The position numbers and the translations under genes are program-made. This document shows positions 1 through 64,000 of a DNA stretch of 64,000 nt, piece after piece (position 1 is the first letter of the stretch; every line of letters starts with the position of its first letter). A model generated the notes under the pieces. It saw nothing but the letters and a program-made list of their open reading frames with translations, did no database searches and was not told the origin of the DNA. Source of the DNA: Balneolaceae bacterium (lineage in GTDB: Bacteria; Bacteroidota; Rhodothermia; Balneolales; Balneolaceae); assembly GCA_034521495.1 (NCBI GenBank), contig JAXHMK010000010.1, forward strand, positions 310,001 through 374,000, in the 5' to 3' direction.

Positions 1-253
1 GAACTTTATAGATCGATTCAACAACTTCATCCTCATGTTTTACAATAATTTCAACCTGGCCGTCTTTCACTTTAAAAAAGCTAAGTAAAGCTAAAGCAAA
101 CATCGAAAAGGAAGCTAATCTTATGTAGCCAACCCAAAGAACATTATCTATCATCTGATAAATTACGAACAGTACGACAGCGAGAATTAAACTTACCATT
201 GAAATGGTAGGCCAGTATTTAGAATACTTTTCTTTGATTACAAGCTTTTTCAT
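1..253 (-). CDS. Partial membrane protein, function unknown
   Basis: Reading leftward from an ATG at 253, the frame stays open to the window edge (84 codons), so the C-terminus is missing. The start MKKLVIKEKYSKYW is basic and is followed by two hydrophobic stretches of about 20 residues (roughly residues 15-35 and 40-60), which suggests a small two-helix inner membrane protein; after them comes a charged, probably cytoplasmic part. The ATG overlaps the stop codon of the upstream D-amino-acid enzyme gene as ATGA, so the two are probably translationally coupled. I do not recognise a family. Confidence 0.6.
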   Translation of the reverse strand, partial: MKKLVIKEKYSKYWPTISMVSLILAVVLFVIYQMIDNVLWVGYIRLASFSMFALALLSFFKVKDGQVEIIVKHEDEVVESIYKV

Positions 254-1323
254 GATAAAATTCGCTTTTGAATGCTTTTTCCTTCAATTGTGAAGTACTG
301 TCTATATAAATTCGCTGTTAAACAGGAGTGAATAGGGCACACCCATACCTTTTCAGACACTTCAGGAATTCCCTGTATCGTTCCGTGTTCTTGAGATATC
401 GCTGATATAAACAGATCTGTTTTAGATATATTAGAGTTTGGCGAATAATTAATGATCTGTCCGAAATTTTTCAGATTATTTGATTGAAGAAACTCCTTCG
501 AAAGATGAACTGCACCACCATGTAATATAGTTCGGCCTGCATCGGGAATTTTTTGTGCAATCGGCAGGATTGAATACAGAGCTACATCATCAAGTGTACA
601 ACTACCAATTTGAACTTGCATAAAATCATAAAAAACAAAGTTTCCCGGTGTCATTTCATCCAATTCACCCAGGCGCCCGGATGTGCTTGCTGATGGTGTA
701 TCTCCCATAGAAATTACGGCTTCAGGAAATTTAGATTTTAAATCACACAGGATATCTATAGTTGGATTGATTATTTTTTGGATCTCATTTTTTGATGTTG
801 CCGTATAAGTTCGTCCGTCATGAACGTAGAAACCATGAAAAACACTTAGTTCCTGTTTATCTGATTCATCAATTAACTGAGAAATTAAATCGACATCCTT
901 ATGTGAAATGCCGCTGCGCCCGGTTCCGGGGTCAATTTCAATGAAAAACTTAAAAGGTTTACTAAGCTCTTTATTCAAAAATTTTAAATCTTCAACCGAA
1001 TTGATAAATAAACGGAGTGATGCTTGATGTTCAATCTTTTTAAGAGCTTTCGTCTGTTGCCGAAAAAATGGAAATGCTATAGTGATGTCATCCCAACCAT
1101 CGTCAATAAAATAGTTTGCCATAGAAACAGATGAGACTGTAATACCGGACACACCGGCGTCCCGAAACCACCCACCGATTGTTTGGGATTGATGTGTTTT
1201 AAAATGAGGACGAAATACGCAATTTGCATGATCTGCCCGCTCAGCCATTCGCTTAATATTTCGTTTACACCGCTTGGAATCCAGAACAAGAAATGGCTGT
1301 TGTTGTCTACTAATAAAACTCAT
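250..1323 (-). CDS. D-threonine aldolase/D-serine dehydratase-like PLP enzyme
   Basis: This is a fold-type III (alanine racemase-like) PLP enzyme of the DSD1/D-threonine aldolase family, which cleaves or deaminates D-hydroxy amino acids. The expected PLP lysine is K42 in RPHFKTHQ, directly after the first beta strand. Near the C-terminus PIHSC carries H332 and C334, the metal-binding pair that distinguishes this family from alanine racemases. At 357 residues it has the normal length. It starts with ATG at 1323 and its stop overlaps the start of the truncated membrane protein. The exact substrate (D-threonine, D-serine or 3-hydroxyaspartate) cannot be read from the sequence. Confidence 0.85.
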   Translation of the reverse strand: MSFISRQQQPFLVLDSKRCKRNIKRMAERADHANCVFRPHFKTHQSQTIGGWFRDAGVSGITVSSVSMANYFIDDGWDDITIAFPFFRQQTKALKKIEHQASLRLFINSVEDLKFLNKELSKPFKFFIEIDPGTGRSGISHKDVDLISQLIDESDKQELSVFHGFYVHDGRTYTATSKNEIQKIINPTIDILCDLKSKFPEAVISMGDTPSASTSGRLGELDEMTPGNFVFYDFMQVQIGSCTLDDVALYSILPIAQKIPDAGRTILHGGAVHLSKEFLQSNNLKNFGQIINYSPNSNISKTDLFISAISQEHGTIQGIPEVSEKVWVCPIHSCLTANLYRQYFTIEGKSIQKRILS

Positions 1324-1416
1324 AGGTTATTTTTACATTTAAATTCAATCTCTAAAAATAGGAAATGCACACGAACGTTAAAGGTCTTATTTTGGACATT
1401 AAATTGAGGACTTTGT

Positions 1417-1848
1417 TTGCAAAAACCTGAAAAGAAAATAATTGGCCGAGTTGAAAAGATAGACTTGCCAAACCTGTCTCTTTTTAATCTTGATGCAAAA
1501 ATTGATACGGGCGCTTATACATCAAGCCTGCATTGCTACAAAATTGAACAATTTGTTAAGGATGGTCAGAACTGGGTAAAATTTAATGTCCTTGATCCGG
1601 ATCACCCCGAATATGAAGGGAAGCTTTATGAAAGTGCAGTTTATAAGGTTAAAAATGTAAAAAGCTCAAACGGGCAGATTGAAGAACGTGTAGTTATAAA
1701 ACAGAAAACCAGGTTTCAGAAGTACAACAGAACGATGGAACTCTCCCTTACAAACCGCTCCGAAATGAAGTATCCAGTACTGATAGGACGGAAGTTTTTG
1801 GCCGGAAGTTTTCTCGTCGATGTATCAAAAAAATATTTACTTAAATAG
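1417..1848 (+). CDS. RimB-like retropepsin-type protease (PF05618)
   Basis: This small protein (143 residues) matches the family annotated as ATP-dependent zinc protease, now regarded as a retropepsin-like aspartic peptidase. The signature is AKIDTGAYTSSLH with D30-T31-G32 as the candidate catalytic triad, and PVLIGRKFL near the C-terminus. In Pseudomonas the RimB protein of this family works with RimK on glutamate tails of ribosomal protein S6. Here the gene directly precedes rimK (9 bases between them), which supports the same role. The start is TTG at 1417, chosen because AGGA lies six bases upstream; no ATG occurs nearby. Confidence 0.8.
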   Translation: MQKPEKKIIGRVEKIDLPNLSLFNLDAKIDTGAYTSSLHCYKIEQFVKDGQNWVKFNVLDPDHPEYEGKLYESAVYKVKNVKSSNGQIEERVVIKQKTRFQKYNRTMELSLTNRSEMKYPVLIGRKFLAGSFLVDVSKKYLLK

Positions 1849-1857
1849 CTTAAATAT

Positions 1858-2793
1858 ATGCCAGACAAAGAATTAAATATTGTAATCTTATCAAGAAATC
1901 GAAACCTCTACTCAACAAAAAGGCTCATCGAGAGTATTGAAAACAAAGGTCATAAGCCTGTCGTTTTAGATCATTTGAAGTGTGATATTGTGATGGAACA
2001 GGATAAACCTTCTGTCTATTACAATGGAGAAAAAATTGATAATGTAGCAGCCGTTATACCACGAATTGGAGCTTCTGTTACCTTCTACGGAGCTGCAGTT
2101 GTACGGCAATTTGAGATGATGAATATACCCACCGTAGTAGAATCACAGGCTTTAGTTCGATCGCGAGATAAATTGAGAAGTCTCCAAATTCTTGCACGGT
2201 CGAATGTGGGGATGCCAAAGACGGTTTTTACCAATTACAGTAAAGAAGTAACAAAACTAATTGACAGTGTGGGTGGTGCACCATTGATTGTTAAGCTTCT
2301 TGAAGGTACGCAGGGATATGGAGTTGTTTTAGCCCCGACAAAAAAGGCGGCCGAATCAATTATTGAAGCATTTCATAGTATGAAGGCCCGGGTTATTGTC
2401 CAGGAGTTTATTTCTGAAGCTAAAGGAGCTGATATACGTGCTTTTGTGATTGACAATAAAGTAGTAGGTGCGATGAAACGGCAGGGAAAGGAGGGAGAAT
2501 TCCGTTCGAATCTACATCAGGGGGGAAGTGGAACTCTCATAAAATTGAAAAATAATGAACGTAAAGCTGCTCTTACAGCAGCTAAGGCGATGAATTTATC
2601 CATTGCAGGTGTTGACTTGCTGCAGTCTGAACGCGGACCGCTTGTATTGGAGGTGAACTCATCACCCGGACTTCAAGGGATTGAGAAAGCCACCGGAAAA
2701 GATATTGCGAATGAGGTCATTGAATACGTTGAGAAATTGATTGAGCGTTCTAATAATAACACAGGCCGAAGAAAGATTAAAAGCGATGCCTGA
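1858..2793 (+). CDS. rimK: RimK-type ATP-grasp glutamate ligase
   Basis: RimK adds glutamate residues to the C-terminus of ribosomal protein S6. The 311-residue protein shows an N-terminal RimK pre-ATP-grasp domain (to about residue 95, with [10 protein letters not shown]) followed by an ATP-grasp domain containing the nucleotide-binding stretch around [29 protein letters not shown] and the metal-binding end [14 protein letters not shown]. The length is close to E. coli RimK (300). It sits between the RimB-like protease and an aspartoacylase-like gene, overlapping the latter by eight bases, so the three form a coupled operon. RimK homologues can also make other glutamyl or N-acetylaspartylglutamate peptides, and the downstream deacylase leaves that option open. 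Confidence 0.88.
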
Positions 2794-3745
2794 ATTGTTA
2801 GAAATAAATGGCGAAAAAATTGGGTTTGGTGAAGACAGACAACTCAATCTGCGAATTGCTCGCCTTCCTACCTATACAAATATCGATCTGCCTGTAAGAG
2901 TTATTCGATCTAAAGAACCGGGACCTGTTGTACTGCTAACTGGCGGCCTGCATGGCGATGAAATCAATGGCATTGAAATTGTGCGGCGTTTAGTTTCGAA
3001 TAATCTTCTAAAACTGGAAAAGGGTTCGATTGTGGCTATTCCGTTGATGAACGTTTACGGCTTTATACAGAATGTAAGAGGTGTACCCGACGGAAAAGAT
3101 ATCAATCGAAGTTTTCCGGGAAGTAAAAGTGGCTCATTAGCTAAATTGGTAGCTTATACTATCATGAAAAAGATAATTCCTATTATTGATGTTGGAATAG
3201 ATTTTCATACAGGTGGAAGCAGTCGTGCAAATTTGCCCCAAATTAGATGTATACTCAATAATGAAAAAAACCTGGAGTTAGCAACTGCTTTTGCACCGCC
3301 TGTAATTCTTCATTCAGGGTTGATTGATAAAACGTTCAGAAGAGCAGCCTATAAGAAGGAAAAGCACATTTTAGTCTATGAAACCGGAGAATCGCTGAGA
3401 TTTGATTCTAACGGGATACAAGAAGGAATTAATGGTACACTAAGGCTTTTAAAGCATTTAAACATGGTTCAGAAAGCTCCGGCCCCACATAATTCAGAAA
3501 TATTTGAGAAATCTGCCTGGATAAGAGCATCTTTTGCCGGTTTGTATCAAGCCAAAACAGAACTTGGAGACTGGGTATTAAAAGGTTCAACAGTTGGAAG
3601 CATTACTGATCCATTTGGAAATGAAAAGAAATCATTAAAAAGTAAATATGAAGGACGTGTTATTGGAATTAATAACTGTCCGGTTGTACACAAAGGAGAT
3701 GCAATTCTTCATATAGCAAAAAATAAATTAGATCCATACAAATAG
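2786..3745 (+). CDS. Succinylglutamate desuccinylase/aspartoacylase family protein
   Basis: This zinc amidohydrolase of the AstE/AspA family removes acyl groups from N-acyl amino acids. Counting from the ATG at 2786, the zinc motif [12 protein letters not shown] gives ligands H56 and E59, the third ligand is in GIDFHTGG, and [10 protein letters not shown] supplies the likely catalytic glutamate. A C-terminal beta domain follows (about residues 240-319). A longer reading starts at a TTG at 2741, but the ATG overlapping the rimK stop (ATGCCTGA) is the better start. Co-transcription with rimK and rimB suggests a substrate that is an acylated or glutamylated amino acid; this is inference. Confidence 0.85.
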
Positions 3746-3746
3746 A

Positions 3747-4085
3747 ATGAGTTCAAATTTAATATTTCATGCAGTATCGAAACGTAAATGGAAACAGTTT
3801 AATAAAGGTGGCTATTACAATCCTGAAGGCACCAAACATGAAAATGGAATTGTATGTGTAAAAGCGGACCAACTCAGAAAATATATTAACGATAATTTTG
3901 AGGGCAGAAGACAAGTTTTGGTTTTAGTGATCGACAAGTCAAGAGTTATTTCGAAAATTTTGTCCGATACACAAGAAGATCAAATTAGAATTGAAGAGAA
4001 AATTAATATGGATGCTGTCCTTGATAAGATTCTTTTAAAACCGAATAAAGAGGGAATCTTTGATATTTCGGTAACTGAAGAGTAA
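3747..4085 (+). CDS. DUF952 family protein
   Basis: This 112-residue protein has the layout of DUF952: an N-terminal FHAVSKRKWKQF stretch, a glycine/tyrosine loop, a GIVCVKADQL segment with polar residues, a hydrophobic strand VLVLVIDKSRV and an MDAVLDKILLK end that resembles the usual 'N-x-x-A-V' terminus of the family. Family members are small soluble proteins of unknown activity. It starts one base after the stop of the aspartoacylase gene, so it is the last gene of the rimB-rimK operon. No link to glutamylation is known. Confidence 0.6.
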   Translation: MSSNLIFHAVSKRKWKQFNKGGYYNPEGTKHENGIVCVKADQLRKYINDNFEGRRQVLVLVIDKSRVISKILSDTQEDQIRIEEKINMDAVLDKILLKPNKEGIFDISVTEE

Positions 4086-4118
4086 CAATTACAGGGATTA
4101 CACTAATTTCAACCCCTG

Positions 4119-4154
4119 CTTACTTGTCGTATAATATATATTATGTAAAGTAAG
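4119..4154. terminator. Imperfect hairpin between converging genes
   Basis: The arms CTTACTT and AAGTAAG enclose an AT-rich palindrome (TATAATATATATTAT). It lies between two genes whose 3' ends face each other, where a bidirectional terminator is expected. No strong U-run follows, so the call rests on position and symmetry. Confidence 0.4.
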
Positions 4155-4203
4155 GATGTAAATACCATAAGATGAACAACAATTCTGTCAGTACTCTCCC
4201 CTG

Positions 4204-4662
4204 TTATTCTTCTAAGGCATGTTGGATAGCTTTAAAATCAGGCAGTAAATCTGAATTCTCTACTATTTCGGAATACTCTACGACTCCTTCTGAATTTATA
4301 ACAAAAGCAGCTCTTTTTGCTACCCCATTCATTCCAAAATAATCTTCATTTAGAACACCAAATTGTCTGGATACTTTTTTGTTAAAATCACTAACCAGTG
4401 GAAACGGTAAATTATTTGATCTTTTAAACTCTTTGAGAGTAAAAAAACTATCAACGCTTATCCCTAATATATTTGCATTCAATGAGTTATACAGCTTCAT
4501 ATTATCCCTGTAATGACACATTTCATCTGTGCAAACACTGCTAAAAGCCAATGGAAAAAATAATATTAATACTTTGCCGTCACTTATTTGGTCATATAAG
4601 CGAAGATCATTCCCACTCGTATCTTTCAATACAAAATCTTCTACTGTTTCACCTACGTTCAT
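4204..4662 (-). CDS. Peroxiredoxin (AhpC/TSA, BCP/AhpE-like)
   Basis: This thiol peroxidase reduces hydroperoxides. In a 152-residue thioredoxin fold the peroxidatic cysteine is C44 in FPLAFSSVCTDEMC, with P37, S41 and C44 matching the P-x3-T/S-x2-C rule. C49 sits five residues later, the spacing used as resolving cysteine in some BCP-type peroxiredoxins; the motif also resembles AhpE. There is no signal peptide, so it should act in the cytoplasm. It is the last gene of a leftward run that starts at nuoI; 11 bases separate it from the membrane protein gene before it. Confidence 0.88.
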   Translation of the reverse strand: MNVGETVEDFVLKDTSGNDLRLYDQISDGKVLILFFPLAFSSVCTDEMCHYRDNMKLYNSLNANILGISVDSFFTLKEFKRSNNLPFPLVSDFNKKVSRQFGVLNEDYFGMNGVAKRAAFVINSEGVVEYSEIVENSDLLPDFKAIQHALEE

Positions 4663-4673
4663 TCATTTAGTCG

Positions 4674-5267
4674 TTAAATGTTTTCATTTGATTTAATCAG
4701 ATCTGAAAATGAATATACAGAAGCAAGTACTCCGGAAGCATTGGTAAGTCCCCAGGCCCATTCAAATACGATATAATATTCTTGCAAGATCCAGTAAAAA
4801 GTAAACCCACCTGTTAGTAATAAAATTCCCACAATCGTTAATATTTTATTCTCTATTTCTGCACTATAACCTATTGATAATAATACGTATACAATAAGAC
4901 ATATAGCTTGCAGAGACATAAATATAATCTCACCGATAATTTGTGTATCTGCAACAATTAGCTGGGTAATTGGAATTAATAGTGGCAAATAAACCATATA
5001 GTTGGGATATCTAAAGATAATAGGCTTACGCTGCCGGATAAATTTCAAAAAAATCACTAACACAAATGATAATGAGAAAGATTGCAAGAAAAGCTGTACT
5101 ACTTTCTGAAATGGCACATTTACTGAGTGTATAATATCACCAATCAGCCAAATAGTTAATGAAGCAATACCTATGTAAATATAATCTTTTGATTCAGAAG
5201 AGTACTTTTTTAGAACAATTAGCAGGGCGACAATTACTGAAAGAATGGAGAATAATTGTGTCCACAA
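4674..5267 (-). CDS. Integral membrane protein, function unknown
   Basis: The 197-residue product is almost entirely hydrophobic, with about six or seven predicted helices (for example around residues 5-20, 30-50, 65-85, 95-115, 120-140 and 145-165) and few charged residues. A short amphipathic tail ends in FSDLIKSNENI. I do not recognise a family. The start at 5267 is TTG; AGGA seven bases upstream supports it, and no ATG is available nearby. It lies nine bases after the DinB-like gene. Confidence 0.6.
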   Translation of the reverse strand: MWTQLFSILSVIVALLIVLKKYSSESKDYIYIGIASLTIWLIGDIIHSVNVPFQKVVQLFLQSFSLSFVLVIFLKFIRQRKPIIFRYPNYMVYLPLLIPITQLIVADTQIIGEIIFMSLQAICLIVYVLLSIGYSAEIENKILTIVGILLLTGGFTFYWILQEYYIVFEWAWGLTNASGVLASVYSFSDLIKSNENI

Positions 5268-5276
5268 AATAATGTC

Positions 5277-5831
5277 CTAAGAAGATTTATTCTGAGAGGC
5301 TTTTTTATTAATCTCTCGCTGATGTTGTCGTTCATTTTGATAAATAAGCACCAAATCAGCAATCTCTTTTAAAATACTTCGCTCGTCTCGAACCATCTTA
5401 TTCGCAAGATCAAACAGAATAAGCGACTCTCCCCTATCTCCTTTAAGATTTCTCTCCCAGTCAATTAAAGGAATCCGTTTAAATACATTAATTACGGCCG
5501 CCCGGTGTTTTATAATTTTGCTTAAGGTTTTCTGGATGTTTATCTCATCCTCATCCGTCACTTCCTCAAACGTGTCTTTGTAATGCTCAAAATCTGAAAG
5601 TTTAATCATCCTGTTTTCAGAAAATACCCGCTCCGTGATAGGTCTGTAGTAATTTACCTGGGCATGATCAATCAGTTTAAGCATATTATAGATAGACATC
5701 CCGTCGGGTGGTGTTTCATCATATGGAACAGAATCAATTACATATTTGAGTGCCTCTGCTTCATCGAGAAGATATTCGGCATCGCTAATTAACTCATTGA
5801 ATTGTTCTTGAGTAATTTCCTGATTTGTCAT
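5277..5831 (-). CDS. Helical cytoplasmic protein, possibly DinB-like
   Basis: This 184-residue protein is charged and predicted to be helical, without membrane segments. A histidine in a DinB-like context (KLIDHAQVNYYRP, about residue 55) and a later H followed by an acidic helix (DERSILKEIADL) hint at the four-helix DinB/YfiT metalloenzyme fold, but the full three-histidine set is not clear. The gene follows nuoI by 17 bases and precedes the membrane protein by nine, so the run is likely one transcript. The call is tentative; it could be a lineage-specific protein. Confidence 0.5.
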   Translation of the reverse strand: MTNQEITQEQFNELISDAEYLLDEAEALKYVIDSVPYDETPPDGMSIYNMLKLIDHAQVNYYRPITERVFSENRMIKLSDFEHYKDTFEEVTDEDEINIQKTLSKIIKHRAAVINVFKRIPLIDWERNLKGDRGESLILFDLANKMVRDERSILKEIADLVLIYQNERQHQREINKKASQNKSS

Positions 5832-5848
5832 ATTTAAATTGATCTTAC

Positions 5849-6541
5849 TTAAACAGACCAGTTAGTAGATGCTTCAGAAGCATCGTTTTTCTTCTGTTGC
5901 TCAAGCAGATCAACAAGAGAAAGTCCTGTGTTCCAGTCTCGGTCTCTGTCTCTTACGGAATGAATGTTATTCTCTTCCTGAAAATCCCAAAATTGCCCAA
6001 ACTGGTTGTTCTTGTACTCTTTAAGGAAATCAAGCCGTTCCTTTAGATCTTCTTTAGGAACCATCAGTCGAGATTTATCATAAACTGCATCCTCTCTTGA
6101 TTCAAATACAATATCATAATCTTTACTCATTACAATAGCCTCTTCTGGGCAAACCTCTTCGCAATATCCACAATAGATACAACGAAGCATGTTAATTTCA
6201 AACTTCTCAGGATATCGTTCCTTAGGGTCGTCAGAGTTTTCACTCGCTTGCATGCTAATTGCCAACGGCGGGCATGCTCGTGCACAAAGACCGCAGGACA
6301 CACAGCGTTCCTGTCCATTATCTTCTACAAGAACTGGCCTTCCTCTGAAAATTGATGGCGGTTCCCACTTTTCATCAGGATAGTTAAGGGTAAACGTGGG
6401 AGCAAACATCTGTTTGAAAGAATACCATAATCCCCTTAAAATTTCAGGGATGTAAATCTTCTCAAGAAATGAGAGCTTACGTTCCCGCTGGTAATCTTCA
6501 TTTAGAGCATTAGCAACTGGTTGATCAAGATTCTTTTGCAT
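5849..6541 (-). CDS. nuoI: NADH-quinone oxidoreductase subunit I
   Basis: NuoI carries the two [4Fe-4S] clusters (N6a/N6b) that pass electrons through the peripheral arm of complex I. Both ligand sets are present: C80, C83, C86, C90 in [13 protein letters not shown] and C121, C124, C127, C131 in [13 protein letters not shown]. An N-terminal amphipathic region around [12 protein letters not shown] is typical of membrane docking. At 230 residues it is longer than the E. coli protein (180), with an acidic C-terminal extension containing RDRDRDW. No other nuo gene is next to it; der lies upstream and unknown genes downstream. Confidence 0.92.
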
Positions 6542-6635
6542 GCTATACCTTCATTAATAATGTGCTTGTGTTTATCAGTGTGGCAAAATAACTCTTTGGC
6601 AGTTTCTGTTCAAAGATAATTCTGCAACTTGAATA

Positions 6636-7943
6636 CTATTTTTGACGAAATACCATCGTTATCGGTACTCCCTGAAAGCCATAGTACTCACGCAGCTTGT
6701 TTTCCAAAAAACGTCTGTAATTAGGAGGAAGTTCCTGTGGGTTATTCATAAAAAACTTAAAAACAGGTGGATTGGACTTTACCTGTACTGCGTATTGAAT
6801 TTTTAGCTGCCGTCCTCTTTTTACCGGTAAAGGTCGTTCCTTCAATATTTTTTGGATGGAATCATTCAGCTCGGGTGTCGGTATTTTTTTCTTGCGCTGT
6901 TCGAGAACTTTCTTTGAGTAATCAAGTACTTTTTCAATGCGCAATCCAGTAAGAGCTGAAATTGATATTATAGGGATATAATCAAGTGTTCGCACCTTTC
7001 CATGAATGTATTCCTCAAACTCTTTTAAAAGATTTGAATTTTTCTCTGGAACGGTATCCCATTTATTCAGAACAATAATAATACCTTTATTAAAATTCTC
7101 GGCCTCTCTGAGAATTCGTTTGTCCTGTTCATCAAAACCCCTCATCGCGTCCAGCATCAAAACTACAATATCGGCATCCTTAATAGAGCGGTCGGTTCGA
7201 ACGGTGCTGTAAAACTCAATATTCTCTTTTACTTTTGCTTTTTTTCGAAGCCCGGCAGTATCCACAATAATGAATGTGTCGCCTTTGTACTCGAGTTTAC
7301 TGTTAATTGCATCACGCGTTGTGCCGGGAATCTCCGTTACAATACAGCGGTCACTTTTCAGGAGAGCATTCATTAAACTGCTTTTCCCTACATTGGGCCG
7401 GCCGACAAATGCAATTTTTGGGAGATTGCTCTCCTCTTCCTCATTTTCATCCGGCAGAAGTTCCGCAACTTTATCGAGTAAATCTCCTGTTCCGGTTCCA
7501 CTAATGGAGGAAACCGGGAAAAGTTCCTCAAATCCAAGTCCGTAAAACTCAACTGCTTCCATCCGTTTTTCCTCGTTGTCGCATTTATTTACAACCAGCA
7601 GAACAGGTTTATCTTGTTTTCTGAGAATTTCAGAAACGGCCTGATCTAAAGGATGAATGCCCATTTCTGTATCAACAATAAAAAGAATGACATCCGATTC
7701 CTCGATTGCCAGGTGAACTTGTTCACGAATTCCGGACGAGATGGCATCTGATTCATTTGGTAAATACCCTCCGGTATCAATTACCGAAAAGTTTTTTCCA
7801 TTCCAGAAACTTTCTCCATAGTGGCGATCTCGGGTTACACCATATTCATCGTGTACGATCGCTTTTCTCCTCCCGATAAGTCGATTGAAGAGCGTGGATT
7901 TCCCAACATTAGGACGGCCTACGATGGAAACCGTTGATGACAT
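6636..7943 (-). CDS. der: Ribosome biogenesis GTPase Der
   Basis: Der (EngA) is an essential GTPase for 50S subunit assembly and is recognised by its two consecutive GTPase domains. Both P-loops, GRPNVGKST (about residues 9-17) and GRPNVGKSS (about residue 180), are intact, as are the switch regions GVTRDR, DTGG, DTAG and the NKCD and NKWD specificity motifs. A C-terminal KH-like domain follows (RRFLENKLREYYGFQGVPI). I chose the ATG at 7943; a TTG 12 codons upstream (7979) would add a non-conserved leader. The resulting 435 residues is normal for the family. Confidence 0.93.
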   Translation of the reverse strand: MSSTVSIVGRPNVGKSTLFNRLIGRRKAIVHDEYGVTRDRHYGESFWNGKNFSVIDTGGYLPNESDAISSGIREQVHLAIEESDVILFIVDTEMGIHPLDQAVSEILRKQDKPVLLVVNKCDNEEKRMEAVEFYGLGFEELFPVSSISGTGTGDLLDKVAELLPDENEEEESNLPKIAFVGRPNVGKSSLMNALLKSDRCIVTEIPGTTRDAINSKLEYKGDTFIIVDTAGLRKKAKVKENIEFYSTVRTDRSIKDADIVVLMLDAMRGFDEQDKRILREAENFNKGIIIVLNKWDTVPEKNSNLLKEFEEYIHGKVRTLDYIPIISISALTGLRIEKVLDYSKKVLEQRKKKIPTPELNDSIQKILKERPLPVKRGRQLKIQYAVQVKSNPPVFKFFMNNPQELPPNYRRFLENKLREYYGFQGVPITMVFRQK

Positions 7944-8072
7944 ACGATAATTATTTGAAGATTCAACACTTCGCTTCAACGTAACATCGAAAATAGAATA
8001 TGTTACAGTTTTGCATTAAGTTTGAAGTGTATATTATTGAACCGAAAGTTAACAATTTTTTGAACAAAGCAT

Positions 8073-8306
8073 ATGCTTGAAAGCGTACATAATATTTTTG
8101 GTTTTGCGGGTACCCTGCTCTTCTCTTTTCTTGTTTTCATGTTCTTTGTATTCTGGATGGCCGGTGTTGCAGGAATCGTTCAGGCTGACAGAAAGCGATC
8201 CCGTCAAATCATCTTTTTTGGACTTGCCATTTTTGTACCTGTATACCCGGTTATTTGGCTCATTGCAGATATGATTCGTCAAAAGAGGCAGCTTCGGAAA
8301 TTATAA
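8073..8306 (+). CDS. Small two-helix membrane protein
   Basis: This 77-residue protein has two hydrophobic helices (about residues 8-35 and 46-66) joined by a basic loop ADRKRSRQ, and a basic C-terminus KRQLRKL, predicting both ends on the cytoplasmic side. It resembles the short phospholipase-D-nuclease-like (PLDc_N) membrane proteins in layout but I cannot assign it. It lies alone on the plus strand between two leftward genes, starting with ATG at 8073 and followed by a strong hairpin. Confidence 0.6.
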   Translation: MLESVHNIFGFAGTLLFSFLVFMFFVFWMAGVAGIVQADRKRSRQIIFFGLAIFVPVYPVIWLIADMIRQKRQLRKL

Positions 8307-8315
8307 ATGGGTTTC

Positions 8316-8347
8316 GTCAGTTGTTGATATTTTTAACAACAACTGAC
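8316..8347. terminator. Perfect 11-bp hairpin terminator
   Basis: GTCAGTTGTTG pairs with CAACAACTGAC across a ten-base AT-rich loop. It sits between the end of the small membrane protein gene and the end of the converging dehydrogenase gene, so it can terminate transcription from either side. Confidence 0.7.
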
Positions 8348-8371
8348 TCCTAAATTTTATAATTACAACTA

Positions 8372-9499
8372 TCACCCCAAAGTAAATTCCGGAAGCTTTT
8401 TAATCTCACCACCATTCATAGACGATTCGTGAGCGAGCAAGCCAACACAGGTCCAGTTGGCTGCAGTTACCGCATTTGGATAGGGCTCGCGATCTTCCAC
8501 AATAGACGAAACAAACTCATGTGCCAGATGCGGATGAGACCCTCCATGCCCCCCTCCCTGGATAAATGATAAGTGAGCCGAATCTTCCGCATCGTATACA
8601 CCGGCTTGTGTAAATGGAGCAATTTCATCCGGCAAGAGATGCCCGTAATCTGGGACTTCGACCCGCTCAGGTATTTCCGGTTCAGGTTTCTTGGCGGTGT
8701 GAATGACAGGTTTCTCCCCTTCAATCAGCGGCCATTCGTAGGATTTCTTTGAACCGTAGGCATCAAAACTCTCGCGGTATTGACGAGCCGTATCAAACAA
8801 ACTTCGATAGATATGTGCGGATACATTGGACCCTTTTAGTTTAATGTGAGCGGATTGAACGGCGAAAGGACATCCGGATTTTTTAGCTAAATCATCACTG
8901 ATTTTTCCCGAGCCAAAACAGGAGACATACTCGGCAGGTTTATTCATTAACCCAAGAACCGGACTAACAACGTGCGTTGCATAGTGCATCGGTTTCATTC
9001 GCTCCCAGTATTCCGGCCATCCTTCCATGTCTTGCGGGTGACTGGCTTGTAAGTACTGTATCTCACCTAACTCCCCTTTTTCATACAACTCTTTTACGAA
9101 CAAAAATTCACGGCTGTACACAACCGTTTCGGCCATTGTATATTTCAAACCAGTTTCTTTAACTGTATTCACTATCTCTTCGCAATCTTCAATGGTAGTA
9201 GCCATGGGAACCGTACAGGAAACATGCTTTCCGGCCCGAAGTGCCATCAGCGAATGTTTGGCATGTAACTGAATAGGTGTGTTGATATGAACCGCATCAA
9301 TTTCCGGATCCTCCAGCATCTCTTCATATGAAGTGTACCGTGTATCAACGCCAAACTCATCCCCTATTTCATTCAAACTATCCTCCGATCTCTGGCAAAT
9401 TGCATACATATTCGCATGTGGATGCCGTTGATAAATGGGAATGAATTCAGCTCCAAAACCGAGTCCTACAATTGCAATATTTACATTTTTATCAGCCAT
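8372..9499 (-). CDS. Gfo/Idh/MocA family oxidoreductase
   Basis: This is an NAD(P)-dependent sugar or cyclitol dehydrogenase. The Rossmann loop IAIVGLGFGAEF is at the N-terminus and the alpha/beta C-terminal domain typical of the family follows. The usual EKP catalytic/cofactor motif is replaced by CTVPMATT, which marks a subfamily with altered chemistry or cofactor contacts. A glycine-histidine-rich loop (GGGHGGSHPHLAHEF) near the end could take part in substrate or metal binding. I chose ATG at 9499 over a GTG ten codons upstream. It follows the epimerase gene by about 170 bases and likely acts in the same sugar pathway. Confidence 0.85.
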   Translation of the reverse strand: MADKNVNIAIVGLGFGAEFIPIYQRHPHANMYAICQRSEDSLNEIGDEFGVDTRYTSYEEMLEDPEIDAVHINTPIQLHAKHSLMALRAGKHVSCTVPMATTIEDCEEIVNTVKETGLKYTMAETVVYSREFLFVKELYEKGELGEIQYLQASHPQDMEGWPEYWERMKPMHYATHVVSPVLGLMNKPAEYVSCFGSGKISDDLAKKSGCPFAVQSAHIKLKGSNVSAHIYRSLFDTARQYRESFDAYGSKKSYEWPLIEGEKPVIHTAKKPEPEIPERVEVPDYGHLLPDEIAPFTQAGVYDAEDSAHLSFIQGGGHGGSHPHLAHEFVSSIVEDREPYPNAVTAANWTCVGLLAHESSMNGGEIKKLPEFTLG

Positions 9500-9545
9500 G
9501 GTCAGATAGTTTTTTATGTTATGATTCACAATTAAATACAGAGTT

Positions 9546-9634
9546 TGTAATCCATCAGACGGCTGCTTTTGCCATCAGATGGATCTTATATCATGTGTTT
9601 ACCCGTCTGACCGCAAAATCAGCGGTCTGACGGA
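9546..9634. repeat. REP-like tandem hairpins
   Basis: Two adjacent palindromes are present: CCATC...GATGG around 9556-9586 and CCGTCTGACCGC...GCGGTCTGACGG at 9603-9633. The second has the same sequence theme as the hairpin at 17401-17429, showing a dispersed REP-like family. It lies between the epimerase and dehydrogenase genes. Confidence 0.6.
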
Positions 9635-9667
9635 GCTTGACTAAATAACTTCAAATAGTCCCTAATT

Positions 9668-10516
9668 CTATGTCAAAAGCTTCTTCAAAAAAGAAAGTCC
9701 ATCCTTCGCAAGTTGATCCGGACTCTCTGCAAGTGGCCTCCATATCGCAGCTGCCTTTGCCAAAAGTTCATTATCCTGTGTGAATGTTTCAATGATCACA
9801 TGCCGGTCATATCCAATCTCTTTCAGAGCCTTCGCAATTCCATTCCAATCAAATTGACCCGTTCCGGGGGTTCCACGATCATTTTCGGCAACCTGGAAAT
9901 GGTAGAGATTATCGCCGGCAGTTCGGATTGCATCGCCTAAATTTTTCTCTTCGATTCCGGCATGAAACAGGTCGATCATCACTTTGCAGTTTGGATGATC
10001 TACCTGATCAATCACCTCACAAACCTGACTGGTGAGGTTTAAAAAACTTGTCTCGAAACGATTGAGAGCTTCCAGGCAGATCGTAATATCTTTGGATGCT
10101 GCATAATCAGCAACTTCCCGAAGTTGTGTAACCAGTAATTCTGTTTCCTCTTTTCTTTGGGCATCATCAGATTCCCAAAGTCGGCCTACTTCCGAGGCCA
10201 GCGGTCCTACAAAAAGTTCTGATCCCAATTTCTCAGCTGCATCCAGAGAATCCTCCATATATTTCATTCCGTCATCCCGAACAGATTTATCCGGATGAAT
10301 CAGGTCTCGCCCCCCTCCCATCGCTGCACAGGTTGTGAGTGTGAGTCCATTCTCTTCAACAGCTTTTCGTGCTTTTTCACAATCCAGTTCGGCAGGATCC
10401 TCAAGAGGAATCTCAACCGTATCAAACCCTAAATCAGCAATTTTTGGGGCATACTCTTCTATTACTTCGTTGGTAACCGGTGCTGTCCAAAGCCAAAGAC
10501 TGACGCCAAATTTCAT
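9668..10516 (-). CDS. Ketose 3-epimerase-like sugar isomerase
   Basis: This TIM-barrel protein (282 residues) matches the D-tagatose/D-psicose 3-epimerase family. The start MKFGVSLWLW, the catalytic strand ICLEALNRFET (E149), the metal-binding MIDLFHAG (D182, H185), ENDRGTPGTG (R214) and the second catalytic glutamate in VIIETF (E243) are all in the expected order and spacing. Family enzymes invert C3 of free keto-sugars using Mn or Co. It lies between the azurin-like gene and a Gfo/Idh/MocA dehydrogenase in a leftward block, fitting a role in 3-keto-sugar conversion; the substrate is not determined. Confidence 0.8.
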   Translation of the reverse strand: MKFGVSLWLWTAPVTNEVIEEYAPKIADLGFDTVEIPLEDPAELDCEKARKAVEENGLTLTTCAAMGGGRDLIHPDKSVRDDGMKYMEDSLDAAEKLGSELFVGPLASEVGRLWESDDAQRKEETELLVTQLREVADYAASKDITICLEALNRFETSFLNLTSQVCEVIDQVDHPNCKVMIDLFHAGIEEKNLGDAIRTAGDNLYHFQVAENDRGTPGTGQFDWNGIAKALKEIGYDRHVIIETFTQDNELLAKAAAIWRPLAESPDQLAKDGLSFLKKLLT

Positions 10517-10538
10517 AGAAATTGTTTTTGAATGAAAG

Positions 10539-11054
10539 TTATTCGGAAATTAATTTTCCCTGCATCATTGTAAAATGACCGGGATAGGAGCAGATATATG
10601 GATATGTGCCCGGTGGCGGTACAGTGATTGTCAAAAATACTGTATCTCCGGGTTTAGCTAATACTGTGTTTGCAAGAATTCTCTCCTGTACTGACTCTCC
10701 CTGAGGAATGTAATCTGTATCATTAGCCTGTAATGCCGCTACTCCAACAGGATTGATATCTGCACGTTCATTCACTAAAACAATGTTATGGGGCATTTCT
10801 CCCCAATTTTCATAGCGTATGGTTAGTGTTGAACCGGCTTGAGCTCGAATTTCGGTTACATCATAACTGAGATCTGCACCTATGGATTTTACAACAACCG
10901 TATCACCATCAGCCGGCGTTAGTGAGTAAATCGGCACTTCTGTTTTCAAGTCAAAATCGTACGAAATACCTGCACTTAAAATGCCTACAATTAGAGATAA
11001 TACAGGCACAGATACCCATTTAAAGTGTTTGAGGAAGTTAATTCTACAGTTCAT
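10539..11054 (-). CDS. Azurin/plastocyanin-like blue copper protein
   Basis: This exported electron carrier has an N-terminal signal-anchor (about residues 12-30) and a C-terminal cupredoxin domain. The type I copper ligands are visible: H89 in MPHNIV and C155, H160 and M164 in YICSYPGHFTMM, with the azurin spacing C-x4-H-x3-M. At 171 residues it is a single-domain protein. The gene is 47 bases downstream of the ThuA-propeller gene. In related secreted propeller proteins an azurin or cytochrome domain is often fused at the C-terminus; here it is separate, so it may accept electrons from the propeller protein. Confidence 0.85.
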   Translation of the reverse strand: MNCRINFLKHFKWVSVPVLSLIVGILSAGISYDFDLKTEVPIYSLTPADGDTVVVKSIGADLSYDVTEIRAQAGSTLTIRYENWGEMPHNIVLVNERADINPVGVAALQANDTDYIPQGESVQERILANTVLAKPGDTVFLTITVPPPGTYPYICSYPGHFTMMQGKLISE

Positions 11055-11101
11055 TTAATTCCGTTAATCATAAGTAATTATCGATTTCCAATTGCAATGA
11101 T

Positions 11102-14029
11102 TTATAGAGTACCAAACAGGTCGGGATTTCCCCATCTTTCTGCCAGGATATTTAAATAATCATGAGTACTTTCAGGAAGAAGTCCACGCAAATCACTAAG
11201 CTGATTTATCATATCTTCGCTTAAAGCAGGTACAGAATTATCAGGCCATTCAGAAGCGATTCCGGCGATAAAGGCAGATGCAATTACAGAATCTGCTGAA
11301 CTCAATTTTACCAAATAGTCAGAGACAGAATTTTGTGGTGATTCACCTAATGCATAGTGCGAGGCCACGGATTCTACAACAGATTGTACATTTGCCTTGA
11401 ATGTACTGTCAGCATTTTCGGGCAGTTGTTTTTGGAGTACATGATCCAAAAAACTGATGTCGTTATTTGCCGCTGCTGCTGTACCTGCATGGCGAATCCA
11501 TCGATCGTTTACATTCGCTTCGTCCGTCAAAAGTTCGGCTATCGAAATTCCCGCTTTTTCAGATGAGGGCATTTCAGCTACAGCCAGCAGTGCGGCCAAC
11601 CTGACTTGTGCATCAGAAGCCGAGATAATGCTCACCGGCATTATAAAATCCATCTCTCCGGGAGCATGAGGATTGGGCAATATATCAGCAGCGAGAATTT
11701 GATTGAGAACATCTTTGTTCCGGGGAAGTGTCATCAAAGCAGCACGACGAACAGCCGGTGACGGATGATACAGGGCTGACATTACCGACTTATAACTTTC
11801 GCTATTTGAATTGTTAATCGCCCCTAATCCATCTAATGTCCAAATGGCATGTAATGCTCCGGGATTTAATCCCAGATGATCCACATTCTCATTTCCGATC
11901 AGCTTTACTAATTGTGGAATTACATCTGCTTCGCCCCGTTCAACGAGCAATCGCTGAGCCGTGAGTCTCCAGAACAGATTATCGTTTGAAAGAGTGTTGA
12001 CTAATTGATCGGGTGTGGCATTTTTGAGATTCAGATCCTTCGAGTGATCAGCATTCTTATATTCAACACGATAAATACGTGCATGCTGACGATCACGCAG
12101 GTCATTAACATAGGCATTTCCCGCACCGGTTTCGGCGCCTTCCGGGGTTGGATTGTGCTGAATAACGATGTTGTACCAGTCAAGTACCCACAGCGCACCG
12201 TCGGGGCCAACTCTGGTTTGAATGGGGGAAAACCACTCATCCTGGCTGGCAAGTAAACTTCCAAGATTTTTTGCCTTGTAACTACTACCCTCTTTTTCCA
12301 TAAGAAACTCGCCCGTTAAATGACCCGTTGGGTCTGATACAAAAGCGTGACGGTTCCAATATTGTTCAGGAAAATCGCGGGCGGTATACATTTGAAATCC
12401 GGATGCTGAGGTATATCGGCCATGCTGATCCACTTGCCGAACTTCATCGAGTAATGGATAGATTCGGTTTGAATTTGCGATCATCTGGATTCTTGGCGGC
12501 TGCCCAAAACCACGAATACTGTTGTAAATTCTATTGGGTACACCGCTGTGAAGAGGGAGATCGCGATTCGCGGTTGATCCAAAAACCATCCCCTCTTCAT
12601 TAAATCCAATTCCCCATGTGTTATTTGTAGTACTTGAGACATATTCCAGGCTCGAGCCATCCGGTTGAAAACGATAAAATCCACTGCTGAATTGATGCTC
12701 CTCTCCTCCAACCGTACCCTCAAAAGCTGAATATCCAACCGTTCCCCAGATCTGATTATCAAACCCATATCGCAGATTACTTGGGCCGGCATGCGTATCA
12801 AAAGTACCCCATCCGGTAAAAAGCACTTCTCTTTCATCCGCTTTATCATCACCGTCAGTATCTTTAAGATAGATAAAATCAGGAGCTTGAGAGACAATTA
12901 CACCATCCTTATAGAGAACAAGACTTGTGGGGATGTTCAGGCCATCAGCAAAAACAGTTACTTTATCCGCTTTTCCATCATTATCGGTGTCTTCGAGAAT
13001 TTTTATACGGTCGTTTCCTTCCCGGTTATCTGCAAACTTGTTTGGATAATCTACCGTTTCCGTTACCCACAAACGTCCCTGTTCATCCCAGGTGAGATCT
13101 ATTGGATTGATCACCTCTTCTTCTGATGCAAACAATTTCACTTCAAAATCGGGATCAACGAGGATGTGCTTTCTTGATTCTTCGGGAGGTAAAGGATTCT
13201 GAATTTTTTTAATCGGCTCACCAACCGTTCCCCAGGGCTCACCAGGCGGATAATAGGGTAATTCGCCCTCACCAAACGTAAATGTTGGTATATCAAAAAT
13301 GGCATCCAGTGCCCAGTCACCAATACTCCATCGGAGACCTTGTTCAATCAATTGTTTGAAAGCCATTTTACTCCAGGTTCGCTCATCATGTCCCCATGCT
13401 GTGTAAAACACACGGCCCTCTCCCTGGTTCCGAATCCAGGTCCATGGTTCTTCATGGTCATCCTCTACTCTCACGGAGAGAACTTGTTTGTCGGGATTGT
13501 GTTTCATGTGGACGTATGTTTCATCCCAGCTTTCAATTGCTGGAACTGCTTCAAACACCGGATGACCGGGTGATAATCGTTTAGTTGAAAATGTACCGCT
13601 TCCGTGAGCTTTAAATGCCCCACCCACTAAATTGATATAGGCATCAGATTTGGGAAACATTGCCGAGGCAGAATGAATAGCTACCAAACTTCCACCATCA
13701 TTAACGTAATTGAACAGTGCTGATTCCTGTTTGCCGGAAAGTACTGTTTGGTTGCCATAAAATATTAAACCGTCAAACTGACTCAGATTTTTCAGATTTA
13801 AATCCTTTGTTCGTTCTGTGTAATGAATGTATATACCACGAGATGCAAAATAGGGTATAATCTGCTGAGCTCTCGCCATAGGTTGATGATGCCCGTCATC
13901 ACCTAAAAATAAAATATGAAGCTGGTTGTCAGAGGTTTGTGCAGCTGACTGTTCGGGAGAAAATAATAGGAATGAAGTGATGAGAAGAAGAATTATTCCG
14001 CTCAAATAGTTACTGTAATGATTTTTCAT
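11102..14029 (-). CDS. Secreted ThuA-domain/beta-propeller (PVC-type dehydrogenase-like) protein with HEAT repeats
   Basis: The 975-residue protein begins with a signal peptide (hydrophobic to about residue 30, AAQT cleavage area). Next comes a ThuA-like glutamine-amidotransferase-fold domain (about 35-240, ILFLGDDGHHQPMA), then a six-bladed propeller of the sorbosone-dehydrogenase-like 'membrane-bound dehydrogenase' type (about 290-640, with DTDNDGKAD and DTDGDDKAD loops), then HEAT-like helices (about 670-970). The usual C-terminal CxxCH cytochrome c domain is absent. The azurin-like protein encoded just downstream may replace it. The context suggests periplasmic oxidation of sugars; the propeller substrate is unknown. 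Confidence 0.85.
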   Translation of the reverse strand: MKNHYSNYLSGIILLLITSFLLFSPEQSAAQTSDNQLHILFLGDDGHHQPMARAQQIIPYFASRGIYIHYTERTKDLNLKNLSQFDGLIFYGNQTVLSGKQESALFNYVNDGGSLVAIHSASAMFPKSDAYINLVGGAFKAHGSGTFSTKRLSPGHPVFEAVPAIESWDETYVHMKHNPDKQVLSVRVEDDHEEPWTWIRNQGEGRVFYTAWGHDERTWSKMAFKQLIEQGLRWSIGDWALDAIFDIPTFTFGEGELPYYPPGEPWGTVGEPIKKIQNPLPPEESRKHILVDPDFEVKLFASEEEVINPIDLTWDEQGRLWVTETVDYPNKFADNREGNDRIKILEDTDNDGKADKVTVFADGLNIPTSLVLYKDGVIVSQAPDFIYLKDTDGDDKADEREVLFTGWGTFDTHAGPSNLRYGFDNQIWGTVGYSAFEGTVGGEEHQFSSGFYRFQPDGSSLEYVSSTTNNTWGIGFNEEGMVFGSTANRDLPLHSGVPNRIYNSIRGFGQPPRIQMIANSNRIYPLLDEVRQVDQHGRYTSASGFQMYTARDFPEQYWNRHAFVSDPTGHLTGEFLMEKEGSSYKAKNLGSLLASQDEWFSPIQTRVGPDGALWVLDWYNIVIQHNPTPEGAETGAGNAYVNDLRDRQHARIYRVEYKNADHSKDLNLKNATPDQLVNTLSNDNLFWRLTAQRLLVERGEADVIPQLVKLIGNENVDHLGLNPGALHAIWTLDGLGAINNSNSESYKSVMSALYHPSPAVRRAALMTLPRNKDVLNQILAADILPNPHAPGEMDFIMPVSIISASDAQVRLAALLAVAEMPSSEKAGISIAELLTDEANVNDRWIRHAGTAAAANNDISFLDHVLQKQLPENADSTFKANVQSVVESVASHYALGESPQNSVSDYLVKLSSADSVIASAFIAGIASEWPDNSVPALSEDMINQLSDLRGLLPESTHDYLNILAERWGNPDLFGTL

Positions 14030-14206
14030 GGAAAAAGGATATGGTTAGAATCATCGAACAAAACGAGCAATATCGTCCCGCTTCTTATAAGTGTTCGATT
14101 GACACTATACAAAAATCATTGTTAAACTGAAAAAATATCAAACAAATAAAGAAGAACGACTGATTGAAGTAGTTGAGATAATCTCTAAATCTGACAGATC
14201 TCTGTC

Positions 14207-15130
14207 TTATGTAACGGCAAATACTTTTGAAAGATAAACGGAAAGCGGAAACAGGGATACAACAATGAGACCCAATATAAAACCAGAGAAACCTGCCGCT
14301 AACACACTATTCAGAAAAATCAACGAGAGAACCCCTCGCTTTACGGCATTCTTGATGGTTACGGCTTCTGGATTGATGGCAGCATTTAAAAAGGCAGGAA
14401 GTACCATCCAGGAGAATAGGATGAGAAAAGGGATGGCTGTCAACAGATAAAAATCCGGAGTTGTAACCAGCAGCAGAAGTGCAGAAATTACTGAAATAAT
14501 CATTCCGACAGCTATATAACCATGAACTTTGCTCCCTCCGGAAACCTCCCCCCGGCTTATCAGTGTGATGGAAGCGATATAAACAATTGGGATAAAAGCT
14601 AAAAACCAGTAATTGTAAAGAATACCCGGAATAATACTGATGCCCAAGAGTAAATTTCCACCTCTGCAGAGCCCCATAAACAGGGGACCAAACACAACAG
14701 AGTGCTTTGCTTTGCTATCATAAATAATAGTCAGAATGGCTGTGGTGATGGCAATAAATCCTGCCGTTTGATTCACCTGGAAAGCTGTAAGTATCCCCAT
14801 CAAATGTAAAAGAGTACCTAATAAAGAAGCTTGAAATCTGGTTACCCGTCCGCTTGGTATGGCACGTTCGGGTCGTTCTTTCGCATCTAATTCGGCATCA
14901 AAAACATCATTAAAAACAACACCCCCTCCGTAGAGTCCAAATGTTGATAAGAGTAACCAACCCAGTCCATCTGGTGTGATGAGTGAAGTTTCACCAGTAA
15001 AACTGATGACACCACCGGCGACTGCAAACCCGGCAAGGATATCGGCAAACGCCGTTACAATGTTTGCAGGGCGCATGAGTTCGAGGAAGGCGCGTATCTT
15101 ATAGAGCATATTTTTTAAGCTTTCATCCAA
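14207..15130 (-). CDS. eboC: EboC: UbiA-family prenyltransferase
   Basis: This integral membrane enzyme transfers a prenyl chain to an acceptor. It has about eight or nine helices and both aspartate-rich motifs: NDVFDAELDAKERPERAIP (N74, D75, D78, D82) and YDSKAKHSVVFGP. UbiA members in ebo clusters are called EboC. It is the last gene of the leftward eboABC arm; a 169-base gap with an inverted-repeat element separates it from eboB. At 307 residues it has normal length. Another UbiA role (menaquinone, heme O) is possible in principle, but the five ebo neighbours make EboC the best reading. Confidence 0.88.
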   Translation of the reverse strand: MDESLKNMLYKIRAFLELMRPANIVTAFADILAGFAVAGGVISFTGETSLITPDGLGWLLLSTFGLYGGGVVFNDVFDAELDAKERPERAIPSGRVTRFQASLLGTLLHLMGILTAFQVNQTAGFIAITTAILTIIYDSKAKHSVVFGPLFMGLCRGGNLLLGISIIPGILYNYWFLAFIPIVYIASITLISRGEVSGGSKVHGYIAVGMIISVISALLLLVTTPDFYLLTAIPFLILFSWMVLPAFLNAAINPEAVTIKNAVKRGVLSLIFLNSVLAAGFSGFILGLIVVSLFPLSVYLSKVFAVT

Positions 15131-15148
15131 CTATTAATCCTGAAATGA

Positions 15149-15289
15149 CAAAATTCCAAGCACCAAATCACAAATATCAATTACAGTAAACTGTCGGCAG
15201 TAGGTAATTTGTATGATGTAGAAATTTTGTCAACTGTCAACTGCCTACTTTTTTAAAAAAGAATTTGAAATTTGGTACTTGGAATTTGG
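15149..15289. repeat. MITE-like element with 27-bp terminal inverted repeats
   Basis: A left arm at 15149-15175 (starting CAAAATTCCAAGCACC) and a right arm at 15263-15289 (ending CTTGGAATTTGG) pair at 23 of 27 positions. The interior holds GTCAACTGTCAACTGCC, a motif resembling that at 62535-62576. It occupies the eboC-eboB gap and has no coding potential. Confidence 0.6.
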
Positions 15290-15299
15290 AGTTTTTCCC

Positions 15300-16238
15300 T
15301 TATTCAATTATAAGATCATCGTCCTTGCCGGGTTTATCGAGATCTTCTTCGGTCAGTGGGCGATGACCTCCTCGCAGAATAGTATTTCCACCGAACGTTT
15401 CTGATTGATCAATCGGAGAGCGATTCAGCCAGTCTTCTTCATTGAACCGGCCGCTTTGTCCATATGCATCGAGAGCGTTTTGGTAGGTTACTTTTTTTAC
15501 ATCTTCTTTAGAGATTCCGCGCTCAAGCATCAGTTTCGCCGTTTTTGGAACTCCCAGCGGATCGCTGTGCCCCCAGTCGGCCGCGCTGTCGATGAAGATT
15601 CGTTCGGTTCCGTACTCCTTCACAATCTCAACCATTCGCTCATTTCCCATCTTAGTTCCGGGATAGATAGTAAAAGCCGTCCAGTAACCGCGATCAAGTA
15701 CAGCTTCGACAGTCTCCTCATTATTGTGATCGATAATTACTTTTGAAGGATCCATTCCATGAGCTTCGCAAATATCCATACTTCGGATTGTTCCCTCTTT
15801 CTTATTCCTGTGTGGCGTATGAACCAAGACGAGCATATCCATTTTTTTAGCAAGCTGAACCTGCTCGATGAAATATTTTTCTTCTAATTTGGTCATATCA
15901 TCATACCCGATCTCGCCGATCGCCACAACACTTTCCTTGCCAGCGTATCGCGGAATAAGTTCCATCACTTCCTCCGCCAGGGCTTCGTTATTGGCCTCCT
16001 TTGAATTCAGGCCAATGGTACAGTAGTGTTGAATTCCAAACTGCGACGCCCTGAATCGCTCCCATCCTACAATCCAGCTAAAATAATCGAGCATGGTTCC
16101 GGCATTTGTACGCGGCTGACCCACCCAAAAAGCGGGTTCAATCACAGCTTTAACTCCAGCTCTTCTCATCGCCTGGTAATCATCAGTGGTTCTTGAAATC
16201 ATATGAACGTGCGGATCGATAAACATCATCTCACTCAT
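15300..16238 (-). CDS. eboB: EboB: TatD-family metal-dependent hydrolase
   Basis: This 312-residue TIM-barrel amidohydrolase carries the TatD-type metal ligands: H10 and H12 in FIDPHVHM, a glutamate in AIGEIGYDD, histidines in LVHTPHRNK and IIDHNNEE, and the late aspartate in FIDSAADWGHSDP. In ebo clusters this position is EboB, whose substrate is unknown. It ends with an acidic tail (DLDKPGKDDDLIIE). It starts with ATG at 16238 and is 130 bases downstream of eboA, consistent with one leftward transcript. Confidence 0.88.
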   Translation of the reverse strand: MSEMMFIDPHVHMISRTTDDYQAMRRAGVKAVIEPAFWVGQPRTNAGTMLDYFSWIVGWERFRASQFGIQHYCTIGLNSKEANNEALAEEVMELIPRYAGKESVVAIGEIGYDDMTKLEEKYFIEQVQLAKKMDMLVLVHTPHRNKKEGTIRSMDICEAHGMDPSKVIIDHNNEETVEAVLDRGYWTAFTIYPGTKMGNERMVEIVKEYGTERIFIDSAADWGHSDPLGVPKTAKLMLERGISKEDVKKVTYQNALDAYGQSGRFNEEDWLNRSPIDQSETFGGNTILRGGHRPLTEEDLDKPGKDDDLIIE

Positions 16239-16368
16239 GGGTAGGTTTGCTCCTTATTTGAATTGATTTATAAAATTGGTGTTACGTCAACGATTGAATG
16301 TTGGTATAGTCATCGCACAACCGACATATTAAAGTTGACATCTTATTAGTTTGTTGTAATTATTCAAC

Positions 16369-17277
16369 TTAATCTTCTTCGACTTCTTTGCCGATATCAT
16401 CCCAGCCAATATTGTTTTCCTCCATTTCATTTACCAGGTCTTTGTGATTTTCTAAGAGATTGTCTCTGCCGGAAAAATCACTTTTTTCCAAAGCCAGAAG
16501 AGCGGCTTGTTTGTGAGTTTTATCCGGGTGATTCAATACTTTCTGAATATCATCAGAATACTCATCATCAATAAACGGACCGACAGGGCGCCACAACTCT
16601 GGTGAAACTTCACGTCCAGCTGACCATCGCTCATGTGCATATTCAACCAGTATTTTCGCAAGTGTTTTATTGGCTCTCTCATCAAGGCCGATAATTTTAT
16701 AAAGTGAACTTTCAACGAAGAGGGCTTTTAGTACAACCTGGTTCCAGGCACCTTCGTCCATATATTCTGCCGGGTATGGATTATGATGAGCTACAGCATT
16801 GAAAACGGTTGTCATATTACTTCGAATCCCTTCAGCTGCACGTTTTTTGAATTCTTCCTGGCAGGGATAAAGTGGAATTCCTTTATATAAGGCAACGGCC
16901 TCCCCCATATCACTTGTAAGAAAAATCTTTTCAATTTTTTCAAGGAACTCATTCTTACCATTTTTAGCAAAGTTGAGCATCAAAAATACCCGGCCAAGCT
17001 GATCAGCACTCCAATCAATGGGTTCCCAGTTCTTTCGGATTGATTTGGCCTTCTCCATCTCATCAGCAGAAAATGTTAATACCTGTTTACCGGTATGTCT
17101 TGGAACGGCACTAAAGGAGGTGTACAACAACCAATCTTCAGGATTGTTGGCAAGTTTCTCTCCGGTAGTTTTTAACCACTCAACGGCTTGTTCATCTAAC
17201 TTCTTTTCAAGCCAGATCAGAATTGCAGCTCTCATCTCTTTATAGTTATAGTCCGTCTGCCTGTCGAATCCTTTCAT
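16369..17277 (-). CDS. eboA: EboA family protein
   Basis: This 302-residue soluble, helix-rich protein has no recognisable catalytic motif. It is assigned to EboA by its length, its helical repeat-like character (several LLxxALFVESSLYKI-type helices) and its position: first gene of a leftward arm followed by eboB and eboC, and divergent from eboD-eboE-eboF. EboA has no known activity; it may be a scaffold or acceptor for the pathway. The segment AAHHNPYPAEYMDEGAWNQ region, rich in H, N and acidic residues, is the most conserved-looking part. ATG at 17277 is the start. Confidence 0.8.
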   Translation of the reverse strand: MKGFDRQTDYNYKEMRAAILIWLEKKLDEQAVEWLKTTGEKLANNPEDWLLYTSFSAVPRHTGKQVLTFSADEMEKAKSIRKNWEPIDWSADQLGRVFLMLNFAKNGKNEFLEKIEKIFLTSDMGEAVALYKGIPLYPCQEEFKKRAAEGIRSNMTTVFNAVAHHNPYPAEYMDEGAWNQVVLKALFVESSLYKIIGLDERANKTLAKILVEYAHERWSAGREVSPELWRPVGPFIDDEYSDDIQKVLNHPDKTHKQAALLALEKSDFSGRDNLLENHKDLVNEMEENNIGWDDIGKEVEED

Positions 17278-17540
17278 ACCTAACTAAATTTAAATTATCA
17301 CTTCACTTCTTAAAATAAAGGATTTTAAGCTAAGCTGAATTTAAAAGAATGAAAAATGATACTTTGTTCATTGTTTGTAGTTTGTTGTAGAGACACTTAG
17401 CCATCTGACCGCTCCAAGCGGTCTGACGGCTTAACGAACCACTATCAACAAACGTTACTTCTTCTTATTTTTAACAGTAAAAAGTTAAGAATCATCTATA
17501 AACTGCGTTTCGACAACTATTGGAGTTTAAAGAATTAAGA
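17278..17540. promoter_or_regulatory. Divergent eboA-eboD promoter region with REP-like hairpin
   Basis: This 263-base gap separates the starts of the two ebo arms and must hold the promoters of both. I see no convincing operator. At 17401-17429 lies a palindrome, CATCTGACCGC...GCGGTCTGACGG, of the same REP-like family as 9603-9633. AT-rich stretches on each side (17280-17400 and 17455-17510) are the likely promoter sites. Confidence 0.5.
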
Positions 17541-18734
17541 ATGCAAGAAATTAACCAGGAGTTCTCTGTTCCTTTTAAATACAAAACACTATTTACTGAG
17601 AACTTATTTGATGTACAAAATGAGTGCCTGAAAAATTTATTTAAACAAAATGCACACCAACACTCTAAAAAAGTATTGTGCGTTTTTGATAAAGAGATGG
17701 CAGATCATCATCCAGGTTTGTTTGACCGGATATGCAATTACGCCGAGCAACACGATAACCTGTTTAATCCCGTCAAAACTCCAATCTATATACCGGGCGG
17801 TGAAGCGGCAAAAAATGATTCAGACCACATTACCAACATTCTTGAGGCTATCCACAAAGCCGGAATTGACCGGCATTCATACGTGATGGCCATAGGCGGC
17901 GGGGCTGTGATCGATACCGCAGGATATGCCGCTGCCATTGCCCACCGAGGTATACGAACGATACGAATACCCACTACTGTATTGGCACAAAATGATGCAT
18001 CCCTCGGTGTAAAAAACGGTATTAATGCATTTGGGAAGAAAAATTTCCTGGGTACGTTTGTCCCGCCTTTTGCTGTCATCAACGATTCTTCTTTTTTAAC
18101 AACATTGGAGAAGCGCGACTGGATTTCCGGAATTTCAGAGGCGATTAAAGTGGCACTTTTAAAGGATCGATCTTTTTTTGAATTCATAGAAATGCATGCA
18201 GATGATCTTCAAAACCGAAGCATGTCCGCCATGAAAAAACTGATCTATCGCTGCGCAGAATTGCATCTTGAGCATATTGCCACCAGTGGCGATCCATTTG
18301 AGATGGGCTCCTCCCGTCCCCTTGATTTTGGTCATTGGTCAGCTCACAAATTAGAGCAACTCACAAACTTTGAACTGAAGCATGGTGAAGCAGTTGCGAT
18401 TGGAATTGCACTGGATGTGATCTATTCAAATCTTCAGGGATTGATCGATAAAGAAGATTGCGAACAGATTTTACAGGCCATTAAAAATTGTGGTTTTACG
18501 CTTTTTGTTCCGGAATTGAGATCAAAACTGGATCAACCCAACCACCCCGATTCGCTGTTACACGGACTCACAGAATTCCGTGAGCACCTGGGAGGAGAAC
18601 TCACCATTATGCTGCTTGAAGGAATCGGCAAGGGAGTTGAAGTCCACAAGGTTGATTACGATGTTTACAGAGATGCAATTGAAAAACTGGCTGAATTTGA
18701 ATCCGCTAAAAACGAATTGTTGAATGCAAATTGA
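17541..18734 (+). CDS. eboD: EboD: 3-dehydroquinate synthase-like sugar phosphate cyclase
   Basis: This enzyme of the dehydroquinate synthase superfamily cyclises a sugar phosphate. It shows the NAD-binding GGGAVIDTAGYAAA, and zinc ligands in SGISEAIKVALLKD (E), GHWSAHKLE (H) and LKHGEAVAIG (H). The substrate loop differs from AroB, as expected for EboD, which clusters with cyclases of the 2-epi-5-epi-valiolone/aminocyclitol type. I chose ATG at 17541 rather than the TTG seven codons upstream. It opens the rightward eboDEF arm. Confidence 0.88.
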   Translation: MQEINQEFSVPFKYKTLFTENLFDVQNECLKNLFKQNAHQHSKKVLCVFDKEMADHHPGLFDRICNYAEQHDNLFNPVKTPIYIPGGEAAKNDSDHITNILEAIHKAGIDRHSYVMAIGGGAVIDTAGYAAAIAHRGIRTIRIPTTVLAQNDASLGVKNGINAFGKKNFLGTFVPPFAVINDSSFLTTLEKRDWISGISEAIKVALLKDRSFFEFIEMHADDLQNRSMSAMKKLIYRCAELHLEHIATSGDPFEMGSSRPLDFGHWSAHKLEQLTNFELKHGEAVAIGIALDVIYSNLQGLIDKEDCEQILQAIKNCGFTLFVPELRSKLDQPNHPDSLLHGLTEFREHLGGELTIMLLEGIGKGVEVHKVDYDVYRDAIEKLAEFESAKNELLNAN

Positions 18735-18950
18735 GAACTCCCTCTTGCCTGTCCCGATTGTTCGGGGAGAGGGGACCGGTGAAGGCAAAACGGCGAAGCC
18801 GGATTTGACGAAACAGGGGTGTGTCGACGGAGTGTTGTATTGGCTATATGTTTAAATGGAAGCTCGCATCCTGTGGAACACACCCCTGATTCAATCGCTA
18901 AACGCGATTCAATCTGTCCCCTCTCGAGAGGGGAATAATTTCCAAACCAT
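18735..18950. repeat. Structured intergenic repeat (GGGGTGT family, copy 1)
   Basis: The whole eboD-eboE gap is one element. It has a left hairpin with CCCGATTGTTCGGGG, then GGGGTGTGT (18816-18824) pairing with ACACACCCC (18878-18886), then a stem GATTCAATCGC/GCGATTCAATC around a TAAAC loop, then CCCCTCTCGAGAGGGG. The same order of parts recurs at 20175-20290, 31680-31825, 31985-32070 and 57484-57665 with different stem sequences. Confidence 0.65.
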
Positions 18951-18958
18951 TTATAACT

Positions 18959-20215
18959 ATGCAGTTATCAAAATATCCTGAAAAACACCTCAGCTACTGC
19001 ACAAATATCCATCCCGGAGAAGACTGGAACAGTGTTTTTAAGCAGCTAAAATCTCATCTGCCGGAGTTGAAACAAAGGCTATCTTCAGAAAAATCATTTG
19101 GCATTGGATTACGATTATCAGCTCACGCTGCTGAGGATCTTCTTGAAAATGATCATGTCAAAGAGTTTAAAGGATGGCTTCAAAGTGAAGGGCTCTATGT
19201 GTTTACAATAAATGGATTTCCTTACGGAAGTTTTCACGGGAAAAAAGTAAAAGATAATGTGTATAAACCGGACTGGAGTACCAAAGAACGGTTGGAATAC
19301 TCCTCCAACCTGATTGATATTTTGGACGAATTACTACCGGACGAAGGTGAAGGCAGCATTTCCACCTCTCCTGTATCCTATAAATACTGGGGGCAATCGG
19401 CCGAGAAATTCAGAAAGATTAAGAAAGTAAGTTCCATTCATTTTGCACAACTGGCCTGGCAAATGGCTGAAATTTTCGAAAAAAGCGGCAAAGATATTCA
19501 TCTCGATATTGAACCGGAGCCCGATTGCCTGATAGAGAACAGCGAAGAGTTGATTGATTTCTTTAAAAAAGATCTTTTACCAACGGGTACAGAATTTTTG
19601 ATGAGTGAGCATGAAATATCTCTTAATGAAGCCGAAAATATAATTCGAAGGCATATCGGCGTCTGTTATGATACATGCCACTTTGCACTTGAGTATGAAG
19701 ATCCCGCCAAAGCGATTCAGTCTTTTGTTGATGAAGGAATTCGTATCGGGAAAACACAGATCAGTGCTGCACTGAAAGTAAAACTGGATGAAGAACGTGC
19801 CGGACGATCTGAAATCGCTGATCATCTGGAACAGTTCGATGAGCCGACCTACCTTCACCAGGTAATTGTTAAAACTGATGGAGAAAGTTTAGTCCAGTTT
19901 CGGGATCTGCCGGATGCCTTGCCATCCATTGAAAACGATCAGGCGAAAGAGTGGAGAGTTCATTTCCATGTCCCCATTTTTCTCAAAAAATATGAAGAGT
20001 TGGAGTCCACACAAGATGAATTATTGGAAAGTCTTCGCTTAATTTTGGATGGCAACCATTGCAATCATTTTGAAATCGAAACGTACACCTGGGATGTTCT
20101 GCCTGAGGATCTGAAAACAAATATTACCGATTCTATAGAACGCGAATTTCGCTGGGTGCTGGATGCGATCAATTCTCCCATTGAGGGGAGTACGGCGAAG
20201 CCGGGAGGGGTGTAA
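18959..20215 (+). CDS. eboE: EboE: xylose isomerase-like TIM-barrel protein
   Basis: This 418-residue protein belongs to the sugar phosphate isomerase/epimerase fold; EboE is the member found in ebo clusters. Metal-binding candidates lie in IHLDIEPEPDCL, IGVCYDTCHFALEYED and the late FHVPIF and EIETYTWDVLP strands, the last giving the usual C-terminal catalytic glutamate. The final residues, NSPIEGSTAKPGGV, are not protein-like conservation: they and the stop codon are read from an intergenic repeat that begins near 20170. The native C-terminus has therefore probably been replaced by a short repeat-coded tail, which is unlikely to harm the barrel. Confidence 0.85.
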   Translation: MQLSKYPEKHLSYCTNIHPGEDWNSVFKQLKSHLPELKQRLSSEKSFGIGLRLSAHAAEDLLENDHVKEFKGWLQSEGLYVFTINGFPYGSFHGKKVKDNVYKPDWSTKERLEYSSNLIDILDELLPDEGEGSISTSPVSYKYWGQSAEKFRKIKKVSSIHFAQLAWQMAEIFEKSGKDIHLDIEPEPDCLIENSEELIDFFKKDLLPTGTEFLMSEHEISLNEAENIIRRHIGVCYDTCHFALEYEDPAKAIQSFVDEGIRIGKTQISAALKVKLDEERAGRSEIADHLEQFDEPTYLHQVIVKTDGESLVQFRDLPDALPSIENDQAKEWRVHFHVPIFLKKYEELESTQDELLESLRLILDGNHCNHFEIETYTWDVLPEDLKTNITDSIEREFRWVLDAINSPIEGSTAKPGGV

Positions 20216-20300
20216 ATCGAACTTCGCTTTTGCCTGAACACCCCTCTGTATTTCTCAAGAACAGTTGAGAAATACTGTCTCTCCGTGAAAGGAAGAATTC
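20170..20300. repeat. Structured intergenic repeat (GGGGTGT family, copy 2)
   Basis: GAGGGGTGT (20205-20213) pairs with ACACCCCTC (20238-20246); a second stem ATTTCTCAA/TTGAGAAAT follows. The element starts inside eboE and supplies its stop codon. The second stem has the same position and theme as GGTTTTCTCAA/TTGAGAAAACC at 32010-32040, but with different flanking bases. Confidence 0.65.
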
Positions 20301-20307
20301 AAAACAC

Positions 20308-20390
20308 GATGGCGCAAGCGTCTCGCTTGTGCCCTTGGTGTCTGTTTTGTGCCTTGAATATGTGGTCACGAGCGGGACGCTCGCGCCATC
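20308..20390. repeat. Inverted-repeat element, 24-bp arms
   Basis: Arms at 20308-20331 (GATGGCGCAAGCGTCTCGC...) and 20367-20390 (...GGACGCTCGCGCCATC) pair at 20 of 24 positions, enclosing 35 bases. There is no coding content. It lies in the 409-base gap between eboE and eboF, which holds nothing but repeats. Confidence 0.65.
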
Positions 20391-20410
20391 TCAATGTTTA
20401 AATTTGACTT

Positions 20411-20457
20411 GTTCCGAAGGTCTCCTTCGGAACATCGCCTATTGAAGCTCTGCTTCA
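20411..20457. repeat. Double-hairpin repeat, copy A
   Basis: GTTCCGAAGG/CCTTCGGAAC is followed by GAAGC/GCTTC. A related copy, with substitutions, is at 31868-31913. Downstream to 20600 there are further small hairpins (CCCCGACTATTCGGGG) before eboF. Confidence 0.6.
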
Positions 20458-20624
20458 GGTAAAACCTGTATAGGATTGGATTGCTGTTAAGTGGTAGGAT
20501 GAGTGAATAGAAGCGGATTTTCTGTCCATCATTCCAAAGCAGGAGCATTGGAACGAGTTAAAAGGCACCCCGACTATTCGGGGCGCCATCCTTTTACTAA
20601 AAATTATATTCAAACAAAAAAACC

Positions 20625-21998
20625 GTGAAAAAAACAGCCGTTTTAAATGTCGTTGGTTTAACCCCCGATCTGATCGGAGAACATACTCCCTTTTTATCGG
20701 AATGGATGTCGAAAGGGAAAATGACTTCGGTCAATTCCATGCTTCCTGCCGTAACCTGTTCGGTTCAGTCTACTTATCTCACCGGAAAAATGCCGAAAGA
20801 TCATGGAATTGTTGGCAACGGTTGGTATTTCCGTGAAATGGATGAGATCAAATTCTGGCGGCAATCGAACAAGTTGGTTCAATCTCAAAAAATCTGGGAG
20901 AAAGCGAAAGAGGAGAATCCTGATTTTACCTGTGCGAATTTGTTCTGGTGGTACAACATGAATTCATCGGTGGATTATCTCGTTACACCGCGTCCAATCT
21001 ACCGGGCTGACGGGGTAAAAATTCCGGATATCCTCACCTATCCTGCTGATTTAAGAGATAAACTCCAAGACGAACTCGGTCAGTTTCCGCTCTTCAATTT
21101 CTGGGGACCGAACACCACGATCTACTCCAGCAAATGGATTGCAGATTCCGCCAAATGGGTCGACAAAGAACTGAATCCTACCCTTTCCCTCGTCTATCTC
21201 CCTCACCTGGATTATAATCTCCAGCGTATCGGACCGGATGATCCCGATATCAAAAAAGATCTTCAGGAGATTGATTCTGTCTGCAAAGATCTGATTGAAT
21301 TTTATGAAAAGAATGATACTCAAGTAATTGTGTTATCGGAGTATGGAATCAGCAATGTTAATCACCCTGTGTCCATCAATCGTGAGCTGAGAAAGCAGGG
21401 ATACATTACCGTACGTGAAGAAAAAGGCGGCGAAGTTCTGATTCCGGGAAGCAGCCGGGCGTTTGCCGTGGCCGATCACCAGATTGCACATATTTATATT
21501 GAAGATGCTGAAGATATTGAGCCGGTTAAAAAGCTCGTCGAGAATATTCCGGGAGTTGAAACGGTTTTGGATGAGGCAGGCAAAAAAGAACATCAACTCG
21601 ATCACCATCGGTCGGGAGAGTTAGTAGCTATTGCAGATGAAAATTCCTGGTTCACTTATTACTACTGGTTAGATGATGAAAAAGCACCTGACTTTGCCCC
21701 CACTGTAGCCATCCATACCAAGCCGGGATACGACCCGGCCGAAATTCTGGTCGATCCAAAAATCACCTTCCCGAAATTAAAAGCAGGAATGCGTCTCCTC
21801 CAAAAGAAACTTGGCTTCCGATATACGATGGATCTCATTCCGATTGAGGGGTCCGGTGTGAAAGGGTCGCACGGCAGAGTGGAATCAGATCGAGGAAAAA
21901 ATCCTATTATCGCATCGCAAAACAAAGAGTTGCTATCCAGTGATACGATACAGCCTACAGATGTTTTTGAAGTGATCTATTCACACCTGTTTCATTAA
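20625..21998 (+). CDS. eboF: EboF: type I phosphodiesterase/nucleotide pyrophosphatase family protein
   Basis: This alkaline-phosphatase superfamily enzyme (457 residues) closes the eboDEF arm. The metal and nucleophile elements are in order: an N-terminal aspartate in GLTPDLIGEH, the nucleophile threonine in LPAVTCSVQS followed by GKMPKDHGIVGNGW, PHLDYNLQRIGP, the SEYG equivalent of the DHG motif in VLSEYGISNVNHP, and a late histidine in GSHGRVESD. Family members hydrolyse phosphodiesters or pyrophosphates, so EboF may remove a nucleotide or phosphate from the pathway intermediate. The start is GTG or the downstream lysines; I keep the reading beginning MKKTAVLNVVG. Confidence 0.87.
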   Translation: MKKTAVLNVVGLTPDLIGEHTPFLSEWMSKGKMTSVNSMLPAVTCSVQSTYLTGKMPKDHGIVGNGWYFREMDEIKFWRQSNKLVQSQKIWEKAKEENPDFTCANLFWWYNMNSSVDYLVTPRPIYRADGVKIPDILTYPADLRDKLQDELGQFPLFNFWGPNTTIYSSKWIADSAKWVDKELNPTLSLVYLPHLDYNLQRIGPDDPDIKKDLQEIDSVCKDLIEFYEKNDTQVIVLSEYGISNVNHPVSINRELRKQGYITVREEKGGEVLIPGSSRAFAVADHQIAHIYIEDAEDIEPVKKLVENIPGVETVLDEAGKKEHQLDHHRSGELVAIADENSWFTYYYWLDDEKAPDFAPTVAIHTKPGYDPAEILVDPKITFPKLKAGMRLLQKKLGFRYTMDLIPIEGSGVKGSHGRVESDRGKNPIIASQNKELLSSDTIQPTDVFEVIYSHLFH

Positions 21999-21999
21999 C

Positions 22000-22062
22000 C
22001 TCTGCGTAACTCTGCGTACCCCGCGGTTAAAAAAACCGCAGTGAGCGCTGAGGAACGCAGAG
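22000..22062. terminator. Nested palindrome between eboF and uvrD
   Basis: CTCTGCGT (22000-22007) pairs with ACGCAGAG (22055-22062), and inside it GCGGTT pairs with AACCGC around an A-rich loop. It sits between converging genes and so may terminate both; the sequence is of a type often dispersed as a repeat. Confidence 0.55.
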
Positions 22063-22091
22063 AATAGGTTGAGATTGTTTTAGAAATCCTG

Positions 22092-24089
22092 CTACTCTTC
22101 TAATTGTTTCTGTTCACTTTCACTCTCCTCCACCAACAACCACGGCTCCAAATAATCCTTTCCAATATCCTCGATGAACCGAGACGGATTTGAAAAATAA
22201 TCCCCATACCGGCTTTGAAAAAGTGCTGGATACGTAATAAAAAGCTGCTCTTTTGCGCGTGTGACTGCCACATATAAAAGCCGAATTTCCTCGTCCATCT
22301 GATCTTCATCGTCAATGGCATATCCAGATGGGATGACTCCGTCGAGACATTGAATAAGAAATACGGTATGCCACTCCAGTCCTTTTGCGGAGTGAATGGT
22401 ACTGAGAATGAGCGGTGATTCATCTTTTTCCATCGTTTCAGTGTCGATGGCGGTGGCTTCAATGGGATCGAGGGCGATCTCCTCAATCATTTTTTCAAGC
22501 GAGCGATAGGTTCCGGAAATATCCACAAATGTCTCCAGGTCTTTCATCCGTTTGGGATGATCATCAAACCGTTTCTTGCAGAATTTCTCGTAGTAATCCA
22601 CCACGGCCTGAAGTTGTTCGGTGACCGAACCGTCCAGTTTTTTGAGTTCTGAAAAAAGATTCCCCAAAGCCTTAAGCTGTGCAAGATATCTCTCGCTGGT
22701 ATTTGGAGCTTGATCCGGCCGGTATGGATTTCCTCCCGTTTGCGCCCATGAAAACAGGTCTTCCGCTGTCTTTGGACCGATTCCGTCAATCAGCATCAGA
22801 ACGCGATTCCAGGAGATGGTATCTTTCGGGTTGACAAGCACCCGCAAATGAGCCAGAACATCTTTTACGTGAGCCGCTTCCGTGAATTTTTGTCCGCCGT
22901 ATTTGATGTACGGAATGTTCTTTTTATTGAGCATCACTTCCAGGTCAAACGAATCGCGTCCGTTGCGAAACAGACAAGCGATGTCGTTCAACTCATGACC
23001 CTGTTCCCGCAAATTCAGAATCATCTGGGTGATGAACCGGCTCTGGTCATTCATGTTGGCCGCTTTCACAAGTCCGGGCAGGTCTCCCTCCTCTTTTACC
23101 GTGTACAGTTCTTTCTCGAATTTCTCACCGGCTTGTTTGAGCACGCGATTTGCTACGTCCAGAATTCGCTGTGTTGAGCGATAATTCTCTTCCAGCTTGA
23201 TGATTTTGGTGTCCTCAAACAGATCCGGAAATCGCATCATGTTTTTGTGATCGGCCCCGCGAAAGGAGTAGATGCTCTGGGCGTCATCTCCAACGGCCAT
23301 TACATTGTTGTGAACGCTGCTGAAAAGCTGAGTGAGTTCGGCCTGGAGAGCGTTTGTGTCCTGGTATTCGTCCACCAATACATGTTTGTGTTTGGCGGCC
23401 ACTTTCTTCCGAACCTCCGGCTGATCTCGAAGCAGATCCCGGGTTTTGACCAGCAGATCGTCAAAATCCATCACGAAATTCTGTTCTTTGTATGCCTGAT
23501 ATTTATCAAACAGCAGTTCGATCGTCTCCGTGTAATTTACAAACTGCGGATACTGCTCTTCCACCACATCGCGGACGGTCATCTGCTTGTTGACCGATGT
23601 ACTGAAAATATTATAGAGCGTGGATTTTTTGGGAAACCGTTTTTTCTTCGTGGGAATATCCACCTGGCTGCGGACCAGGTTCACGGTGTCCATCGCATCG
23701 GAAGCATCGATAATGGTAAACTGCTCGGGATAGCCGATCTTCTCCGCATGCCGGTGAAGGAGTTTGCTGCAATAGTGGTGAAACGTCCCTCCTTCCACAC
23801 GCTGACACCGTTCGTCCAGAATCTGGCTGGCACGGCGAAGCATCTCGCTGGCGGCCCGGCGGGTAAAGGTGAGAAGCAAAATCTCGGTCGGGTCCACCCC
23901 GCTCTCCACCAAACGAGCCACACGATAGACCAGCGTCCGCGTCTTCCCGGTCCCCGCCCCGGCCACGATCAGCGCCGAACCTTCATCAAACATAACCGCC
24001 TCCAACTGCGCCTCGTTGAGAAGGTCCTCATACTGAATGGAATACTCCGCCGGGGTGATATCGTCTTTTGAGAGGACAAATTTCTTCAT
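22092..24089 (-). CDS. UvrD/PcrA-type superfamily 1 DNA helicase
   Basis: This ATP-dependent 3'-5' helicase has the superfamily 1A motifs: Q-motif LNEAQLEAV, Walker A AGAGTGKTRT, TFTRRAASEM, Walker B VDEYQDTN, GDDAQSIYSFRGA, LEENYRS, HSAKGLEW and YVAVTRAKEQL. At 665 residues it is shorter than PcrA/UvrD (about 720) and lacks the long C-terminal tail. It likely acts in repair or recombination. The start is ATG at 24089. A diverged copy of its first 39 codons and upstream bases lies at 25084-25244, on the other side of a toxin-antitoxin pair. Confidence 0.9.
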   Translation of the reverse strand: MKKFVLSKDDITPAEYSIQYEDLLNEAQLEAVMFDEGSALIVAGAGTGKTRTLVYRVARLVESGVDPTEILLLTFTRRAASEMLRRASQILDERCQRVEGGTFHHYCSKLLHRHAEKIGYPEQFTIIDASDAMDTVNLVRSQVDIPTKKKRFPKKSTLYNIFSTSVNKQMTVRDVVEEQYPQFVNYTETIELLFDKYQAYKEQNFVMDFDDLLVKTRDLLRDQPEVRKKVAAKHKHVLVDEYQDTNALQAELTQLFSSVHNNVMAVGDDAQSIYSFRGADHKNMMRFPDLFEDTKIIKLEENYRSTQRILDVANRVLKQAGEKFEKELYTVKEEGDLPGLVKAANMNDQSRFITQMILNLREQGHELNDIACLFRNGRDSFDLEVMLNKKNIPYIKYGGQKFTEAAHVKDVLAHLRVLVNPKDTISWNRVLMLIDGIGPKTAEDLFSWAQTGGNPYRPDQAPNTSERYLAQLKALGNLFSELKKLDGSVTEQLQAVVDYYEKFCKKRFDDHPKRMKDLETFVDISGTYRSLEKMIEEIALDPIEATAIDTETMEKDESPLILSTIHSAKGLEWHTVFLIQCLDGVIPSGYAIDDEDQMDEEIRLLYVAVTRAKEQLFITYPALFQSRYGDYFSNPSRFIEDIGKDYLEPWLLVEESESEQKQLEE

Positions 24090-24185
24090 GCTTTAAAGTA
24101 GGGATTTTTGTATATATGTAAAAAATATGTTATCACGATGTTCGATAAATTTTTTATGTACGTGGTTAGCGGTTTGAGTCAAACA

Positions 24186-24298
24186 ACCTGACAGAGCGCC
24201 GTGCTTTTCGGTTCCTGTGAGAGTTGTGGGATAAGGGCAATGGCCCTTCGAAAACCGTCCCACGCGACTCTGGCAGGAGCTATCGCACTCTGCCAGGT
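24186..24298. repeat. 113-base imperfect palindrome
   Basis: ACCTGACAGAG (24186-24196) pairs with CTCTGCCAGGT (24288-24298); a second stem at 24213-24231 with 24258-24278 and an AGGGC/GCCCT tip complete a long hairpin. Weaker inverted similarity continues outward to about 24130 and 24340. It fills most of the 360-base gap between uvrD and mntA; the rest is AT-rich promoter-like DNA before mntA. Confidence 0.6.
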
Positions 24299-24449
24299 CG
24301 CTAAACACATACTTTTTATTGAACGATGTTATCGATCATTTGAGTTCAAAAACTCTTTTTATAGCTTGCTGAAACCAATATTGTGCACTCATAGAATAAT
24401 GTATCACTTTTAGTTAAGTTAGTCGGAGTGGATCATTAATTGGCGATTT

Positions 24450-24755
24450 ATGGCAACAAAAGTAGATTTAAAAACCGAGCAGCTTCAACAGCTTTGTAAA
24501 AAGTTTAAGGTGAAAGAGCTATATCTATTTGGTTCAGCCACTACGGGTGATTTTTCTGAAGACAGCGATCTTGATTTCATTGTTAAATTTGACCGTCAGG
24601 GGTTTGAAGGAGCCTTTGATCAATTTATTGATTTCAAACAAGAACTGGAGCAAATCTATGGTCGGCCGATTGATCTGTATCATCTTAAAAAGTTCAGAAA
24701 TTCTATCTTTCAGCAAGAAGTAGAACGCTCCAAACAGTTACTTTATGCCGCATAA
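24450..24755 (+). CDS. mntA: MntA-like nucleotidyltransferase antitoxin
   Basis: This minimal nucleotidyltransferase (101 residues) carries the diagnostic motif GSATTGDFSEDSDLD (G28, S29, D40, D42: GSx10DxD) and a third acidic site in PIDLYHL. In MNT-HEPN modules such proteins neutralise the HEPN toxin by adding AMP to its tyrosine. It begins with ATG at 24450 and overlaps the toxin gene by 11 bases. The pair is inserted between two copies of the uvrD start. Confidence 0.9.
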   Translation: MATKVDLKTEQLQQLCKKFKVKELYLFGSATTGDFSEDSDLDFIVKFDRQGFEGAFDQFIDFKQELEQIYGRPIDLYHLKKFRNSIFQQEVERSKQLLYAA

Positions 24756-25077
24756 AAGAAGAAAACTCCTTCTTGATATCAGCCTTTCCTGCGGGGAAAT
24801 ATTAGATTTTATTGACGGCAAAAGCTTCGAAGATTTTCTGGAAGACCGAATGCTTCAACTTGCCATCGAAAGAGAGTTTGAAATCATCGGAGAAGCCCTG
24901 CACAGATTATCCGGAATTGAGGAATCTGAACTCTCGCAGAAAATACCTGAATACCGTAAAATCATAGATTTTAGAAATATTATAGCTCATGGTTATGATA
25001 TCATTGACGAAGCCGTCCTTTGGGATTTTGCCGTAAATCGTGTTCCGGAATTGTTAGATAAGGTAGAGTCTTATTAG
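24745..25077 (+). CDS. hepT: HepT-like HEPN toxin (RNase)
   Basis: This 110-residue all-helical HEPN protein has the catalytic RNase motif R77-NIIA-H82 with Y84 after it, exactly the R-x4-H-x-Y arrangement in which the tyrosine is the modification target of MntA. HEPN dimers cleave RNA or tRNA ends. It overlaps mntA and shares its operon. Right after the stop (within seven bases) the diverged uvrD copy begins, so the module was probably brought in by recombination at uvrD. Confidence 0.9.
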   Translation: MPHKRRKLLLDISLSCGEILDFIDGKSFEDFLEDRMLQLAIEREFEIIGEALHRLSGIEESELSQKIPEYRKIIDFRNIIAHGYDIIDEAVLWDFAVNRVPELLDKVESY

Positions 25078-25083
25078 TCCACA

Positions 25084-25244
25084 CGCCGATCCTTCATCAA
25101 ACATGAGCGCTGCCAACTGTACCTCGTTGAGGAGGTCATCATACTGAATAGAATACTCCGGCGGTGTGATATCGTCTTTCGAGAGGACAAATTTCTTCAT
25201 CCTTTAAAGTAGGGATTTTTGTATATATGTAAAAAGTATGTTAT
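25084..25244 (-). pseudogene. Diverged remnant of the uvrD 5' end
   Basis: These 161 bases align without gaps to 23973-24133 (constant offset 1111) with 15 differences, about 91% identity. It covers the first 39 uvrD codons and about 44 upstream bases. The reading frame is still open, and protein changes are few and mild (for example ITPAEY to ITPPEY and QYED to QYDD), while several other changes are silent. That pattern is expected for an allele from a related strain, not for a recent duplicate decaying freely. Confidence 0.85.
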
Positions 25245-25359
25245 TAGGAGAATCTAATGGCATGCAGATGCATTGAGTTGTTTATTTAAAAGAGATAAGT
25301 TCGTCAAGAATATATTAGAGGGCTTTCTAAATTTTAACTTATTTCAAATGGAGAAATAA

Positions 25360-26091
25360 ATGAGTAATGATATAGATAAAGCAAAATTCCATCTTGAGAC
25401 TGAAGAATATGACAAAGCTGAAAAAATATTCTCTCGCATTTTTGATTCAAACAATAATTCTTCCCAAGCTGTCAAAGGTCTTGTGATCTGTAAGATTGCT
25501 CAAAGCAATTTTGAAAAAGATCAAATCAAAGCAGCCAATGTCTATTTAGATAAAATCAATGAGTTAGACTTTGATAAGGAAGAAAGAGAAGAATTTATTG
25601 CCAATTTACTTGAACAGATTGAGAATTATTTCAAAAGATTGAATAAGAAGTTCAGAGAGGAAGCGAATGAACTAACTAAAAGGCCCGCACTTGATGGTCA
25701 ACTTTATCAAGTCAAACAACTTAGCGACACTACTGATTACATGGAATTTTTAAATAATCACATTAACAAATTTGAAAAAGGAATTGAATTAGCCTCTAAA
25801 ACTTATCAACTGACAAAATACAAGGAAGACACAGCTTACAAAATAGTAGCTCTTCATGATTTAGTTTTCAAAAGTATCAAAGAAACTCCTCAAATGACGG
25901 GGAAAACGCTACTTAACGCAAAAGATCTTTCAGGCCTAAAAGAATCTCGAAGCAAATGGCTTGAATTAAGTTGAAAGAACAAAACAAAAGTTACTACAGA
26001 TCCATCCGATTCAAGTGGTTGCTTAGTATTAATTGCTACTCTTTCTAGCTTGGTTGGAACTTTGTTTCTAATGTTGTTAGTAGTTTTATGA
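25360..26091 (+). pseudogene. TPR-like protein with C-terminal membrane anchor, interrupted by in-frame TGA
   Basis: The first reading, 25360-25974, encodes a 204-residue helical protein (HLETEEYDKAEKIFSRIF looks like a TPR helix pair). After the TGA at 25972-25974 the same frame continues for 38 codons and ends in a strongly hydrophobic helix (CLVLIATLSSLVGTLFLML) before TGA at 26089. The anchor looks like the native C-terminus, so the first TGA is probably a nonsense mutation; the shorter protein may still be made. ATG at 25360 follows GGAGAAATA. I do not recognise a function. The region is AT-rich compared with its neighbours. Confidence 0.55.
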
Positions 26092-26199
26092 TTCGTGGAA
26101 TGGGACAATAACCAAAATATTTCTGAACATTTCAAAATATGGATGTCGTAATCAAATAATCACACTTCCAATATCATATCAGTCTGATTGAAAAACGAA

Positions 26200-26884
26200 A
26201 TGAATATTCACGCAGTCACAAATAAGATTAACGAAGCTGATTTCTTCTTTGAGAAATTAAAACATTCTTCAACTGATTCAGTAAATACATCTGAAAAACA
26301 GAATATTATTTGAGCGCATTTTTATCTGCTGCAAGAAGTTTTACTTTTGTTCTTCAAAAAATGTGTAAACATGATCGGAATTTTTCAGGTTTTGAAGAAT
26401 GGTATAGTCATCAATTGAAAAAATTCGAGTCTTATCAATTTTCAGAATATTTCAAAGAATTCAGAAATGTTGCTCTTAAAGAAGGAGTATCAGTTTTAAG
26501 TGGCGGAGCCATTTATACCAATGAAGATGGTGAGATGGTATCTGAAATCCATCTGTCTCACCAATCAGGTCAATTCAAAAATATTAAGATACCAGACAAC
26601 TTTTTAGATGAGTCATTTAACTACCTACAAATTCTTGTTTCAATTTACTGGGATTTTCTTGTTGAGTTTGGAGAAAAAATTGATCTCTGGCGTATTCATA
26701 CAATAAATTTCCTTAAGGAAAACAAAGACTATCAACATCGATTTAATTTATTCAAGAATTGAAGGTTTTAGAAGAAGAGCTTGTTAAAGAAATAGAAACG
26801 AACAAACTGTTTTCTAATTCTAAACCACATAAAATTGTTGATGAATTACTCGAAAAATATTTAAAAATAAATCGATTTAAATAA
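26200..26884 (+). pseudogene. Hypothetical helical protein broken by two frameshifts
   Basis: Three readings join into one protein of about 228 residues. The first starts with ATG at 26200 (37 codons, stop at 26311). The second is open from about 26310 to 26762 (LSAFLSAARSFTFVLQ onward, 150 codons). The third is open from about 26759 to 26884 (KVLEEELVKEIETNKLF). One missing base near 26308 and one near 26757 would restore a continuous frame. Each piece alone lacks a good start site except the first. I do not recognise the family. Small insertion-deletion errors in the assembly are an alternative explanation. Confidence 0.55.
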
Positions 26885-26902
26885 AAATTAACGGGAGTTT
26901 CA

Positions 26903-27502
26903 ATGAAAATTAAACTACTTGTTTTGGCATTGATATTAACGGGTTGTATGTCAATGTCGATTCCTCAATTTCAGAATGTTACAACTTACAGACAGGGAAA
27001 AATTCCTGAGTTAAATCAAGAAAATTCCACGGATGTAGGAAGTACTATTTATTCAGAATTTGACTATCAGGAAATTGAAACGACAGATTAACAGAAAGTG
27101 TAAAAAGCTCAATCGCTGATATTCCCGCAAACACCTCACTTACTGCTATGACAATGGACGGAGTTCTTGTTTATCAACCTTATGGAACAGTTAACTTTCC
27201 GGGGATTCTTCTAAGTGACCAAAATGAAGATGGAAAAATTTAATCCAATTAAAGACATTTCGAGTATAAATAGTAGTTGGAGAAATCTACAACCCGCATT
27301 TGCTTATGAAGAAGCTGAAAGTATACCAACGCAATCCTGTGGATTTAAACTTGAATTGGTTTATCAAGCACAGACTGATAATACTATCAGAGTACTTTAT
27401 CGAGAATATAACAATGATATTGCAAGACCGGCTTTTAGCCAGGTTGTTGATTATGATTTGGATGAAAGCGGTACTGGTATGATTAGCAATATCAGGGGTT
27501 GA
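26903..27502 (+). pseudogene. Lipoprotein gene broken by two frameshifts
   Basis: ATG at 26903 follows GGGAG. The signal peptide ends in the lipobox LTGC (residue 15 is the cysteine), so the product would be a lipoprotein. The first frame stops at 27091; a second frame continues from about 27079 (NDRLTESVKSSIADIP) to 27243; a third runs from about 27235 (FNPIKDISSINSSWRN) to 27502. Restoring one A near 27078 and removing one A from the run at 27233-27237 gives a single protein of about 200 residues. Function is unknown. Confidence 0.55.
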
Positions 27503-27779
27503 GAAAAGAATTTGCCCGGTGTGTTGATGCGAAAATAGCAGAGATTCTACGGCATCCCGAACATTTTCAAATTCATTCCATTCTACAAAATCGGAGACCT
27601 TGACCTCCTGAAAAACTTTTCGGCAAACTTCACATCACGGAAGCAGTTTTAAAAGAGTTCACCTAATAGTAGGTTAAGAAAATAAAATAGCTGTTACCAT
27701 TTCATTAACTCGTATTGATTGATTATTTATATAGTTATACTATCCAAAATCAGTTCAATCAAAAAAAATAGAAAGCAGC

Positions 27780-29279
27780 GTGAATAAACGAATGAATATC
27801 TATCCAAAGAATGACAGTAATCAGTCTTGGTTCATACTATTGACTTTCATCATCAGCATTGTTTTTACTCCCCAGTTGATGAGTCAAGATCATGACCACG
27901 AACATGAAGAAGACCACGAGCATGTCCATGATTCTGATCGGCAGTGGCTGGCCGGGGATCATCATATCCATTCACGCTACAGTGTTGGCTGGAATTATGA
28001 TACGGATCCTCCAACCGCAATCATAGCCGGCGATGCGATCTATCCCACCCCAATGAATGCGTTGATGGCACGATATTATGGATTGAGCTGGATGGTGACG
28101 ACCGATCACGGAGGACCGAATCACAGTAAGGTGAATCTCGAACAAGCTTACCCGGAATTGCTCACATCAAGAAAGGCCGTACCGGACGTGATCCAGTTTT
28201 ACGGCATGGAGTTGGATACACCCGGGGCCGATCACTCCAGCCTGATCATTCCGCATACACACGATGAAGCGGATCGTCTCTACCAAATTGAATCCAATTT
28301 CAACCGCCGGGAACCCTACCCTGCCGATTCTACGTGGGATACAGAAGCACGCATGATTGAAGCTCTACGGGCGATGGATCAGTTTCCGGCAAAACCTGTC
28401 GTGATTGCCAATCATCCGTCCCGTTCTGCCCCGGGACTTGGCGTTTATGGCCGCTATGACCCGGCTGAATTGCGAGACTGGAACGATACAACTCCTGAGA
28501 TTGCAGTGGGTATGGCGGGTGCACCAGGTCATCAGGCAGCCACATTAAAACCCGATGGGTCGTTGAGTAACGACTCTCGCGGTGGATATCGAGGTCATCC
28601 AACGATGGGCGGTTTTGACCAGATGACGGCCCGACTGGGCGGTTTTTGGGATTCGATGCTTGGAGAAGGCCGCCACTGGTGGATTACTGCGAACTCCGAT
28701 TCGCACGTTCACTGGAGAGAAGGCGGCAGCGATTTCTGGCCCGGTGAGTACTCCAAAACCTATGTTTGGGCGGATAAAAGTCATGATGATATTATCAACG
28801 GAATTCGGAACGGACGGGTTTTTGTCACACTCGGTGATCTGATTTCAGAACTGTATGTAACCGCAAATAGTGTAACCGAAAAGGCGAACATTGGTGGTTC
28901 GATAACTGTAGAACCGGGAAGCGATGTTCAAATAACCATTCGATTTCTTGATCCTGATACACACAACGCTGCCGACCAAAATCCATCAGTAGAGCGTGTA
29001 GATCTGATTGTTGGTCACGTCACAGGACCGGTTGCAGATCGTACAACTGATACCAACCCAACTACAGAAGTGGTATCACGATTCTATGAGGATGATTGGG
29101 TAACAGACAGAATGCACAAAGAGATCACCTATCTGCTGGAAGACATTGATACTGACAGCTACATTCGTATCCGCGGTACAAATGGTCAAGAGTTAGAACC
29201 GGAAGTAGACCCCGCCGGAGAGGATCCATGGTCGGATTTATGGTTTTATTCGAATCCTATTTTTATTGAAGTGGAATGA
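27780..29279 (+). CDS. Secreted PHP-domain (CehA/McbA-like) metallohydrolase
   Basis: After a signal peptide (hydrophobic about residues 17-34) and a histidine/glutamate-rich linker (HDHEHEEDHEH, perhaps metal binding), a PHP-type domain begins with DHHIHSRYS and continues with MVTTDHGG and IANHPSR, giving the histidine/aspartate metal ligands. A late NSDSHVHW segment adds further ligands. CehA/McbA relatives hydrolyse aryl esters or carbamates, but the real substrate here cannot be inferred. It is 499 residues. GTG at 27780 is the likely start, with ATG four codons later as an alternative. The 277 bases upstream hold no gene I can support. Confidence 0.8.
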   Translation: MNKRMNIYPKNDSNQSWFILLTFIISIVFTPQLMSQDHDHEHEEDHEHVHDSDRQWLAGDHHIHSRYSVGWNYDTDPPTAIIAGDAIYPTPMNALMARYYGLSWMVTTDHGGPNHSKVNLEQAYPELLTSRKAVPDVIQFYGMELDTPGADHSSLIIPHTHDEADRLYQIESNFNRREPYPADSTWDTEARMIEALRAMDQFPAKPVVIANHPSRSAPGLGVYGRYDPAELRDWNDTTPEIAVGMAGAPGHQAATLKPDGSLSNDSRGGYRGHPTMGGFDQMTARLGGFWDSMLGEGRHWWITANSDSHVHWREGGSDFWPGEYSKTYVWADKSHDDIINGIRNGRVFVTLGDLISELYVTANSVTEKANIGGSITVEPGSDVQITIRFLDPDTHNAADQNPSVERVDLIVGHVTGPVADRTTDTNPTTEVVSRFYEDDWVTDRMHKEITYLLEDIDTDSYIRIRGTNGQELEPEVDPAGEDPWSDLWFYSNPIFIEVE

Positions 29280-29656
29280 TCCGATTATACTCTGAGAATG
29301 AGTGGAAGCGAATGAACGAAGACGAGACCTCGATTAAGGCTAAATACTAATCAGTCGTATCAGCATAAACTCTGATTTACCGATTTTTAAGATTTTAGAT
29401 TTCTGATGTTCGACCTGAGTAAAAGCTTGAATATTGCGCTCCCCTCCTGCCTGCCCTCGATAGCTCGGGGTGTAAGGAGAGGTTGGTGGAGGTAGTCTCG
29501 TAATTTCAGGCTCCAAACTTATTCCTATATTGATTTCAACCACCCCTAAATCCCCTCCTTGAAAAAGGAGGGGACTTTTTAAATGCCTTTACCTTCATTG
29601 TATATCGAACTCACGTTAAATAACTAAATCGGAAATCGAATATCAAAAAGAAGATA
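29280..29656. repeat. Intergenic gap with CCACCCCTAAATCCCC-type repeat and hairpin
   Basis: From about 29438 to 29580 the gap holds an element with GCCTGCCCTCGATAGCTCGGGG, a GGTTGGTGGAGG / CAACCACCCC pair and a terminal hairpin CCCCTCCTT (29552-29560)/AAGGAGGGG (29565-29573) followed by ACTTTTT, which could terminate rightward transcription. The rest (29281-29437 and 29581-29656) shows nothing I can name. Confidence 0.55.
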
Positions 29657-30787
29657 TTATTCTGCTTGATCATCAGATGAAGAACTTTCTTCCTGCTCAC
29701 CATTCTTTGCTTTCATATCAAGTTCAAACTTCTGTCCGTTTTCGTTTCTCACGTAGAGTGTACGCGTTGGGAAGGCAATATCCACGCCCATCTCTTCAAA
29801 TTTCTCGTAGATCCGGAAATTAAGTTCCTGCTGCACATCCATATATACTGCGTATTCCGCGCTATTAATGTAATAGACAATCTCAAAATTAAGGCTTGAA
29901 TCCCCGAACTCTTTAAAATGTGCCCGGTCAAAATCGATGATCTCCTGGCTGTCAATAATCTCTTTAAACACTCCGGGGAGCTGTCTCAGTTTATCAGCAG
30001 GGGTTTCATACGTCACTCCTACTGAAAATACAATCCGGCGGCGCTGCATCTTTTTATAGTTGTGAATGCGCGAGCTTGTCAGATCGGCATTCGAGAACAC
30101 CAACTCATCGCCCAAAAGCGTTCGGATTCGGGTTGTTTTAATCCCGATTTTTTCCACAATCCCATTTTTATCTCCAATAACCAGAAAATCACCAATTTCG
30201 AATGGGCGGTCGAAAAAGATCACAAAATAATTGAACAGGTCACCCAGAATGTTCTGTGCGGCGAGGGCAATGGCAATACCACCAATTCCCAAACCGGTGA
30301 TGATGGCAGTTATATCATACCCGAGATTATCAAACAGGAAAACAAAACCCAGACCCCAAATCACAACGTTTACAATCAGCATCACACCGCTGAGTTGTTT
30401 CACTTTTTCTTCGCCATCTTCCTGGCGTCTTACATATTTTCTGAGGGCCAAAAGTACAATACTTGAAATCAGCCTGACGGAGAAGTAGGTGATAATAACT
30501 ATGAAAGCCGCTTCAATGGAATTTTCTACAAAAGCGCTTAAATTCAGAGTTCTAACAGCTACGTAAATAATACTGAAGTAGAGAATAGGTACAACAAATT
30601 TATCAAAGCTCTCAAACAGGTAATCATCGACATCGGTTTCAGTTTGGCCGATCCATTTTTCAATTCGCAGAAGTACAATTTTTTTGAAGATTTTAACCAG
30701 GAATATTCCAAGGAGAATTGCCCCCAACACCAACAGGTATTCCTGTAGAGTATTACCTATAAAACTTTGATCTAAAAATGAATTCAT
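29657..30787 (-). CDS. MscS-family mechanosensitive channel
   Basis: This channel (376 residues) releases solutes on hypo-osmotic shock or plays a signalling role. It has about four N-terminal membrane helices, the pore-lining helix with a glycine/alanine pattern (GLGIGGIAIALAAQNILGDLFNYF) and the following beta domain (FEIGDFLVIGDKNGIVEKIG, RTLLGDELVFSNADL). The C-terminal alpha/beta domain ends in an acidic tail (EEESSSSDDQAE-like). It stands alone on the minus strand with ATG at 30787. Osmotic protection would suit a marine or saline habitat. Confidence 0.9.
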   Translation of the reverse strand: MNSFLDQSFIGNTLQEYLLVLGAILLGIFLVKIFKKIVLLRIEKWIGQTETDVDDYLFESFDKFVVPILYFSIIYVAVRTLNLSAFVENSIEAAFIVIITYFSVRLISSIVLLALRKYVRRQEDGEEKVKQLSGVMLIVNVVIWGLGFVFLFDNLGYDITAIITGLGIGGIAIALAAQNILGDLFNYFVIFFDRPFEIGDFLVIGDKNGIVEKIGIKTTRIRTLLGDELVFSNADLTSSRIHNYKKMQRRRIVFSVGVTYETPADKLRQLPGVFKEIIDSQEIIDFDRAHFKEFGDSSLNFEIVYYINSAEYAVYMDVQQELNFRIYEKFEEMGVDIAFPTRTLYVRNENGQKFELDMKAKNGEQEESSSSDDQAE

Positions 30788-30920
30788 TACCCTTTATTTT
30801 GATTTTGAAAAAATCTTATTAACGATTCTCCTGCAGTTTTCAGAAACAGACAGAATGAATTCACAAAATTAAAAAACAAATCGCATTTCAACCCAATCTT
30901 TAGAAAAAAGTTTTCAGAAG

Positions 30921-31649
30921 CTAAAGAGAGTATTCGTAAAGCTTATTATAAATCGGTTTACACTGCTCCAGCAACGGTTCCAAATGTTCCGGAAACGGTT
31001 CTTTTTTGGGTTGATACGGCTTGAATCCTGTTGAATTATGGACATTCTGATACCAATATTTTGCCCAGCTTCCGTCTTCGGGACGGCTTCCTTTTTCCCA
31101 ACTTAGCATTGAATCATCAAACGGAATACCAATGGTTTGACAGAGTTTGGTTAGCATATCGCGAGGATTTTTCAGGACTTTTTCCGAGACAAGTACAATC
31201 GGTTTCTGGCCTGTTTTCAGGAGATATTCCAGAAGTTCCAGATGTTTGGCGTATCCCACATCTCTCATGGTGGGTTGACTCACTTTTTTGGCATACGATG
31301 GCAGCATCTCTTTGGGATCTCTTGTGAGAATAATGTTCACTGTGTGTTTCAAAAAAGACCAGTCAAGATTGACAAGATGATGCGTCATCTGCTTAAAGAA
31401 TACGATCGGCTTATCATGAGTACTCAACATCTTCTGAACAACTTTCTTGCCGTCGTTCTCCATCGTTTGTAAAATCTCCTCCGCCCCGGGATGATAATCA
31501 TCAGCATCGGTCTCCTTCAGGTAATGGGCGTAGAGAGGTTCATCAACTACTTTTGTATCTGATCTTTGAGCAAAGGAATACATCAAAGCTGTCGATATAT
31601 TTCTTGGTCCTGACCAGAGGCAGATTCTTTTTGTGATGCCTATTTTCAT
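30921..31649 (-). CDS. P-loop sulfotransferase-like protein
   Basis: This 242-residue protein starts with ITKRICLWSGPRNISTALM, a 5'-phosphosulfate-binding loop (SGPRNISTAL), and has a later ILTRDPKEMLPSYAKK segment matching the 3'-phosphate-binding region of sulfotransferases. The family is often encoded beside class IV aminotransferases, as here (that gene follows upstream after a 419-base repeat-rich gap). Whether it transfers sulfate or only shares the fold is not known. Confidence 0.75.
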   Translation of the reverse strand: MKIGITKRICLWSGPRNISTALMYSFAQRSDTKVVDEPLYAHYLKETDADDYHPGAEEILQTMENDGKKVVQKMLSTHDKPIVFFKQMTHHLVNLDWSFLKHTVNIILTRDPKEMLPSYAKKVSQPTMRDVGYAKHLELLEYLLKTGQKPIVLVSEKVLKNPRDMLTKLCQTIGIPFDDSMLSWEKGSRPEDGSWAKYWYQNVHNSTGFKPYQPKKEPFPEHLEPLLEQCKPIYNKLYEYSL

Positions 31650-31679
31650 GACTGTTATTATTTGTCAAGGAGGTACGGA

Positions 31680-31825
31680 AAAATCCCCCTTCGAAGGAGG
31701 AATGTGAAATGAGCGTTTAGCGAATGAACTCGGGGGATGTTTACTCCAGTGAACTTATGAAGATAATTCCTTTACACCCCTCCTTCCGTCGGCTGACGGA
31801 AGACTCCCCTCAAGGGGAGATTAAC
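31680..31825. repeat. Structured intergenic repeat (GGGGTGT family, copy 3)
   Basis: It shares GTGAAATGAGCGTTT...AGCGAATGAACTCGGGG with the copy at 57484. GGGGGATGT is followed by ACACCCCT, then the stem CCGTCGGCTGACGG and the outer stem TCCCCTCAAGGGGA. It ends directly at the stop codon of the aminotransferase remnant. Confidence 0.6.
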
Positions 31826-31862
31826 TCTTCACCTTCTTCACTTCCTCTTCTATCAAATCTTA
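31821..31862 (-). pseudogene. Remnant of a second aminotransferase 3' end
   Basis: Read leftward this stretch encodes DLIEEEVKKVKS and a stop, against DLIEEEVGKTK and a stop for the intact gene at 32069. Bases 31839-31861 and 32084-32106 are identical (23 bp). It looks like the end of a diverged allele left behind after recombination or insertion. Confidence 0.6.
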
Positions 31863-31867
31863 TACTC

Positions 31868-31913
31868 GTTCCGAAGGTCCTCCTTCAGAACGTCAGTATT
31901 GAAGCTCCGCTTC
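31868..31913. repeat. Double-hairpin repeat, copy B
   Basis: GTTCCGAAGG...CCTTCAGAAC then GAAGC/GCTTC; it is related to 20411-20457. The remainder up to 31984 contains no gene that I can support. Confidence 0.55.
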
Positions 31914-31984
31914 TATTCATTCATCATGTTGCCCAGTTTGATTTAAACCTTATATGCTATTACTAATAGCAGAGCTTCCGATCG

Positions 31985-32070
31985 AGTGAGGCTGTCTCTG
32001 TAAACACAAACATCCCTCTGGTTTTCTCAATGACTCTTGAGAAAACCTGTCTCCCTTCGAAAGGGAGATT
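31985..32070. repeat. Structured intergenic repeat (GGGGTGT family, copy 4, partial)
   Basis: The right half of the element is present: ACATCCCTCTG, stem GGTTTTCTCAA/TTGAGAAAACC, CTGTCTCCC and outer stem CCCTTCGAAAGGG. It ends at the aminotransferase stop codon, just as copy 3 ends at the remnant's stop codon. Confidence 0.55.
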
Positions 32071-32989
32071 ACTTTGTCTTCCCCACTTCCTCTTCTATCA
32101 AATCTTGGTACTTTCTTTGCAAATCTTTGGTCAGATCCCCGGTTTTTCCGTCACCGATCACTCGTCCGTCCACTTTTGTAACCGGCGTTAACCCACCAAA
32201 AGTGCCTGTGACGAAGGCTTCATCAGCTCCGTACACATCAAACAATGAGAAATTTTTCTGGCGACATGGAATTCCATGCTCTCCACAAATTCGAATCACA
32301 TTATGGCGGGTAATTCCATTCATGCAGTATTGGCCTGTGGATGTCCACACTTCTCCGTTTGTAATCATGAAAAAGTTTGTAGCGTTACATGTGGATACGA
32401 ATCCGTTCACATCAAGCATAAGTGCTTCATCAGCTCCGGCCTCCACTGCCTGGATGAGCGCCTGAACTTCATGGAGTTTGCTGTGGCAATTTAACCTTGG
32501 ATCTAAATAATCGGGAGAGCCTCTGCGAATGGTACTTGTAAACAGTGTGATCCCCCTCTTTTTTGAATCGGGTGAAGCTTTTTTATACTCAGGTATAATC
32601 ACAAGATTAGGCCCGCTAACCGTAAGTCTTGGGTCTTGTGAAGGAGTTTTTTTGATGCCCCGGGTTACCATAAACCGAACATGAACTCCATCTTTCATCT
32701 CATTGGCATCCAATGTATTCCATATTTTATTGGTCAACTCATTTTTGGAAAACGGAAGCTCCATTCCCACTGTTTTTGCGGCGGTCCAAAGCCGGTCTAA
32801 ATGCAGATCGAGAAAAACCAGAACCCCTTTGTGGAGCCTGCATGCTTCCCAGACACCATCTCCCACAAGATATCCGCTGTCGAAAACAGAAATTTTTGCG
32901 TCTTTTCGGGGTAATAGATCACCATTTACATAGATAATAATCTCTTCATTTCGGGGATCATCGAGGGCGTTGTGGGTTCCGTGTGCCAT
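32069..32989 (-). CDS. Class IV (branched-chain/D-amino acid type) aminotransferase
   Basis: This PLP fold-type IV transaminase (306 residues) has the substrate loop SGYLVGDGVWEACRL, the PLP lysine in LNCHSKLHEVQ and the phosphate-binding region MLDVNGFVSTCNATNFF. In most family members a glutamate stands where the threonine of VSTCNATNFF is; that substitution makes the substrate class unclear, so IlvE is not claimed. It transaminates branched-chain, D-amino acids or amines. Its 3' end is duplicated at 31821-31862. A sulfotransferase-like gene follows 419 bases downstream. Confidence 0.82.
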   Translation of the reverse strand: MAHGTHNALDDPRNEEIIIYVNGDLLPRKDAKISVFDSGYLVGDGVWEACRLHKGVLVFLDLHLDRLWTAAKTVGMELPFSKNELTNKIWNTLDANEMKDGVHVRFMVTRGIKKTPSQDPRLTVSGPNLVIIPEYKKASPDSKKRGITLFTSTIRRGSPDYLDPRLNCHSKLHEVQALIQAVEAGADEALMLDVNGFVSTCNATNFFMITNGEVWTSTGQYCMNGITRHNVIRICGEHGIPCRQKNFSLFDVYGADEAFVTGTFGGLTPVTKVDGRVIGDGKTGDLTKDLQRKYQDLIEEEVGKTK

Positions 32990-33039
32990 GCACTGTTCCG
33001 ATCAGTTTTCTGTTATGAATATGTTGAGTATCGAAATCA

Positions 33040-33366
33040 TTAACCGGATAGAATATCCCAAAACTCCCAGAGTACAACTACGGCGTAAATTGCAAAAGCC
33101 ACCATTCCGGCGATATTCCAGTTTCTCTGAACTGATAAAAAATGCTCCGGGCTATCCCATTTTTTATATTGCCATGCCAGTTCATTTCCTTTCAGTCCAA
33201 GGTAGATCATCACCGGTACATTGATAACCGGCACAAATCCAAGCAGAGCTATATATGTTTTGTTACCAAGACCCCAAATGCCATGCAAAAAGAAAGCCCC
33301 CCAGTTCCAGCCTTTTATACTTTTGGGAACAGATTCATCGATGTTAGTTTTTGCAGATTTTTCCAT
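33040..33366 (-). CDS. Small two-helix membrane protein, WNWGAFF family
   Basis: This 108-residue protein has a conserved-looking GWNWGAFFLHGIWGLGNKTY segment and two hydrophobic helices (about 38-58 and 86-103), with GNELAWQYKKW between them. Proteins of this type are widespread in Bacteroidota-like genomes and are sometimes labelled ribonuclease G without support. Function is unknown. It lies 104 bases downstream of cstA and may be co-transcribed with it. Confidence 0.65.
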   Translation of the reverse strand: MEKSAKTNIDESVPKSIKGWNWGAFFLHGIWGLGNKTYIALLGFVPVINVPVMIYLGLKGNELAWQYKKWDSPEHFLSVQRNWNIAGMVAFAIYAVVVLWEFWDILSG

Positions 33367-33469
33367 ACTTGATGTTTTTGAAGATTACTTTTACTGCCAA
33401 TTTGCAAAATTATAACGTCTTAAAAAAAGCAAATTTATATCTATATATGCGTAGTGTAAAATAACAGAA

Positions 33470-35194
33470 TTACTTATCTGATTCCTTTCGAAACAGGAAC
33501 AGTGCTTCCAAAACGATCCAAACAGCAAACGAGAGGATAATTGCACCAAAAATGAACAAAAGCATATTTCCTTCAGTGGATCCCAAACCCGACCAATCAA
33601 AAAATACCTGCTGAATCATCGCCCAAAGCGTCATAAATAGCAGAAACACAAGCGGTACAAGTGTGTAAATATAGTTTCTCCCCTTTCTCTTTAGCCATAT
33701 TGTTAAAATCATCAAACTGATAGCTGCCAGTAATTGATTGGACGTACCGAACAGAGGCCATAATAAATATCCGCCTGATCCAATTCCCCGTGGCCCTTCA
33801 GGAATTAGTACCAGGGCAGCACTCGAACCAACCGCAATAAAAGTTGAGAGGTGCATGTTAGTGAGCGGCTTTACATTGTACTCCTGACCAAGCTCATTTA
33901 TGATGTAGCGCATCAAACGCACGGAGGTATCAAGTGTGGTGGCAGCAAAACTGATCACAATAACAGCAATAATGGTTTCGGCAGCTTGTAATGGGATGTA
34001 AAGTGCTGTTGCCAGTTGAGCTGCTCCCTGAACAAAGATATTCAGCCCGGATGACCCGGCATTTTCAAAGGAGTGGTAGATTTCGAGGAACTCCCCGGTT
34101 GTATTGAAATAGGTAACTACGGCCACAATCGTAATCAAGGCAAGAGCTCCCTCACCCACCGCTCCAAGGTATCCTATAAACCTGGCATCTGTCTCTTTGT
34201 CTAACTGTTTGGCAGTGGTTCCGGAGGATACCAACCCGTGAAATCCTGATATAGCCCCGCACGCAATGGTAATAAAGAGCAGTGGAAACCAACTGACATC
34301 ATTTGCGGCCTCATTTGTAGTTGGGGCCGTGATCTCAGGGCTCATAATAAATAACCCTGAATAAAGAATAACAAGACCTATAATAAGTTGATGTGAATTA
34401 ATAAAATCTCTGGGCTGCAATAGTTTCCATACAGATAATGTAGAGGCGATATAAACATAAACCATTAATATAATAATCCACACCAGGAACGACATCTCTA
34501 CCCCATTCAGCCCGAATAAAATTGTATTCTCCTCACCGCCAAAATATCGAACTAAATCAATCTGAAGAGCAGGCACATAACTGGCAATAATGGCCGCAAA
34601 ATACATCACAAAAAGTACAACTATGGATGGAATAAGCATGCTGCCAGATTTTTTGTAGGAACGATAGCCGATCCATACGGCAAGCGGAATCTGAATAAAT
34701 ATGGAGAGTACACTTGCGGGAAAACTGATAAACAAGTTAGAGATGACCCATGCAAACACAGCGTTGACCATCAATACGAGGATAAGAATAATAAAGAGAA
34801 ACAGAATCTTCGCCCTGTGACCCACAACCTTATCAGCAATGATTCCAATGGATTGGCCCCTGTTTCGAACAGAAAGCACCATCACTCCAAAATCGTGAAC
34901 TCCGGCAGCAAAGAGAGTTCCTAAAACCACCCAGAGCATGGCGGGAAGCCAACCCCAATAGACGGCGATGGCAGGTCCCACGATTGGTGCAGCTCCTGCT
35001 ATGGAAGTAAAGTGATGCCCCCAAAGGATAAACTTGTTTGTTGGTACGTAATCCACACCATCTTCCAGGTTGTGTGCGGGTGTTACAAAATTGGGATCGA
35101 GTTGGTAGATCTTCTCAGCAAGAAATTTCGAATAGTATCGATATCCTACAAAAAAGAGAATAAGAGAAATTGCCGCAACAAGACTACCGGACAT
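33470..35194 (-). CDS. cstA: CstA-family carbon starvation protein/pyruvate transporter
   Basis: CstA imports pyruvate or peptides across the inner membrane. The 574-residue protein has about sixteen helices and the family signature near the N-terminus: DGVDYVPTNKFILWGHHFTS, AGAAPIVGPAIAVYWGWLPA and GVHDFGVMVLSVRNRG. Central GFHGLVSSGTTAKQL and late GTSNQLLAAISLMILT segments also match. I chose ATG at 35194; a TTG lies two codons upstream. Confidence 0.92.
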   Translation of the reverse strand: MSGSLVAAISLILFFVGYRYYSKFLAEKIYQLDPNFVTPAHNLEDGVDYVPTNKFILWGHHFTSIAGAAPIVGPAIAVYWGWLPAMLWVVLGTLFAAGVHDFGVMVLSVRNRGQSIGIIADKVVGHRAKILFLFIILILVLMVNAVFAWVISNLFISFPASVLSIFIQIPLAVWIGYRSYKKSGSMLIPSIVVLFVMYFAAIIASYVPALQIDLVRYFGGEENTILFGLNGVEMSFLVWIIILMVYVYIASTLSVWKLLQPRDFINSHQLIIGLVILYSGLFIMSPEITAPTTNEAANDVSWFPLLFITIACGAISGFHGLVSSGTTAKQLDKETDARFIGYLGAVGEGALALITIVAVVTYFNTTGEFLEIYHSFENAGSSGLNIFVQGAAQLATALYIPLQAAETIIAVIVISFAATTLDTSVRLMRYIINELGQEYNVKPLTNMHLSTFIAVGSSAALVLIPEGPRGIGSGGYLLWPLFGTSNQLLAAISLMILTIWLKRKGRNYIYTLVPLVFLLFMTLWAMIQQVFFDWSGLGSTEGNMLLFIFGAIILSFAVWIVLEALFLFRKESDK

Positions 35195-35395
35195 GAGCAA
35201 ACACCATTTTTTTACTTAAACCAACGGAATATCTAACATGGAAAGTAAAATGTCGAATTTTTTTCGATGAATAAAATCTTCTGGGGGTTGATGGTTCTTC
35301 TTATATACCGAATCGCAATTATCTACTCATGTTTACCCTTTAAATCATGTAGCTAATAGATCTCTGATGTGATAAACGGGTTTGTCATATTATAT

Positions 35396-35524
35396 GAAGG
35401 CTTTGCAAAACTCTGACCGTCATCCTGAACTTGATTCAGGATCTCCAGATACAGGCTTTAAAGACGAATGGAGAATCTGAATCGAGTTCAGATTGACCAG
35501 TAACCACGGTTTTGCAAAGCCCTC
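35396..35524. repeat. MITE-like element, copy A (GAAGGCTTTGCAAAAC ends)
   Basis: This 129-base element has 16-bp terminal inverted repeats (35396-35411 and 35509-35524, one mismatch), flanked by TATAT on both sides as a possible target duplication. Inside are two hairpins, ATCCTGAA/TTCAGGAT and AATCTGAA/TTCAGATT. A second copy at 45801-45929 is about 90% identical. It occupies the gap between cstA and the halogenase-like gene; the remaining bases there (35195-35395) show no gene. Confidence 0.75.
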
Positions 35525-35562
35525 TATATATCAATTAGGACAAACCTCTAAACTCGAAATTA

Positions 35563-37068
35563 TCATAACTCAACCGCTGTATGCCTATACATATTATTGG
35601 CTTTGGAATTCATCAAGCCAACGGTGTTAAATGGTTCAATCCTCTTCTTGATTTTTTTAACCTGTTTACTGATTTCTGAATCAGTCATTGAACCTGAGAA
35701 AAGGTCCTGAAATTCAATGTATGTCTCCTGAATAATCTGCTTAATTTCAGAATCTCCCGCACATAAAAAAGTATCCGGAATATCTCCTTTTAAACGTCGC
35801 TGTTCATAACGTATGGAAGCAATAAAATAGAGCATCGATGATGCTGTAAATAGTTCAAAATATTTTCTTGATCTATAACAAATCGAAACAAGTAAGTCAA
35901 TGACAGACAGTTCATTAAAGACTTTATCTTGATATTTATTTAAATCTTTAATTTTACTTTTATTATTCTCATTGTTTCTGAATATATTCAGGATTGTTTC
36001 TACACCACTCAAAGTATGAGCGATTCCTGTACTATGCAGGGGATCCACAAAACCGGCTGTATGAGGCAGTGCAATCCACCCATTTCCAAACAAACGTTCC
36101 AATCGACGCTGTAACCTTCCAGTTTTCAAAAATTGATTTGGTGGATCAGCGATAATTGCATTCTTGAAAAGTTTCTCAAGAGACGGATATTGGCTGATAA
36201 CTGAGTCCCATATTTTATTCGGATCTTTATCAAATCTCTTCTCCTGATCTGTTTCATCCAGCAGTATTCCGGCACTTAACCGATCATCATTAAATCGAAG
36301 CATCCAGATCCATCCCTCTTCAATTAAATGATGAAGTGCCGAATAGTCTGGATTATAGGGATAGTCTGATGTTTTAAATCCATTCGAAATCAAATAATCA
36401 GACCAATGATCTGCATTATTAAAGTGGGTGAAAATGGCCGAAGAATTCGTTTTAAATCCATCAGAACTACTCCGATTATTGAAAAATTTTGTTGAGAAAT
36501 TTGGACTGCCGGTTGCATCTATAATCCATTTGCATTCCATTTCGCTGATCTCTTGGTTCTTCATAAGAAAAACTGACCAGTTGTCGTATTTAGGATCTCT
36601 TGAAAGCTTTTGCACTTCAGTTTGATCCCAATACGAGACGCCTTTCTCTACGGCTTTTTTAACCAGAAAATGATCTACATCACTCCTCAGCCAGTTGGTA
36701 TCTGAATTCAAATCGTTTTCACTTGCTGCTACCAACAACTCTTTGCTATGATGTTCATCAGATTGAAACCTCTCTCCTTTTTTGTGGTGATAATAACTGA
36801 ATCCTCTTTTGAGTCCGCAAATAATTTCAGGATAATTATTTTGCCAATCACCATAACGAGAAAGGTTCTTCAGAAATGGCAAATCGTATTCATCTGCCAA
36901 ATCACGTAATATCATGTCTGCAATGGGAGTTGAAGATTCACCAATCGTAAATCGGGGGTGTTCCTTTTTTTCAATCAAGCGCACTTTGTAACCCATATTT
37001 GTCAGTGCCATAGCTGTGATTGATCCGGAGAAACCGGAACCTACTATCAAAAAATCAAACTTCTTCAT
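35563..37068 (-). CDS. FAD-dependent halogenase-like oxidoreductase
   Basis: This 501-residue flavoprotein matches the tryptophan-halogenase superfamily: the FAD-binding GSGFSGS (residues 10-16), GESSTP (43-48), CGLKRGFSYYHH with K87 at the place of the catalytic lysine of flavin-dependent halogenases, and the G-x-DPLHSTG segment in AGFVDPLHSTGIAH. The WxWxIP motif is altered to WIWMLRF, so halogenation is not assured; hydroxylation or oxidation is possible. Its start overlaps the stop of the radical SAM gene (ATGA), so the two are coupled. Confidence 0.78.
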   Translation of the reverse strand: MKKFDFLIVGSGFSGSITAMALTNMGYKVRLIEKKEHPRFTIGESSTPIADMILRDLADEYDLPFLKNLSRYGDWQNNYPEIICGLKRGFSYYHHKKGERFQSDEHHSKELLVAASENDLNSDTNWLRSDVDHFLVKKAVEKGVSYWDQTEVQKLSRDPKYDNWSVFLMKNQEISEMECKWIIDATGSPNFSTKFFNNRSSSDGFKTNSSAIFTHFNNADHWSDYLISNGFKTSDYPYNPDYSALHHLIEEGWIWMLRFNDDRLSAGILLDETDQEKRFDKDPNKIWDSVISQYPSLEKLFKNAIIADPPNQFLKTGRLQRRLERLFGNGWIALPHTAGFVDPLHSTGIAHTLSGVETILNIFRNNENNKSKIKDLNKYQDKVFNELSVIDLLVSICYRSRKYFELFTASSMLYFIASIRYEQRRLKGDIPDTFLCAGDSEIKQIIQETYIEFQDLFSGSMTDSEISKQVKKIKKRIEPFNTVGLMNSKANNMYRHTAVEL

Positions 37069-38018
37069 TTGTTGGTATTCTTAGAGTTACAGTGACACTC
37101 AATTTCAGGTAAAACCTTTTGTGAATGATTCATCTCATCAAGCCGTTCTTTTCGATCATGGAAACAATCCCCGCAATCAGAAAAGCGCTCCAGATCCCAC
37201 AAATCACAAAAAACTCGCCCTTTATTTAAACTCAACGCCTGATCAAATACCGTTTCCAGGGCCGAAAGTTTTGGCGGAACATACTCACCAGATGTTCTGA
37301 GCTGCTCCATAATTCCATTTCCATCGCGAACCGGGATAATTGAACAGGCGTTACAACCAGCATCAAACGCGTATTCAACTGATTTTAAAGTCCATTCAAT
37401 ATTTTCCTGTGGATCTGTCAAAAACGGCGGATTGAGCAAAATAAACGCTCTCACATCAATTTCCTCATCAATCAAAAATTGTGTCGCTTTATAAAAATCT
37501 TCCTTTGTAATCTGTTTATTAAGTTTTGGCAAAACCTCCGGATGGATTGTTTCAAGACCCATTGCAATCTCAAATGATCCATTCAGCATATCGCGAAATT
37601 CAGGAATGAACGGACCAATAAGTTTTGGATGATTTTCAACGATTACATGCTCATAATCAGTCAGAAGTTCTGCAATCTGTTTATACTCATCTCGGGGAAT
37701 CGCCTTTCCATCAAAAAAATTACCGCTATTGTAGAGTTTTACAACATCAGCCGAAGGTAAACGTTTTAATCCATATTCAACCTGATTTGGAATAGCTCCG
37801 GTTGGTGTAGGTTTATCTAACGTGTGGCGCCATAAGTCGCACATTACGCATTTAAATGGACACTCCCGATTTGTTAAGAAAATGGTATTCACATCATGAA
37901 TAACACCCTCTTTTTGCATCTCCTGTTCATGAATATAGAGGTATGGAATAGTTGGATCTACATCGAACTTTGATGGCCTGTATTCCTCAACGGTTTTATT
38001 GCTTATTTTGTGAATCAA
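37065..38018 (-). CDS. Radical SAM protein, RaSEA/Elp3-like
   Basis: The [4Fe-4S]-SAM motif is C53, C57, C60 in NRECPFKCVMCDLW (CX3CX2C). The following segments VVKLYNSGNFFDGKAIP, VIVENHP, IAMGLETIHPEVL and FILLNPPFLT resemble the family that includes the archaeosine enzyme RaSEA (TIGR01210). Extra cysteines at the C-terminus (DCGDCFHDR and ECHC) could bind another cluster or zinc. It lies directly upstream of the halogenase-like gene and is translationally coupled to it. The start at 38018 is TTG, without a clear ribosome site, so the N-terminus is uncertain. The product is unknown. Confidence 0.75.
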   Translation of the reverse strand: MIHKISNKTVEEYRPSKFDVDPTIPYLYIHEQEMQKEGVIHDVNTIFLTNRECPFKCVMCDLWRHTLDKPTPTGAIPNQVEYGLKRLPSADVVKLYNSGNFFDGKAIPRDEYKQIAELLTDYEHVIVENHPKLIGPFIPEFRDMLNGSFEIAMGLETIHPEVLPKLNKQITKEDFYKATQFLIDEEIDVRAFILLNPPFLTDPQENIEWTLKSVEYAFDAGCNACSIIPVRDGNGIMEQLRTSGEYVPPKLSALETVFDQALSLNKGRVFCDLWDLERFSDCGDCFHDRKERLDEMNHSQKVLPEIECHCNSKNTNK

Positions 38019-38161
38019 AAGCAGACTTTGTAAATCTTAATGAGATTATTCAATATTTTATGATACCATTTTTAAGCCGCTTTTAACAGGTTAATTGATC
38101 TGTAAACATGTAGTTTTTTATTATCTTTGATCTGAAATTATCAACCTCATAGATTGAATTT

Positions 38162-39622
38162 GTGATCATTCTTAAGCGTGCTCTATTCTTGATCTTGTTA
38201 CTACTGATTACAACCTTTTCCAACCTTTATGGACAATTATCAGTAGAAACCTCTGGAATCTTCAGCACAGAAAGTAATACACCTTTTTGGTTTCAATCGA
38301 ACAGAAATGGTGTTTATTCAAGCGAAGGCAGCCAGTTCTTAACCCGGTTACAATACCATAATTCGTACGATGAGCTCAACAATTTTAAAATTCTCTATGG
38401 TACAAGTGTAATTGGGCGTCCGGGAAGTCAATCCACACTCTCATTGAACCAGGGATATCTTAAAATTCGTGGATTCGGACTTGAATTTGCCGGTGGCCGG
38501 TTTATCGATCCCTCCCCTCTTTTCTATGATAATGAGCTTGGCATGGGATCTCTCGGAGTCAGTACCAATGCATCTCCAATTCCAAAATTAAAACTTGGGT
38601 TGCGTGATTGGTTGTCCGTTCCTTTTACAAACGATTTTCTTCAGGTTTATGGATATGTAACGCATGGCTGGCTTGGAAGTGCCCGCTTTGGAGATAATGT
38701 ACTTCTGCATGAAAAGGCCGGATATTTTAAGCTTGGAGGAGATCGGTCTGTGAACGTATATGGCGGGCTGGTACACTATGTAATATGGGGTGGCAGCACT
38801 CCTGAAGAAGGAGATATTCCAAATGGTTTTTCTGATTTTATTGACATTTTCTTTGCTCAAAGTGGTGATGAATCTACCCCCGGCAGCGAACAGGCCTATG
38901 TATTGGGAAACCAATTGGGAACCTGGTCATTTGGGTCTTTGATTGATCTTTCGGGAACAGATATTTCAATTTACCTGCAATCTCCCATCGAAACCAACTA
39001 CGATCTGAAGCTCAAAAATATGAGTGATATTTTGACCGGTATTTCTTTTGATTTTGGAGAAAATGCGACTCTTCCTGTTGATAAATTTGTATACGAATAT
39101 TTGTATACAAAAAATCAGAGCGGCCCCAGAAGAGTAAATCCTGATGCAGATCCCGATGTTGATCGTTTCAGGGGAAACCAAAATTACTATAATCACGAGA
39201 TTTATGAATCAGGTTGGGCGTACCAGTATCGGACGATTGGGAATCCGCTTTTTAAAGCTGATGAGGATGCACTCGGAATCTTAAACAATCGAATTATCGC
39301 ACATCATGTGGGGATTGAATCAAGCGTTAACCAAGTAGATTTATTCGGAAAAATCACCTACAGTAAAAATTTTGGAAAACGATGCGATAACAGAAATCCG
39401 GATATTGGTGAGGGAGATCTTTTCGGAATTCAATGCAATCGTGAAGTAACAATCGATCCGGGAACCCCGATTACTCAATGGTCATTATTAGCCGGAACTG
39501 AATTCCCGCTTCCTATAATTCCTGATCAAAATATCCGATTTAGAGTAGAAACCGCCCTTGACAGCGGACGACTTTTTGGAGATCAATTTGGCATTTTGAC
39601 AAGCATTCGATGGACGCCTTAA
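38162..39622 (+). CDS. Capsule assembly Wzi-family outer membrane protein
   Basis: The 486-residue protein begins with a signal peptide (about residues 1-24) and continues as alternating amphipathic strands with aromatic girdles (PFWFQSNRNGVYSS, FEFAGGRF-like repeats, DWLSVPFTNDF), as expected for an 18-stranded Wzi-type barrel. Wzi binds capsular polysaccharide at the cell surface. It starts with GTG at 38162. It stands alone on the plus strand between the radical SAM gene and the AsnB-like gene, with no capsule genes nearby. Confidence 0.8.
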   Translation: MIILKRALFLILLLLITTFSNLYGQLSVETSGIFSTESNTPFWFQSNRNGVYSSEGSQFLTRLQYHNSYDELNNFKILYGTSVIGRPGSQSTLSLNQGYLKIRGFGLEFAGGRFIDPSPLFYDNELGMGSLGVSTNASPIPKLKLGLRDWLSVPFTNDFLQVYGYVTHGWLGSARFGDNVLLHEKAGYFKLGGDRSVNVYGGLVHYVIWGGSTPEEGDIPNGFSDFIDIFFAQSGDESTPGSEQAYVLGNQLGTWSFGSLIDLSGTDISIYLQSPIETNYDLKLKNMSDILTGISFDFGENATLPVDKFVYEYLYTKNQSGPRRVNPDADPDVDRFRGNQNYYNHEIYESGWAYQYRTIGNPLFKADEDALGILNNRIIAHHVGIESSVNQVDLFGKITYSKNFGKRCDNRNPDIGEGDLFGIQCNREVTIDPGTPITQWSLLAGTEFPLPIIPDQNIRFRVETALDSGRLFGDQFGILTSIRWTP

Positions 39623-39629
39623 ATTGAAT

Positions 39630-39687
39630 TCATCGGATGAGTATCTCAATTAAATATTTTGATTAAGCTTATTCACTCATCCGATGA
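39630..39687. terminator. 13-bp hairpin terminator
   Basis: TCATCGGATGAGT (39630-39642) pairs perfectly with ACTCATCCGATGA (39675-39687) between the ends of the Wzi-like and AsnB-like genes, a bidirectional terminator position. Confidence 0.7.
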
Positions 39688-39708
39688 TTACGATGATTGA
39701 AGTGGTAG

Positions 39709-41037
39709 TTATCGATAAAGCGATCTAAAATAATCCCGATACACCATCTCGTCATCAGGAAAAATCTTCTCAAAATCATCCTTTCCTACAGAACCATGCT
39801 GCATTCTTCGTTTTGGAAAGACCGGCATGTCTAAACCTGTAACAGCCTTCACTCCACGTTGAACGATCTCTCCTTTTAGAGCATATAGCTCTTCGTGATT
39901 CCAGTCGGTTAACTGTATAAATGGAATACCTTCAGAAACTTCAATTACGTTTGGCAGTGAATAAGGGCTGAATCCTTCAAATCCAAAATGAGCGGCCGTT
40001 GCATAGGTTCGAACACTTCCGCGGCTATGCCCTCCGCTATAGGTAAGTGAATGCTTAATTTTGTCAACACCCCACCCTTCGTGATACAGCAGTGGATTGT
40101 TCAGGACACTTCGAATCGTTAATTCAGGATTTTCTTCAATCGGATAGGATTTTAAATTTTCATCTCCGCCATCTCCATCAACCAGATATTTCCAGTTAGG
40201 GTATTTCTTTCTAATCAATTTACACAGAGCCAATGCAGTTGTTGCGGCTTCAACATCTCGTTGTTTGTAATCCTCAATCACACGAATAGTCTCTTTGTAA
40301 TCCAGATCCGAAGACTCTCCCTCCATCACTTCAAGAAACATGCTTAAATCCAGTGAGTCCAGGAATTTATACGCTTGCGAGGCATCCGGTCCATGATTGA
40401 TTGATAATGTAAATGCTTTTAACCTGGCAGGCGACTCTCCCCTTTTTAGCAGCAGATCATACAGGGTCAGAAACACCGAACCGCTGTCAATTCCACCAGA
40501 AAACAGAACACCAATGGGTTCATCTTTTGGAATTGAATCCAGCCATTTTTCTAACTCATTAGCCATCGCACCTACATAGGCTTCCCCTATTTTATCCAGA
40601 TCTGCATTGAGTTGATTTCGTTTTGGCGTAAAATATCGTTTGTAATCCGGATTCGGATCCGGGCAGCCAATTACATCTAACTTAGTAACATAATGAGCCG
40701 GTACCATTCGGGTATAATCCGGACGAAATTGATGATGTAAACCTAACTCCTTCAGATAGTTATAGATATCATCGATTCTTTCAGCTACAACTAATAACGG
40801 GCCCTCCACCTGTTTGGCCATAAAATAGCGCATGGGCCGGCCGATTGAGCGTGCCATCCGAACCTGTTGTCCCTCTTTTGTAACAATCGCAAAACTACCG
40901 TCAATTTTACGAACTTCTTCAGGATCTCCATTGGCCACAATTTTCTCAGCCTCTTCATGAGACATATTGAAAATTTGGTTTTTTTCCGGTTCAATCAGAT
41001 TGGCAAAATCGTGGAGTTTCTGTACTACTTTAGGCAT
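39709..41037 (-). CDS. Asparagine synthetase-like ligase without glutaminase cysteine
   Basis: The C-terminal PP-loop synthetase domain is clear: GVLFSGGIDSGSVFL (SGGIDS at 180-185), VDGDGGDENL and a C-terminal RMQHGS segment. The N-terminal domain (about 1-130) keeps remnants of the glutaminase fold (DGSFAIV, SIGRPMRYF) but starts MPKVVQ, so the Cys2 nucleophile of asparagine synthetase B is missing. It would therefore use ammonia or another amine and may form an amide or lactam through an AMP-ester. It starts with ATG at 41037. The Wzi-like gene converges on it and the RES toxin gene lies upstream. The product is unknown. Confidence 0.72.
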   Translation of the reverse strand: MPKVVQKLHDFANLIEPEKNQIFNMSHEEAEKIVANGDPEEVRKIDGSFAIVTKEGQQVRMARSIGRPMRYFMAKQVEGPLLVVAERIDDIYNYLKELGLHHQFRPDYTRMVPAHYVTKLDVIGCPDPNPDYKRYFTPKRNQLNADLDKIGEAYVGAMANELEKWLDSIPKDEPIGVLFSGGIDSGSVFLTLYDLLLKRGESPARLKAFTLSINHGPDASQAYKFLDSLDLSMFLEVMEGESSDLDYKETIRVIEDYKQRDVEAATTALALCKLIRKKYPNWKYLVDGDGGDENLKSYPIEENPELTIRSVLNNPLLYHEGWGVDKIKHSLTYSGGHSRGSVRTYATAAHFGFEGFSPYSLPNVIEVSEGIPFIQLTDWNHEELYALKGEIVQRGVKAVTGLDMPVFPKRRMQHGSVGKDDFEKIFPDDEMVYRDYFRSLYR

Positions 41038-41190
41038 AGCTCTGAGCTTCTGTTATAATTTTTTTGATATAAAAACATGTTATTTCACTTGAAAAGTAAG
41101 AAATATCTACGAAACGATTCTACTCTGATCGTGTCTCGGTTGATATAATCAACTGCCTGATGAACTTTGCAAAGGCCTCTGATTATTTTT

Positions 41191-41655
41191 TTAGTTTCTT
41201 TTGAGAAGCCTTGTGTCAAAACAAAACGGCCTGATCTCTTTCACCTCAATTTTTTCCATATCAGAGTGCAAAGGATTTATCAAAATATTACTTTCTGTTT
41301 GCACCAAAACAGAGGGTACTTTAAGCATTACGCTCATTGTAGAATTAATCCATTTTGCACCAATCTCCGCCAGTTTATTTGGTGCTGGATAATTTCGCCA
41401 ATCGCCCGGAAGCTCTTCCCTTTGTATGATTTCAGGTTTTAGATTATCAGGTACCGATAGAATTAACAGATTCAAATCATCCGGAATTGCCGAAACCGGG
41501 GCATGTACAAGTGTTTCTAATGCAGCAAGAGATTCACTTTGAGAAGTATAAAGAACTGGTGTTCCTTTAAAATTCCATCTCCCTCCATATATTCTGGATC
41601 CTTCTCCACTTAAATCTTCAATATATCTCTCCCTGGCAATCCTGTAGAGATCCAT
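41191..41655 (-). CDS. RES-domain toxin
   Basis: RES toxins degrade NAD+. The 154-residue protein shows the family core: YRIARERY, GGRWNFKGTPVLYTS, ESLAALETLVH, with R, E and S at the places that name the domain. It starts with ATG overlapping the stop of the antitoxin gene by one base (TGATG), the usual RES-Xre coupling. Confidence 0.88.
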   Translation of the reverse strand: MDLYRIARERYIEDLSGEGSRIYGGRWNFKGTPVLYTSQSESLAALETLVHAPVSAIPDDLNLLILSVPDNLKPEIIQREELPGDWRNYPAPNKLAEIGAKWINSTMSVMLKVPSVLVQTESNILINPLHSDMEKIEVKEIRPFCFDTRLLKRN

Positions 41656-42083
41656 CAGGCATATACACCTTGTTCCAACCTGCCAAGCTCATCAGTAACC
41701 ATGCGGGCTCCAAAACTTGTATCGAGCAGACTGAATGGAGTTTGCCCTGCTAAAGCTACAGAAGGAGATTGAAGCCATTGCTGAAACTGTTTCCGATTGT
41801 TAAAAACATCGATCCCTTTTCCAAGAACTTCAGCAACGAGTAAGGCGTGTTCTGAAACTTCCGGTGGAAGAAGATCATCGTCCTTATATCGTTGGAGGGT
41901 TCGAAGCGATACAGGCAGAAGTTCAGAGAACTGTTTTAGGGATAAGGACCCGATTTCAGCGAGTTTAATCAATGATTTTTTTGAAATACCCTGCCGTGCC
42001 AGTTCTACCATTGTCATTGGCGAGGATGCTACGTAAGCAACTGCGGCCTCTCTTAGTATGTTATTTAATGAGTCTGTACTCAT
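41655..42083 (-). CDS. Xre/MbcA/ParS-family antitoxin (DUF2384)
   Basis: The 142-residue antitoxin has an N-terminal HTH-like region (ISKKSLIKLAEIGSLSLKQF, SLRTLQRY) and a C-terminal toxin-binding domain of the MbcA/ParS type with FSLLDTSFGARMVTDELGRLEQGVYA at its end. It precedes and overlaps the RES toxin gene. Such antitoxins repress their own promoter, here presumably within 42084-42165. Confidence 0.88.
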   Translation of the reverse strand: MSTDSLNNILREAAVAYVASSPMTMVELARQGISKKSLIKLAEIGSLSLKQFSELLPVSLRTLQRYKDDDLLPPEVSEHALLVAEVLGKGIDVFNNRKQFQQWLQSPSVALAGQTPFSLLDTSFGARMVTDELGRLEQGVYA

Positions 42084-42165
42084 GAGGTAAATGTAATATG
42101 TCGTTATTATTACGACATATTACATATTTACCCTCGTATTTTCAACTTTTTAGTATTTTTATTTT

Positions 42166-43221
42166 TTAATCGATTCCTAAAATTTTCTTATTCAACTCTG
42201 TATCACCACCGCCACCGGCAAAGTCATCAAAGGCTTTTTCGGTAACCTGGATGATATAATCGTTGATTAATTCAGCACCTTCACGGGCTCCCTGCTCAGG
42301 ATGTTTGATACAGCATTCCCATTCAAGAACTGCCCAGCAATCTATATCATACTGAGACAGTTTGGTAAAGATACTTCTGAAATCTACTTGCCCGTCACCA
42401 ATAGACCGGAATCGTCCCGGACGATCAATCCAGCTTTCGTAACCACCATAAACCCCGGCTCTTCCAGTAGGATTAAACTCCGCATCTTTCACATGAAACG
42501 CTTCGATATAGTCTTTATAGATATCGATAAATTCCAGGTAATCAAGCTGCTGAAGAACAAAGTGACTGGGATCATACAGAATTCTTGCACGACGATGATT
42601 ATCTGTGGCCTCGAGGAATTTCTCATAGGTAATTCCATCATGCAGGTCTTCACCCGGGTGCAATTCATAGCACACATCCACACCATTCTCATCAAACTCA
42701 TCCAAAATTGGGTTCCAGAGTTTGGCAAGTTCGGCAAAACCATCTTCAACCAAGCCGGCAGGTCGCTGAGGCCACGGGTAAACTGTATGCCACATTAAAG
42801 CCCCGGAAAAGGTGATATGGGCATCCAGTCCTAAATTTTTACTGGCCTTTGCGGTGTACTTTAACTGCTGTATTGCCCACTCCTGTCGTTCCTTCGGTTT
42901 TCCGTGAAGTTCCTCGGGAGCAAAAGCATCGAACATCGTATCATACGCCGGATGAACAGCTACGAGCTGGCCAATGAGATGTGAAGCCAGTTCAGTAATT
43001 ACAACACCGGTTTCTTCAATTTTGCCTCTGTATTCATCAGCAAATGTTTTGCTTTCAGCAAGTTTTTTAACGTCAATCAATCCGGTTTCCCACGTGGGTA
43101 TCTGCACTCCTTTATATCCCAGGGATTCAGCCCACTTACACAGGGATATCAGGTCGTTAAACGGTTCTTCATCTCCTACAAATTGCGCCAGAAATATGGC
43201 AGGTCCTTTTATTGTTTTCAT
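42166..43221 (-). CDS. Sugar phosphate isomerase/epimerase family protein
   Basis: This 351-residue TIM-barrel protein acts on sugars or cyclitols. Metal-ligand candidates are the glutamate in VCYELHPGEDLHDG, D and H in ARILYDPSHF, H in IEAFHVKDAEF and E in AVLEWECC. Its start overlaps the stop of the dehydrogenase gene (ATGA), so both are co-translated. Paired with a Gfo/Idh/MocA enzyme it resembles inositol or 3-keto-sugar utilisation genes. The extra tail (DFAGGGGDTELNKKILGID) is not typical of the smaller epimerase at 9668. Confidence 0.85.
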   Translation of the reverse strand: MKTIKGPAIFLAQFVGDEEPFNDLISLCKWAESLGYKGVQIPTWETGLIDVKKLAESKTFADEYRGKIEETGVVITELASHLIGQLVAVHPAYDTMFDAFAPEELHGKPKERQEWAIQQLKYTAKASKNLGLDAHITFSGALMWHTVYPWPQRPAGLVEDGFAELAKLWNPILDEFDENGVDVCYELHPGEDLHDGITYEKFLEATDNHRRARILYDPSHFVLQQLDYLEFIDIYKDYIEAFHVKDAEFNPTGRAGVYGGYESWIDRPGRFRSIGDGQVDFRSIFTKLSQYDIDCWAVLEWECCIKHPEQGAREGAELINDYIIQVTEKAFDDFAGGGGDTELNKKILGID

Positions 43222-44375
43222 AATTTAATGGGTGTCCATTTAGTTTCAGATTTACTTGATTCGATCATCGTATCAACAAAAGCCATTCCGCGTATGCCGT
43301 CTACAACATCGGGAAAATCATAATCGCCAGCAGAATTATATTCACCGTTTTGATGATCAACAACGGCTTTATGGAATGCTACATAAATGTTAGCAAAGGC
43401 TTCCAGATATCCTTCCGGATGGCCTGCTGGAGTTCTTGTATTTGCTTTAGCCAGGTCTGATACATACCCGGTACCTGTTCGGATAATTTTGTGAGGTCCC
43501 TCTAATGGTTTGAACAGCAATGTATTTTGATCAGACTGCTTCCACTCGAGTCCACCTTTTTCTCCATAAACGCGAATTTTTATATCGTTCTCTTCACCGG
43601 CTGCAATCTGGCTGACCATTAATACACCAGTTGTACCATCTTCAAACTTTAGAAGAGCAGCGGCATCATCATCAAGCTGTCTTCCTTCAACTACAGTATT
43701 GATATCCGCACAAATGTGTGTGATGTTTTTCCCTGAAACATACTCAGCAAGATTAGCAGCATGGGTGCCAATATCTCCAATGGCTCCGCCGGCACCCGAT
43801 CGCTCCGGGTCCGTTCTCCAGGATGCTTGTTTATTCCCTTCTTCTTCGAGAGGAGTTGCCAGCCATCCCTGTGGATACTCTACATAAATCTTTCGAAGAT
43901 CGCCCAGTTCCCCTGTTCTAACATACTCTTTGGCTTCTTTCACCATCGGGTAACCGGTGTAGGTGTGAGTCAGTGCCAGGATTTGCCCGGTTTCATCAAT
44001 AATTTCTTTTAAATCTTTTGCCTGCTGAAGATTAAATGCCAGCGGTTTATCGATAATGACATGAAATCCATTTTCAAGGGCAAGTTTTGCCGGTTCAAAG
44101 TGAACATGATTCGGTGTAACAATCGACACAGCTTCAATCCGTTCATCTTCCGGCAATTGACTCTCTTTCTCAATCATCTCATTAAATGATCCATATGTAC
44201 GATCGGGATCGAGTCCTAAAGCATCACCTGTTTTTTTCGATTTTTCCGGGCTACTGCTAAAGGCTCCTGCAACTAATGAGAATTTACTATCCAATGCAGC
44301 AGCTTTTCTGTGCACTTCTCCGATGAAGGCATCAAGGCTGCCTCCTACCATTCCATATTTTAATTTTTTGCTCAT
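43218..44375 (-). CDS. Gfo/Idh/MocA family oxidoreductase
   Basis: This NAD-dependent dehydrogenase (385 residues) has a Rossmann region near KYGMVGGSLDAFIGEVH, the EKP-like motif as VIIDKPLAFNLQQ and the catalytic GDIGTHAANLAEYV with the conserved histidine. It lacks a signal peptide and is cytoplasmic. It is upstream of and coupled to the isomerase gene and divergent from the MFS gene, suggesting a shared sugar as substrate. ATG at 44375 is the start. Confidence 0.88.
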   Translation of the reverse strand: MSKKLKYGMVGGSLDAFIGEVHRKAAALDSKFSLVAGAFSSSPEKSKKTGDALGLDPDRTYGSFNEMIEKESQLPEDERIEAVSIVTPNHVHFEPAKLALENGFHVIIDKPLAFNLQQAKDLKEIIDETGQILALTHTYTGYPMVKEAKEYVRTGELGDLRKIYVEYPQGWLATPLEEEGNKQASWRTDPERSGAGGAIGDIGTHAANLAEYVSGKNITHICADINTVVEGRQLDDDAAALLKFEDGTTGVLMVSQIAAGEENDIKIRVYGEKGGLEWKQSDQNTLLFKPLEGPHKIIRTGTGYVSDLAKANTRTPAGHPEGYLEAFANIYVAFHKAVVDHQNGEYNSAGDYDFPDVVDGIRGMAFVDTMIESSKSETKWTPIKL

Positions 44376-44462
44376 TGTTATGATATATAACTTTAGATTA
44401 ATTTTAGCTATTTAGAAATAACGAAGTTTTCAAAATTCTGCAAACCTTATCATCCTTTTACT

Positions 44463-44477
44463 TGCACTTATCGTGCA
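44463..44477. promoter_or_regulatory. Possible operator in divergent promoter region
   Basis: The palindrome TGCAC-TTATC-GTGCA lies 58 bases before the MFS gene and 88 bases before the divergent dehydrogenase gene. Its position between two sugar genes fits an operator for a LacI-type or similar regulator, but no regulator gene is nearby. Confidence 0.35.
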
Positions 44478-44534
44478 TAAAATCAATATTCTGCTTGTTT
44501 GATTACATATAACAAATTTAAGATTATTTCTTCC

Positions 44535-45791
44535 ATGAAAAAATTCGTAAAAGCCAGGTTAAGTGGCATGATGTTTCTTCAATTCTTCATCTGGGGAGCC
44601 TGGTATACTGCGATTGCCGTTTACATGTCAAACAACGGGATGGAAGATTTAACGCACTGGCCATTTACTGTAAATCCTATAGCAGCAATTTGTGCACCAT
44701 TCTTTGTTGGCTTGATTGCAGACAGGTTCTTTCCTACCGAAAAAGTCCTTGGCTCACTTCATATCTTTGGAGGCATTATAATGGGTATTACGCCTCTTGC
44801 CGTGGACAATCCTTTATTATTTATCCTTCTTCTGCTGGCCTATAATCTTTGTTATATGCCAACAATGAGTTTAGCAAATACACTGTCATTCCATAATATT
44901 GAAGATCAAGAAAAAGAGTTTCCCATTATCAGGGTATTTGGTACACTGGGATGGATTGTTGCCGGTCTTGCCGTGAGCTTTGTTCTTGTGAGCTTTGTAG
45001 CTGAAGGTGTTCAACCGGAAGCAACTGCCCTGCCGCTTTATCTTACCGCAGGTGCAAGTATTCTTCTCGGGCTATACAGTTTTACCCTTCCCCACACACC
45101 GCCCCCTGCAAAAGGAGAGTCAGTATCCGTGCGAAGTATTGTTGGTGTGGATGCTCTGAAACACCTGGGAAGTAAATCTTTCTTTATTTTTCTTGGTAGT
45201 TCCATGCTAATATGCATTCCTTTGGCAGCCTATTACAATTTTACTCAACTATATCTTGGCGGTGCCGGTTTCCAGAATATTGCAGCTACACAAACTATTG
45301 GCCAGGTTTCTGAGGTGCTCTTTATGTTATTAATGCCGTTCTTTTTTATTCGGTTGGGAGTAAAATGGATGCTTGGCGTGGGTATGTTGGCGTGGGTTTT
45401 AAGATATGCTCTATTTGCTCTTGGTGCACCCGATGCAACAACCTGGATGATTATCGGGGGTATTGCTCTTCATGGAATATGTTATGATTTCTTCTTTGTC
45501 ACAGGTCAAATTTATGTTGATATAAAGGCATTTGAGCGGATTCGCGGGCAAGCCCAGGGGCTCATTGTGTTGATTACATATGGCGTTGGAATGTTGATTG
45601 GAGCACAGTTGGCCGGGTTGGCTTTTAATGTTTATCTGGGAGATCAGTCGGCCTTGACGCTGGATCAATGGTATAGTTTCTGGTGGTTACCTGCTTTATT
45701 TGCTGCCGTAGTTTTCCTTTTCTTTATTTTTACTTTTGATGATCGAGAAGCAGAGAAAAAGGTCACTGAAGAGGATGTAAGTCCGCTATAG
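44535..45791 (+). CDS. MFS transporter, nucleoside/sugar permease-like
   Basis: This 12-helix transporter (418 residues from the ATG at 44535) has the NupG/XapB-like start MMFLQFFIWGAWY...VYMSNNG and AAICAPFFVGLIADRFFPTEK, with RIRGQAQGLIVLITYGVGM in the central-to-late part. Such permeases use proton symport for nucleosides, but members beside isomerase/dehydrogenase genes are often sugar or glycoside importers. A TTG 12 codons upstream is the alternative start. A MITE-like element follows its stop by nine bases. Confidence 0.87.
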   Translation: MKKFVKARLSGMMFLQFFIWGAWYTAIAVYMSNNGMEDLTHWPFTVNPIAAICAPFFVGLIADRFFPTEKVLGSLHIFGGIIMGITPLAVDNPLLFILLLLAYNLCYMPTMSLANTLSFHNIEDQEKEFPIIRVFGTLGWIVAGLAVSFVLVSFVAEGVQPEATALPLYLTAGASILLGLYSFTLPHTPPPAKGESVSVRSIVGVDALKHLGSKSFFIFLGSSMLICIPLAAYYNFTQLYLGGAGFQNIAATQTIGQVSEVLFMLLMPFFFIRLGVKWMLGVGMLAWVLRYALFALGAPDATTWMIIGGIALHGICYDFFFVTGQIYVDIKAFERIRGQAQGLIVLITYGVGMLIGAQLAGLAFNVYLGDQSALTLDQWYSFWWLPALFAAVVFLFFIFTFDDREAEKKVTEEDVSPL

Positions 45792-45800
45792 TAACTAATG

Positions 45801-45929
45801 GAAGGCTTTTCAAAACTATGACCGTCATCCTGAACTTGATTCAGGATCTCCTGATACTGGCTATAAAGACGAATGGAGAATCTGAATCGAGTTCAGATTG
45901 ACGCATACCCACGGTTTTGCAAAGCCTTC
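45801..45929. repeat. MITE-like element, copy B
   Basis: It has the same length and parts as the element at 35396-35524, with 16-bp ends (45801-45816 and 45914-45929, one mismatch) and the two internal hairpins. It lies in the 326-base gap after the MFS gene; the remainder, 45930-46117, shows no gene. Confidence 0.75.
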
Positions 45930-46117
45930 TAATATCCCGTATTACCAATAACAAAATTTCAAACCCTATTCCTGTAAAATTAGCGGTATGGTTGAGAATG
46001 AACTGAAATAACTACCGCAAATTTTCTTTGTTTTCGATAAGCAAATCATATCTATGAATGGATTTCTTTAGAAAATGGATAAAACCAATTCTTCTTGGAA
46101 AAAGATAAATGCTCAAC

Positions 46118-46924
46118 TTATAATTCCACCTCTTTAATCTTCTCATCCGGATCCATCAGGTAAGTTCTTAGCGTACCATCTTTTAATTTTTCAACAACCC
46201 GAAATCCCCTGTATTCTGTTCCCCAACTTCCTCCAAAATGACCGTCAAACATAAAGGGTATCTCTCCCTCTATTTTTATTCCATCCTCTTGATGATCATG
46301 TCCGTTAAAAACAGCTGTTACATTCTCATAGCGTGCTAACAGTTTGTGAAAATCAGGACACTCGATCCCATGATCGGTCCAGTTATTAGGCGTAATATGT
46401 AGAAATAAATAGATCTCTGATGCAGTTTTGTAATGATCCAATTGTCGTTCAAACCATTCTTTATCCGGACACAAATAGTCTCCTTTTATATTCGAAGTTG
46501 TTCCCAAAAGAATAACCCGTTTACCAAACTCTACAGCATGGTTTTGTGGATATCCCCAAATCTCTTCCCATCTCTCAGGAGTTACCATATCATGATTGCC
46601 TTTGGTGACGTAAAATGATAAATCAGATTTTGATAGAGCTTTATATGCAGGTTTTAAATACTGCGGATCATCATGAATAATATCTCCATTATAGATAACA
46701 AATTCGGAAGGGAACATTTTATGATATCTGTTCACCTTTGAAACAATTGTTGAATAATAATTTTGATATGAAGTACCTGACTGTCCGTAATGACCATCAG
46801 AAGCAACCGTGAAGCGAAAATCCACTTTATTATCGTAGGGGTTAAATGAACCTCGAAATAACTGCCCGTTTATAATTAAAAATCCCCCAACTGTAACTCG
46901 CCGTAAAAATTCTTTCCTTTTCAT
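46118..46924 (-). CDS. Calcineurin-like metallophosphoesterase
   Basis: This 268-residue protein has the full metallophosphoesterase set: ASDGHYG (D and H), YNGDIIHDD, TKGNHDM, FLHITPNNW and FNGHDHQEDG. The start KRKEFLRRVTVGGFLI resembles a twin-arginine or anchor signal (RR followed by a hydrophobic stretch), so it is probably exported. The substrate is unknown; neighbours suggest sugar or phosphodiester cleavage outside the cytoplasm. The 429 bases upstream (46925-47353) are AT-rich and hold no gene I can support. Confidence 0.85.
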   Translation of the reverse strand: MKRKEFLRRVTVGGFLIINGQLFRGSFNPYDNKVDFRFTVASDGHYGQSGTSYQNYYSTIVSKVNRYHKMFPSEFVIYNGDIIHDDPQYLKPAYKALSKSDLSFYVTKGNHDMVTPERWEEIWGYPQNHAVEFGKRVILLGTTSNIKGDYLCPDKEWFERQLDHYKTASEIYLFLHITPNNWTDHGIECPDFHKLLARYENVTAVFNGHDHQEDGIKIEGEIPFMFDGHFGGSWGTEYRGFRVVEKLKDGTLRTYLMDPDEKIKEVEL

Positions 46925-47353
46925 GTTGTATTTCTATTTAATTTCTTAACAATATAGCAGGCATTATTTAAACTTCATCACAGTTCTCAAAATTGATGTA
47001 GAATGTACTACGTATTCAGTGCAGATTTACGGGGTACACACAAATCAATATCACTATTATTTATCCTGTTTGTTGAATGTTATTTAGATTAACAGCCGGT
47101 ATTAGGTTGACTATTATTTTTCTGGAAAGAGTATCCAATTTATTCATGAACCCGAAAGTCTGGAATAGTAATTTTTTTATGGTAATAAGATCATTTTCGA
47201 CAGATATAAAAATTGTTGGAATTTTCTTTTTCACTTTCCATACACGGCAGATAAAACTCTAAACATCATGGAAAAGAGTTTTTATATTCCGCCTTTAAAC
47301 CTATTTTTCAATATTGCTTAAATAAAAGAATATCTAACAAAATTTGCTCTACC

Positions 47354-48340
47354 ATGATTGATACCATGTCTTTTAAAACGAAGCCAAAATTTCTTTCAAT
47401 TCCATCTGCTTTTTTAATGAGTATCCTCATTTGTTTAATTGTGCTGCCTTCTCAACTGTTTTCCCAATCAATTCCCGGATCTGAAATTACCGGCGACTGG
47501 AATTTGGTTGTTGAAACTGAAAATGGAGAGCGTCCTTCCTGGTTGCGTGTTAAAGCGTCGGGAATTAATGCTCTTATCGGCCAATTTGTAGGCATTGACG
47601 GAAGTGCAAGACCTGTTTCAGAGATTAAATACTCTGAACATACAGGGATTTATAGTTTTACAATTCCGCCTCAGTGGATGAACATTGACACAAATATGCA
47701 TATGGAATTTACACATTCCAATGGCCAACTAACGGGTACTACGTCTTACGGTTCCACAGTTCTAAACTGGACAGCTACCCGAGCCCCGAAATTAATACGA
47801 AAAGATAACCCAACTTGGGGGAACCCTATAAACCTGATTGATGAGAATCTTTCAAAATGGAAGCTGGCAGACAATAATCAATTCCATGTGGAAGATGGTA
47901 TTTTAATCAACCAAGAAACTGGTGGCCATCTCATTACAAAAGATACTTTTTCAGATTTTAAAATATCCCTGGAATACAATATTCCGGAAGGCAGCAACAG
48001 CGGACTTTATCTACGCGGCCGTTACGAAGTTCAAATTATGGATTCATATGGAATGGAACCCTCCTCTACCGGTGTGGGTGGCGTTTATGGATTTATCAAA
48101 CCAATAGTGAATGCCGCAAAACCAGCCGGAGAATGGCAAACACTTGAAGTTACACTCATTGGGCGATTGGTAACAGTAGTACACAATGGTGTTGAAGTGA
48201 TCTGCAATCGACCCATACCGGGAACTACTGGTGGTGCAATAGACAGCCACGAAGCAGAACCAGGTCCAATATTTTTACAGGGAGATCATGGACCCGTTTC
48301 TTTTAGAAATATAGAGATCACTCCGGCGATAGAAAATTAA
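47354..48340 (+). CDS. Secreted DUF1080 protein (3-keto-disaccharide hydrolase)
   Basis: After a signal peptide (hydrophobic to about residue 36) come an N-terminal beta domain (about 40-140, GDWNLVVETENGERPSWL) and a C-terminal concanavalin-like DUF1080 domain (about 150-328) with LSKWKLADNNQFHVEDG, ISLEYNIPEGSNSGLYLRG, RYEVQIMDSYG and TLIGRLVTVVHNG. Members of this domain hydrolyse 3-keto-glycosides formed by oxidoreductases. A Gfo/Idh/MocA protein with a signal peptide is encoded next to it on the opposite strand, which supports that pathway. Confidence 0.86.
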   Translation: MIDTMSFKTKPKFLSIPSAFLMSILICLIVLPSQLFSQSIPGSEITGDWNLVVETENGERPSWLRVKASGINALIGQFVGIDGSARPVSEIKYSEHTGIYSFTIPPQWMNIDTNMHMEFTHSNGQLTGTTSYGSTVLNWTATRAPKLIRKDNPTWGNPINLIDENLSKWKLADNNQFHVEDGILINQETGGHLITKDTFSDFKISLEYNIPEGSNSGLYLRGRYEVQIMDSYGMEPSSTGVGGVYGFIKPIVNAAKPAGEWQTLEVTLIGRLVTVVHNGVEVICNRPIPGTTGGAIDSHEAEPGPIFLQGDHGPVSFRNIEITPAIEN

Positions 48341-48373
48341 ACGATCTACAGCTAACAAACCCGCTCAACTAAA

Positions 48374-48402
48374 AATCCCTCCAGTCTGGAGGGATTTTTT
48401 TT
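48374..48402 (+). terminator. Rho-independent terminator after the DUF1080 gene
   Basis: ATCCCTCC pairs with GGAGGGAT around AGTCT and is followed by an eight-T run, 33 bases after the DUF1080 stop. It is the clearest intrinsic terminator in the window. Confidence 0.88.
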
Positions 48403-48446
48403 AACCGTAGATCTCTACTGAAATCTGTATGATAATAGGATGATGA

Positions 48447-49847
48447 TCAAAGAATTTTCATCTCGTCCGGATCCCAATGCACAACTTCGCCGGTTTCCTC
48501 GCTTATATTACATGCCAATGCAGGGGCAGCTGCCCGTAAGCCAAAAGTACCATCTTGCAGTAACTCCGTTCCGTTTCGAATAGCATCATAGAAATTGAGA
48601 AAATGTTCGCGTCTGCTGCTGAAATCATCCGGTGTTCGGTAAATAAACTCTGATGGTTCAATGATTTCCGGTGCAGGTTCAGGAAATTTTTCTTCATAAT
48701 ACTCCCTGTACTCCTCTCGAACCGCCTCACTAAAATTGCCGATACTCATCCCCGGACGATCAGGTAATCTGCCTTTCCTTAGAATAACGGTATCACCTTC
48801 AAGAACCATCTCACCTTCGGATCCGACCAATCGTGTATGACGGCCTCCTCCTGAACCATCCGTAAAATTACTTCTCAGCGATAGGTTAAATGCAGGATGC
48901 CGTTCCGTCTCTGGATATTCAAATATTCCCAGCATGATATCCGGCACGTTTCGGCCATCGTGCCAATAACGCAAACCACCCATCCCAGAAATTTTATTGG
49001 GTCCGGTTGAACCAGTAATTTTATGTAATTCAGAAAGCAGATGAACAAACAGGTCCCCTGGAATTCCGGTACCATACGCTTTGTAATTTCGAAATCTGAA
49101 GAACCGTTTGGCATCAAATGGCAGCTGTTCTGTATCCTTCAGATAGGTATCCCAATCGATGTTTTCGGGTGAAGCACTTGGCGGAATAGAGTACTGCCAT
49201 GCACCCATCTGTGAATACCGATCGATATACGCTTCAGCAAAAATCAGCTCACCAATAGCACCTTCATTGTACAACTCCATCGCCTTTTGCTGATCAAGCC
49301 CACTGGTGCCCTGGCTGCCCACAATTAATGGTAATCCTGTCTTTTTTTCCGCTTCAATAACGGGATGCCCCTCTTCAATATGCTGAACCATCGGTTTCTC
49401 GCAGTAAACTGCTTTACCGGCGTTCAATGCATCAATTGTAATTGTATCGTGCCAGTGATCAGACGTCCCTACAATTACTGCATCAATATCATCTCTGTTG
49501 ATAAGTTCACGATAATCTTTCGTCGTGTAAATATCATCACCAAAAAGTTCCCGACATCTTTCCACTCTTGAATCATAGAGATCACATGCTGCAATTATCC
49601 TGGCTCCGTCAATCTCGTTTGCAACTTGGGCATCTATCTGCCCCATCCAACCGGCTCCAATCAATCCCAGTTGTATTTGATCGTTTGCGGAATAGTTTTT
49701 CCGCGCTTTAGGTTTCAGTTCAATCGTTTCTGATTTTCCTTTTGCAAAACCACTCAAAAATGGAGCTCCGGTCAAACCTAAAGAGGCAGCGCCCATCTTC
49801 TTTAAAAATGATTTTCTTGATTGCCCTTTTTTGTCAGAATTGCTCAT
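48447..49847 (-). CDS. Tat-exported Gfo/Idh/MocA oxidoreductase
   Basis: This 466-residue dehydrogenase begins with a twin-arginine-like signal (SRKSFLKKMGAASLGLTG), so it is likely folded with its cofactor and exported. The Rossmann motif LGLIGAGWMGQ and the EKP motif (VYCEKPMVQH) are intact, as is the HLLSELHK catalytic region. Exported Gfo/Idh/MocA proteins with tightly bound NAD oxidise C3 of sugars or glycosides. It converges with the DUF1080 gene; together they would oxidise and then hydrolyse a glycoside. Confidence 0.87.
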   Translation of the reverse strand: MSNSDKKGQSRKSFLKKMGAASLGLTGAPFLSGFAKGKSETIELKPKARKNYSANDQIQLGLIGAGWMGQIDAQVANEIDGARIIAACDLYDSRVERCRELFGDDIYTTKDYRELINRDDIDAVIVGTSDHWHDTITIDALNAGKAVYCEKPMVQHIEEGHPVIEAEKKTGLPLIVGSQGTSGLDQQKAMELYNEGAIGELIFAEAYIDRYSQMGAWQYSIPPSASPENIDWDTYLKDTEQLPFDAKRFFRFRNYKAYGTGIPGDLFVHLLSELHKITGSTGPNKISGMGGLRYWHDGRNVPDIMLGIFEYPETERHPAFNLSLRSNFTDGSGGGRHTRLVGSEGEMVLEGDTVILRKGRLPDRPGMSIGNFSEAVREEYREYYEEKFPEPAPEIIEPSEFIYRTPDDFSSRREHFLNFYDAIRNGTELLQDGTFGLRAAAPALACNISEETGEVVHWDPDEMKIL

Positions 49848-49991
49848 ATGTTGTAAAGTGTTGAATTTAAAATTTGATCAAAAAGTTTGTTGTCATCCTG
49901 TATAAATAAACAACTATTAAATAGTAAAACCTGCCCGATGAATATTAAATCGCGAAAATATCCACCGAACAGGCCTGTAGCAAACTATTTT

Positions 49992-50852
49992 TTAGTGATA
50001 GCTCCGCTCGCCAATTCCATCAGGAATTCCACGGTAGTAGCGAAAATGTTCGTGAGGTACACCATCTACAGCTCCCCGTTCAAAAACAATCTCCCGCATT
50101 CGTTCCACAAATTCATCTCCGTTTGTATAATCCTCCGGATCGGGACCTTTATAATCATTAAATGATTCCCGGTTGAACTGACTCATATACTTAGCACGTG
50201 CCTGAGCTTTCATATCTGCGTAATCAGAAATATCAACATGTACATTTTGTGCTTCATCAAGACTGTCATAAAAAAGATATTCACTGATAGTATGTGGTTC
50301 CAGACCATCCTGGATAATCTGTCCAGGGAAAATAAGGTGCCATTCAGCCGCACGTGCAGCATCAGCGGCAAGGTAAGCAGCAGCCCTGTGATCTGCTTTG
50401 TGCCAGGTTTGATATCCCCATCCCGGATCAAATGCCATCAATACATCAGGTTGCAGCCGGCGGATGTGATAAACAATACGCTTAACCACTTCTTCCCTGT
50501 CAGCAAATTCTACCATGCCGTCGTTATATCCCAAATTGATATAATTTTCTTCCGAGAGCCCTAACTCTTTCATTGCATCAACCTGTTCCTGACGCCTGAT
50601 TTTTGCAAGTTGATGACGTGTCATATCAGGGTCGCTGGTTCCTACATTTCCGGTTGTAAGTAAAAGAATATGAACATCGTTTCCGTTATCATTGAGCATT
50701 GCCAGCGTGCCGTGGGAATACGAATCATCGTCGGGATGAGCTCCAACAAGAAGTACCGTTTTTCCTGTCCATTCTTCGACAGGGGTTTCAGGTTGAGCAA
50801 ATAATAGCGAGGGGACAAATAAAAGTAATAAGATGAGTGATCTGAGCTTCAT
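49992..50852 (-). CDS. Secreted PIG-L family deacetylase
   Basis: This LmbE/PIG-L zinc amidase (286 residues) has a signal peptide ending near LLFAQ, the AHPDDDSYSHGT zinc/aspartate motif, and histidines in WHKADHRAA. Family members remove acetyl groups from N-acetylglucosaminyl compounds or related sugars. It lies next to the exported dehydrogenase with 144 bases between them, suggesting the same glycan pathway. Downstream (lower coordinates end the gene) and upstream, 50853-51179, I see no other gene. Confidence 0.86.
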   Translation of the reverse strand: MKLRSLILLLLFVPSLLFAQPETPVEEWTGKTVLLVGAHPDDDSYSHGTLAMLNDNGNDVHILLLTTGNVGTSDPDMTRHQLAKIRRQEQVDAMKELGLSEENYINLGYNDGMVEFADREEVVKRIVYHIRRLQPDVLMAFDPGWGYQTWHKADHRAAAYLAADAARAAEWHLIFPGQIIQDGLEPHTISEYLFYDSLDEAQNVHVDISDYADMKAQARAKYMSQFNRESFNDYKGPDPEDYTNGDEFVERMREIVFERGAVDGVPHEHFRYYRGIPDGIGERSYH

Positions 50853-51179
50853 GAAAAAATCTCCAATTATATTTCGGTTTACAATAGTATATCAGTTTTG
50901 CAGTTCAATTATGTTTATATGTCTTAATTTTAAATGACTACACATAACACTATTTAATGATAATAATGAACGTAAATTGGTTTTGAAAACTGAACGGCAC
51001 TAATGATCAATAAAATTTGTGAACTGCCTTGTAAAATAGTTATATAAGAATTCTCACAAAAAACAAAGCGAACAGGAAATTCACAGAGGGGTTTGGTTTT
51101 TTGAAACCAAAAAATCTTTCTTTATATGCATCCACAAGAAATTATTTGTACATCCTGAAACGTTTTTGACAGTAAAGAT

Positions 51180-51881
51180 TTATTGTGATAAAGTAACAGG
51201 TTCTGCTTCTGCAGTTTTTTTCTTTTCCTGCCACTCATCCCATAAAGTTTTTACAATCAATGCAATAGGTGCAACGATAAAAAGTGCATAAAACGGGGCA
51301 TAAACAGCTTCGCCCAGCCGGAAAAAGAATTCGACGAATGCAATCAAAAAAGCTACGATATTTTGCCCCATCTTAGTATTTAGTGTCGTCTTGGGGTCAG
51401 TAATCATAAACAATACAAAAAGCTGGTACATAGGGCCTGTGAGAGGAGCTATTTCTGTAAGAAAAAGATCACCTGTTATTAAACTTCTAATCCAGGCAAA
51501 GCCAATAAATGAAAGTACATATGTAATACAAATATTGGCAAGATTCACTTTAGAGATCACAAATAAGCCTACGATCCATATAGCCAGCATCGCCCACATA
51601 TTATTTCCCCATTGAATGCTGAGCACAGCCATACTATCTGAGGCAATTAACAACATCACCACAATTCCAAAATTTGTGGGATTAAAGAGGTGTGATCCCC
51701 TGAAACGAATAACATATTTGGATGCAATAGATATCGCTGCACATAATGCGAAGGGCCAAATCAGGGGTGACCGAACCAATATTCCTGCGCTATTCCCTGA
51801 TATATATGCACTTGACAAGTCTCTCCATCTTCCGGTTACTATTTTATGAAATACAGCTTCAGTAACCATGGCTGCTGCCAA
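51180..51881 (-). CDS. RnfD/NqrB-like membrane protein
   Basis: The 233-residue reading has about six helices and motifs of RnfD-type subunits of ion-translocating electron transport complexes: LFNPTNFGIVVMLLI, LTGPMYQLFVLFMITDPKTT. It is open upstream to 52022 without ATG, GTG or TTG before the TTG at 51881; the upstream codons encode homologous-looking sequence (NISFPKRYTGPILIT and FGVLDGWEKF), so the true N-terminus lies near 52000 and would need an unusual start such as ATT. The extended frame is the same as that of the upstream CRTAC1 gene, separated by a single TGA. No other rnf or nqr gene is present. Confidence 0.7.
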   Translation of the reverse strand: MAAAMVTEAVFHKIVTGRWRDLSSAYISGNSAGILVRSPLIWPFALCAAISIASKYVIRFRGSHLFNPTNFGIVVMLLIASDSMAVLSIQWGNNMWAMLAIWIVGLFVISKVNLANICITYVLSFIGFAWIRSLITGDLFLTEIAPLTGPMYQLFVLFMITDPKTTLNTKMGQNIVAFLIAFVEFFFRLGEAVYAPFYALFIVAPIALIVKTLWDEWQEKKKTAEAEPVTLSQ

Positions 51882-52022
51882 TGCTGCAGCAAATTTTTCC
51901 CAACCATCAAGAACTCCAAAAGAGATATGAGCAGCTACAACAATAGCCGTGATTAATATCGGTCCGGTGTATCGTTTTGGAAAGGAAATATTTTTGAATA
52001 AAATCTGTAACTGCTGTAACGC

Positions 52023-53828
52023 TCAAGGAGCCTCCGAAGCTTCTTTGATTTTATGATTCATATTTAACTCAGGATTGTTTATCGTTTGAACAATACCTGA
52101 AGGCCAGCGAATCTCCGCTTTTTCAACTTCCTGCACTTCACCGACTCCAAAATGAATCGTTTTCTGGCTTTGCGAGCTAAATGCTTCACCGGCCGTTACA
52201 CTTTTCCTGGTTTTTTTCCCGTCCCAGTGTAGTATAACAATCGCCCCGACGGCACTTCTGTTGCTTTTTGTTCCTTCCAGGTCGAACCCAATCCAATTAT
52301 GGCTGGGATCTGTGTAGTTTCTGTAAACTTTTACGGGTTGATCTTGATTAGCTACAATTAAATCGAGTGATCCATTTCCGAAAAAATCGGCATAAGCAAC
52401 GGAACGACTGTCTGATATGAGTGCGCCACCCACGTTGTTAGCAACTTCCCGGAATCTGCCGGCACCATCATTTAACCAAATTTTATTGGCCTGGTAACCC
52501 GAAAACGTTCGGTTTTCCATATCGGGCCAGTTTTCAGCATCCATAATTATTGAACGATTCCCTCCCACTACTTTAGAATAATCGTACCAGTAGTCGGTAT
52601 CGGGTTCTGCAGATACATAACCGTTGGCTACGTACAGATCGAGATTTCCATCGTTGTTAAAATCCAGGAATTGTCCGCTGTAGCCCCACTGCCCTATCTC
52701 CACACCAAGATTACTGGCTAAATTTCTGTAGGATGGAGTATTATCAGCTTCGTTGTTTCTGGGAACCCATAAATTATTTCCCTGCATCAATACGCCTGCT
52801 TCAGAAATATTCGTGATATAGATGGCGTGTTTTCCCTGGTTCAACACATCGCCAAAGGAAACGCTCATCCCGCTTTTTGGGGTAAATCCTATACCTGATT
52901 CCTCACCAACATTTGTAAACCCTTCTCCATCATTGTTGATATAGACCTCATCCACTCCGTAATCATTTGCCAAGACCAGATCCTGGTATCCAGAGTCGTT
53001 AATATCTGTGGCAGATGATGCAAGTGTCCACCGCCGGGTTTCTCGTAATCCAACGTTCTCTGCTACATCCACAAACGTGCCGTCTCCCTGGTTCTCAAAA
53101 AGGTAATTAATTCCCCCGTTTGTGGCATATTCATAACTGTCCGGCATCATCAGTGTACTTTCAAGATCAAATAGGTTTACATCCTCTTTAAAATATCCAC
53201 CCAGAAAAAGATCGAGGAGGCCATCGTTGTTATAATCGAGCCATGTTGCTGTATTTGCATTTACATGTTCAGGAAAACCGGCATTAGCCACTTTTGTAAA
53301 GGATTCCCCTGCATTGTTTTTAAACAGTACAGGTTTGCCCCATCGATACAGGAAAAGATCTTCATATCCATCATTGTCAAAATCGGCCCAAACGGAACCC
53401 ATCGAGGCTCCAACCTCTATTTTATTGAGATCTGCAACACCAAGTTCTCCTGCTACATCGATAAATGTACCGTTGCCAAAGTTTTTGTAGAGCGCGTTCT
53501 GAGTTCCAAATTCACTGTTAGTCAGGTAGAAATCGTAGAGTCCGTCTTCATTAAAATCAACAACAGATACAGAGGCTCCTACAGAAGCAATCTGAGGTGC
53601 AATGTGACTGAGTTTTTCATCTACAACGGGTCGTTGATGCACAAAATCAATACCCAGATCATCAGTTACATCATCCAGGAAAAAACCGTATCTCTCGATT
53701 ATTTCAGAACGATTTTCGAACTTCTCTGAATTGATAAACTCATCGTACTTTTTCATTCCGAATGGAATCGACACGAGCATCAGGAATAACAGTACAACGA
53801 CTGTTTTTTTAAGGTGTTCTTTCTTCAT
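52023..53828 (-). CDS. CRTAC1-family FG-GAP/UnbV protein
   Basis: The 601-residue protein has an N-terminal signal-anchor (about 8-25), then six or more calcium-binding FG-GAP/VCBS loops (DFNEDGLYDFYL, DFDNDGYEDLFL, DYNNDGLLDLFL, DFNNDGNLDLYV, DFFGNGSLDLIV) forming a propeller, and a C-terminal ASPIC/UnbV domain (HFGVGEVQEVEKAEIRWPSG). Such proteins are exported; roles in adhesion or polymer binding are assumed only. It is the third of three UnbV proteins in a leftward block and directly abuts the RnfD-like gene. Confidence 0.87.
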   Translation of the reverse strand: MKKEHLKKTVVVLLFLMLVSIPFGMKKYDEFINSEKFENRSEIIERYGFFLDDVTDDLGIDFVHQRPVVDEKLSHIAPQIASVGASVSVVDFNEDGLYDFYLTNSEFGTQNALYKNFGNGTFIDVAGELGVADLNKIEVGASMGSVWADFDNDGYEDLFLYRWGKPVLFKNNAGESFTKVANAGFPEHVNANTATWLDYNNDGLLDLFLGGYFKEDVNLFDLESTLMMPDSYEYATNGGINYLFENQGDGTFVDVAENVGLRETRRWTLASSATDINDSGYQDLVLANDYGVDEVYINNDGEGFTNVGEESGIGFTPKSGMSVSFGDVLNQGKHAIYITNISEAGVLMQGNNLWVPRNNEADNTPSYRNLASNLGVEIGQWGYSGQFLDFNNDGNLDLYVANGYVSAEPDTDYWYDYSKVVGGNRSIIMDAENWPDMENRTFSGYQANKIWLNDGAGRFREVANNVGGALISDSRSVAYADFFGNGSLDLIVANQDQPVKVYRNYTDPSHNWIGFDLEGTKSNRSAVGAIVILHWDGKKTRKSVTAGEAFSSQSQKTIHFGVGEVQEVEKAEIRWPSGIVQTINNPELNMNHKIKEASEAP

Positions 53829-54038
53829 ACCAACTGATTTATTTAAACATCAATTCAAGGACCCATATTTGTTAAGCCATCAACATCGGCTGTCGAGTCC
53901 ATCTCGCCTGTCCCGAACCATCGGGAGCTGCCGAATTTTACAAGCTCACGAACCAGTACGATTCGGCAGACGAAAAAACCAATCGTCAGCCGAATTGAGG
54001 CATCAATACAATATAAAAATTTGCCCTTCCAACTTCTT

Positions 54039-57000
54039 CTATTCATCAAAGAGTAATGCCGACCTGAAGGAACGGGGAGTTATATAGCGTGTATGATAAT
54101 TGACCCAGTCTTCTTTATGTTTTTGATAAACAGGATCATCCCATAAAATGCCGCCGTTGCCATAATCATAATCGGCCTGACCATGATAGGGTAATGGTAA
54201 AACTGTTGCCGAGGCCTCTGTATTATAATCTCCATCTTTTTCCCAACCATCAGACACAAATACAAAGCTTCGCTGATAACCTTTTTTAGGAGATTCTGGA
54301 GCTTTGAATTCGAGTTCAATTTCATCACCCGCATTCATAATAACATATCGGTCATCCACCTCTGCCAGTAATTCGCTCACATCACCAAATCGTGTATGGA
54401 AGCCCTCCAGATCTCTCCAACGTTGCGTTGTGCTGGAAATTTCGTTGTAATCTGCAAGCATGGGGGACGTTGAATCGGCTCGCGACCATTTTGAAAATCC
54501 CCGATACTGCAATTCCATTTTCAAAGGTTCAAGAGCAGTTTCTTCAATTTCTGATTGATCCAGTTTTTGAGCCTGGAAAATACCGTCCCAGTAAATTTCT
54601 GAAGTGGTTGTCAATCGTATTTTCCGATCACTTTGATTAGAAAATACACCTTCCAGATCGAGTAAAATAGTCTTCGATTTTCCAGCCGGAATTCCATAAT
54701 TCTCATGCAACAGTTTCCACTCGCCCGATTTATTCAAATACTCAACCTGTAACCCTTTTGGAGCCTCTATACTGCCCTGGCTCAATGCCAAATTGATGGA
54801 GCTGTCGGTTGGGCGTAACCACCCATTTAGGACTAACAAATCAGCGTCTTGTTCACTCAAAGAGATCTCAATAGAATGCTCTTGAGCCAAGCCCTGGTAC
54901 TTGGTTTTTTCGAATGGCTGAATGTAATTTTTGTCAATGGCTGATGTTTCTTCAGTCAAATTATTTCCATTCTCATCCATAACATTTTCCACCGGCTCAA
55001 GGCTGCTCATTAATTTTGTTGACAGATCCGGTGCGGGAAATACAAATCGTTCATCAACAAAAATCTCAGTGTTTTCGGGATGATCGACTGCCATCAGGCG
55101 AACATGATCAAAGAAATGAGATTCCCAAAGCTCGGCCGTAATTCTGAGTTTATATACACCATTATCAGCTTGGATCATCTCCGACGGAATCTTCACACGA
55201 TCCAGCGTTTGAACCACACCCGCCGTCTCCTGGGCGTTGATTCGAAGCCCTAATGGTGATCTCCATAAAATATCGGTGACAAACTGCATCTCTTCCCCAT
55301 CGTGCGAAAACAACCAGGGGCATGACCCTTTCAGGATCTGTTCGTTAAAAATAGTTGATCCCATTCCCAACTCAGCAAATTCTGCTTGTACTGACCCGTT
55401 CGGCCAGATGATTCTCAACATCTGAGCCTCCTCATATTCCCCCAAACCAAAATGTACAATGGGTGATGAAATCAGCTGTTTTTGATAGAGCAGGCCGGAA
55501 CGGACTTCCATCTCGCCACCAATTCCGAATGAATTGATTCGCTGATCGCCGGTTGTGCCTGAAGCTTGTGCACGAATGGATCGGGCAAAATATTCTTTGG
55601 TTGTCTCAGTCTTCAGATAATATGGTGTCCCATCTTCAGCAATCCCGAGCAGATCCAGTTTTTCATCTCCTTCTACATCAAACACAGAGTAAATTTTGCC
55701 GGGCAGATCTTTTTCCAGTTTTACAGGATTCCGCTGCTCATCGCCCAGCCAAACATGAGTTTGTTCGTCTGTTGAAAGAACCAGGTCGATTGATCCGTTA
55801 TTATCCAGATCGGCAGTAAACAGGTTAGGCGATGTAAGATTGGCAAGTCCACTTTCAAAATAATTGATGGATTGCCACTCACCGGTTTCATACGAAAAGT
55901 TGAACGTTGAGAAATTTCCACTTTCATCCACAGAAATAATCTCAAACCGGGCATTTGCATCCATATCAGCTACGGCAATGGCAGATTGATTTTCGGCTAA
56001 CTGAGTGCCCTCATCAAACTCCCCACCTCTTTGATTTGCATAGATTATAACAGCCCCCTCCTCATTCAAAACAGTCGCTTCCGGGGTTCCCTCTCCATCC
56101 AAATCAGCCCAAAGAAATTCTTTAATACTCTGATTTTCACTGAATGGAACTATTTGACTGAATGTGCCATCCCCATTATTTCGAAGCACAAACGATGAAC
56201 CATTTGTTGAAGAGAGAAGCAGATCCAGGTCGCCATCCAGCTCTACATCAAATGACCAAACGCCGGTATAACTTCCATCGGTTATATTTTCCGTTAGCCC
56301 GAGTGTTGAAGTGACATCAGAAAATGTTTGATCTTCGTTTAATTGATAAAGCCTAAAACCATTTGATCCTACAGCTGCCAGATCATTTCTAAAATCATAG
56401 TTAAAATCGATCTCCTGAACGGCATTTCCTGATAGTTTTGAAACAGTTTCGCCCGGAAACTCCAGTTCAGTTTGTTCATTAATCACAACAGATCCATCGG
56501 CAACCGTAATTGGGAACGGCGGAGAATCACCCGACAGTGTGACTCCCTTCACCCAGACCGCTTCAGCGGGTGGAACATCCAGGGGCTGACGGGTTAACTG
56601 CATGTCAATATCCGGGGGTGCTGCTTTAACATCAGGCTGATCAAGATTGATAAATTCTGTAATTAAAAAACCTACCTGAGTCGGAGAAAGACGAACTTCG
56701 GAAAGGTCTGCCTGGAAACGAGGCTGTGATTCCAAACCGCTTCGGAGAAAAGAGAGCTCAAGTGAAAGATCTGAAAAATTTTGTTGTTCCAGCATCTCAA
56801 ATACCAAATCTAACTGCTCCCGGTTTTGCTCATTCCAATTGTCTGACAGATCTCTCAATCGGTTTAAATATTCCTCAGCTTGATCCGCATTCTCTTCCCG
56901 GATAGCAATTCGGACCAGTTCCAGCAATACCACTTGATTGTTCTTGTTCTTTTCAAGGAGTGAGCGAAGAGTTTCCTTGATCTCTTCAGCATTTCCGGTG

Positions 57001-57473
57001 GGATTTTCACGCTCTAACTCCTGGGCAAGAGCATATAAAATTCTTGGGTTATCTGATTGCTCAGATGCCTGACGAAAATAGTCAATTGCTTCAGTAGTAT
57101 TCCCCTGCCTGCTGGCAATCAAACCTGCCAAATGTAACACTTGAGGATGATTCGGGCTCCGTTCTAATGCCTGTCCAATCCGTTCGTTGGCAAGATTAAA
57201 GTTCCCCTGTCGCATTGCAAAAACAGCCAGGTTCGCCCATGCAGCCGTCTCTTCCGGGAAAGCCTGTGCTACATCATTCATTTTATTGAATGCAAACCGT
57301 GTTTGATCGGTTTCACTCGCCCCCAGGCTCATATAGAAATCTGCCACCGCCTGGTCATACGATGAGGTGGAATCTTGTGCAGTTTCTTCCGGTTGCCCAC
57401 ATGAGATAAATCCAACGAGCGACATGATGAGCAGAAATACCTTCCAATTTGTTCTGTAGAGTAATGTAGACAT
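54039..57473 (-). CDS. Large TPR and FG-GAP/UnbV lipoprotein
   Basis: This 1144-residue protein starts with a lipoprotein signal (SLVGFISC, cysteine about residue 25). Next come TPR-like repeats (about 35-250, including NPRILYALAQEL and HPQVLHLAGLIASRQG), FG-GAP loops (about 380-640, for example ELDGDLDLLL and DLDNNGSIDLVL) and an ASPIC/UnbV segment (about 670-700, HFGLGEYEEAQMLRIIWPNG). A C-terminal beta-rich region of about 430 residues (FSHDGEEMQFVTDILW onward) follows. It should sit on the outer membrane facing outside or the periplasm. No function is known. The start is ATG at 57473. Confidence 0.82.
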   Translation of the reverse strand: MSTLLYRTNWKVFLLIMSLVGFISCGQPEETAQDSTSSYDQAVADFYMSLGASETDQTRFAFNKMNDVAQAFPEETAAWANLAVFAMRQGNFNLANERIGQALERSPNHPQVLHLAGLIASRQGNTTEAIDYFRQASEQSDNPRILYALAQELERENPTGNAEEIKETLRSLLEKNKNNQVVLLELVRIAIREENADQAEEYLNRLRDLSDNWNEQNREQLDLVFEMLEQQNFSDLSLELSFLRSGLESQPRFQADLSEVRLSPTQVGFLITEFINLDQPDVKAAPPDIDMQLTRQPLDVPPAEAVWVKGVTLSGDSPPFPITVADGSVVINEQTELEFPGETVSKLSGNAVQEIDFNYDFRNDLAAVGSNGFRLYQLNEDQTFSDVTSTLGLTENITDGSYTGVWSFDVELDGDLDLLLSSTNGSSFVLRNNGDGTFSQIVPFSENQSIKEFLWADLDGEGTPEATVLNEEGAVIIYANQRGGEFDEGTQLAENQSAIAVADMDANARFEIISVDESGNFSTFNFSYETGEWQSINYFESGLANLTSPNLFTADLDNNGSIDLVLSTDEQTHVWLGDEQRNPVKLEKDLPGKIYSVFDVEGDEKLDLLGIAEDGTPYYLKTETTKEYFARSIRAQASGTTGDQRINSFGIGGEMEVRSGLLYQKQLISSPIVHFGLGEYEEAQMLRIIWPNGSVQAEFAELGMGSTIFNEQILKGSCPWLFSHDGEEMQFVTDILWRSPLGLRINAQETAGVVQTLDRVKIPSEMIQADNGVYKLRITAELWESHFFDHVRLMAVDHPENTEIFVDERFVFPAPDLSTKLMSSLEPVENVMDENGNNLTEETSAIDKNYIQPFEKTKYQGLAQEHSIEISLSEQDADLLVLNGWLRPTDSSINLALSQGSIEAPKGLQVEYLNKSGEWKLLHENYGIPAGKSKTILLDLEGVFSNQSDRKIRLTTTSEIYWDGIFQAQKLDQSEIEETALEPLKMELQYRGFSKWSRADSTSPMLADYNEISSTTQRWRDLEGFHTRFGDVSELLAEVDDRYVIMNAGDEIELEFKAPESPKKGYQRSFVFVSDGWEKDGDYNTEASATVLPLPYHGQADYDYGNGGILWDDPVYQKHKEDWVNYHTRYITPRSFRSALLFDE

Positions 57474-57483
57474 GATAAAAAAT

Positions 57484-57665
57484 TATATGTGTCTCCCCTC
57501 TTGAGAGGGGAAAGTGAAATGAGCGTTTGCCAAAGGCACCCTTCAGGGTAGCGAATGAACTCGGGGTGTGTTTCTTAGATCAATCGAACACAGTTAACAC
57601 ACCTCTGATGACTACGCTAAACGCTTCGTCATCGGTCTCCTCTCAAGAGGAGAGGTCATCTCATT
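57484..57665. repeat. Structured intergenic repeat (GGGGTGT family, copy 5)
   Basis: In order: outer stem CCCCTCTTGAGAGGGG, GTGAAATGAGCGTTT, GCGAATGAACTCGGGGTGTGTT, AACACACCTCTG, stem GATGAC...GTCATC around TAAACGC, then CTCCTCTCAAGAGGAG. It occupies most of the 254-base gap between two UnbV genes. Confidence 0.65.
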
Positions 57666-57727
57666 TATTCAAAAAATTACTTCGCATAGATTCACTTTAA
57701 AAATACAATTCTGATCAACAAAACGAT

Positions 57728-60700
57728 TCATTTATTTTGAGTGTGGTGACGGAAAATTAATGGAGTGTCATCATTTCTTGCAACAAACAGGTACCCGGAG
57801 TTATTGTTGATCTCTATCGATTCAATGGCTCGAACCTGACCTTCTACAAAAAGACCTGAATTGCCTGAGTCGAGAACTTTAAAATTCCCATCACCGTTGC
57901 CGATCAACACAACTCCGTAACCGGCATCTTGTCTTCCGCCCATGCTTGGTTTTACATCAAAAAGATTTCCACCAAGTATCAGGTCCAGATTACCATCTGA
58001 GTTCAGATCCATAGAGTGAATGGCCATCACGGGAAAAAGCTGGGCTTCAAATGGCAGTGGCTGAATCGAGAATCCATCTTCTCCTTCATTCATCAAAACT
58101 AACGATCGAAGTTCATTGACCTCTTTTTGAAGAGCACTGTCCAGCTTTGTGGCTGTAAATAACTCCTCAATGTTTTTGGTAGCATAATCGCGGTAACTTT
58201 GAATTTTTTCCTGAACCACGGGCATTTGCGCCAGAATTTCATCCAGTTGTTCGAAAGGCCGATCTTCGCCATCAGGATTGTAGGCAATTATCGGAGCCGT
58301 TTGACCATTCTCGTTAAAATCATTCACAAACAACTTCAGTGGCGATTCTTCAGAGGCCTGAAGTCTGCTGTTCGTGCCAAAATTACCAAGAATAATATCC
58401 TCTCTCCCGTTTCCGTCCAAATCTGCAACATGCATCGACTGCCACAAACCATTTAGATTATTAATACCAAGCTCTTCCGATCGGTCGATTAAGGTTCCAT
58501 CCTGATTTTCAAAATAATGCACATTCATCCATTCACCGGCGACAACTAAACCAGGCACAGAGTCATTCGGGGATTGAATCCACGATGCAGTTGTTACATT
58601 GCCAATAACTTCAAGATCCGGAGCTATATCTGAAATTACATTTCTGAACACCCCTTTTCCATTATTCTGAAGAAGTACATTTTGTGGCCCTACTCCATAT
58701 CTCCATGGAACTGAATGGCCGCCAACAAACAGATCGGTATGACCGTCACTGTTAAAATCGGCAGCTTTTACAATAGAACCGTTAATGGACAGTTCGGGAA
58801 TGCTGTTCAAAGATTTTCGAAACTCTCCATTACCTTGATTGATGTAAAGCCTGTCCAATAAATCTTCGGAAGTTCCCGTGTATTCATTCCCACCGCTGAC
58901 CACATACAGATCGTTTAGGCCATTGCCTGTTGCATCAAAGAAAATGGCATCTACATCTTCGCTTGCACGGTCAATCTGAAAATCCTCAATATCTAACTGT
59001 TGAAATGATTCATCATTTTCTTGTACAAAAAGCCGTCCTGCATAGCCTTTCGCTCCTCCCAAATAGTAATCGTCTAATCCGTCTCCATTTGCATCGCCCA
59101 CTGCCAGTGCAGGTCCACGGGTTGATAATTTATAGGGCATCAAAGGCTCACGATCAAAGTCGTTAAACATATTTTCCTGGTGTCGATGATCAATTCGGAG
59201 ATCGTTGGTTACATTTGTGAACAGAGGAGTTTCCTTGGGTTCATTGAATAATTGATAATCAAATTCACCTTTTGCATCGGCTTGAGAAACCTCAAATATT
59301 TGATCTGCCTGAATATTCGTAAGGGTTTGGAATCGCTGATCCGGCCAAATGACAATCATAGAATCAATTTCAGAAACATGCCCGAGCCCAAAATGCAGGG
59401 TATGATCCACCGAAGATTGGAATCCGCGAGTTGGACTTTGCTCCCGATATTTCACCTCTCCATTATGATAGGCAAAGATCTTCGTCCCAATCCCGGAGGT
59501 GTTTCCACCCTCCCCTTTTAAATCAACTTTTAAATAGTGTAGAGTATCTGTAGCTGAATGATTATTCCGGTAAATAAATGCTTCGCTGTTGATATTATTT
59601 ACTACAAGATCCAGCTTACCATCATTATTAAGGTCTGAATAAACAGCACCATTTGAATAACTTGGATCAGAAAATCCCCACTCGTCCGAAACATCTCTGA
59701 AGGTTAGATCCGCTTGATTTTTAAACATATAATTAGACACATGAACGGATGACATTCGTTCAACCAGTGCATATTCCTGCTCCTTTTGTTCATCGCCTGA
59801 GTATTGACTTCTAACTCTTCGCAGTGCAGCAACATAATCCAGTTCATTCGGGCGTTTTGGAAGGCCATTTGTTACAAAAAGATCCTGGAATCCGTTGTTG
59901 TTAAAATCAGCCAAAAGTGCGGCCCAACTCCACTCTGTTCTGGCAATTCCAGATGCAAAAGCCGTTTCGCTAAATCGGGGCAATCCATCCTCCTGTATTC
60001 CGCGATTGACCTGAAGCGTATTTCGATTGTTATTGGCTCCAAACCCGAACTCCTCTTTCGTGTCTGCTACAACAACAAGGTCAGGTCCACCGGTTGTCAT
60101 AAATGCTTCATGGTTGCTCGGCATCATATCAAGAGATACCAAATCGGTTAGTCCATCATTATTGATATCGCCTGTGTCATTTCCCATTGAAGCACTGCTG
60201 GTGTGGCCCATCATTTTGTATAGAGACTCTGAGAAAGTGCCATCCCCATTGTTGATGTAGAGATAGTCATCCTCATGAAAATCATTCCCAACGTAGATGT
60301 CCATCCACCCATCGCGGTTGATGTCTGTCACTGCCACTCCCAATCCATACCCAAGAGCACTGCTTATTATTCCCGATTGATCGGTGACATCAGTAAAGCT
60401 TCCGCCATCATTTCGATATAATTTATCTCCTGCTTTTGGATCTTTTTGTTGCCGTAATTGAGCGGCTTCTCCATACGTATTCTCGCTGTGAAAGGAGTGA
60501 TTGAGCAAAAACATGTCGAGATCGCCGTCATTGTCATAATCAAAAAAGGCGGCTTGTGTGGAATAGCCTTCAAAATCGAGACCATATTCTGCGGCTCTTT
60601 CCGTAAATGTTGAATCCCCATTGTTGATGTAGAGCTGATTCGGCCCCGACTTGTTGAGATAATTAACCCGGCTTACATAGATATCCAGAAGGCCATCACT

Positions 60701-61075
60701 ATTCACATCAGCCATTGTTACACCGGTGGACCAGCTATTTGGTTGATGGGTGAATCCCGCCGATTCTGTTATATCTTCAAACTCAAAATTGCCCTTGTTC
60801 AAGTAGAGTCGATCCGCAACACTATTTCCGGTAAAAAAAAGATCGGTTAAACCATCATTGTTAATGTCTCCAGCGGCTACACCTCCGCCATCGTAAAAAT
60901 AGAGGTAGTTCTGGATATTGAACTCTGGAGTGCTTTCCACATCGTTCGAGAAATCGATATTGGTTTTAGATGAGCTGAGTTTGACAAAGTTTGAGTCTCT
61001 GTTCTCAGAACAACTAATAATCAAAAGAGAACAGAATAAAAGAGAAAGAATAAATCGAGCTAAAATGATCTTCAT
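57728..61075 (-). CDS. Very large FG-GAP/UnbV lipoprotein
   Basis: From the ATG at 61075 this gives 1115 residues; a TTG 11 codons upstream would spoil the signal. The lipobox is LIISC (MKIILARF... start). At least a dozen FG-GAP/VCBS loops are visible (DINNDGLTDLFF, DVNSDGLLDIYV, DYDNDGDLDMFL, DFNNNGFQDLFV, DANGDGLDDYYL, DFNSDGHTDLFV, DLNSDGNLDLIL) in two propeller blocks. An ASPIC/UnbV domain (HFGLGHVSEIDSMIVIWPDQ) lies between them. It is the first gene of the leftward UnbV block. An outer membrane, calcium-bound surface protein is likely; ligand unknown. Confidence 0.87.
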   Translation of the reverse strand: MKIILARFILSLLFCSLLIISCSENRDSNFVKLSSSKTNIDFSNDVESTPEFNIQNYLYFYDGGGVAAGDINNDGLTDLFFTGNSVADRLYLNKGNFEFEDITESAGFTHQPNSWSTGVTMADVNSDGLLDIYVSRVNYLNKSGPNQLYINNGDSTFTERAAEYGLDFEGYSTQAAFFDYDNDGDLDMFLLNHSFHSENTYGEAAQLRQQKDPKAGDKLYRNDGGSFTDVTDQSGIISSALGYGLGVAVTDINRDGWMDIYVGNDFHEDDYLYINNGDGTFSESLYKMMGHTSSASMGNDTGDINNDGLTDLVSLDMMPSNHEAFMTTGGPDLVVVADTKEEFGFGANNNRNTLQVNRGIQEDGLPRFSETAFASGIARTEWSWAALLADFNNNGFQDLFVTNGLPKRPNELDYVAALRRVRSQYSGDEQKEQEYALVERMSSVHVSNYMFKNQADLTFRDVSDEWGFSDPSYSNGAVYSDLNNDGKLDLVVNNINSEAFIYRNNHSATDTLHYLKVDLKGEGGNTSGIGTKIFAYHNGEVKYREQSPTRGFQSSVDHTLHFGLGHVSEIDSMIVIWPDQRFQTLTNIQADQIFEVSQADAKGEFDYQLFNEPKETPLFTNVTNDLRIDHRHQENMFNDFDREPLMPYKLSTRGPALAVGDANGDGLDDYYLGGAKGYAGRLFVQENDESFQQLDIEDFQIDRASEDVDAIFFDATGNGLNDLYVVSGGNEYTGTSEDLLDRLYINQGNGEFRKSLNSIPELSINGSIVKAADFNSDGHTDLFVGGHSVPWRYGVGPQNVLLQNNGKGVFRNVISDIAPDLEVIGNVTTASWIQSPNDSVPGLVVAGEWMNVHYFENQDGTLIDRSEELGINNLNGLWQSMHVADLDGNGREDIILGNFGTNSRLQASEESPLKLFVNDFNENGQTAPIIAYNPDGEDRPFEQLDEILAQMPVVQEKIQSYRDYATKNIEELFTATKLDSALQKEVNELRSLVLMNEGEDGFSIQPLPFEAQLFPVMAIHSMDLNSDGNLDLILGGNLFDVKPSMGGRQDAGYGVVLIGNGDGNFKVLDSGNSGLFVEGQVRAIESIEINNNSGYLFVARNDDTPLIFRHHTQNK

Positions 61076-61172
61076 ATAGAATCTGTGGATACCAAAGCCT
61101 AACTCCAATTAAAATGTTCATAGAAGATAGTATAGAGCCGCGTACCCTTCAATTCTAATTGTGAGCTTAATA

Positions 61173-61269
61173 AGACATGGTATTTTTAGAAAATTCACTC
61201 CATGTTGAATAGATCACTCATTCCATAAGAGCAATTTACTCAGTGATGTTTCGAAAAAATACCATGTCT
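61173..61269. repeat. 97-base element with 15-bp inverted ends
   Basis: AGACATGGTATTTTT (61173-61187) is the exact reverse complement of 61255-61269. An inner ATCACT/AGTGAT pair adds symmetry. It lies between ispG and the UnbV gene, downstream of ispG and upstream of the UnbV start, and could act as terminator, regulatory site or insertion remnant. Confidence 0.55.
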
Positions 61270-61282
61270 CCCACGAACTTAA

Positions 61283-62515
61283 TCAAGCATCCACAGCTTC
61301 TTTCTTGCTGTAGTTCTCAATAATATAATCTTCCAGGATTTTTCGGAATTCGGCTCCAATATTGTCTCCGCGGAGAGTGGTAAAATGATCGCCATCTACA
61401 TACACAGGAGCTTTCGGCTCTTCAAATGTTCCGGGGAGTGAAATTCCGATATTGGCATGCCGAGATTCACCAGGGCCGTTCACCACGCAACCCATCACGG
61501 CCACATTCAGATCCTCCACACCCGGATAGATCTCTCTCCAGATCGGCATCTCTTCAACAATATATTTCTGAATTTCGTCAGCCAACTCCTGGAAGTAGGT
61601 ACTCTTGGTTCGTCCGCATCCGGGGCAGGCTGTTACTTGCGGAATAAAATTGCGAATACCCATCGATTGCAGAATTTGCTGGGAAATGCGAACCTCCTCT
61701 GCCCTGTCTGCTCCGGGCATTGGGGTGAGAGATACACGAATGGTATCTCCAATTCCTTTTTGCAACAGAACTGCAAGAGCAACCGAACTTGCAACGGTTC
61801 CTTTCATGCCCATACCAGCTTCGGTGAGTCCAAGATGCAGCGGGTAGTCCAGATCTTCGGCAATTCGCTGATAAACATTGATCAGATCCTGAACGCCGGA
61901 CATTTTACAGCTTACAATAATTTTATTTGACGGAAGCCCAACATCTTCAGCCAACTCCGTAGAACGACGGGCACTTTCTACCATCGTATCCAACATAACG
62001 GCTTTGGATGATTTTGGGTTCTCTCGCTCATTGTTCTCGTCCATCTTTTGAGCGAGCAGCTGTTGGTCGAGCGAACCCCAATTCACACCAATGCGCACCG
62101 GTTTATCATACTTGATAGCTTGCTCAACAATCGTACAGAAATTTTTATCCCGGGTTTTGGTGCCCGTATTTCCCGGATTGATACGGAACTTGGCCAACGA
62201 CTTTGCCATCTCGGGATATTTCGTCAACAGAAGATGCCCGTTATAATGGAAATCGCCAATCACAGGAACAGTTACCCCCCGATTGAGTAATTTCTCTTTG
62301 ATATGGGGAACAGCTTTAGCCGCGTCATCATTATTCACTGTAATTCGTACAAGTTCAGAACCGGCTTGATTCAGATGATCAATTTGATCAACCGTTTCAT
62401 CAATATCAGCAGTATCCGTGTTCGTCATACTCTGAACAACAATCGGGTTTCCTCCGCCTACAGGTACATCACCTACATGAACAACAATCGATTTTCTTCT
62501 TTCTATTGGATTCAT
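61283..62515 (-). CDS. ispG: 4-hydroxy-3-methylbut-2-enyl diphosphate synthase (flavodoxin)
   Basis: IspG (GcpE) converts MEcPP into HMBPP in the non-mevalonate isoprenoid pathway. The cluster ligands are the cysteines in [12 protein letters not shown] and [10 protein letters not shown], with the conserved glutamate in NGPGES. The TIM-barrel part starts [17 protein letters not shown]. At 410 residues it matches the short bacterial form without the large insert. A repeat-like palindrome at 62535-62576 lies just before its start. Isoprenoid precursors made here would also feed the EboC prenyltransferase. Confidence 0.95.
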
Positions 62516-62534
62516 AAATCAGTTGACAATTTGC

Positions 62535-62576
62535 AGTTGACAGTAGACAATTTTTTTCAACTGCCTACTGTCAACT
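62535..62576. repeat. Palindrome between rhomboid gene and ispG
   Basis: AGTTGACAGTA (62535-62545) pairs with TACTGTCAACT (62566-62576). The CAACTGCC and GTCAACT words recur in the element at 15149-15289. It follows the rhomboid stop codon and may terminate that transcript. Confidence 0.5.
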
Positions 62577-62583
62577 TTCATAT

Positions 62584-63450
62584 TTAGTTCTTTTTACTTA
62601 ATTCAAACAACTTTTTCTTCTCTTCTTTCGTCAGGCCGTCGTATCCTTTTTTGGAGATTTTCTCAAGAATCTCATCAAGTTCAGATTGATCTGTTTCATC
62701 AACAATTTCAACGTCACTCACCGAATACATATTTTTATTTCGTTTCCGTTTTGGTTTTTTAGGGGTCTGTTTCCATAAACGTTCTATAGGACGTATATAG
62801 GCCGATAGATCTTTACCACTATAGTGTGCTTTTATTAGCAGATATCCAACTCCGGCACCACCAAGGTGGACCAACCTGGCTACATTATCACCTGAACCAA
62901 TAAACAATACATCCAGCGCAATCAATCCCGCCACAACAAATCTTGCTTCAATGGGGGGAAGAAAAATCAGCATAATCGGAACTCGCGGAAACATATATGC
63001 AAAAGCCACCATCACTCCAAAAACAGCACCCGATGCTCCAATCACATAACTTGTACCATATAGAGATGAGAGTGCAATATGGAAGAAAGCTCCGCCAATT
63101 CCCGAGCCGAGGAAAAGAACAGTAAACGAACGAGGCCCGATGGTTTCTTCAACGGAGCGTCCCATCCACCAAAGCCATAACATGTTGAATATCAGGTGAA
63201 ACCCGCCGCCATGCAGGAAAATATACGTGATAAATCTCCAGGGCTGAGTGAGGGCCGTAAACAAGTTTGGATCGAACGCAAGATAATCAACGATATACCG
63301 ATTGAGGGATACATTGCCAACCTGAATCGGACCAACCACAGCCTGGATGATAAATACAACCACACTAATGGCTATTATCGTACGGATGACTGTAGGGATT
63401 CGCATGAATCCGCGTTTAAAAGCCTCAAAAAATGATTCTTGCTGATACAT
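62584..63450 (-). CDS. Rhomboid family intramembrane serine protease
   Basis: This 288-residue protease cleaves membrane proteins. It has six core helices with the nucleophile in GASGAVFGVM, the catalytic histidine in VHLGGAGVGYLL and the loop motif WRFITYIFLHGGGFHLIFNMLWLW. A cytoplasmic charged tail (KKPKRKRNKN and a KKGYDGLTKEEKKKL segment, the latter resembling the short domain found after rhomboid domains in Bacteroidota-like proteins) follows. It is 13 bases downstream of a second rhomboid gene. Confidence 0.9.
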   Translation of the reverse strand: MYQQESFFEAFKRGFMRIPTVIRTIIAISVVVFIIQAVVGPIQVGNVSLNRYIVDYLAFDPNLFTALTQPWRFITYIFLHGGGFHLIFNMLWLWWMGRSVEETIGPRSFTVLFLGSGIGGAFFHIALSSLYGTSYVIGASGAVFGVMVAFAYMFPRVPIMLIFLPPIEARFVVAGLIALDVLFIGSGDNVARLVHLGGAGVGYLLIKAHYSGKDLSAYIRPIERLWKQTPKKPKRKRNKNMYSVSDVEIVDETDQSELDEILEKISKKGYDGLTKEEKKKLFELSKKN

Positions 63451-63463
63451 TTTAAATCTGTTT

Positions 63464-64000
63464 TTAATAACTCCCTTCGCCCTTCAAGCCCCAGTACTTA
63501 ATCAGGATAAATCCTACAATCATTCCGCCTAAATGGGCAAAATGGGCAATGCCGCTATCGGGTCTCATTAAACCAGAAAAAAGTTCAATCGCCCCAAATA
63601 TCGCAACAAAATATTTGGCCTTTATGGGAACCGGTGGTATAAGTAGCATGATGTAACGATCGGGAAACATCATACCGAATGCTAACAATATTCCATAAAC
63701 AGCTCCGGAAGCACCCACTGTTGGAGCACCTGAACCGCCGATCCACATGTGGAGGAGTGCAGCTCCAATTCCGGTTAAAAAATAGTAGATGGTAAATCGT
63801 TTTGTACCCCAGAAGTTCTCAATGCCCTGGCCAAAAATCCAAAGAGCGAACAGATTGAACAGAACATGGCTAAAGCTGCCATGCAGAAACATGTACGTAA
63901 CCAACTGCCATGGGGCAAATAAGCCTGATCCGATAGGCCACAAAGCACCAAATCGCATCAGGAAGTTTTGCAGCATCGGGTTTACTAATGCTACAAAAAC
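63464..64000 (-). CDS. Rhomboid protease, N-terminus outside window
   Basis: The reading is open to the window edge (codons continue past the internal ATG at 63976 with VFVALVNP), so the start is missing. Visible are WQLVTYMFLHGSFSHVLFN, the catalytic GASGAVYGILL and AHLGGMIVGFIL. Two rhomboid genes in tandem with 13 bases between them are likely an operon with the gene downstream. Product and target are unknown. Confidence 0.88.
   Translation of the reverse strand, partial: VFVALVNPMLQNFLMRFGALWPIGSGLFAPWQLVTYMFLHGSFSHVLFNLFALWIFGQGIENFWGTKRFTIYYFLTGIGAALLHMWIGGSGAPTVGASGAVYGILLAFGMMFPDRYIMLLIPPVPIKAKYFVAIFGAIELFSGLMRPDSGIAHFAHLGGMIVGFILIKYWGLKGEGSY

Follow-up and report, generated by a model that had tools for sequence, protein, structure and literature searches.

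A putative three-enzyme pathway with an asparagine synthase-type ligase, a radical SAM protein and a halogenase-like flavoprotein in Balneolaceae and other bacteria

Beta-lactam synthetase acts on N-carboxyethyl-arginine in the clavam cluster, and the flavoproteins LodB, GoxB and QhpG, together with the radical SAM protein QhpD, mature amine-oxidase subunits. UnbV is, we assume, a protein of enediyne clusters, and UnbV and UnbU are presumably names for proteins of the enediyne cassette; our literature search found nothing joining either name with enediynes. This cassette is named E3/E4/E5/E/E10 in an excerpt of PMC5181780. Excerpts of two further papers state that RaSEA pairs with ArcS (PMC11298593), and that the K87A change abolishes PltM activity (PMC6424973). 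As for a combination of an asparagine synthase-type protein with a radical SAM protein and a halogenase-like flavoprotein, no description was found among the papers listed, judged partly by title or start of abstract, in line with the original prediction, which knew of no pathway containing the last two.

We analysed a window of 64,000 nt from a Balneolaceae bacterium (assembly GCA_034521495.1, contig JAXHMK010000010.1, positions 310,001-374,000). A unit of two genes, encoding a radical SAM protein (rSAM) and a flavoprotein and overlapping by ATGA, had been proposed there. Both open frames and their overlap are found as described (Table 1), but the unit has a third member, an asparagine synthase-type gene (AS), that had been missed. 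The three genes are called the cassette below. Family alignments contained 50 rSAM, 43 flavoprotein and 47 AS sequences, obtained from 101, 88 and 94 matching loci, respectively, after removal of duplicates and short pieces. Neighbour genes were recognised by eye, apart from a subset scanned with domain profiles.

Table 1. Positions, in the window, of the cassette, the candidate partner gene and its neighbours
Feature	Position	Strand	Basis
AS, asparagine synthase-type, presumably AMP-forming amide ligase, 442 aa, truncated N-terminal domain	39709..41037	-	PF00733; genome co-occurrence with rSAM; structure model
PP-loop S180-G-G-I-D-S185 of AS	40483..40500	-	100% in 47 sequences
rSAM, RaSEA-like radical SAM protein, 317 aa, TTG start	37065..38018	-	PF04055; TIGR01210 below cut-off
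C53-x3-C57-x2-C60 of rSAM	37839..37862	-	50/50 sequences
ATGA overlap, rSAM stop / flavoprotein start	37065..37068	-	ORF coordinates; gap -1 in gene-order survey
Flavoprotein, halogenase-like FAD enzyme, 501 aa, ATG start	35563..37068	-	PF04820; relative of PltM and tetracycline 7-halogenase
Lys87 codon of flavoprotein, aligned with catalytic Lys87 of PltM	36808..36810	-	Alignment gap-free up to Lys87
W253-F259 (WIWMLRF) of flavoprotein, altered WxWxIP	36292..36312	-	Family alignment
Candidate partner, TPR + FG-GAP + UnbV_ASPIC + C-terminal beta-rich domain, 1144 aa	54039..57473	-	Domain scan
CRTAC1/UnbV-type FG-GAP protein, 601 aa, adjoins partner, system membership uncertain	52023..53828	-	PF13517, PF07593
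NqrB/RnfD-like membrane protein, adjoins partner, system membership uncertain	51180..51881	-	PF03116 slightly below cut-off

Distribution of the three genes was surveyed in 395 genomes of the same phylum, with presence thresholds of E<=1e-10 for rSAM, 1e-20 for AS and 1e-30 for the flavoprotein. rSAM and AS were found in the identical 24 genomes. The flavoprotein was present in 23, all within those 24, and in the 24th genome the contig ends at rSAM. Gene order was AS-rSAM-flavoprotein, with the genes adjacent, in 22 of the 24, so that the pair is indeed kept together in other genomes, the point on which the original prediction had staked itself. Tree distances of the three proteins correlated at 0.92-0.94 (23 genomes). 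The set is also present in other, distant bacterial phyla. In a second survey of 30 loci, AS was detected in all 12 rSAM genomes picked, on another contig than rSAM in seven, and of 9 genomes in which the flavoprotein had been unseen or doubtful, 8 gave a match; the one in G406, being 31% identical, could be another halogenase relative. No flavoprotein was found in the 20 kb around AS in the Planctomycetota G454, G475 and G493. The two surveys overlap (L043 and G203, for example) and their counts were not summed. We conclude from these comparisons of sequences that AS, rSAM and the flavoprotein occur jointly, and usually adjacent in one order.

AS scores 44.8 bits against PF00733 (cut-off 21), and its SGGIDS PP-loop is conserved in 100% of 47 sequences, as in an asparagine synthase C-domain ligase. 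Against TIGR01536 it reaches 43.7 bits where 267 are needed, and it does not qualify as a glutamine-hydrolysing asparagine synthase. Its predicted structure (pLDDT 83.5) is most similar to beta-lactam synthetase (1mc1, 365 residues aligned at 3.4 A, Z 24.7), which is not clearly separated from AsnB (Z 22.9). Fold and PP-loop are common to AS and these two enzymes, but identity is 17% and the structural match begins only at residue 37-42 of ASNS, AsnB and beta-lactam synthetase (about 41 in the latter). The N-terminal domain is short by about 40 residues and so lacks the Ntn cysteine; the open frame has only 447 codons, against 442 called. Judging by model and alignment, AS is without a glutaminase nucleophile, its Ntn glutaminase domain being incomplete, and it is the predicted amide-forming step, presumably AMP-forming.

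rSAM belongs to the radical SAM superfamily, with 32.2 bits against PF04055 (cut-off 29.5) and the CxxxCxxC cysteines C53, C57 and C60 present in 50/50 sequences. Its TTG start is plausible because Arg14 (92%) and Pro25 (90%) are conserved (n=50). The RaSEA-like label given earlier to this protein holds, in that it matches the archaeosine synthesis profile TIGR01210 over nearly its full length, radical SAM core included (E=5e-30, residues 34-313), although at 104.5-104.8 bits, about half of the cut-off of 212.15, it cannot be assigned to the RaSEA equivalog. It also differs from RaSEA in being bacterial, patchy and paired with an amide ligase and a flavoenzyme. No solved relative was found with the single sequence up to E 10, and the best match of the family profile (0.057) was unrelated. 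The extra C-terminal cysteines pointed out by the original prediction are a property of most relatives, but all four are absent together in 11 loci (L012, L014, L017, L046, L047, L051, L049, L050, L052, L053 and L054); not being universal, they are therefore not essential.

The description of the flavoprotein as halogenase-like, with the halogenase lysine, holds. It scores 59.2 bits against Trp_halogenase PF04820 (cut-off 21), its best solved relatives are PltM and tetracycline 7-halogenase (profile positions 3-423), with E values for PltM of 5.6e-39 with the single sequence and 5e-76 with the family profile, and Lys87 is invariant (43/43). The FAD fold and catalytic Lys87 are common to all three; the flavoprotein differs from both halogenases in that the genomes tested carry it alongside AS and rSAM, and in its WxWxIP motif. 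The alteration of this motif, noted earlier in the window copy, is family-wide, giving GWx[W/Y]xLxF: W253 is kept in 43/43 and W255 in 38/43, but Ile257 and Pro258 in 1/43 each, residue 257 being Leu in 42/43 and residue 258 Arg in 30, His in 10, Gly in 2 and Pro in 1. Ser346 is invariant, and the position preceding it, which we take to be Glu in tryptophan halogenases, is His in 35/43. It is quite possible, although we lean slightly against it, that the flavoprotein is a monooxygenase or oxidase which has retained the lysine, rather than a halogenase. The loss of Pro258, the Leu at 257 and the His before Ser346 all point that way, but the closest solved relatives are the two halogenases, and the invariant Lys87 is the residue required in PltM according to the excerpt of PMC6424973. 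Such an activity would be compatible with the pathway proposed below.

A gene some distance from the cassette, missed by the original prediction, encodes a large TPR/UnbV_ASPIC protein, the candidate partner. With its C-terminal domain from L134 as query, the family was found in 24/24 cassette genomes and in 17/371 others; at the genus level, in 11/11 cassette genera and 6/159 others (Fisher 2e-13, ignoring descent). Of three sampled genomes of the window's own genus (11 sampled) that lack the cassette, two lack the partner too. All 5 Planctomycetota genomes that have AS rank within the top 6 of 149 by partner score, the 310-bit threshold used there having been chosen post hoc, after the scores were seen. 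Out of 11 further genomes with the cassette, two (G399 and G402) gave no partner match, and G395 and G406 fragments only. On these sequence data the partner appears tied to the three-enzyme cassette. Alternatively, the enzymes form the pathway and the partner, with no role in it, is just a marker of shared lineage or life style. Only 5/24 genomes (G000, G007, G022, G108 and G203) have the partner and AS/rSAM on a single contig at most 40 kb apart, the partner tree correlates less with the cassette (0.48-0.59), some partner homologue is present in 47/149 Planctomycetota, and a SusC-type gene directly after the partner block in eight loci (Pfam-checked in L171) suggests another context. The genome and genus counts, the joint absence within the genus and the recurrence in Planctomycetota argue against this explanation, which we find somewhat unlikely.

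Partner proteins are probably secreted, as suggested by lipoprotein-like N-termini read by eye. As in the CRTAC1/UnbV family they have FG-GAP_3 and UnbV_ASPIC domains, but add an N-terminal TPR and a C-terminal domain with no overall match in the PDB that would hint at an activity (model pLDDT 90.5; query TM at most 0.20 among the 50 matches listed). Residues ~119-270 of this domain match galactose-binding-like jelly rolls (Z ~8-10), which may reflect just a common arrangement. Adjacent to the partner, the 601-aa protein, often its neighbour across loci, resembles human CRTAC1 (structure 9etn, E 3e-22), and the NqrB/RnfD-like protein, which we take to be UnbU-like, scores 26.0 bits against PF03116 in the window (cut-off 27.7) and 39.1 in L134. 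A midpoint-rooted tree of the partner comprised 38 sequences from genomes with the cassette, two of them from G119, and 39 from genomes without it. It omits the fragments of G395 and G406, G403 (whose match contains a stop), L053 (incomplete), L257 (a duplicate), the additional copies in G254 and G336, and 20 of the 42 Planctomycetota that match but lack the cassette. Seven positions of the C-terminal domain separate cassette-positive sequences from 21 outer negatives. The 18 nearer negatives share all of them except the terminal Phe, so that six of the seven mark descent rather than the cassette. Among residues conserved in at least 92% of cassette-positive partners, only this Phe drops, to at most 60%, in the nearest negatives.

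By analogy with the amine-oxidase systems, the three enzymes might instead modify a protein before export, for example the partner or the CRTAC1-like neighbour. The family relation of the flavoprotein to QhpG (E 3e-21), LodB (3e-15) and GoxB (3e-13) is consistent with such a maturation, as are the shared logic of a radical SAM and a flavin enzyme, the nearly identical distribution of the partner, and its position adjoining the cassette in G007 and in the Phycisphaerae L049, L050, L052 and L053. All three NCBIfam matches are, however, far below cut-off, the list is headed by the halogenase CmlS, the closest solved relatives are again halogenases, and QhpD is absent from the rSAM matches. Moreover, the partner occurs in 17 of the 371 genomes that lack the cassette, and no modified site is apparent in the C-terminal domain, the part compared, where only the terminal Phe differs. 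We consider protein maturation unlikely. Modification of tRNA or another RNA, raised by the original prediction, is very improbable: the RaSEA resemblance speaks for it, but at half the cut-off score, rSAM is accompanied by an amide ligase and a relative of halogenases, the cassette is patchy (24/395 genomes; 3 of the 11 sampled in its own genus lack it), and no TGT or ArcS was noticed by eye in its neighbourhoods.

Three further ideas were rejected. For a RiPP precursor, 2454 ORFs of 25-110 aa within 2 kb of the cassette were compared, and no conserved small ORF was recognised: by position, the 12 largest groups listed all fall in or antisense to neighbouring genes, and no shared frame was seen in any of the six frames of five rSAM-flavoprotein gaps. 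As for a mobile element, AS matched none of 72,556 plasmid records (E<=1e-20) and none of 50,697 phage records (E<=1e-10). rSAM gave two weak partial Streptomyces matches among the plasmid records (28.9% and 28.5%); for that in the Streptomyces sp. F8 plasmid, the annotation of the 18.6 kb displayed lists neither AS nor a halogenase. Finally, CylK, a halogenase-partnered beta-propeller alkylating enzyme according to an excerpt of PMC8916777, was weighed as a possible template for pairing a halogenase with a propeller; PDB sequence searches with the partner and with the 601-aa neighbour did not list it, and the parallel is one of analogy only.

AS, rSAM and the flavoprotein together probably make an undescribed small molecule. 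We favour, at a probability of about one half, a single small cytosolic pathway of three enzymes whose small product is used or handled by the TPR/UnbV protein outside the cytoplasm. The step order, substrate and product are those we infer. AS would adenylate a carboxylate at its PP-loop, then couple an amine or ammonia; it could not draw on glutamine, as the region with the Ntn cysteine is missing. rSAM would take a hydrogen from the amide-linked part, leading to rearrangement or cleavage, as RaSEA does on preQ0-lysine. The PltM-like flavoenzyme would halogenate an electron-rich ring via Lys87, hydroxylation being the alternative given the lost proline of WxWxIP. The product would best be read as a small molecule that contains an amide and is halogenated or hydroxylated; it would then be used or handled outside the cytoplasm, perhaps by the UnbV-type protein. 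No NRPS, PKS or precursor peptide was recognised with the cassette. A more specific proposal, which we think improbable, is that the product is an amino-acid-derived cofactor or signal, diffusible and so far undescribed, whose extracytoplasmic receptor or user would be the TPR/UnbV protein, acting alongside the CRTAC1-type protein and the NqrB/RnfD-like membrane protein encoded next to it.

Three well-studied superfamilies are here joined by a nearly all-or-nothing distribution over several phyla, with no known product. The set is so small that the product can be sought through expression of the three genes. To our knowledge, co-distribution with the cassette is the first genetic handle on the large uncharacterised TPR/UnbV_ASPIC family. 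Should the cofactor or signal proposal be true, it would give the UnbV/UnbU families their first function outside enediyne clusters.

The radical SAM protein (rSAM) and the halogenase-like FAD enzyme (flavoprotein), whose genes overlap by ATGA as the original prediction had it, belong to a unit larger than a pair. When the window was compared with 30 rSAM loci from Balneolaceae and other Bacteroidetes, Planctomycetaceae, Phycisphaerae, Pyrinomonadaceae and Verrucomicrobiia, a third recurrent gene, encoding an asparagine-synthase-type amide ligase (AS), was found upstream of rSAM in 24 of the 31 stretches. In five Phycisphaerae loci (L048, L049, L050, L052, L053) all three genes touch or overlap one another. 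The Wzi-type gene that separates AS from rSAM in the window belongs to a family that 8 of the 31 stretches have near rSAM. Two small adjoining window genes, which we take to resemble an Xre/RES-type toxin-antitoxin pair, both have relatives near the cassette in loci L030 and L043.

Genes of the cassette, of the candidate partner's block and of their surroundings (window positions)
Feature	Position	Strand	Remark
Sulfotransferase-domain gene (PF19798) next to aminotransferase class IV gene	30921-32989
CstA transporter gene	33470-35200		between the preceding pair and the cassette
Flavoprotein	35563-37068	-	501 aa
rSAM	37065-38018	-	317 aa, TTG start
Wzi-type gene	38162-39622	+	between AS and rSAM
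AS	39709-41037	-	recurrent neighbour upstream of rSAM
Two small genes, presumably Xre/RES-type	41191-42083
Four-gene block	51180-61108	-	NqrB/RnfD-like, CRTAC1/UnbV, TPR/UnbV and FG-GAP/UnbV genes
NqrB/RnfD-like membrane protein	51180-51881	-	beside partner
CRTAC1/UnbV protein	52023-53828	-	beside partner
Candidate partner	54039-57473	-	13 kb from AS
Second FG-GAP/UnbV protein	57728-61108	-	1126 aa, beside partner

Among the 395 genomes of the window's phylum, rSAM matched in 24, AS in the identical set, and the flavoprotein in 23, every one within that set; the predicted pair is therefore conserved together in other genomes. In the 24th genome, G336, the contig ends just past rSAM (locus L007, 2420 bases, match to 2415), and no flavoprotein was found elsewhere in the genome at E<=1e-15. 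The order AS-rSAM-flavoprotein on one strand was kept in 22 of the 24 genomes, but not in G336, nor in G123, where the flavoprotein lies on a separate contig. AS and rSAM are less than 400 bases apart in 19 of the 24 and 1.7-2.0 kb apart in the other five; the rSAM-flavoprotein gap is below 400 bases in 22. AS was present in all 12 genomes picked from the 30 loci, on a different contig from rSAM in seven; of nine genomes searched for the flavoprotein, eight had it and only G336 gave no match. In Planctomycetota, AS was detected in 5 of 149 genomes at E<=1e-40, and rSAM in all four newly tested ones with AS; the flavoprotein adjoins rSAM in G543, and was not found within 20 kb around AS in G454, G475 and G493. 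In three Planctomycetaceae loci (L046, L047, L051) rSAM stands apart, with AS and flavoprotein elsewhere in the genome, a complete but unlinked set. Tree distances of the three genes correlated at 0.92-0.94 over 23 genomes, a value reached by 0 of 999 permutations, the kinship of the species being included in it. Linkage and distribution strongly support the view that the three enzymes act together.

In domain profile searches rSAM scored 32.2 bits with PF04055 (cut-off 29.5). Its supposed resemblance to RaSEA was borne out by TIGR01210 (E=5e-30), yet at 104.8 bits, where the cut-off is 212. Residues C53, C57, C60, K94-L-Y-N97, F101-F-D103, E128, H130-P131, R190, R231, D272 and W274 are invariant; the extra C-terminal cysteines pointed out earlier are present, but several lineages have lost them all together. 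Streptomyces sp. F8 plasmid pFRL5 carries a distant relative (L269, 8791-9906; 28.9% identical across 62% of the query); it stands in a row with P450, SHMT, glycosyltransferase and carbamoyltransferase genes, which may form a natural-product cluster.

The flavoprotein scored 59.2 bits with Trp_halogenase (cut-off 21), and in NCBIfam halogenase CmlS ranked first and QhpG second, both far under cut-off. Its best solved relatives were PltM and tetracycline 7-halogenase, with E about 6e-39 for the single sequence, and 5e-76 and 2e-70, respectively, for a profile of 27 sequences. Lys87 was found in 43 of 43 sequences and aligns, in the gap-free start of the alignment, with the catalytic Lys87 of PltM, whose alanine variant is reported as inactive (PMC6424973). 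The WxWxIP motif named for halogenases (PMC10377541) is changed family-wide: W253 is kept in 43/43, W255 in 38 (Tyr in 5) and Leu257 in 42, while residue 258 is Arg in 30, His in 10, Gly in 2 and Pro in 1. The family has thus retained the lysine, shared with PltM, but not an intact halogenase motif; both traits had been read in the window copy, and extend to its relatives.

The PP-loop of AS is invariant among 47 sequences, in which conservation reaches 90% or more at 154 of the 442 positions. Its AlphaFold model (pLDDT 83.5, residues 294-332 uncertain) matched beta-lactam synthetase 1mc1 with Z 24.7 (rmsd 3.4, 365 residues), AsnB with Z 22.9, human asparagine synthetase with Z 22.8 and carbapenam synthetase with Z 21.1; the beta-lactam synthetase entries span Z 23.4-24.7 and are not clearly set off from AsnB. 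These matches start at residue 31-42 of the target proteins, so that AS lacks the N-terminal strand bearing the glutaminase nucleophile. The open frame of the window AS has room for only five further codons.

AS would synthesise an amide, rSAM would carry out radical chemistry on the AS product, and the flavoprotein would use its flavin to halogenate or hydroxylate. Beside the cassette no small ORF was recognised as conserved, and neither an NRPS nor a PKS was recognised in the neighbours that recur (inspected by eye, with Pfam scans for part of them); this makes a small amino-acid-type metabolite more likely as the product than a peptide or polyketide. In archaeosine synthesis ArcS couples lysine to preQ0, and the adduct is then converted by RaSEA (PMC11298593). 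By analogy, AS may supply an amide-linked amino acid as the substrate of rSAM.

A candidate partner of 1.1-1.2 kaa, with TPR, FG-GAP and UnbV_ASPIC domains and an N-terminus lipoprotein-like by eye, adjoins the cassette in four Phycisphaerae loci (L049, L050, L052, L053) and in genome G007. A search with the last 435 residues of the protein from G007 (E<=1e-15) matched 41 of the 395 genomes: 24/24 with the cassette and 17/371 without. By genus, the figures were 11/11 against 6/159 (Fisher 2e-13, kinship ignored). Of 11 genomes sampled in the window's own genus, eight carry the cassette, and of the three others only G171 has the partner. The partner and the cassette lie on one contig within 40 kb in 5 of the 24 cassette genomes. 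In Planctomycetota the partner matched in 47 of 149 genomes, including all 5 with AS (Fisher 0.0027), which are among the six highest scores; above 310 bits, a threshold set after viewing the scores, AS was present in 5 of 7 (Fisher 4e-8). Of 11 further cassette genomes, nine matched, G395 and G406 by fragments only; the partner was not found in G399 and G402. In a midpoint-rooted tree of 77 partner domains, covering part of the available sequences, 38 cassette-positive ones fell on one side with 18 negatives mixed in, and the other 21 negatives, all from Planctomycetota, outside.

The partner's four-gene block recurs in L171, L172, L173, L177, L178, L179, L180 and the cassette-negative L190. 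In eight loci (L169, L171-L173, L177-L180) the membrane-protein gene is followed by one of SusC type, and SusC and SusD domains were confirmed in L171. A tentative idea, which we consider rather improbable, is that the cassette product is a diffusible cofactor or signal of a new kind and that an UnbV-type system uses it.

No description of the AS-rSAM-flavoprotein combination was found in the literature searched, in agreement with the earlier statement that no described pathway with the pair was known. We conclude that this is a small orphan biosynthetic cassette of three enzymes of known superfamilies. The finding grows from two enzymes to three, with the TPR/UnbV protein as a probable extracytoplasmic partner.
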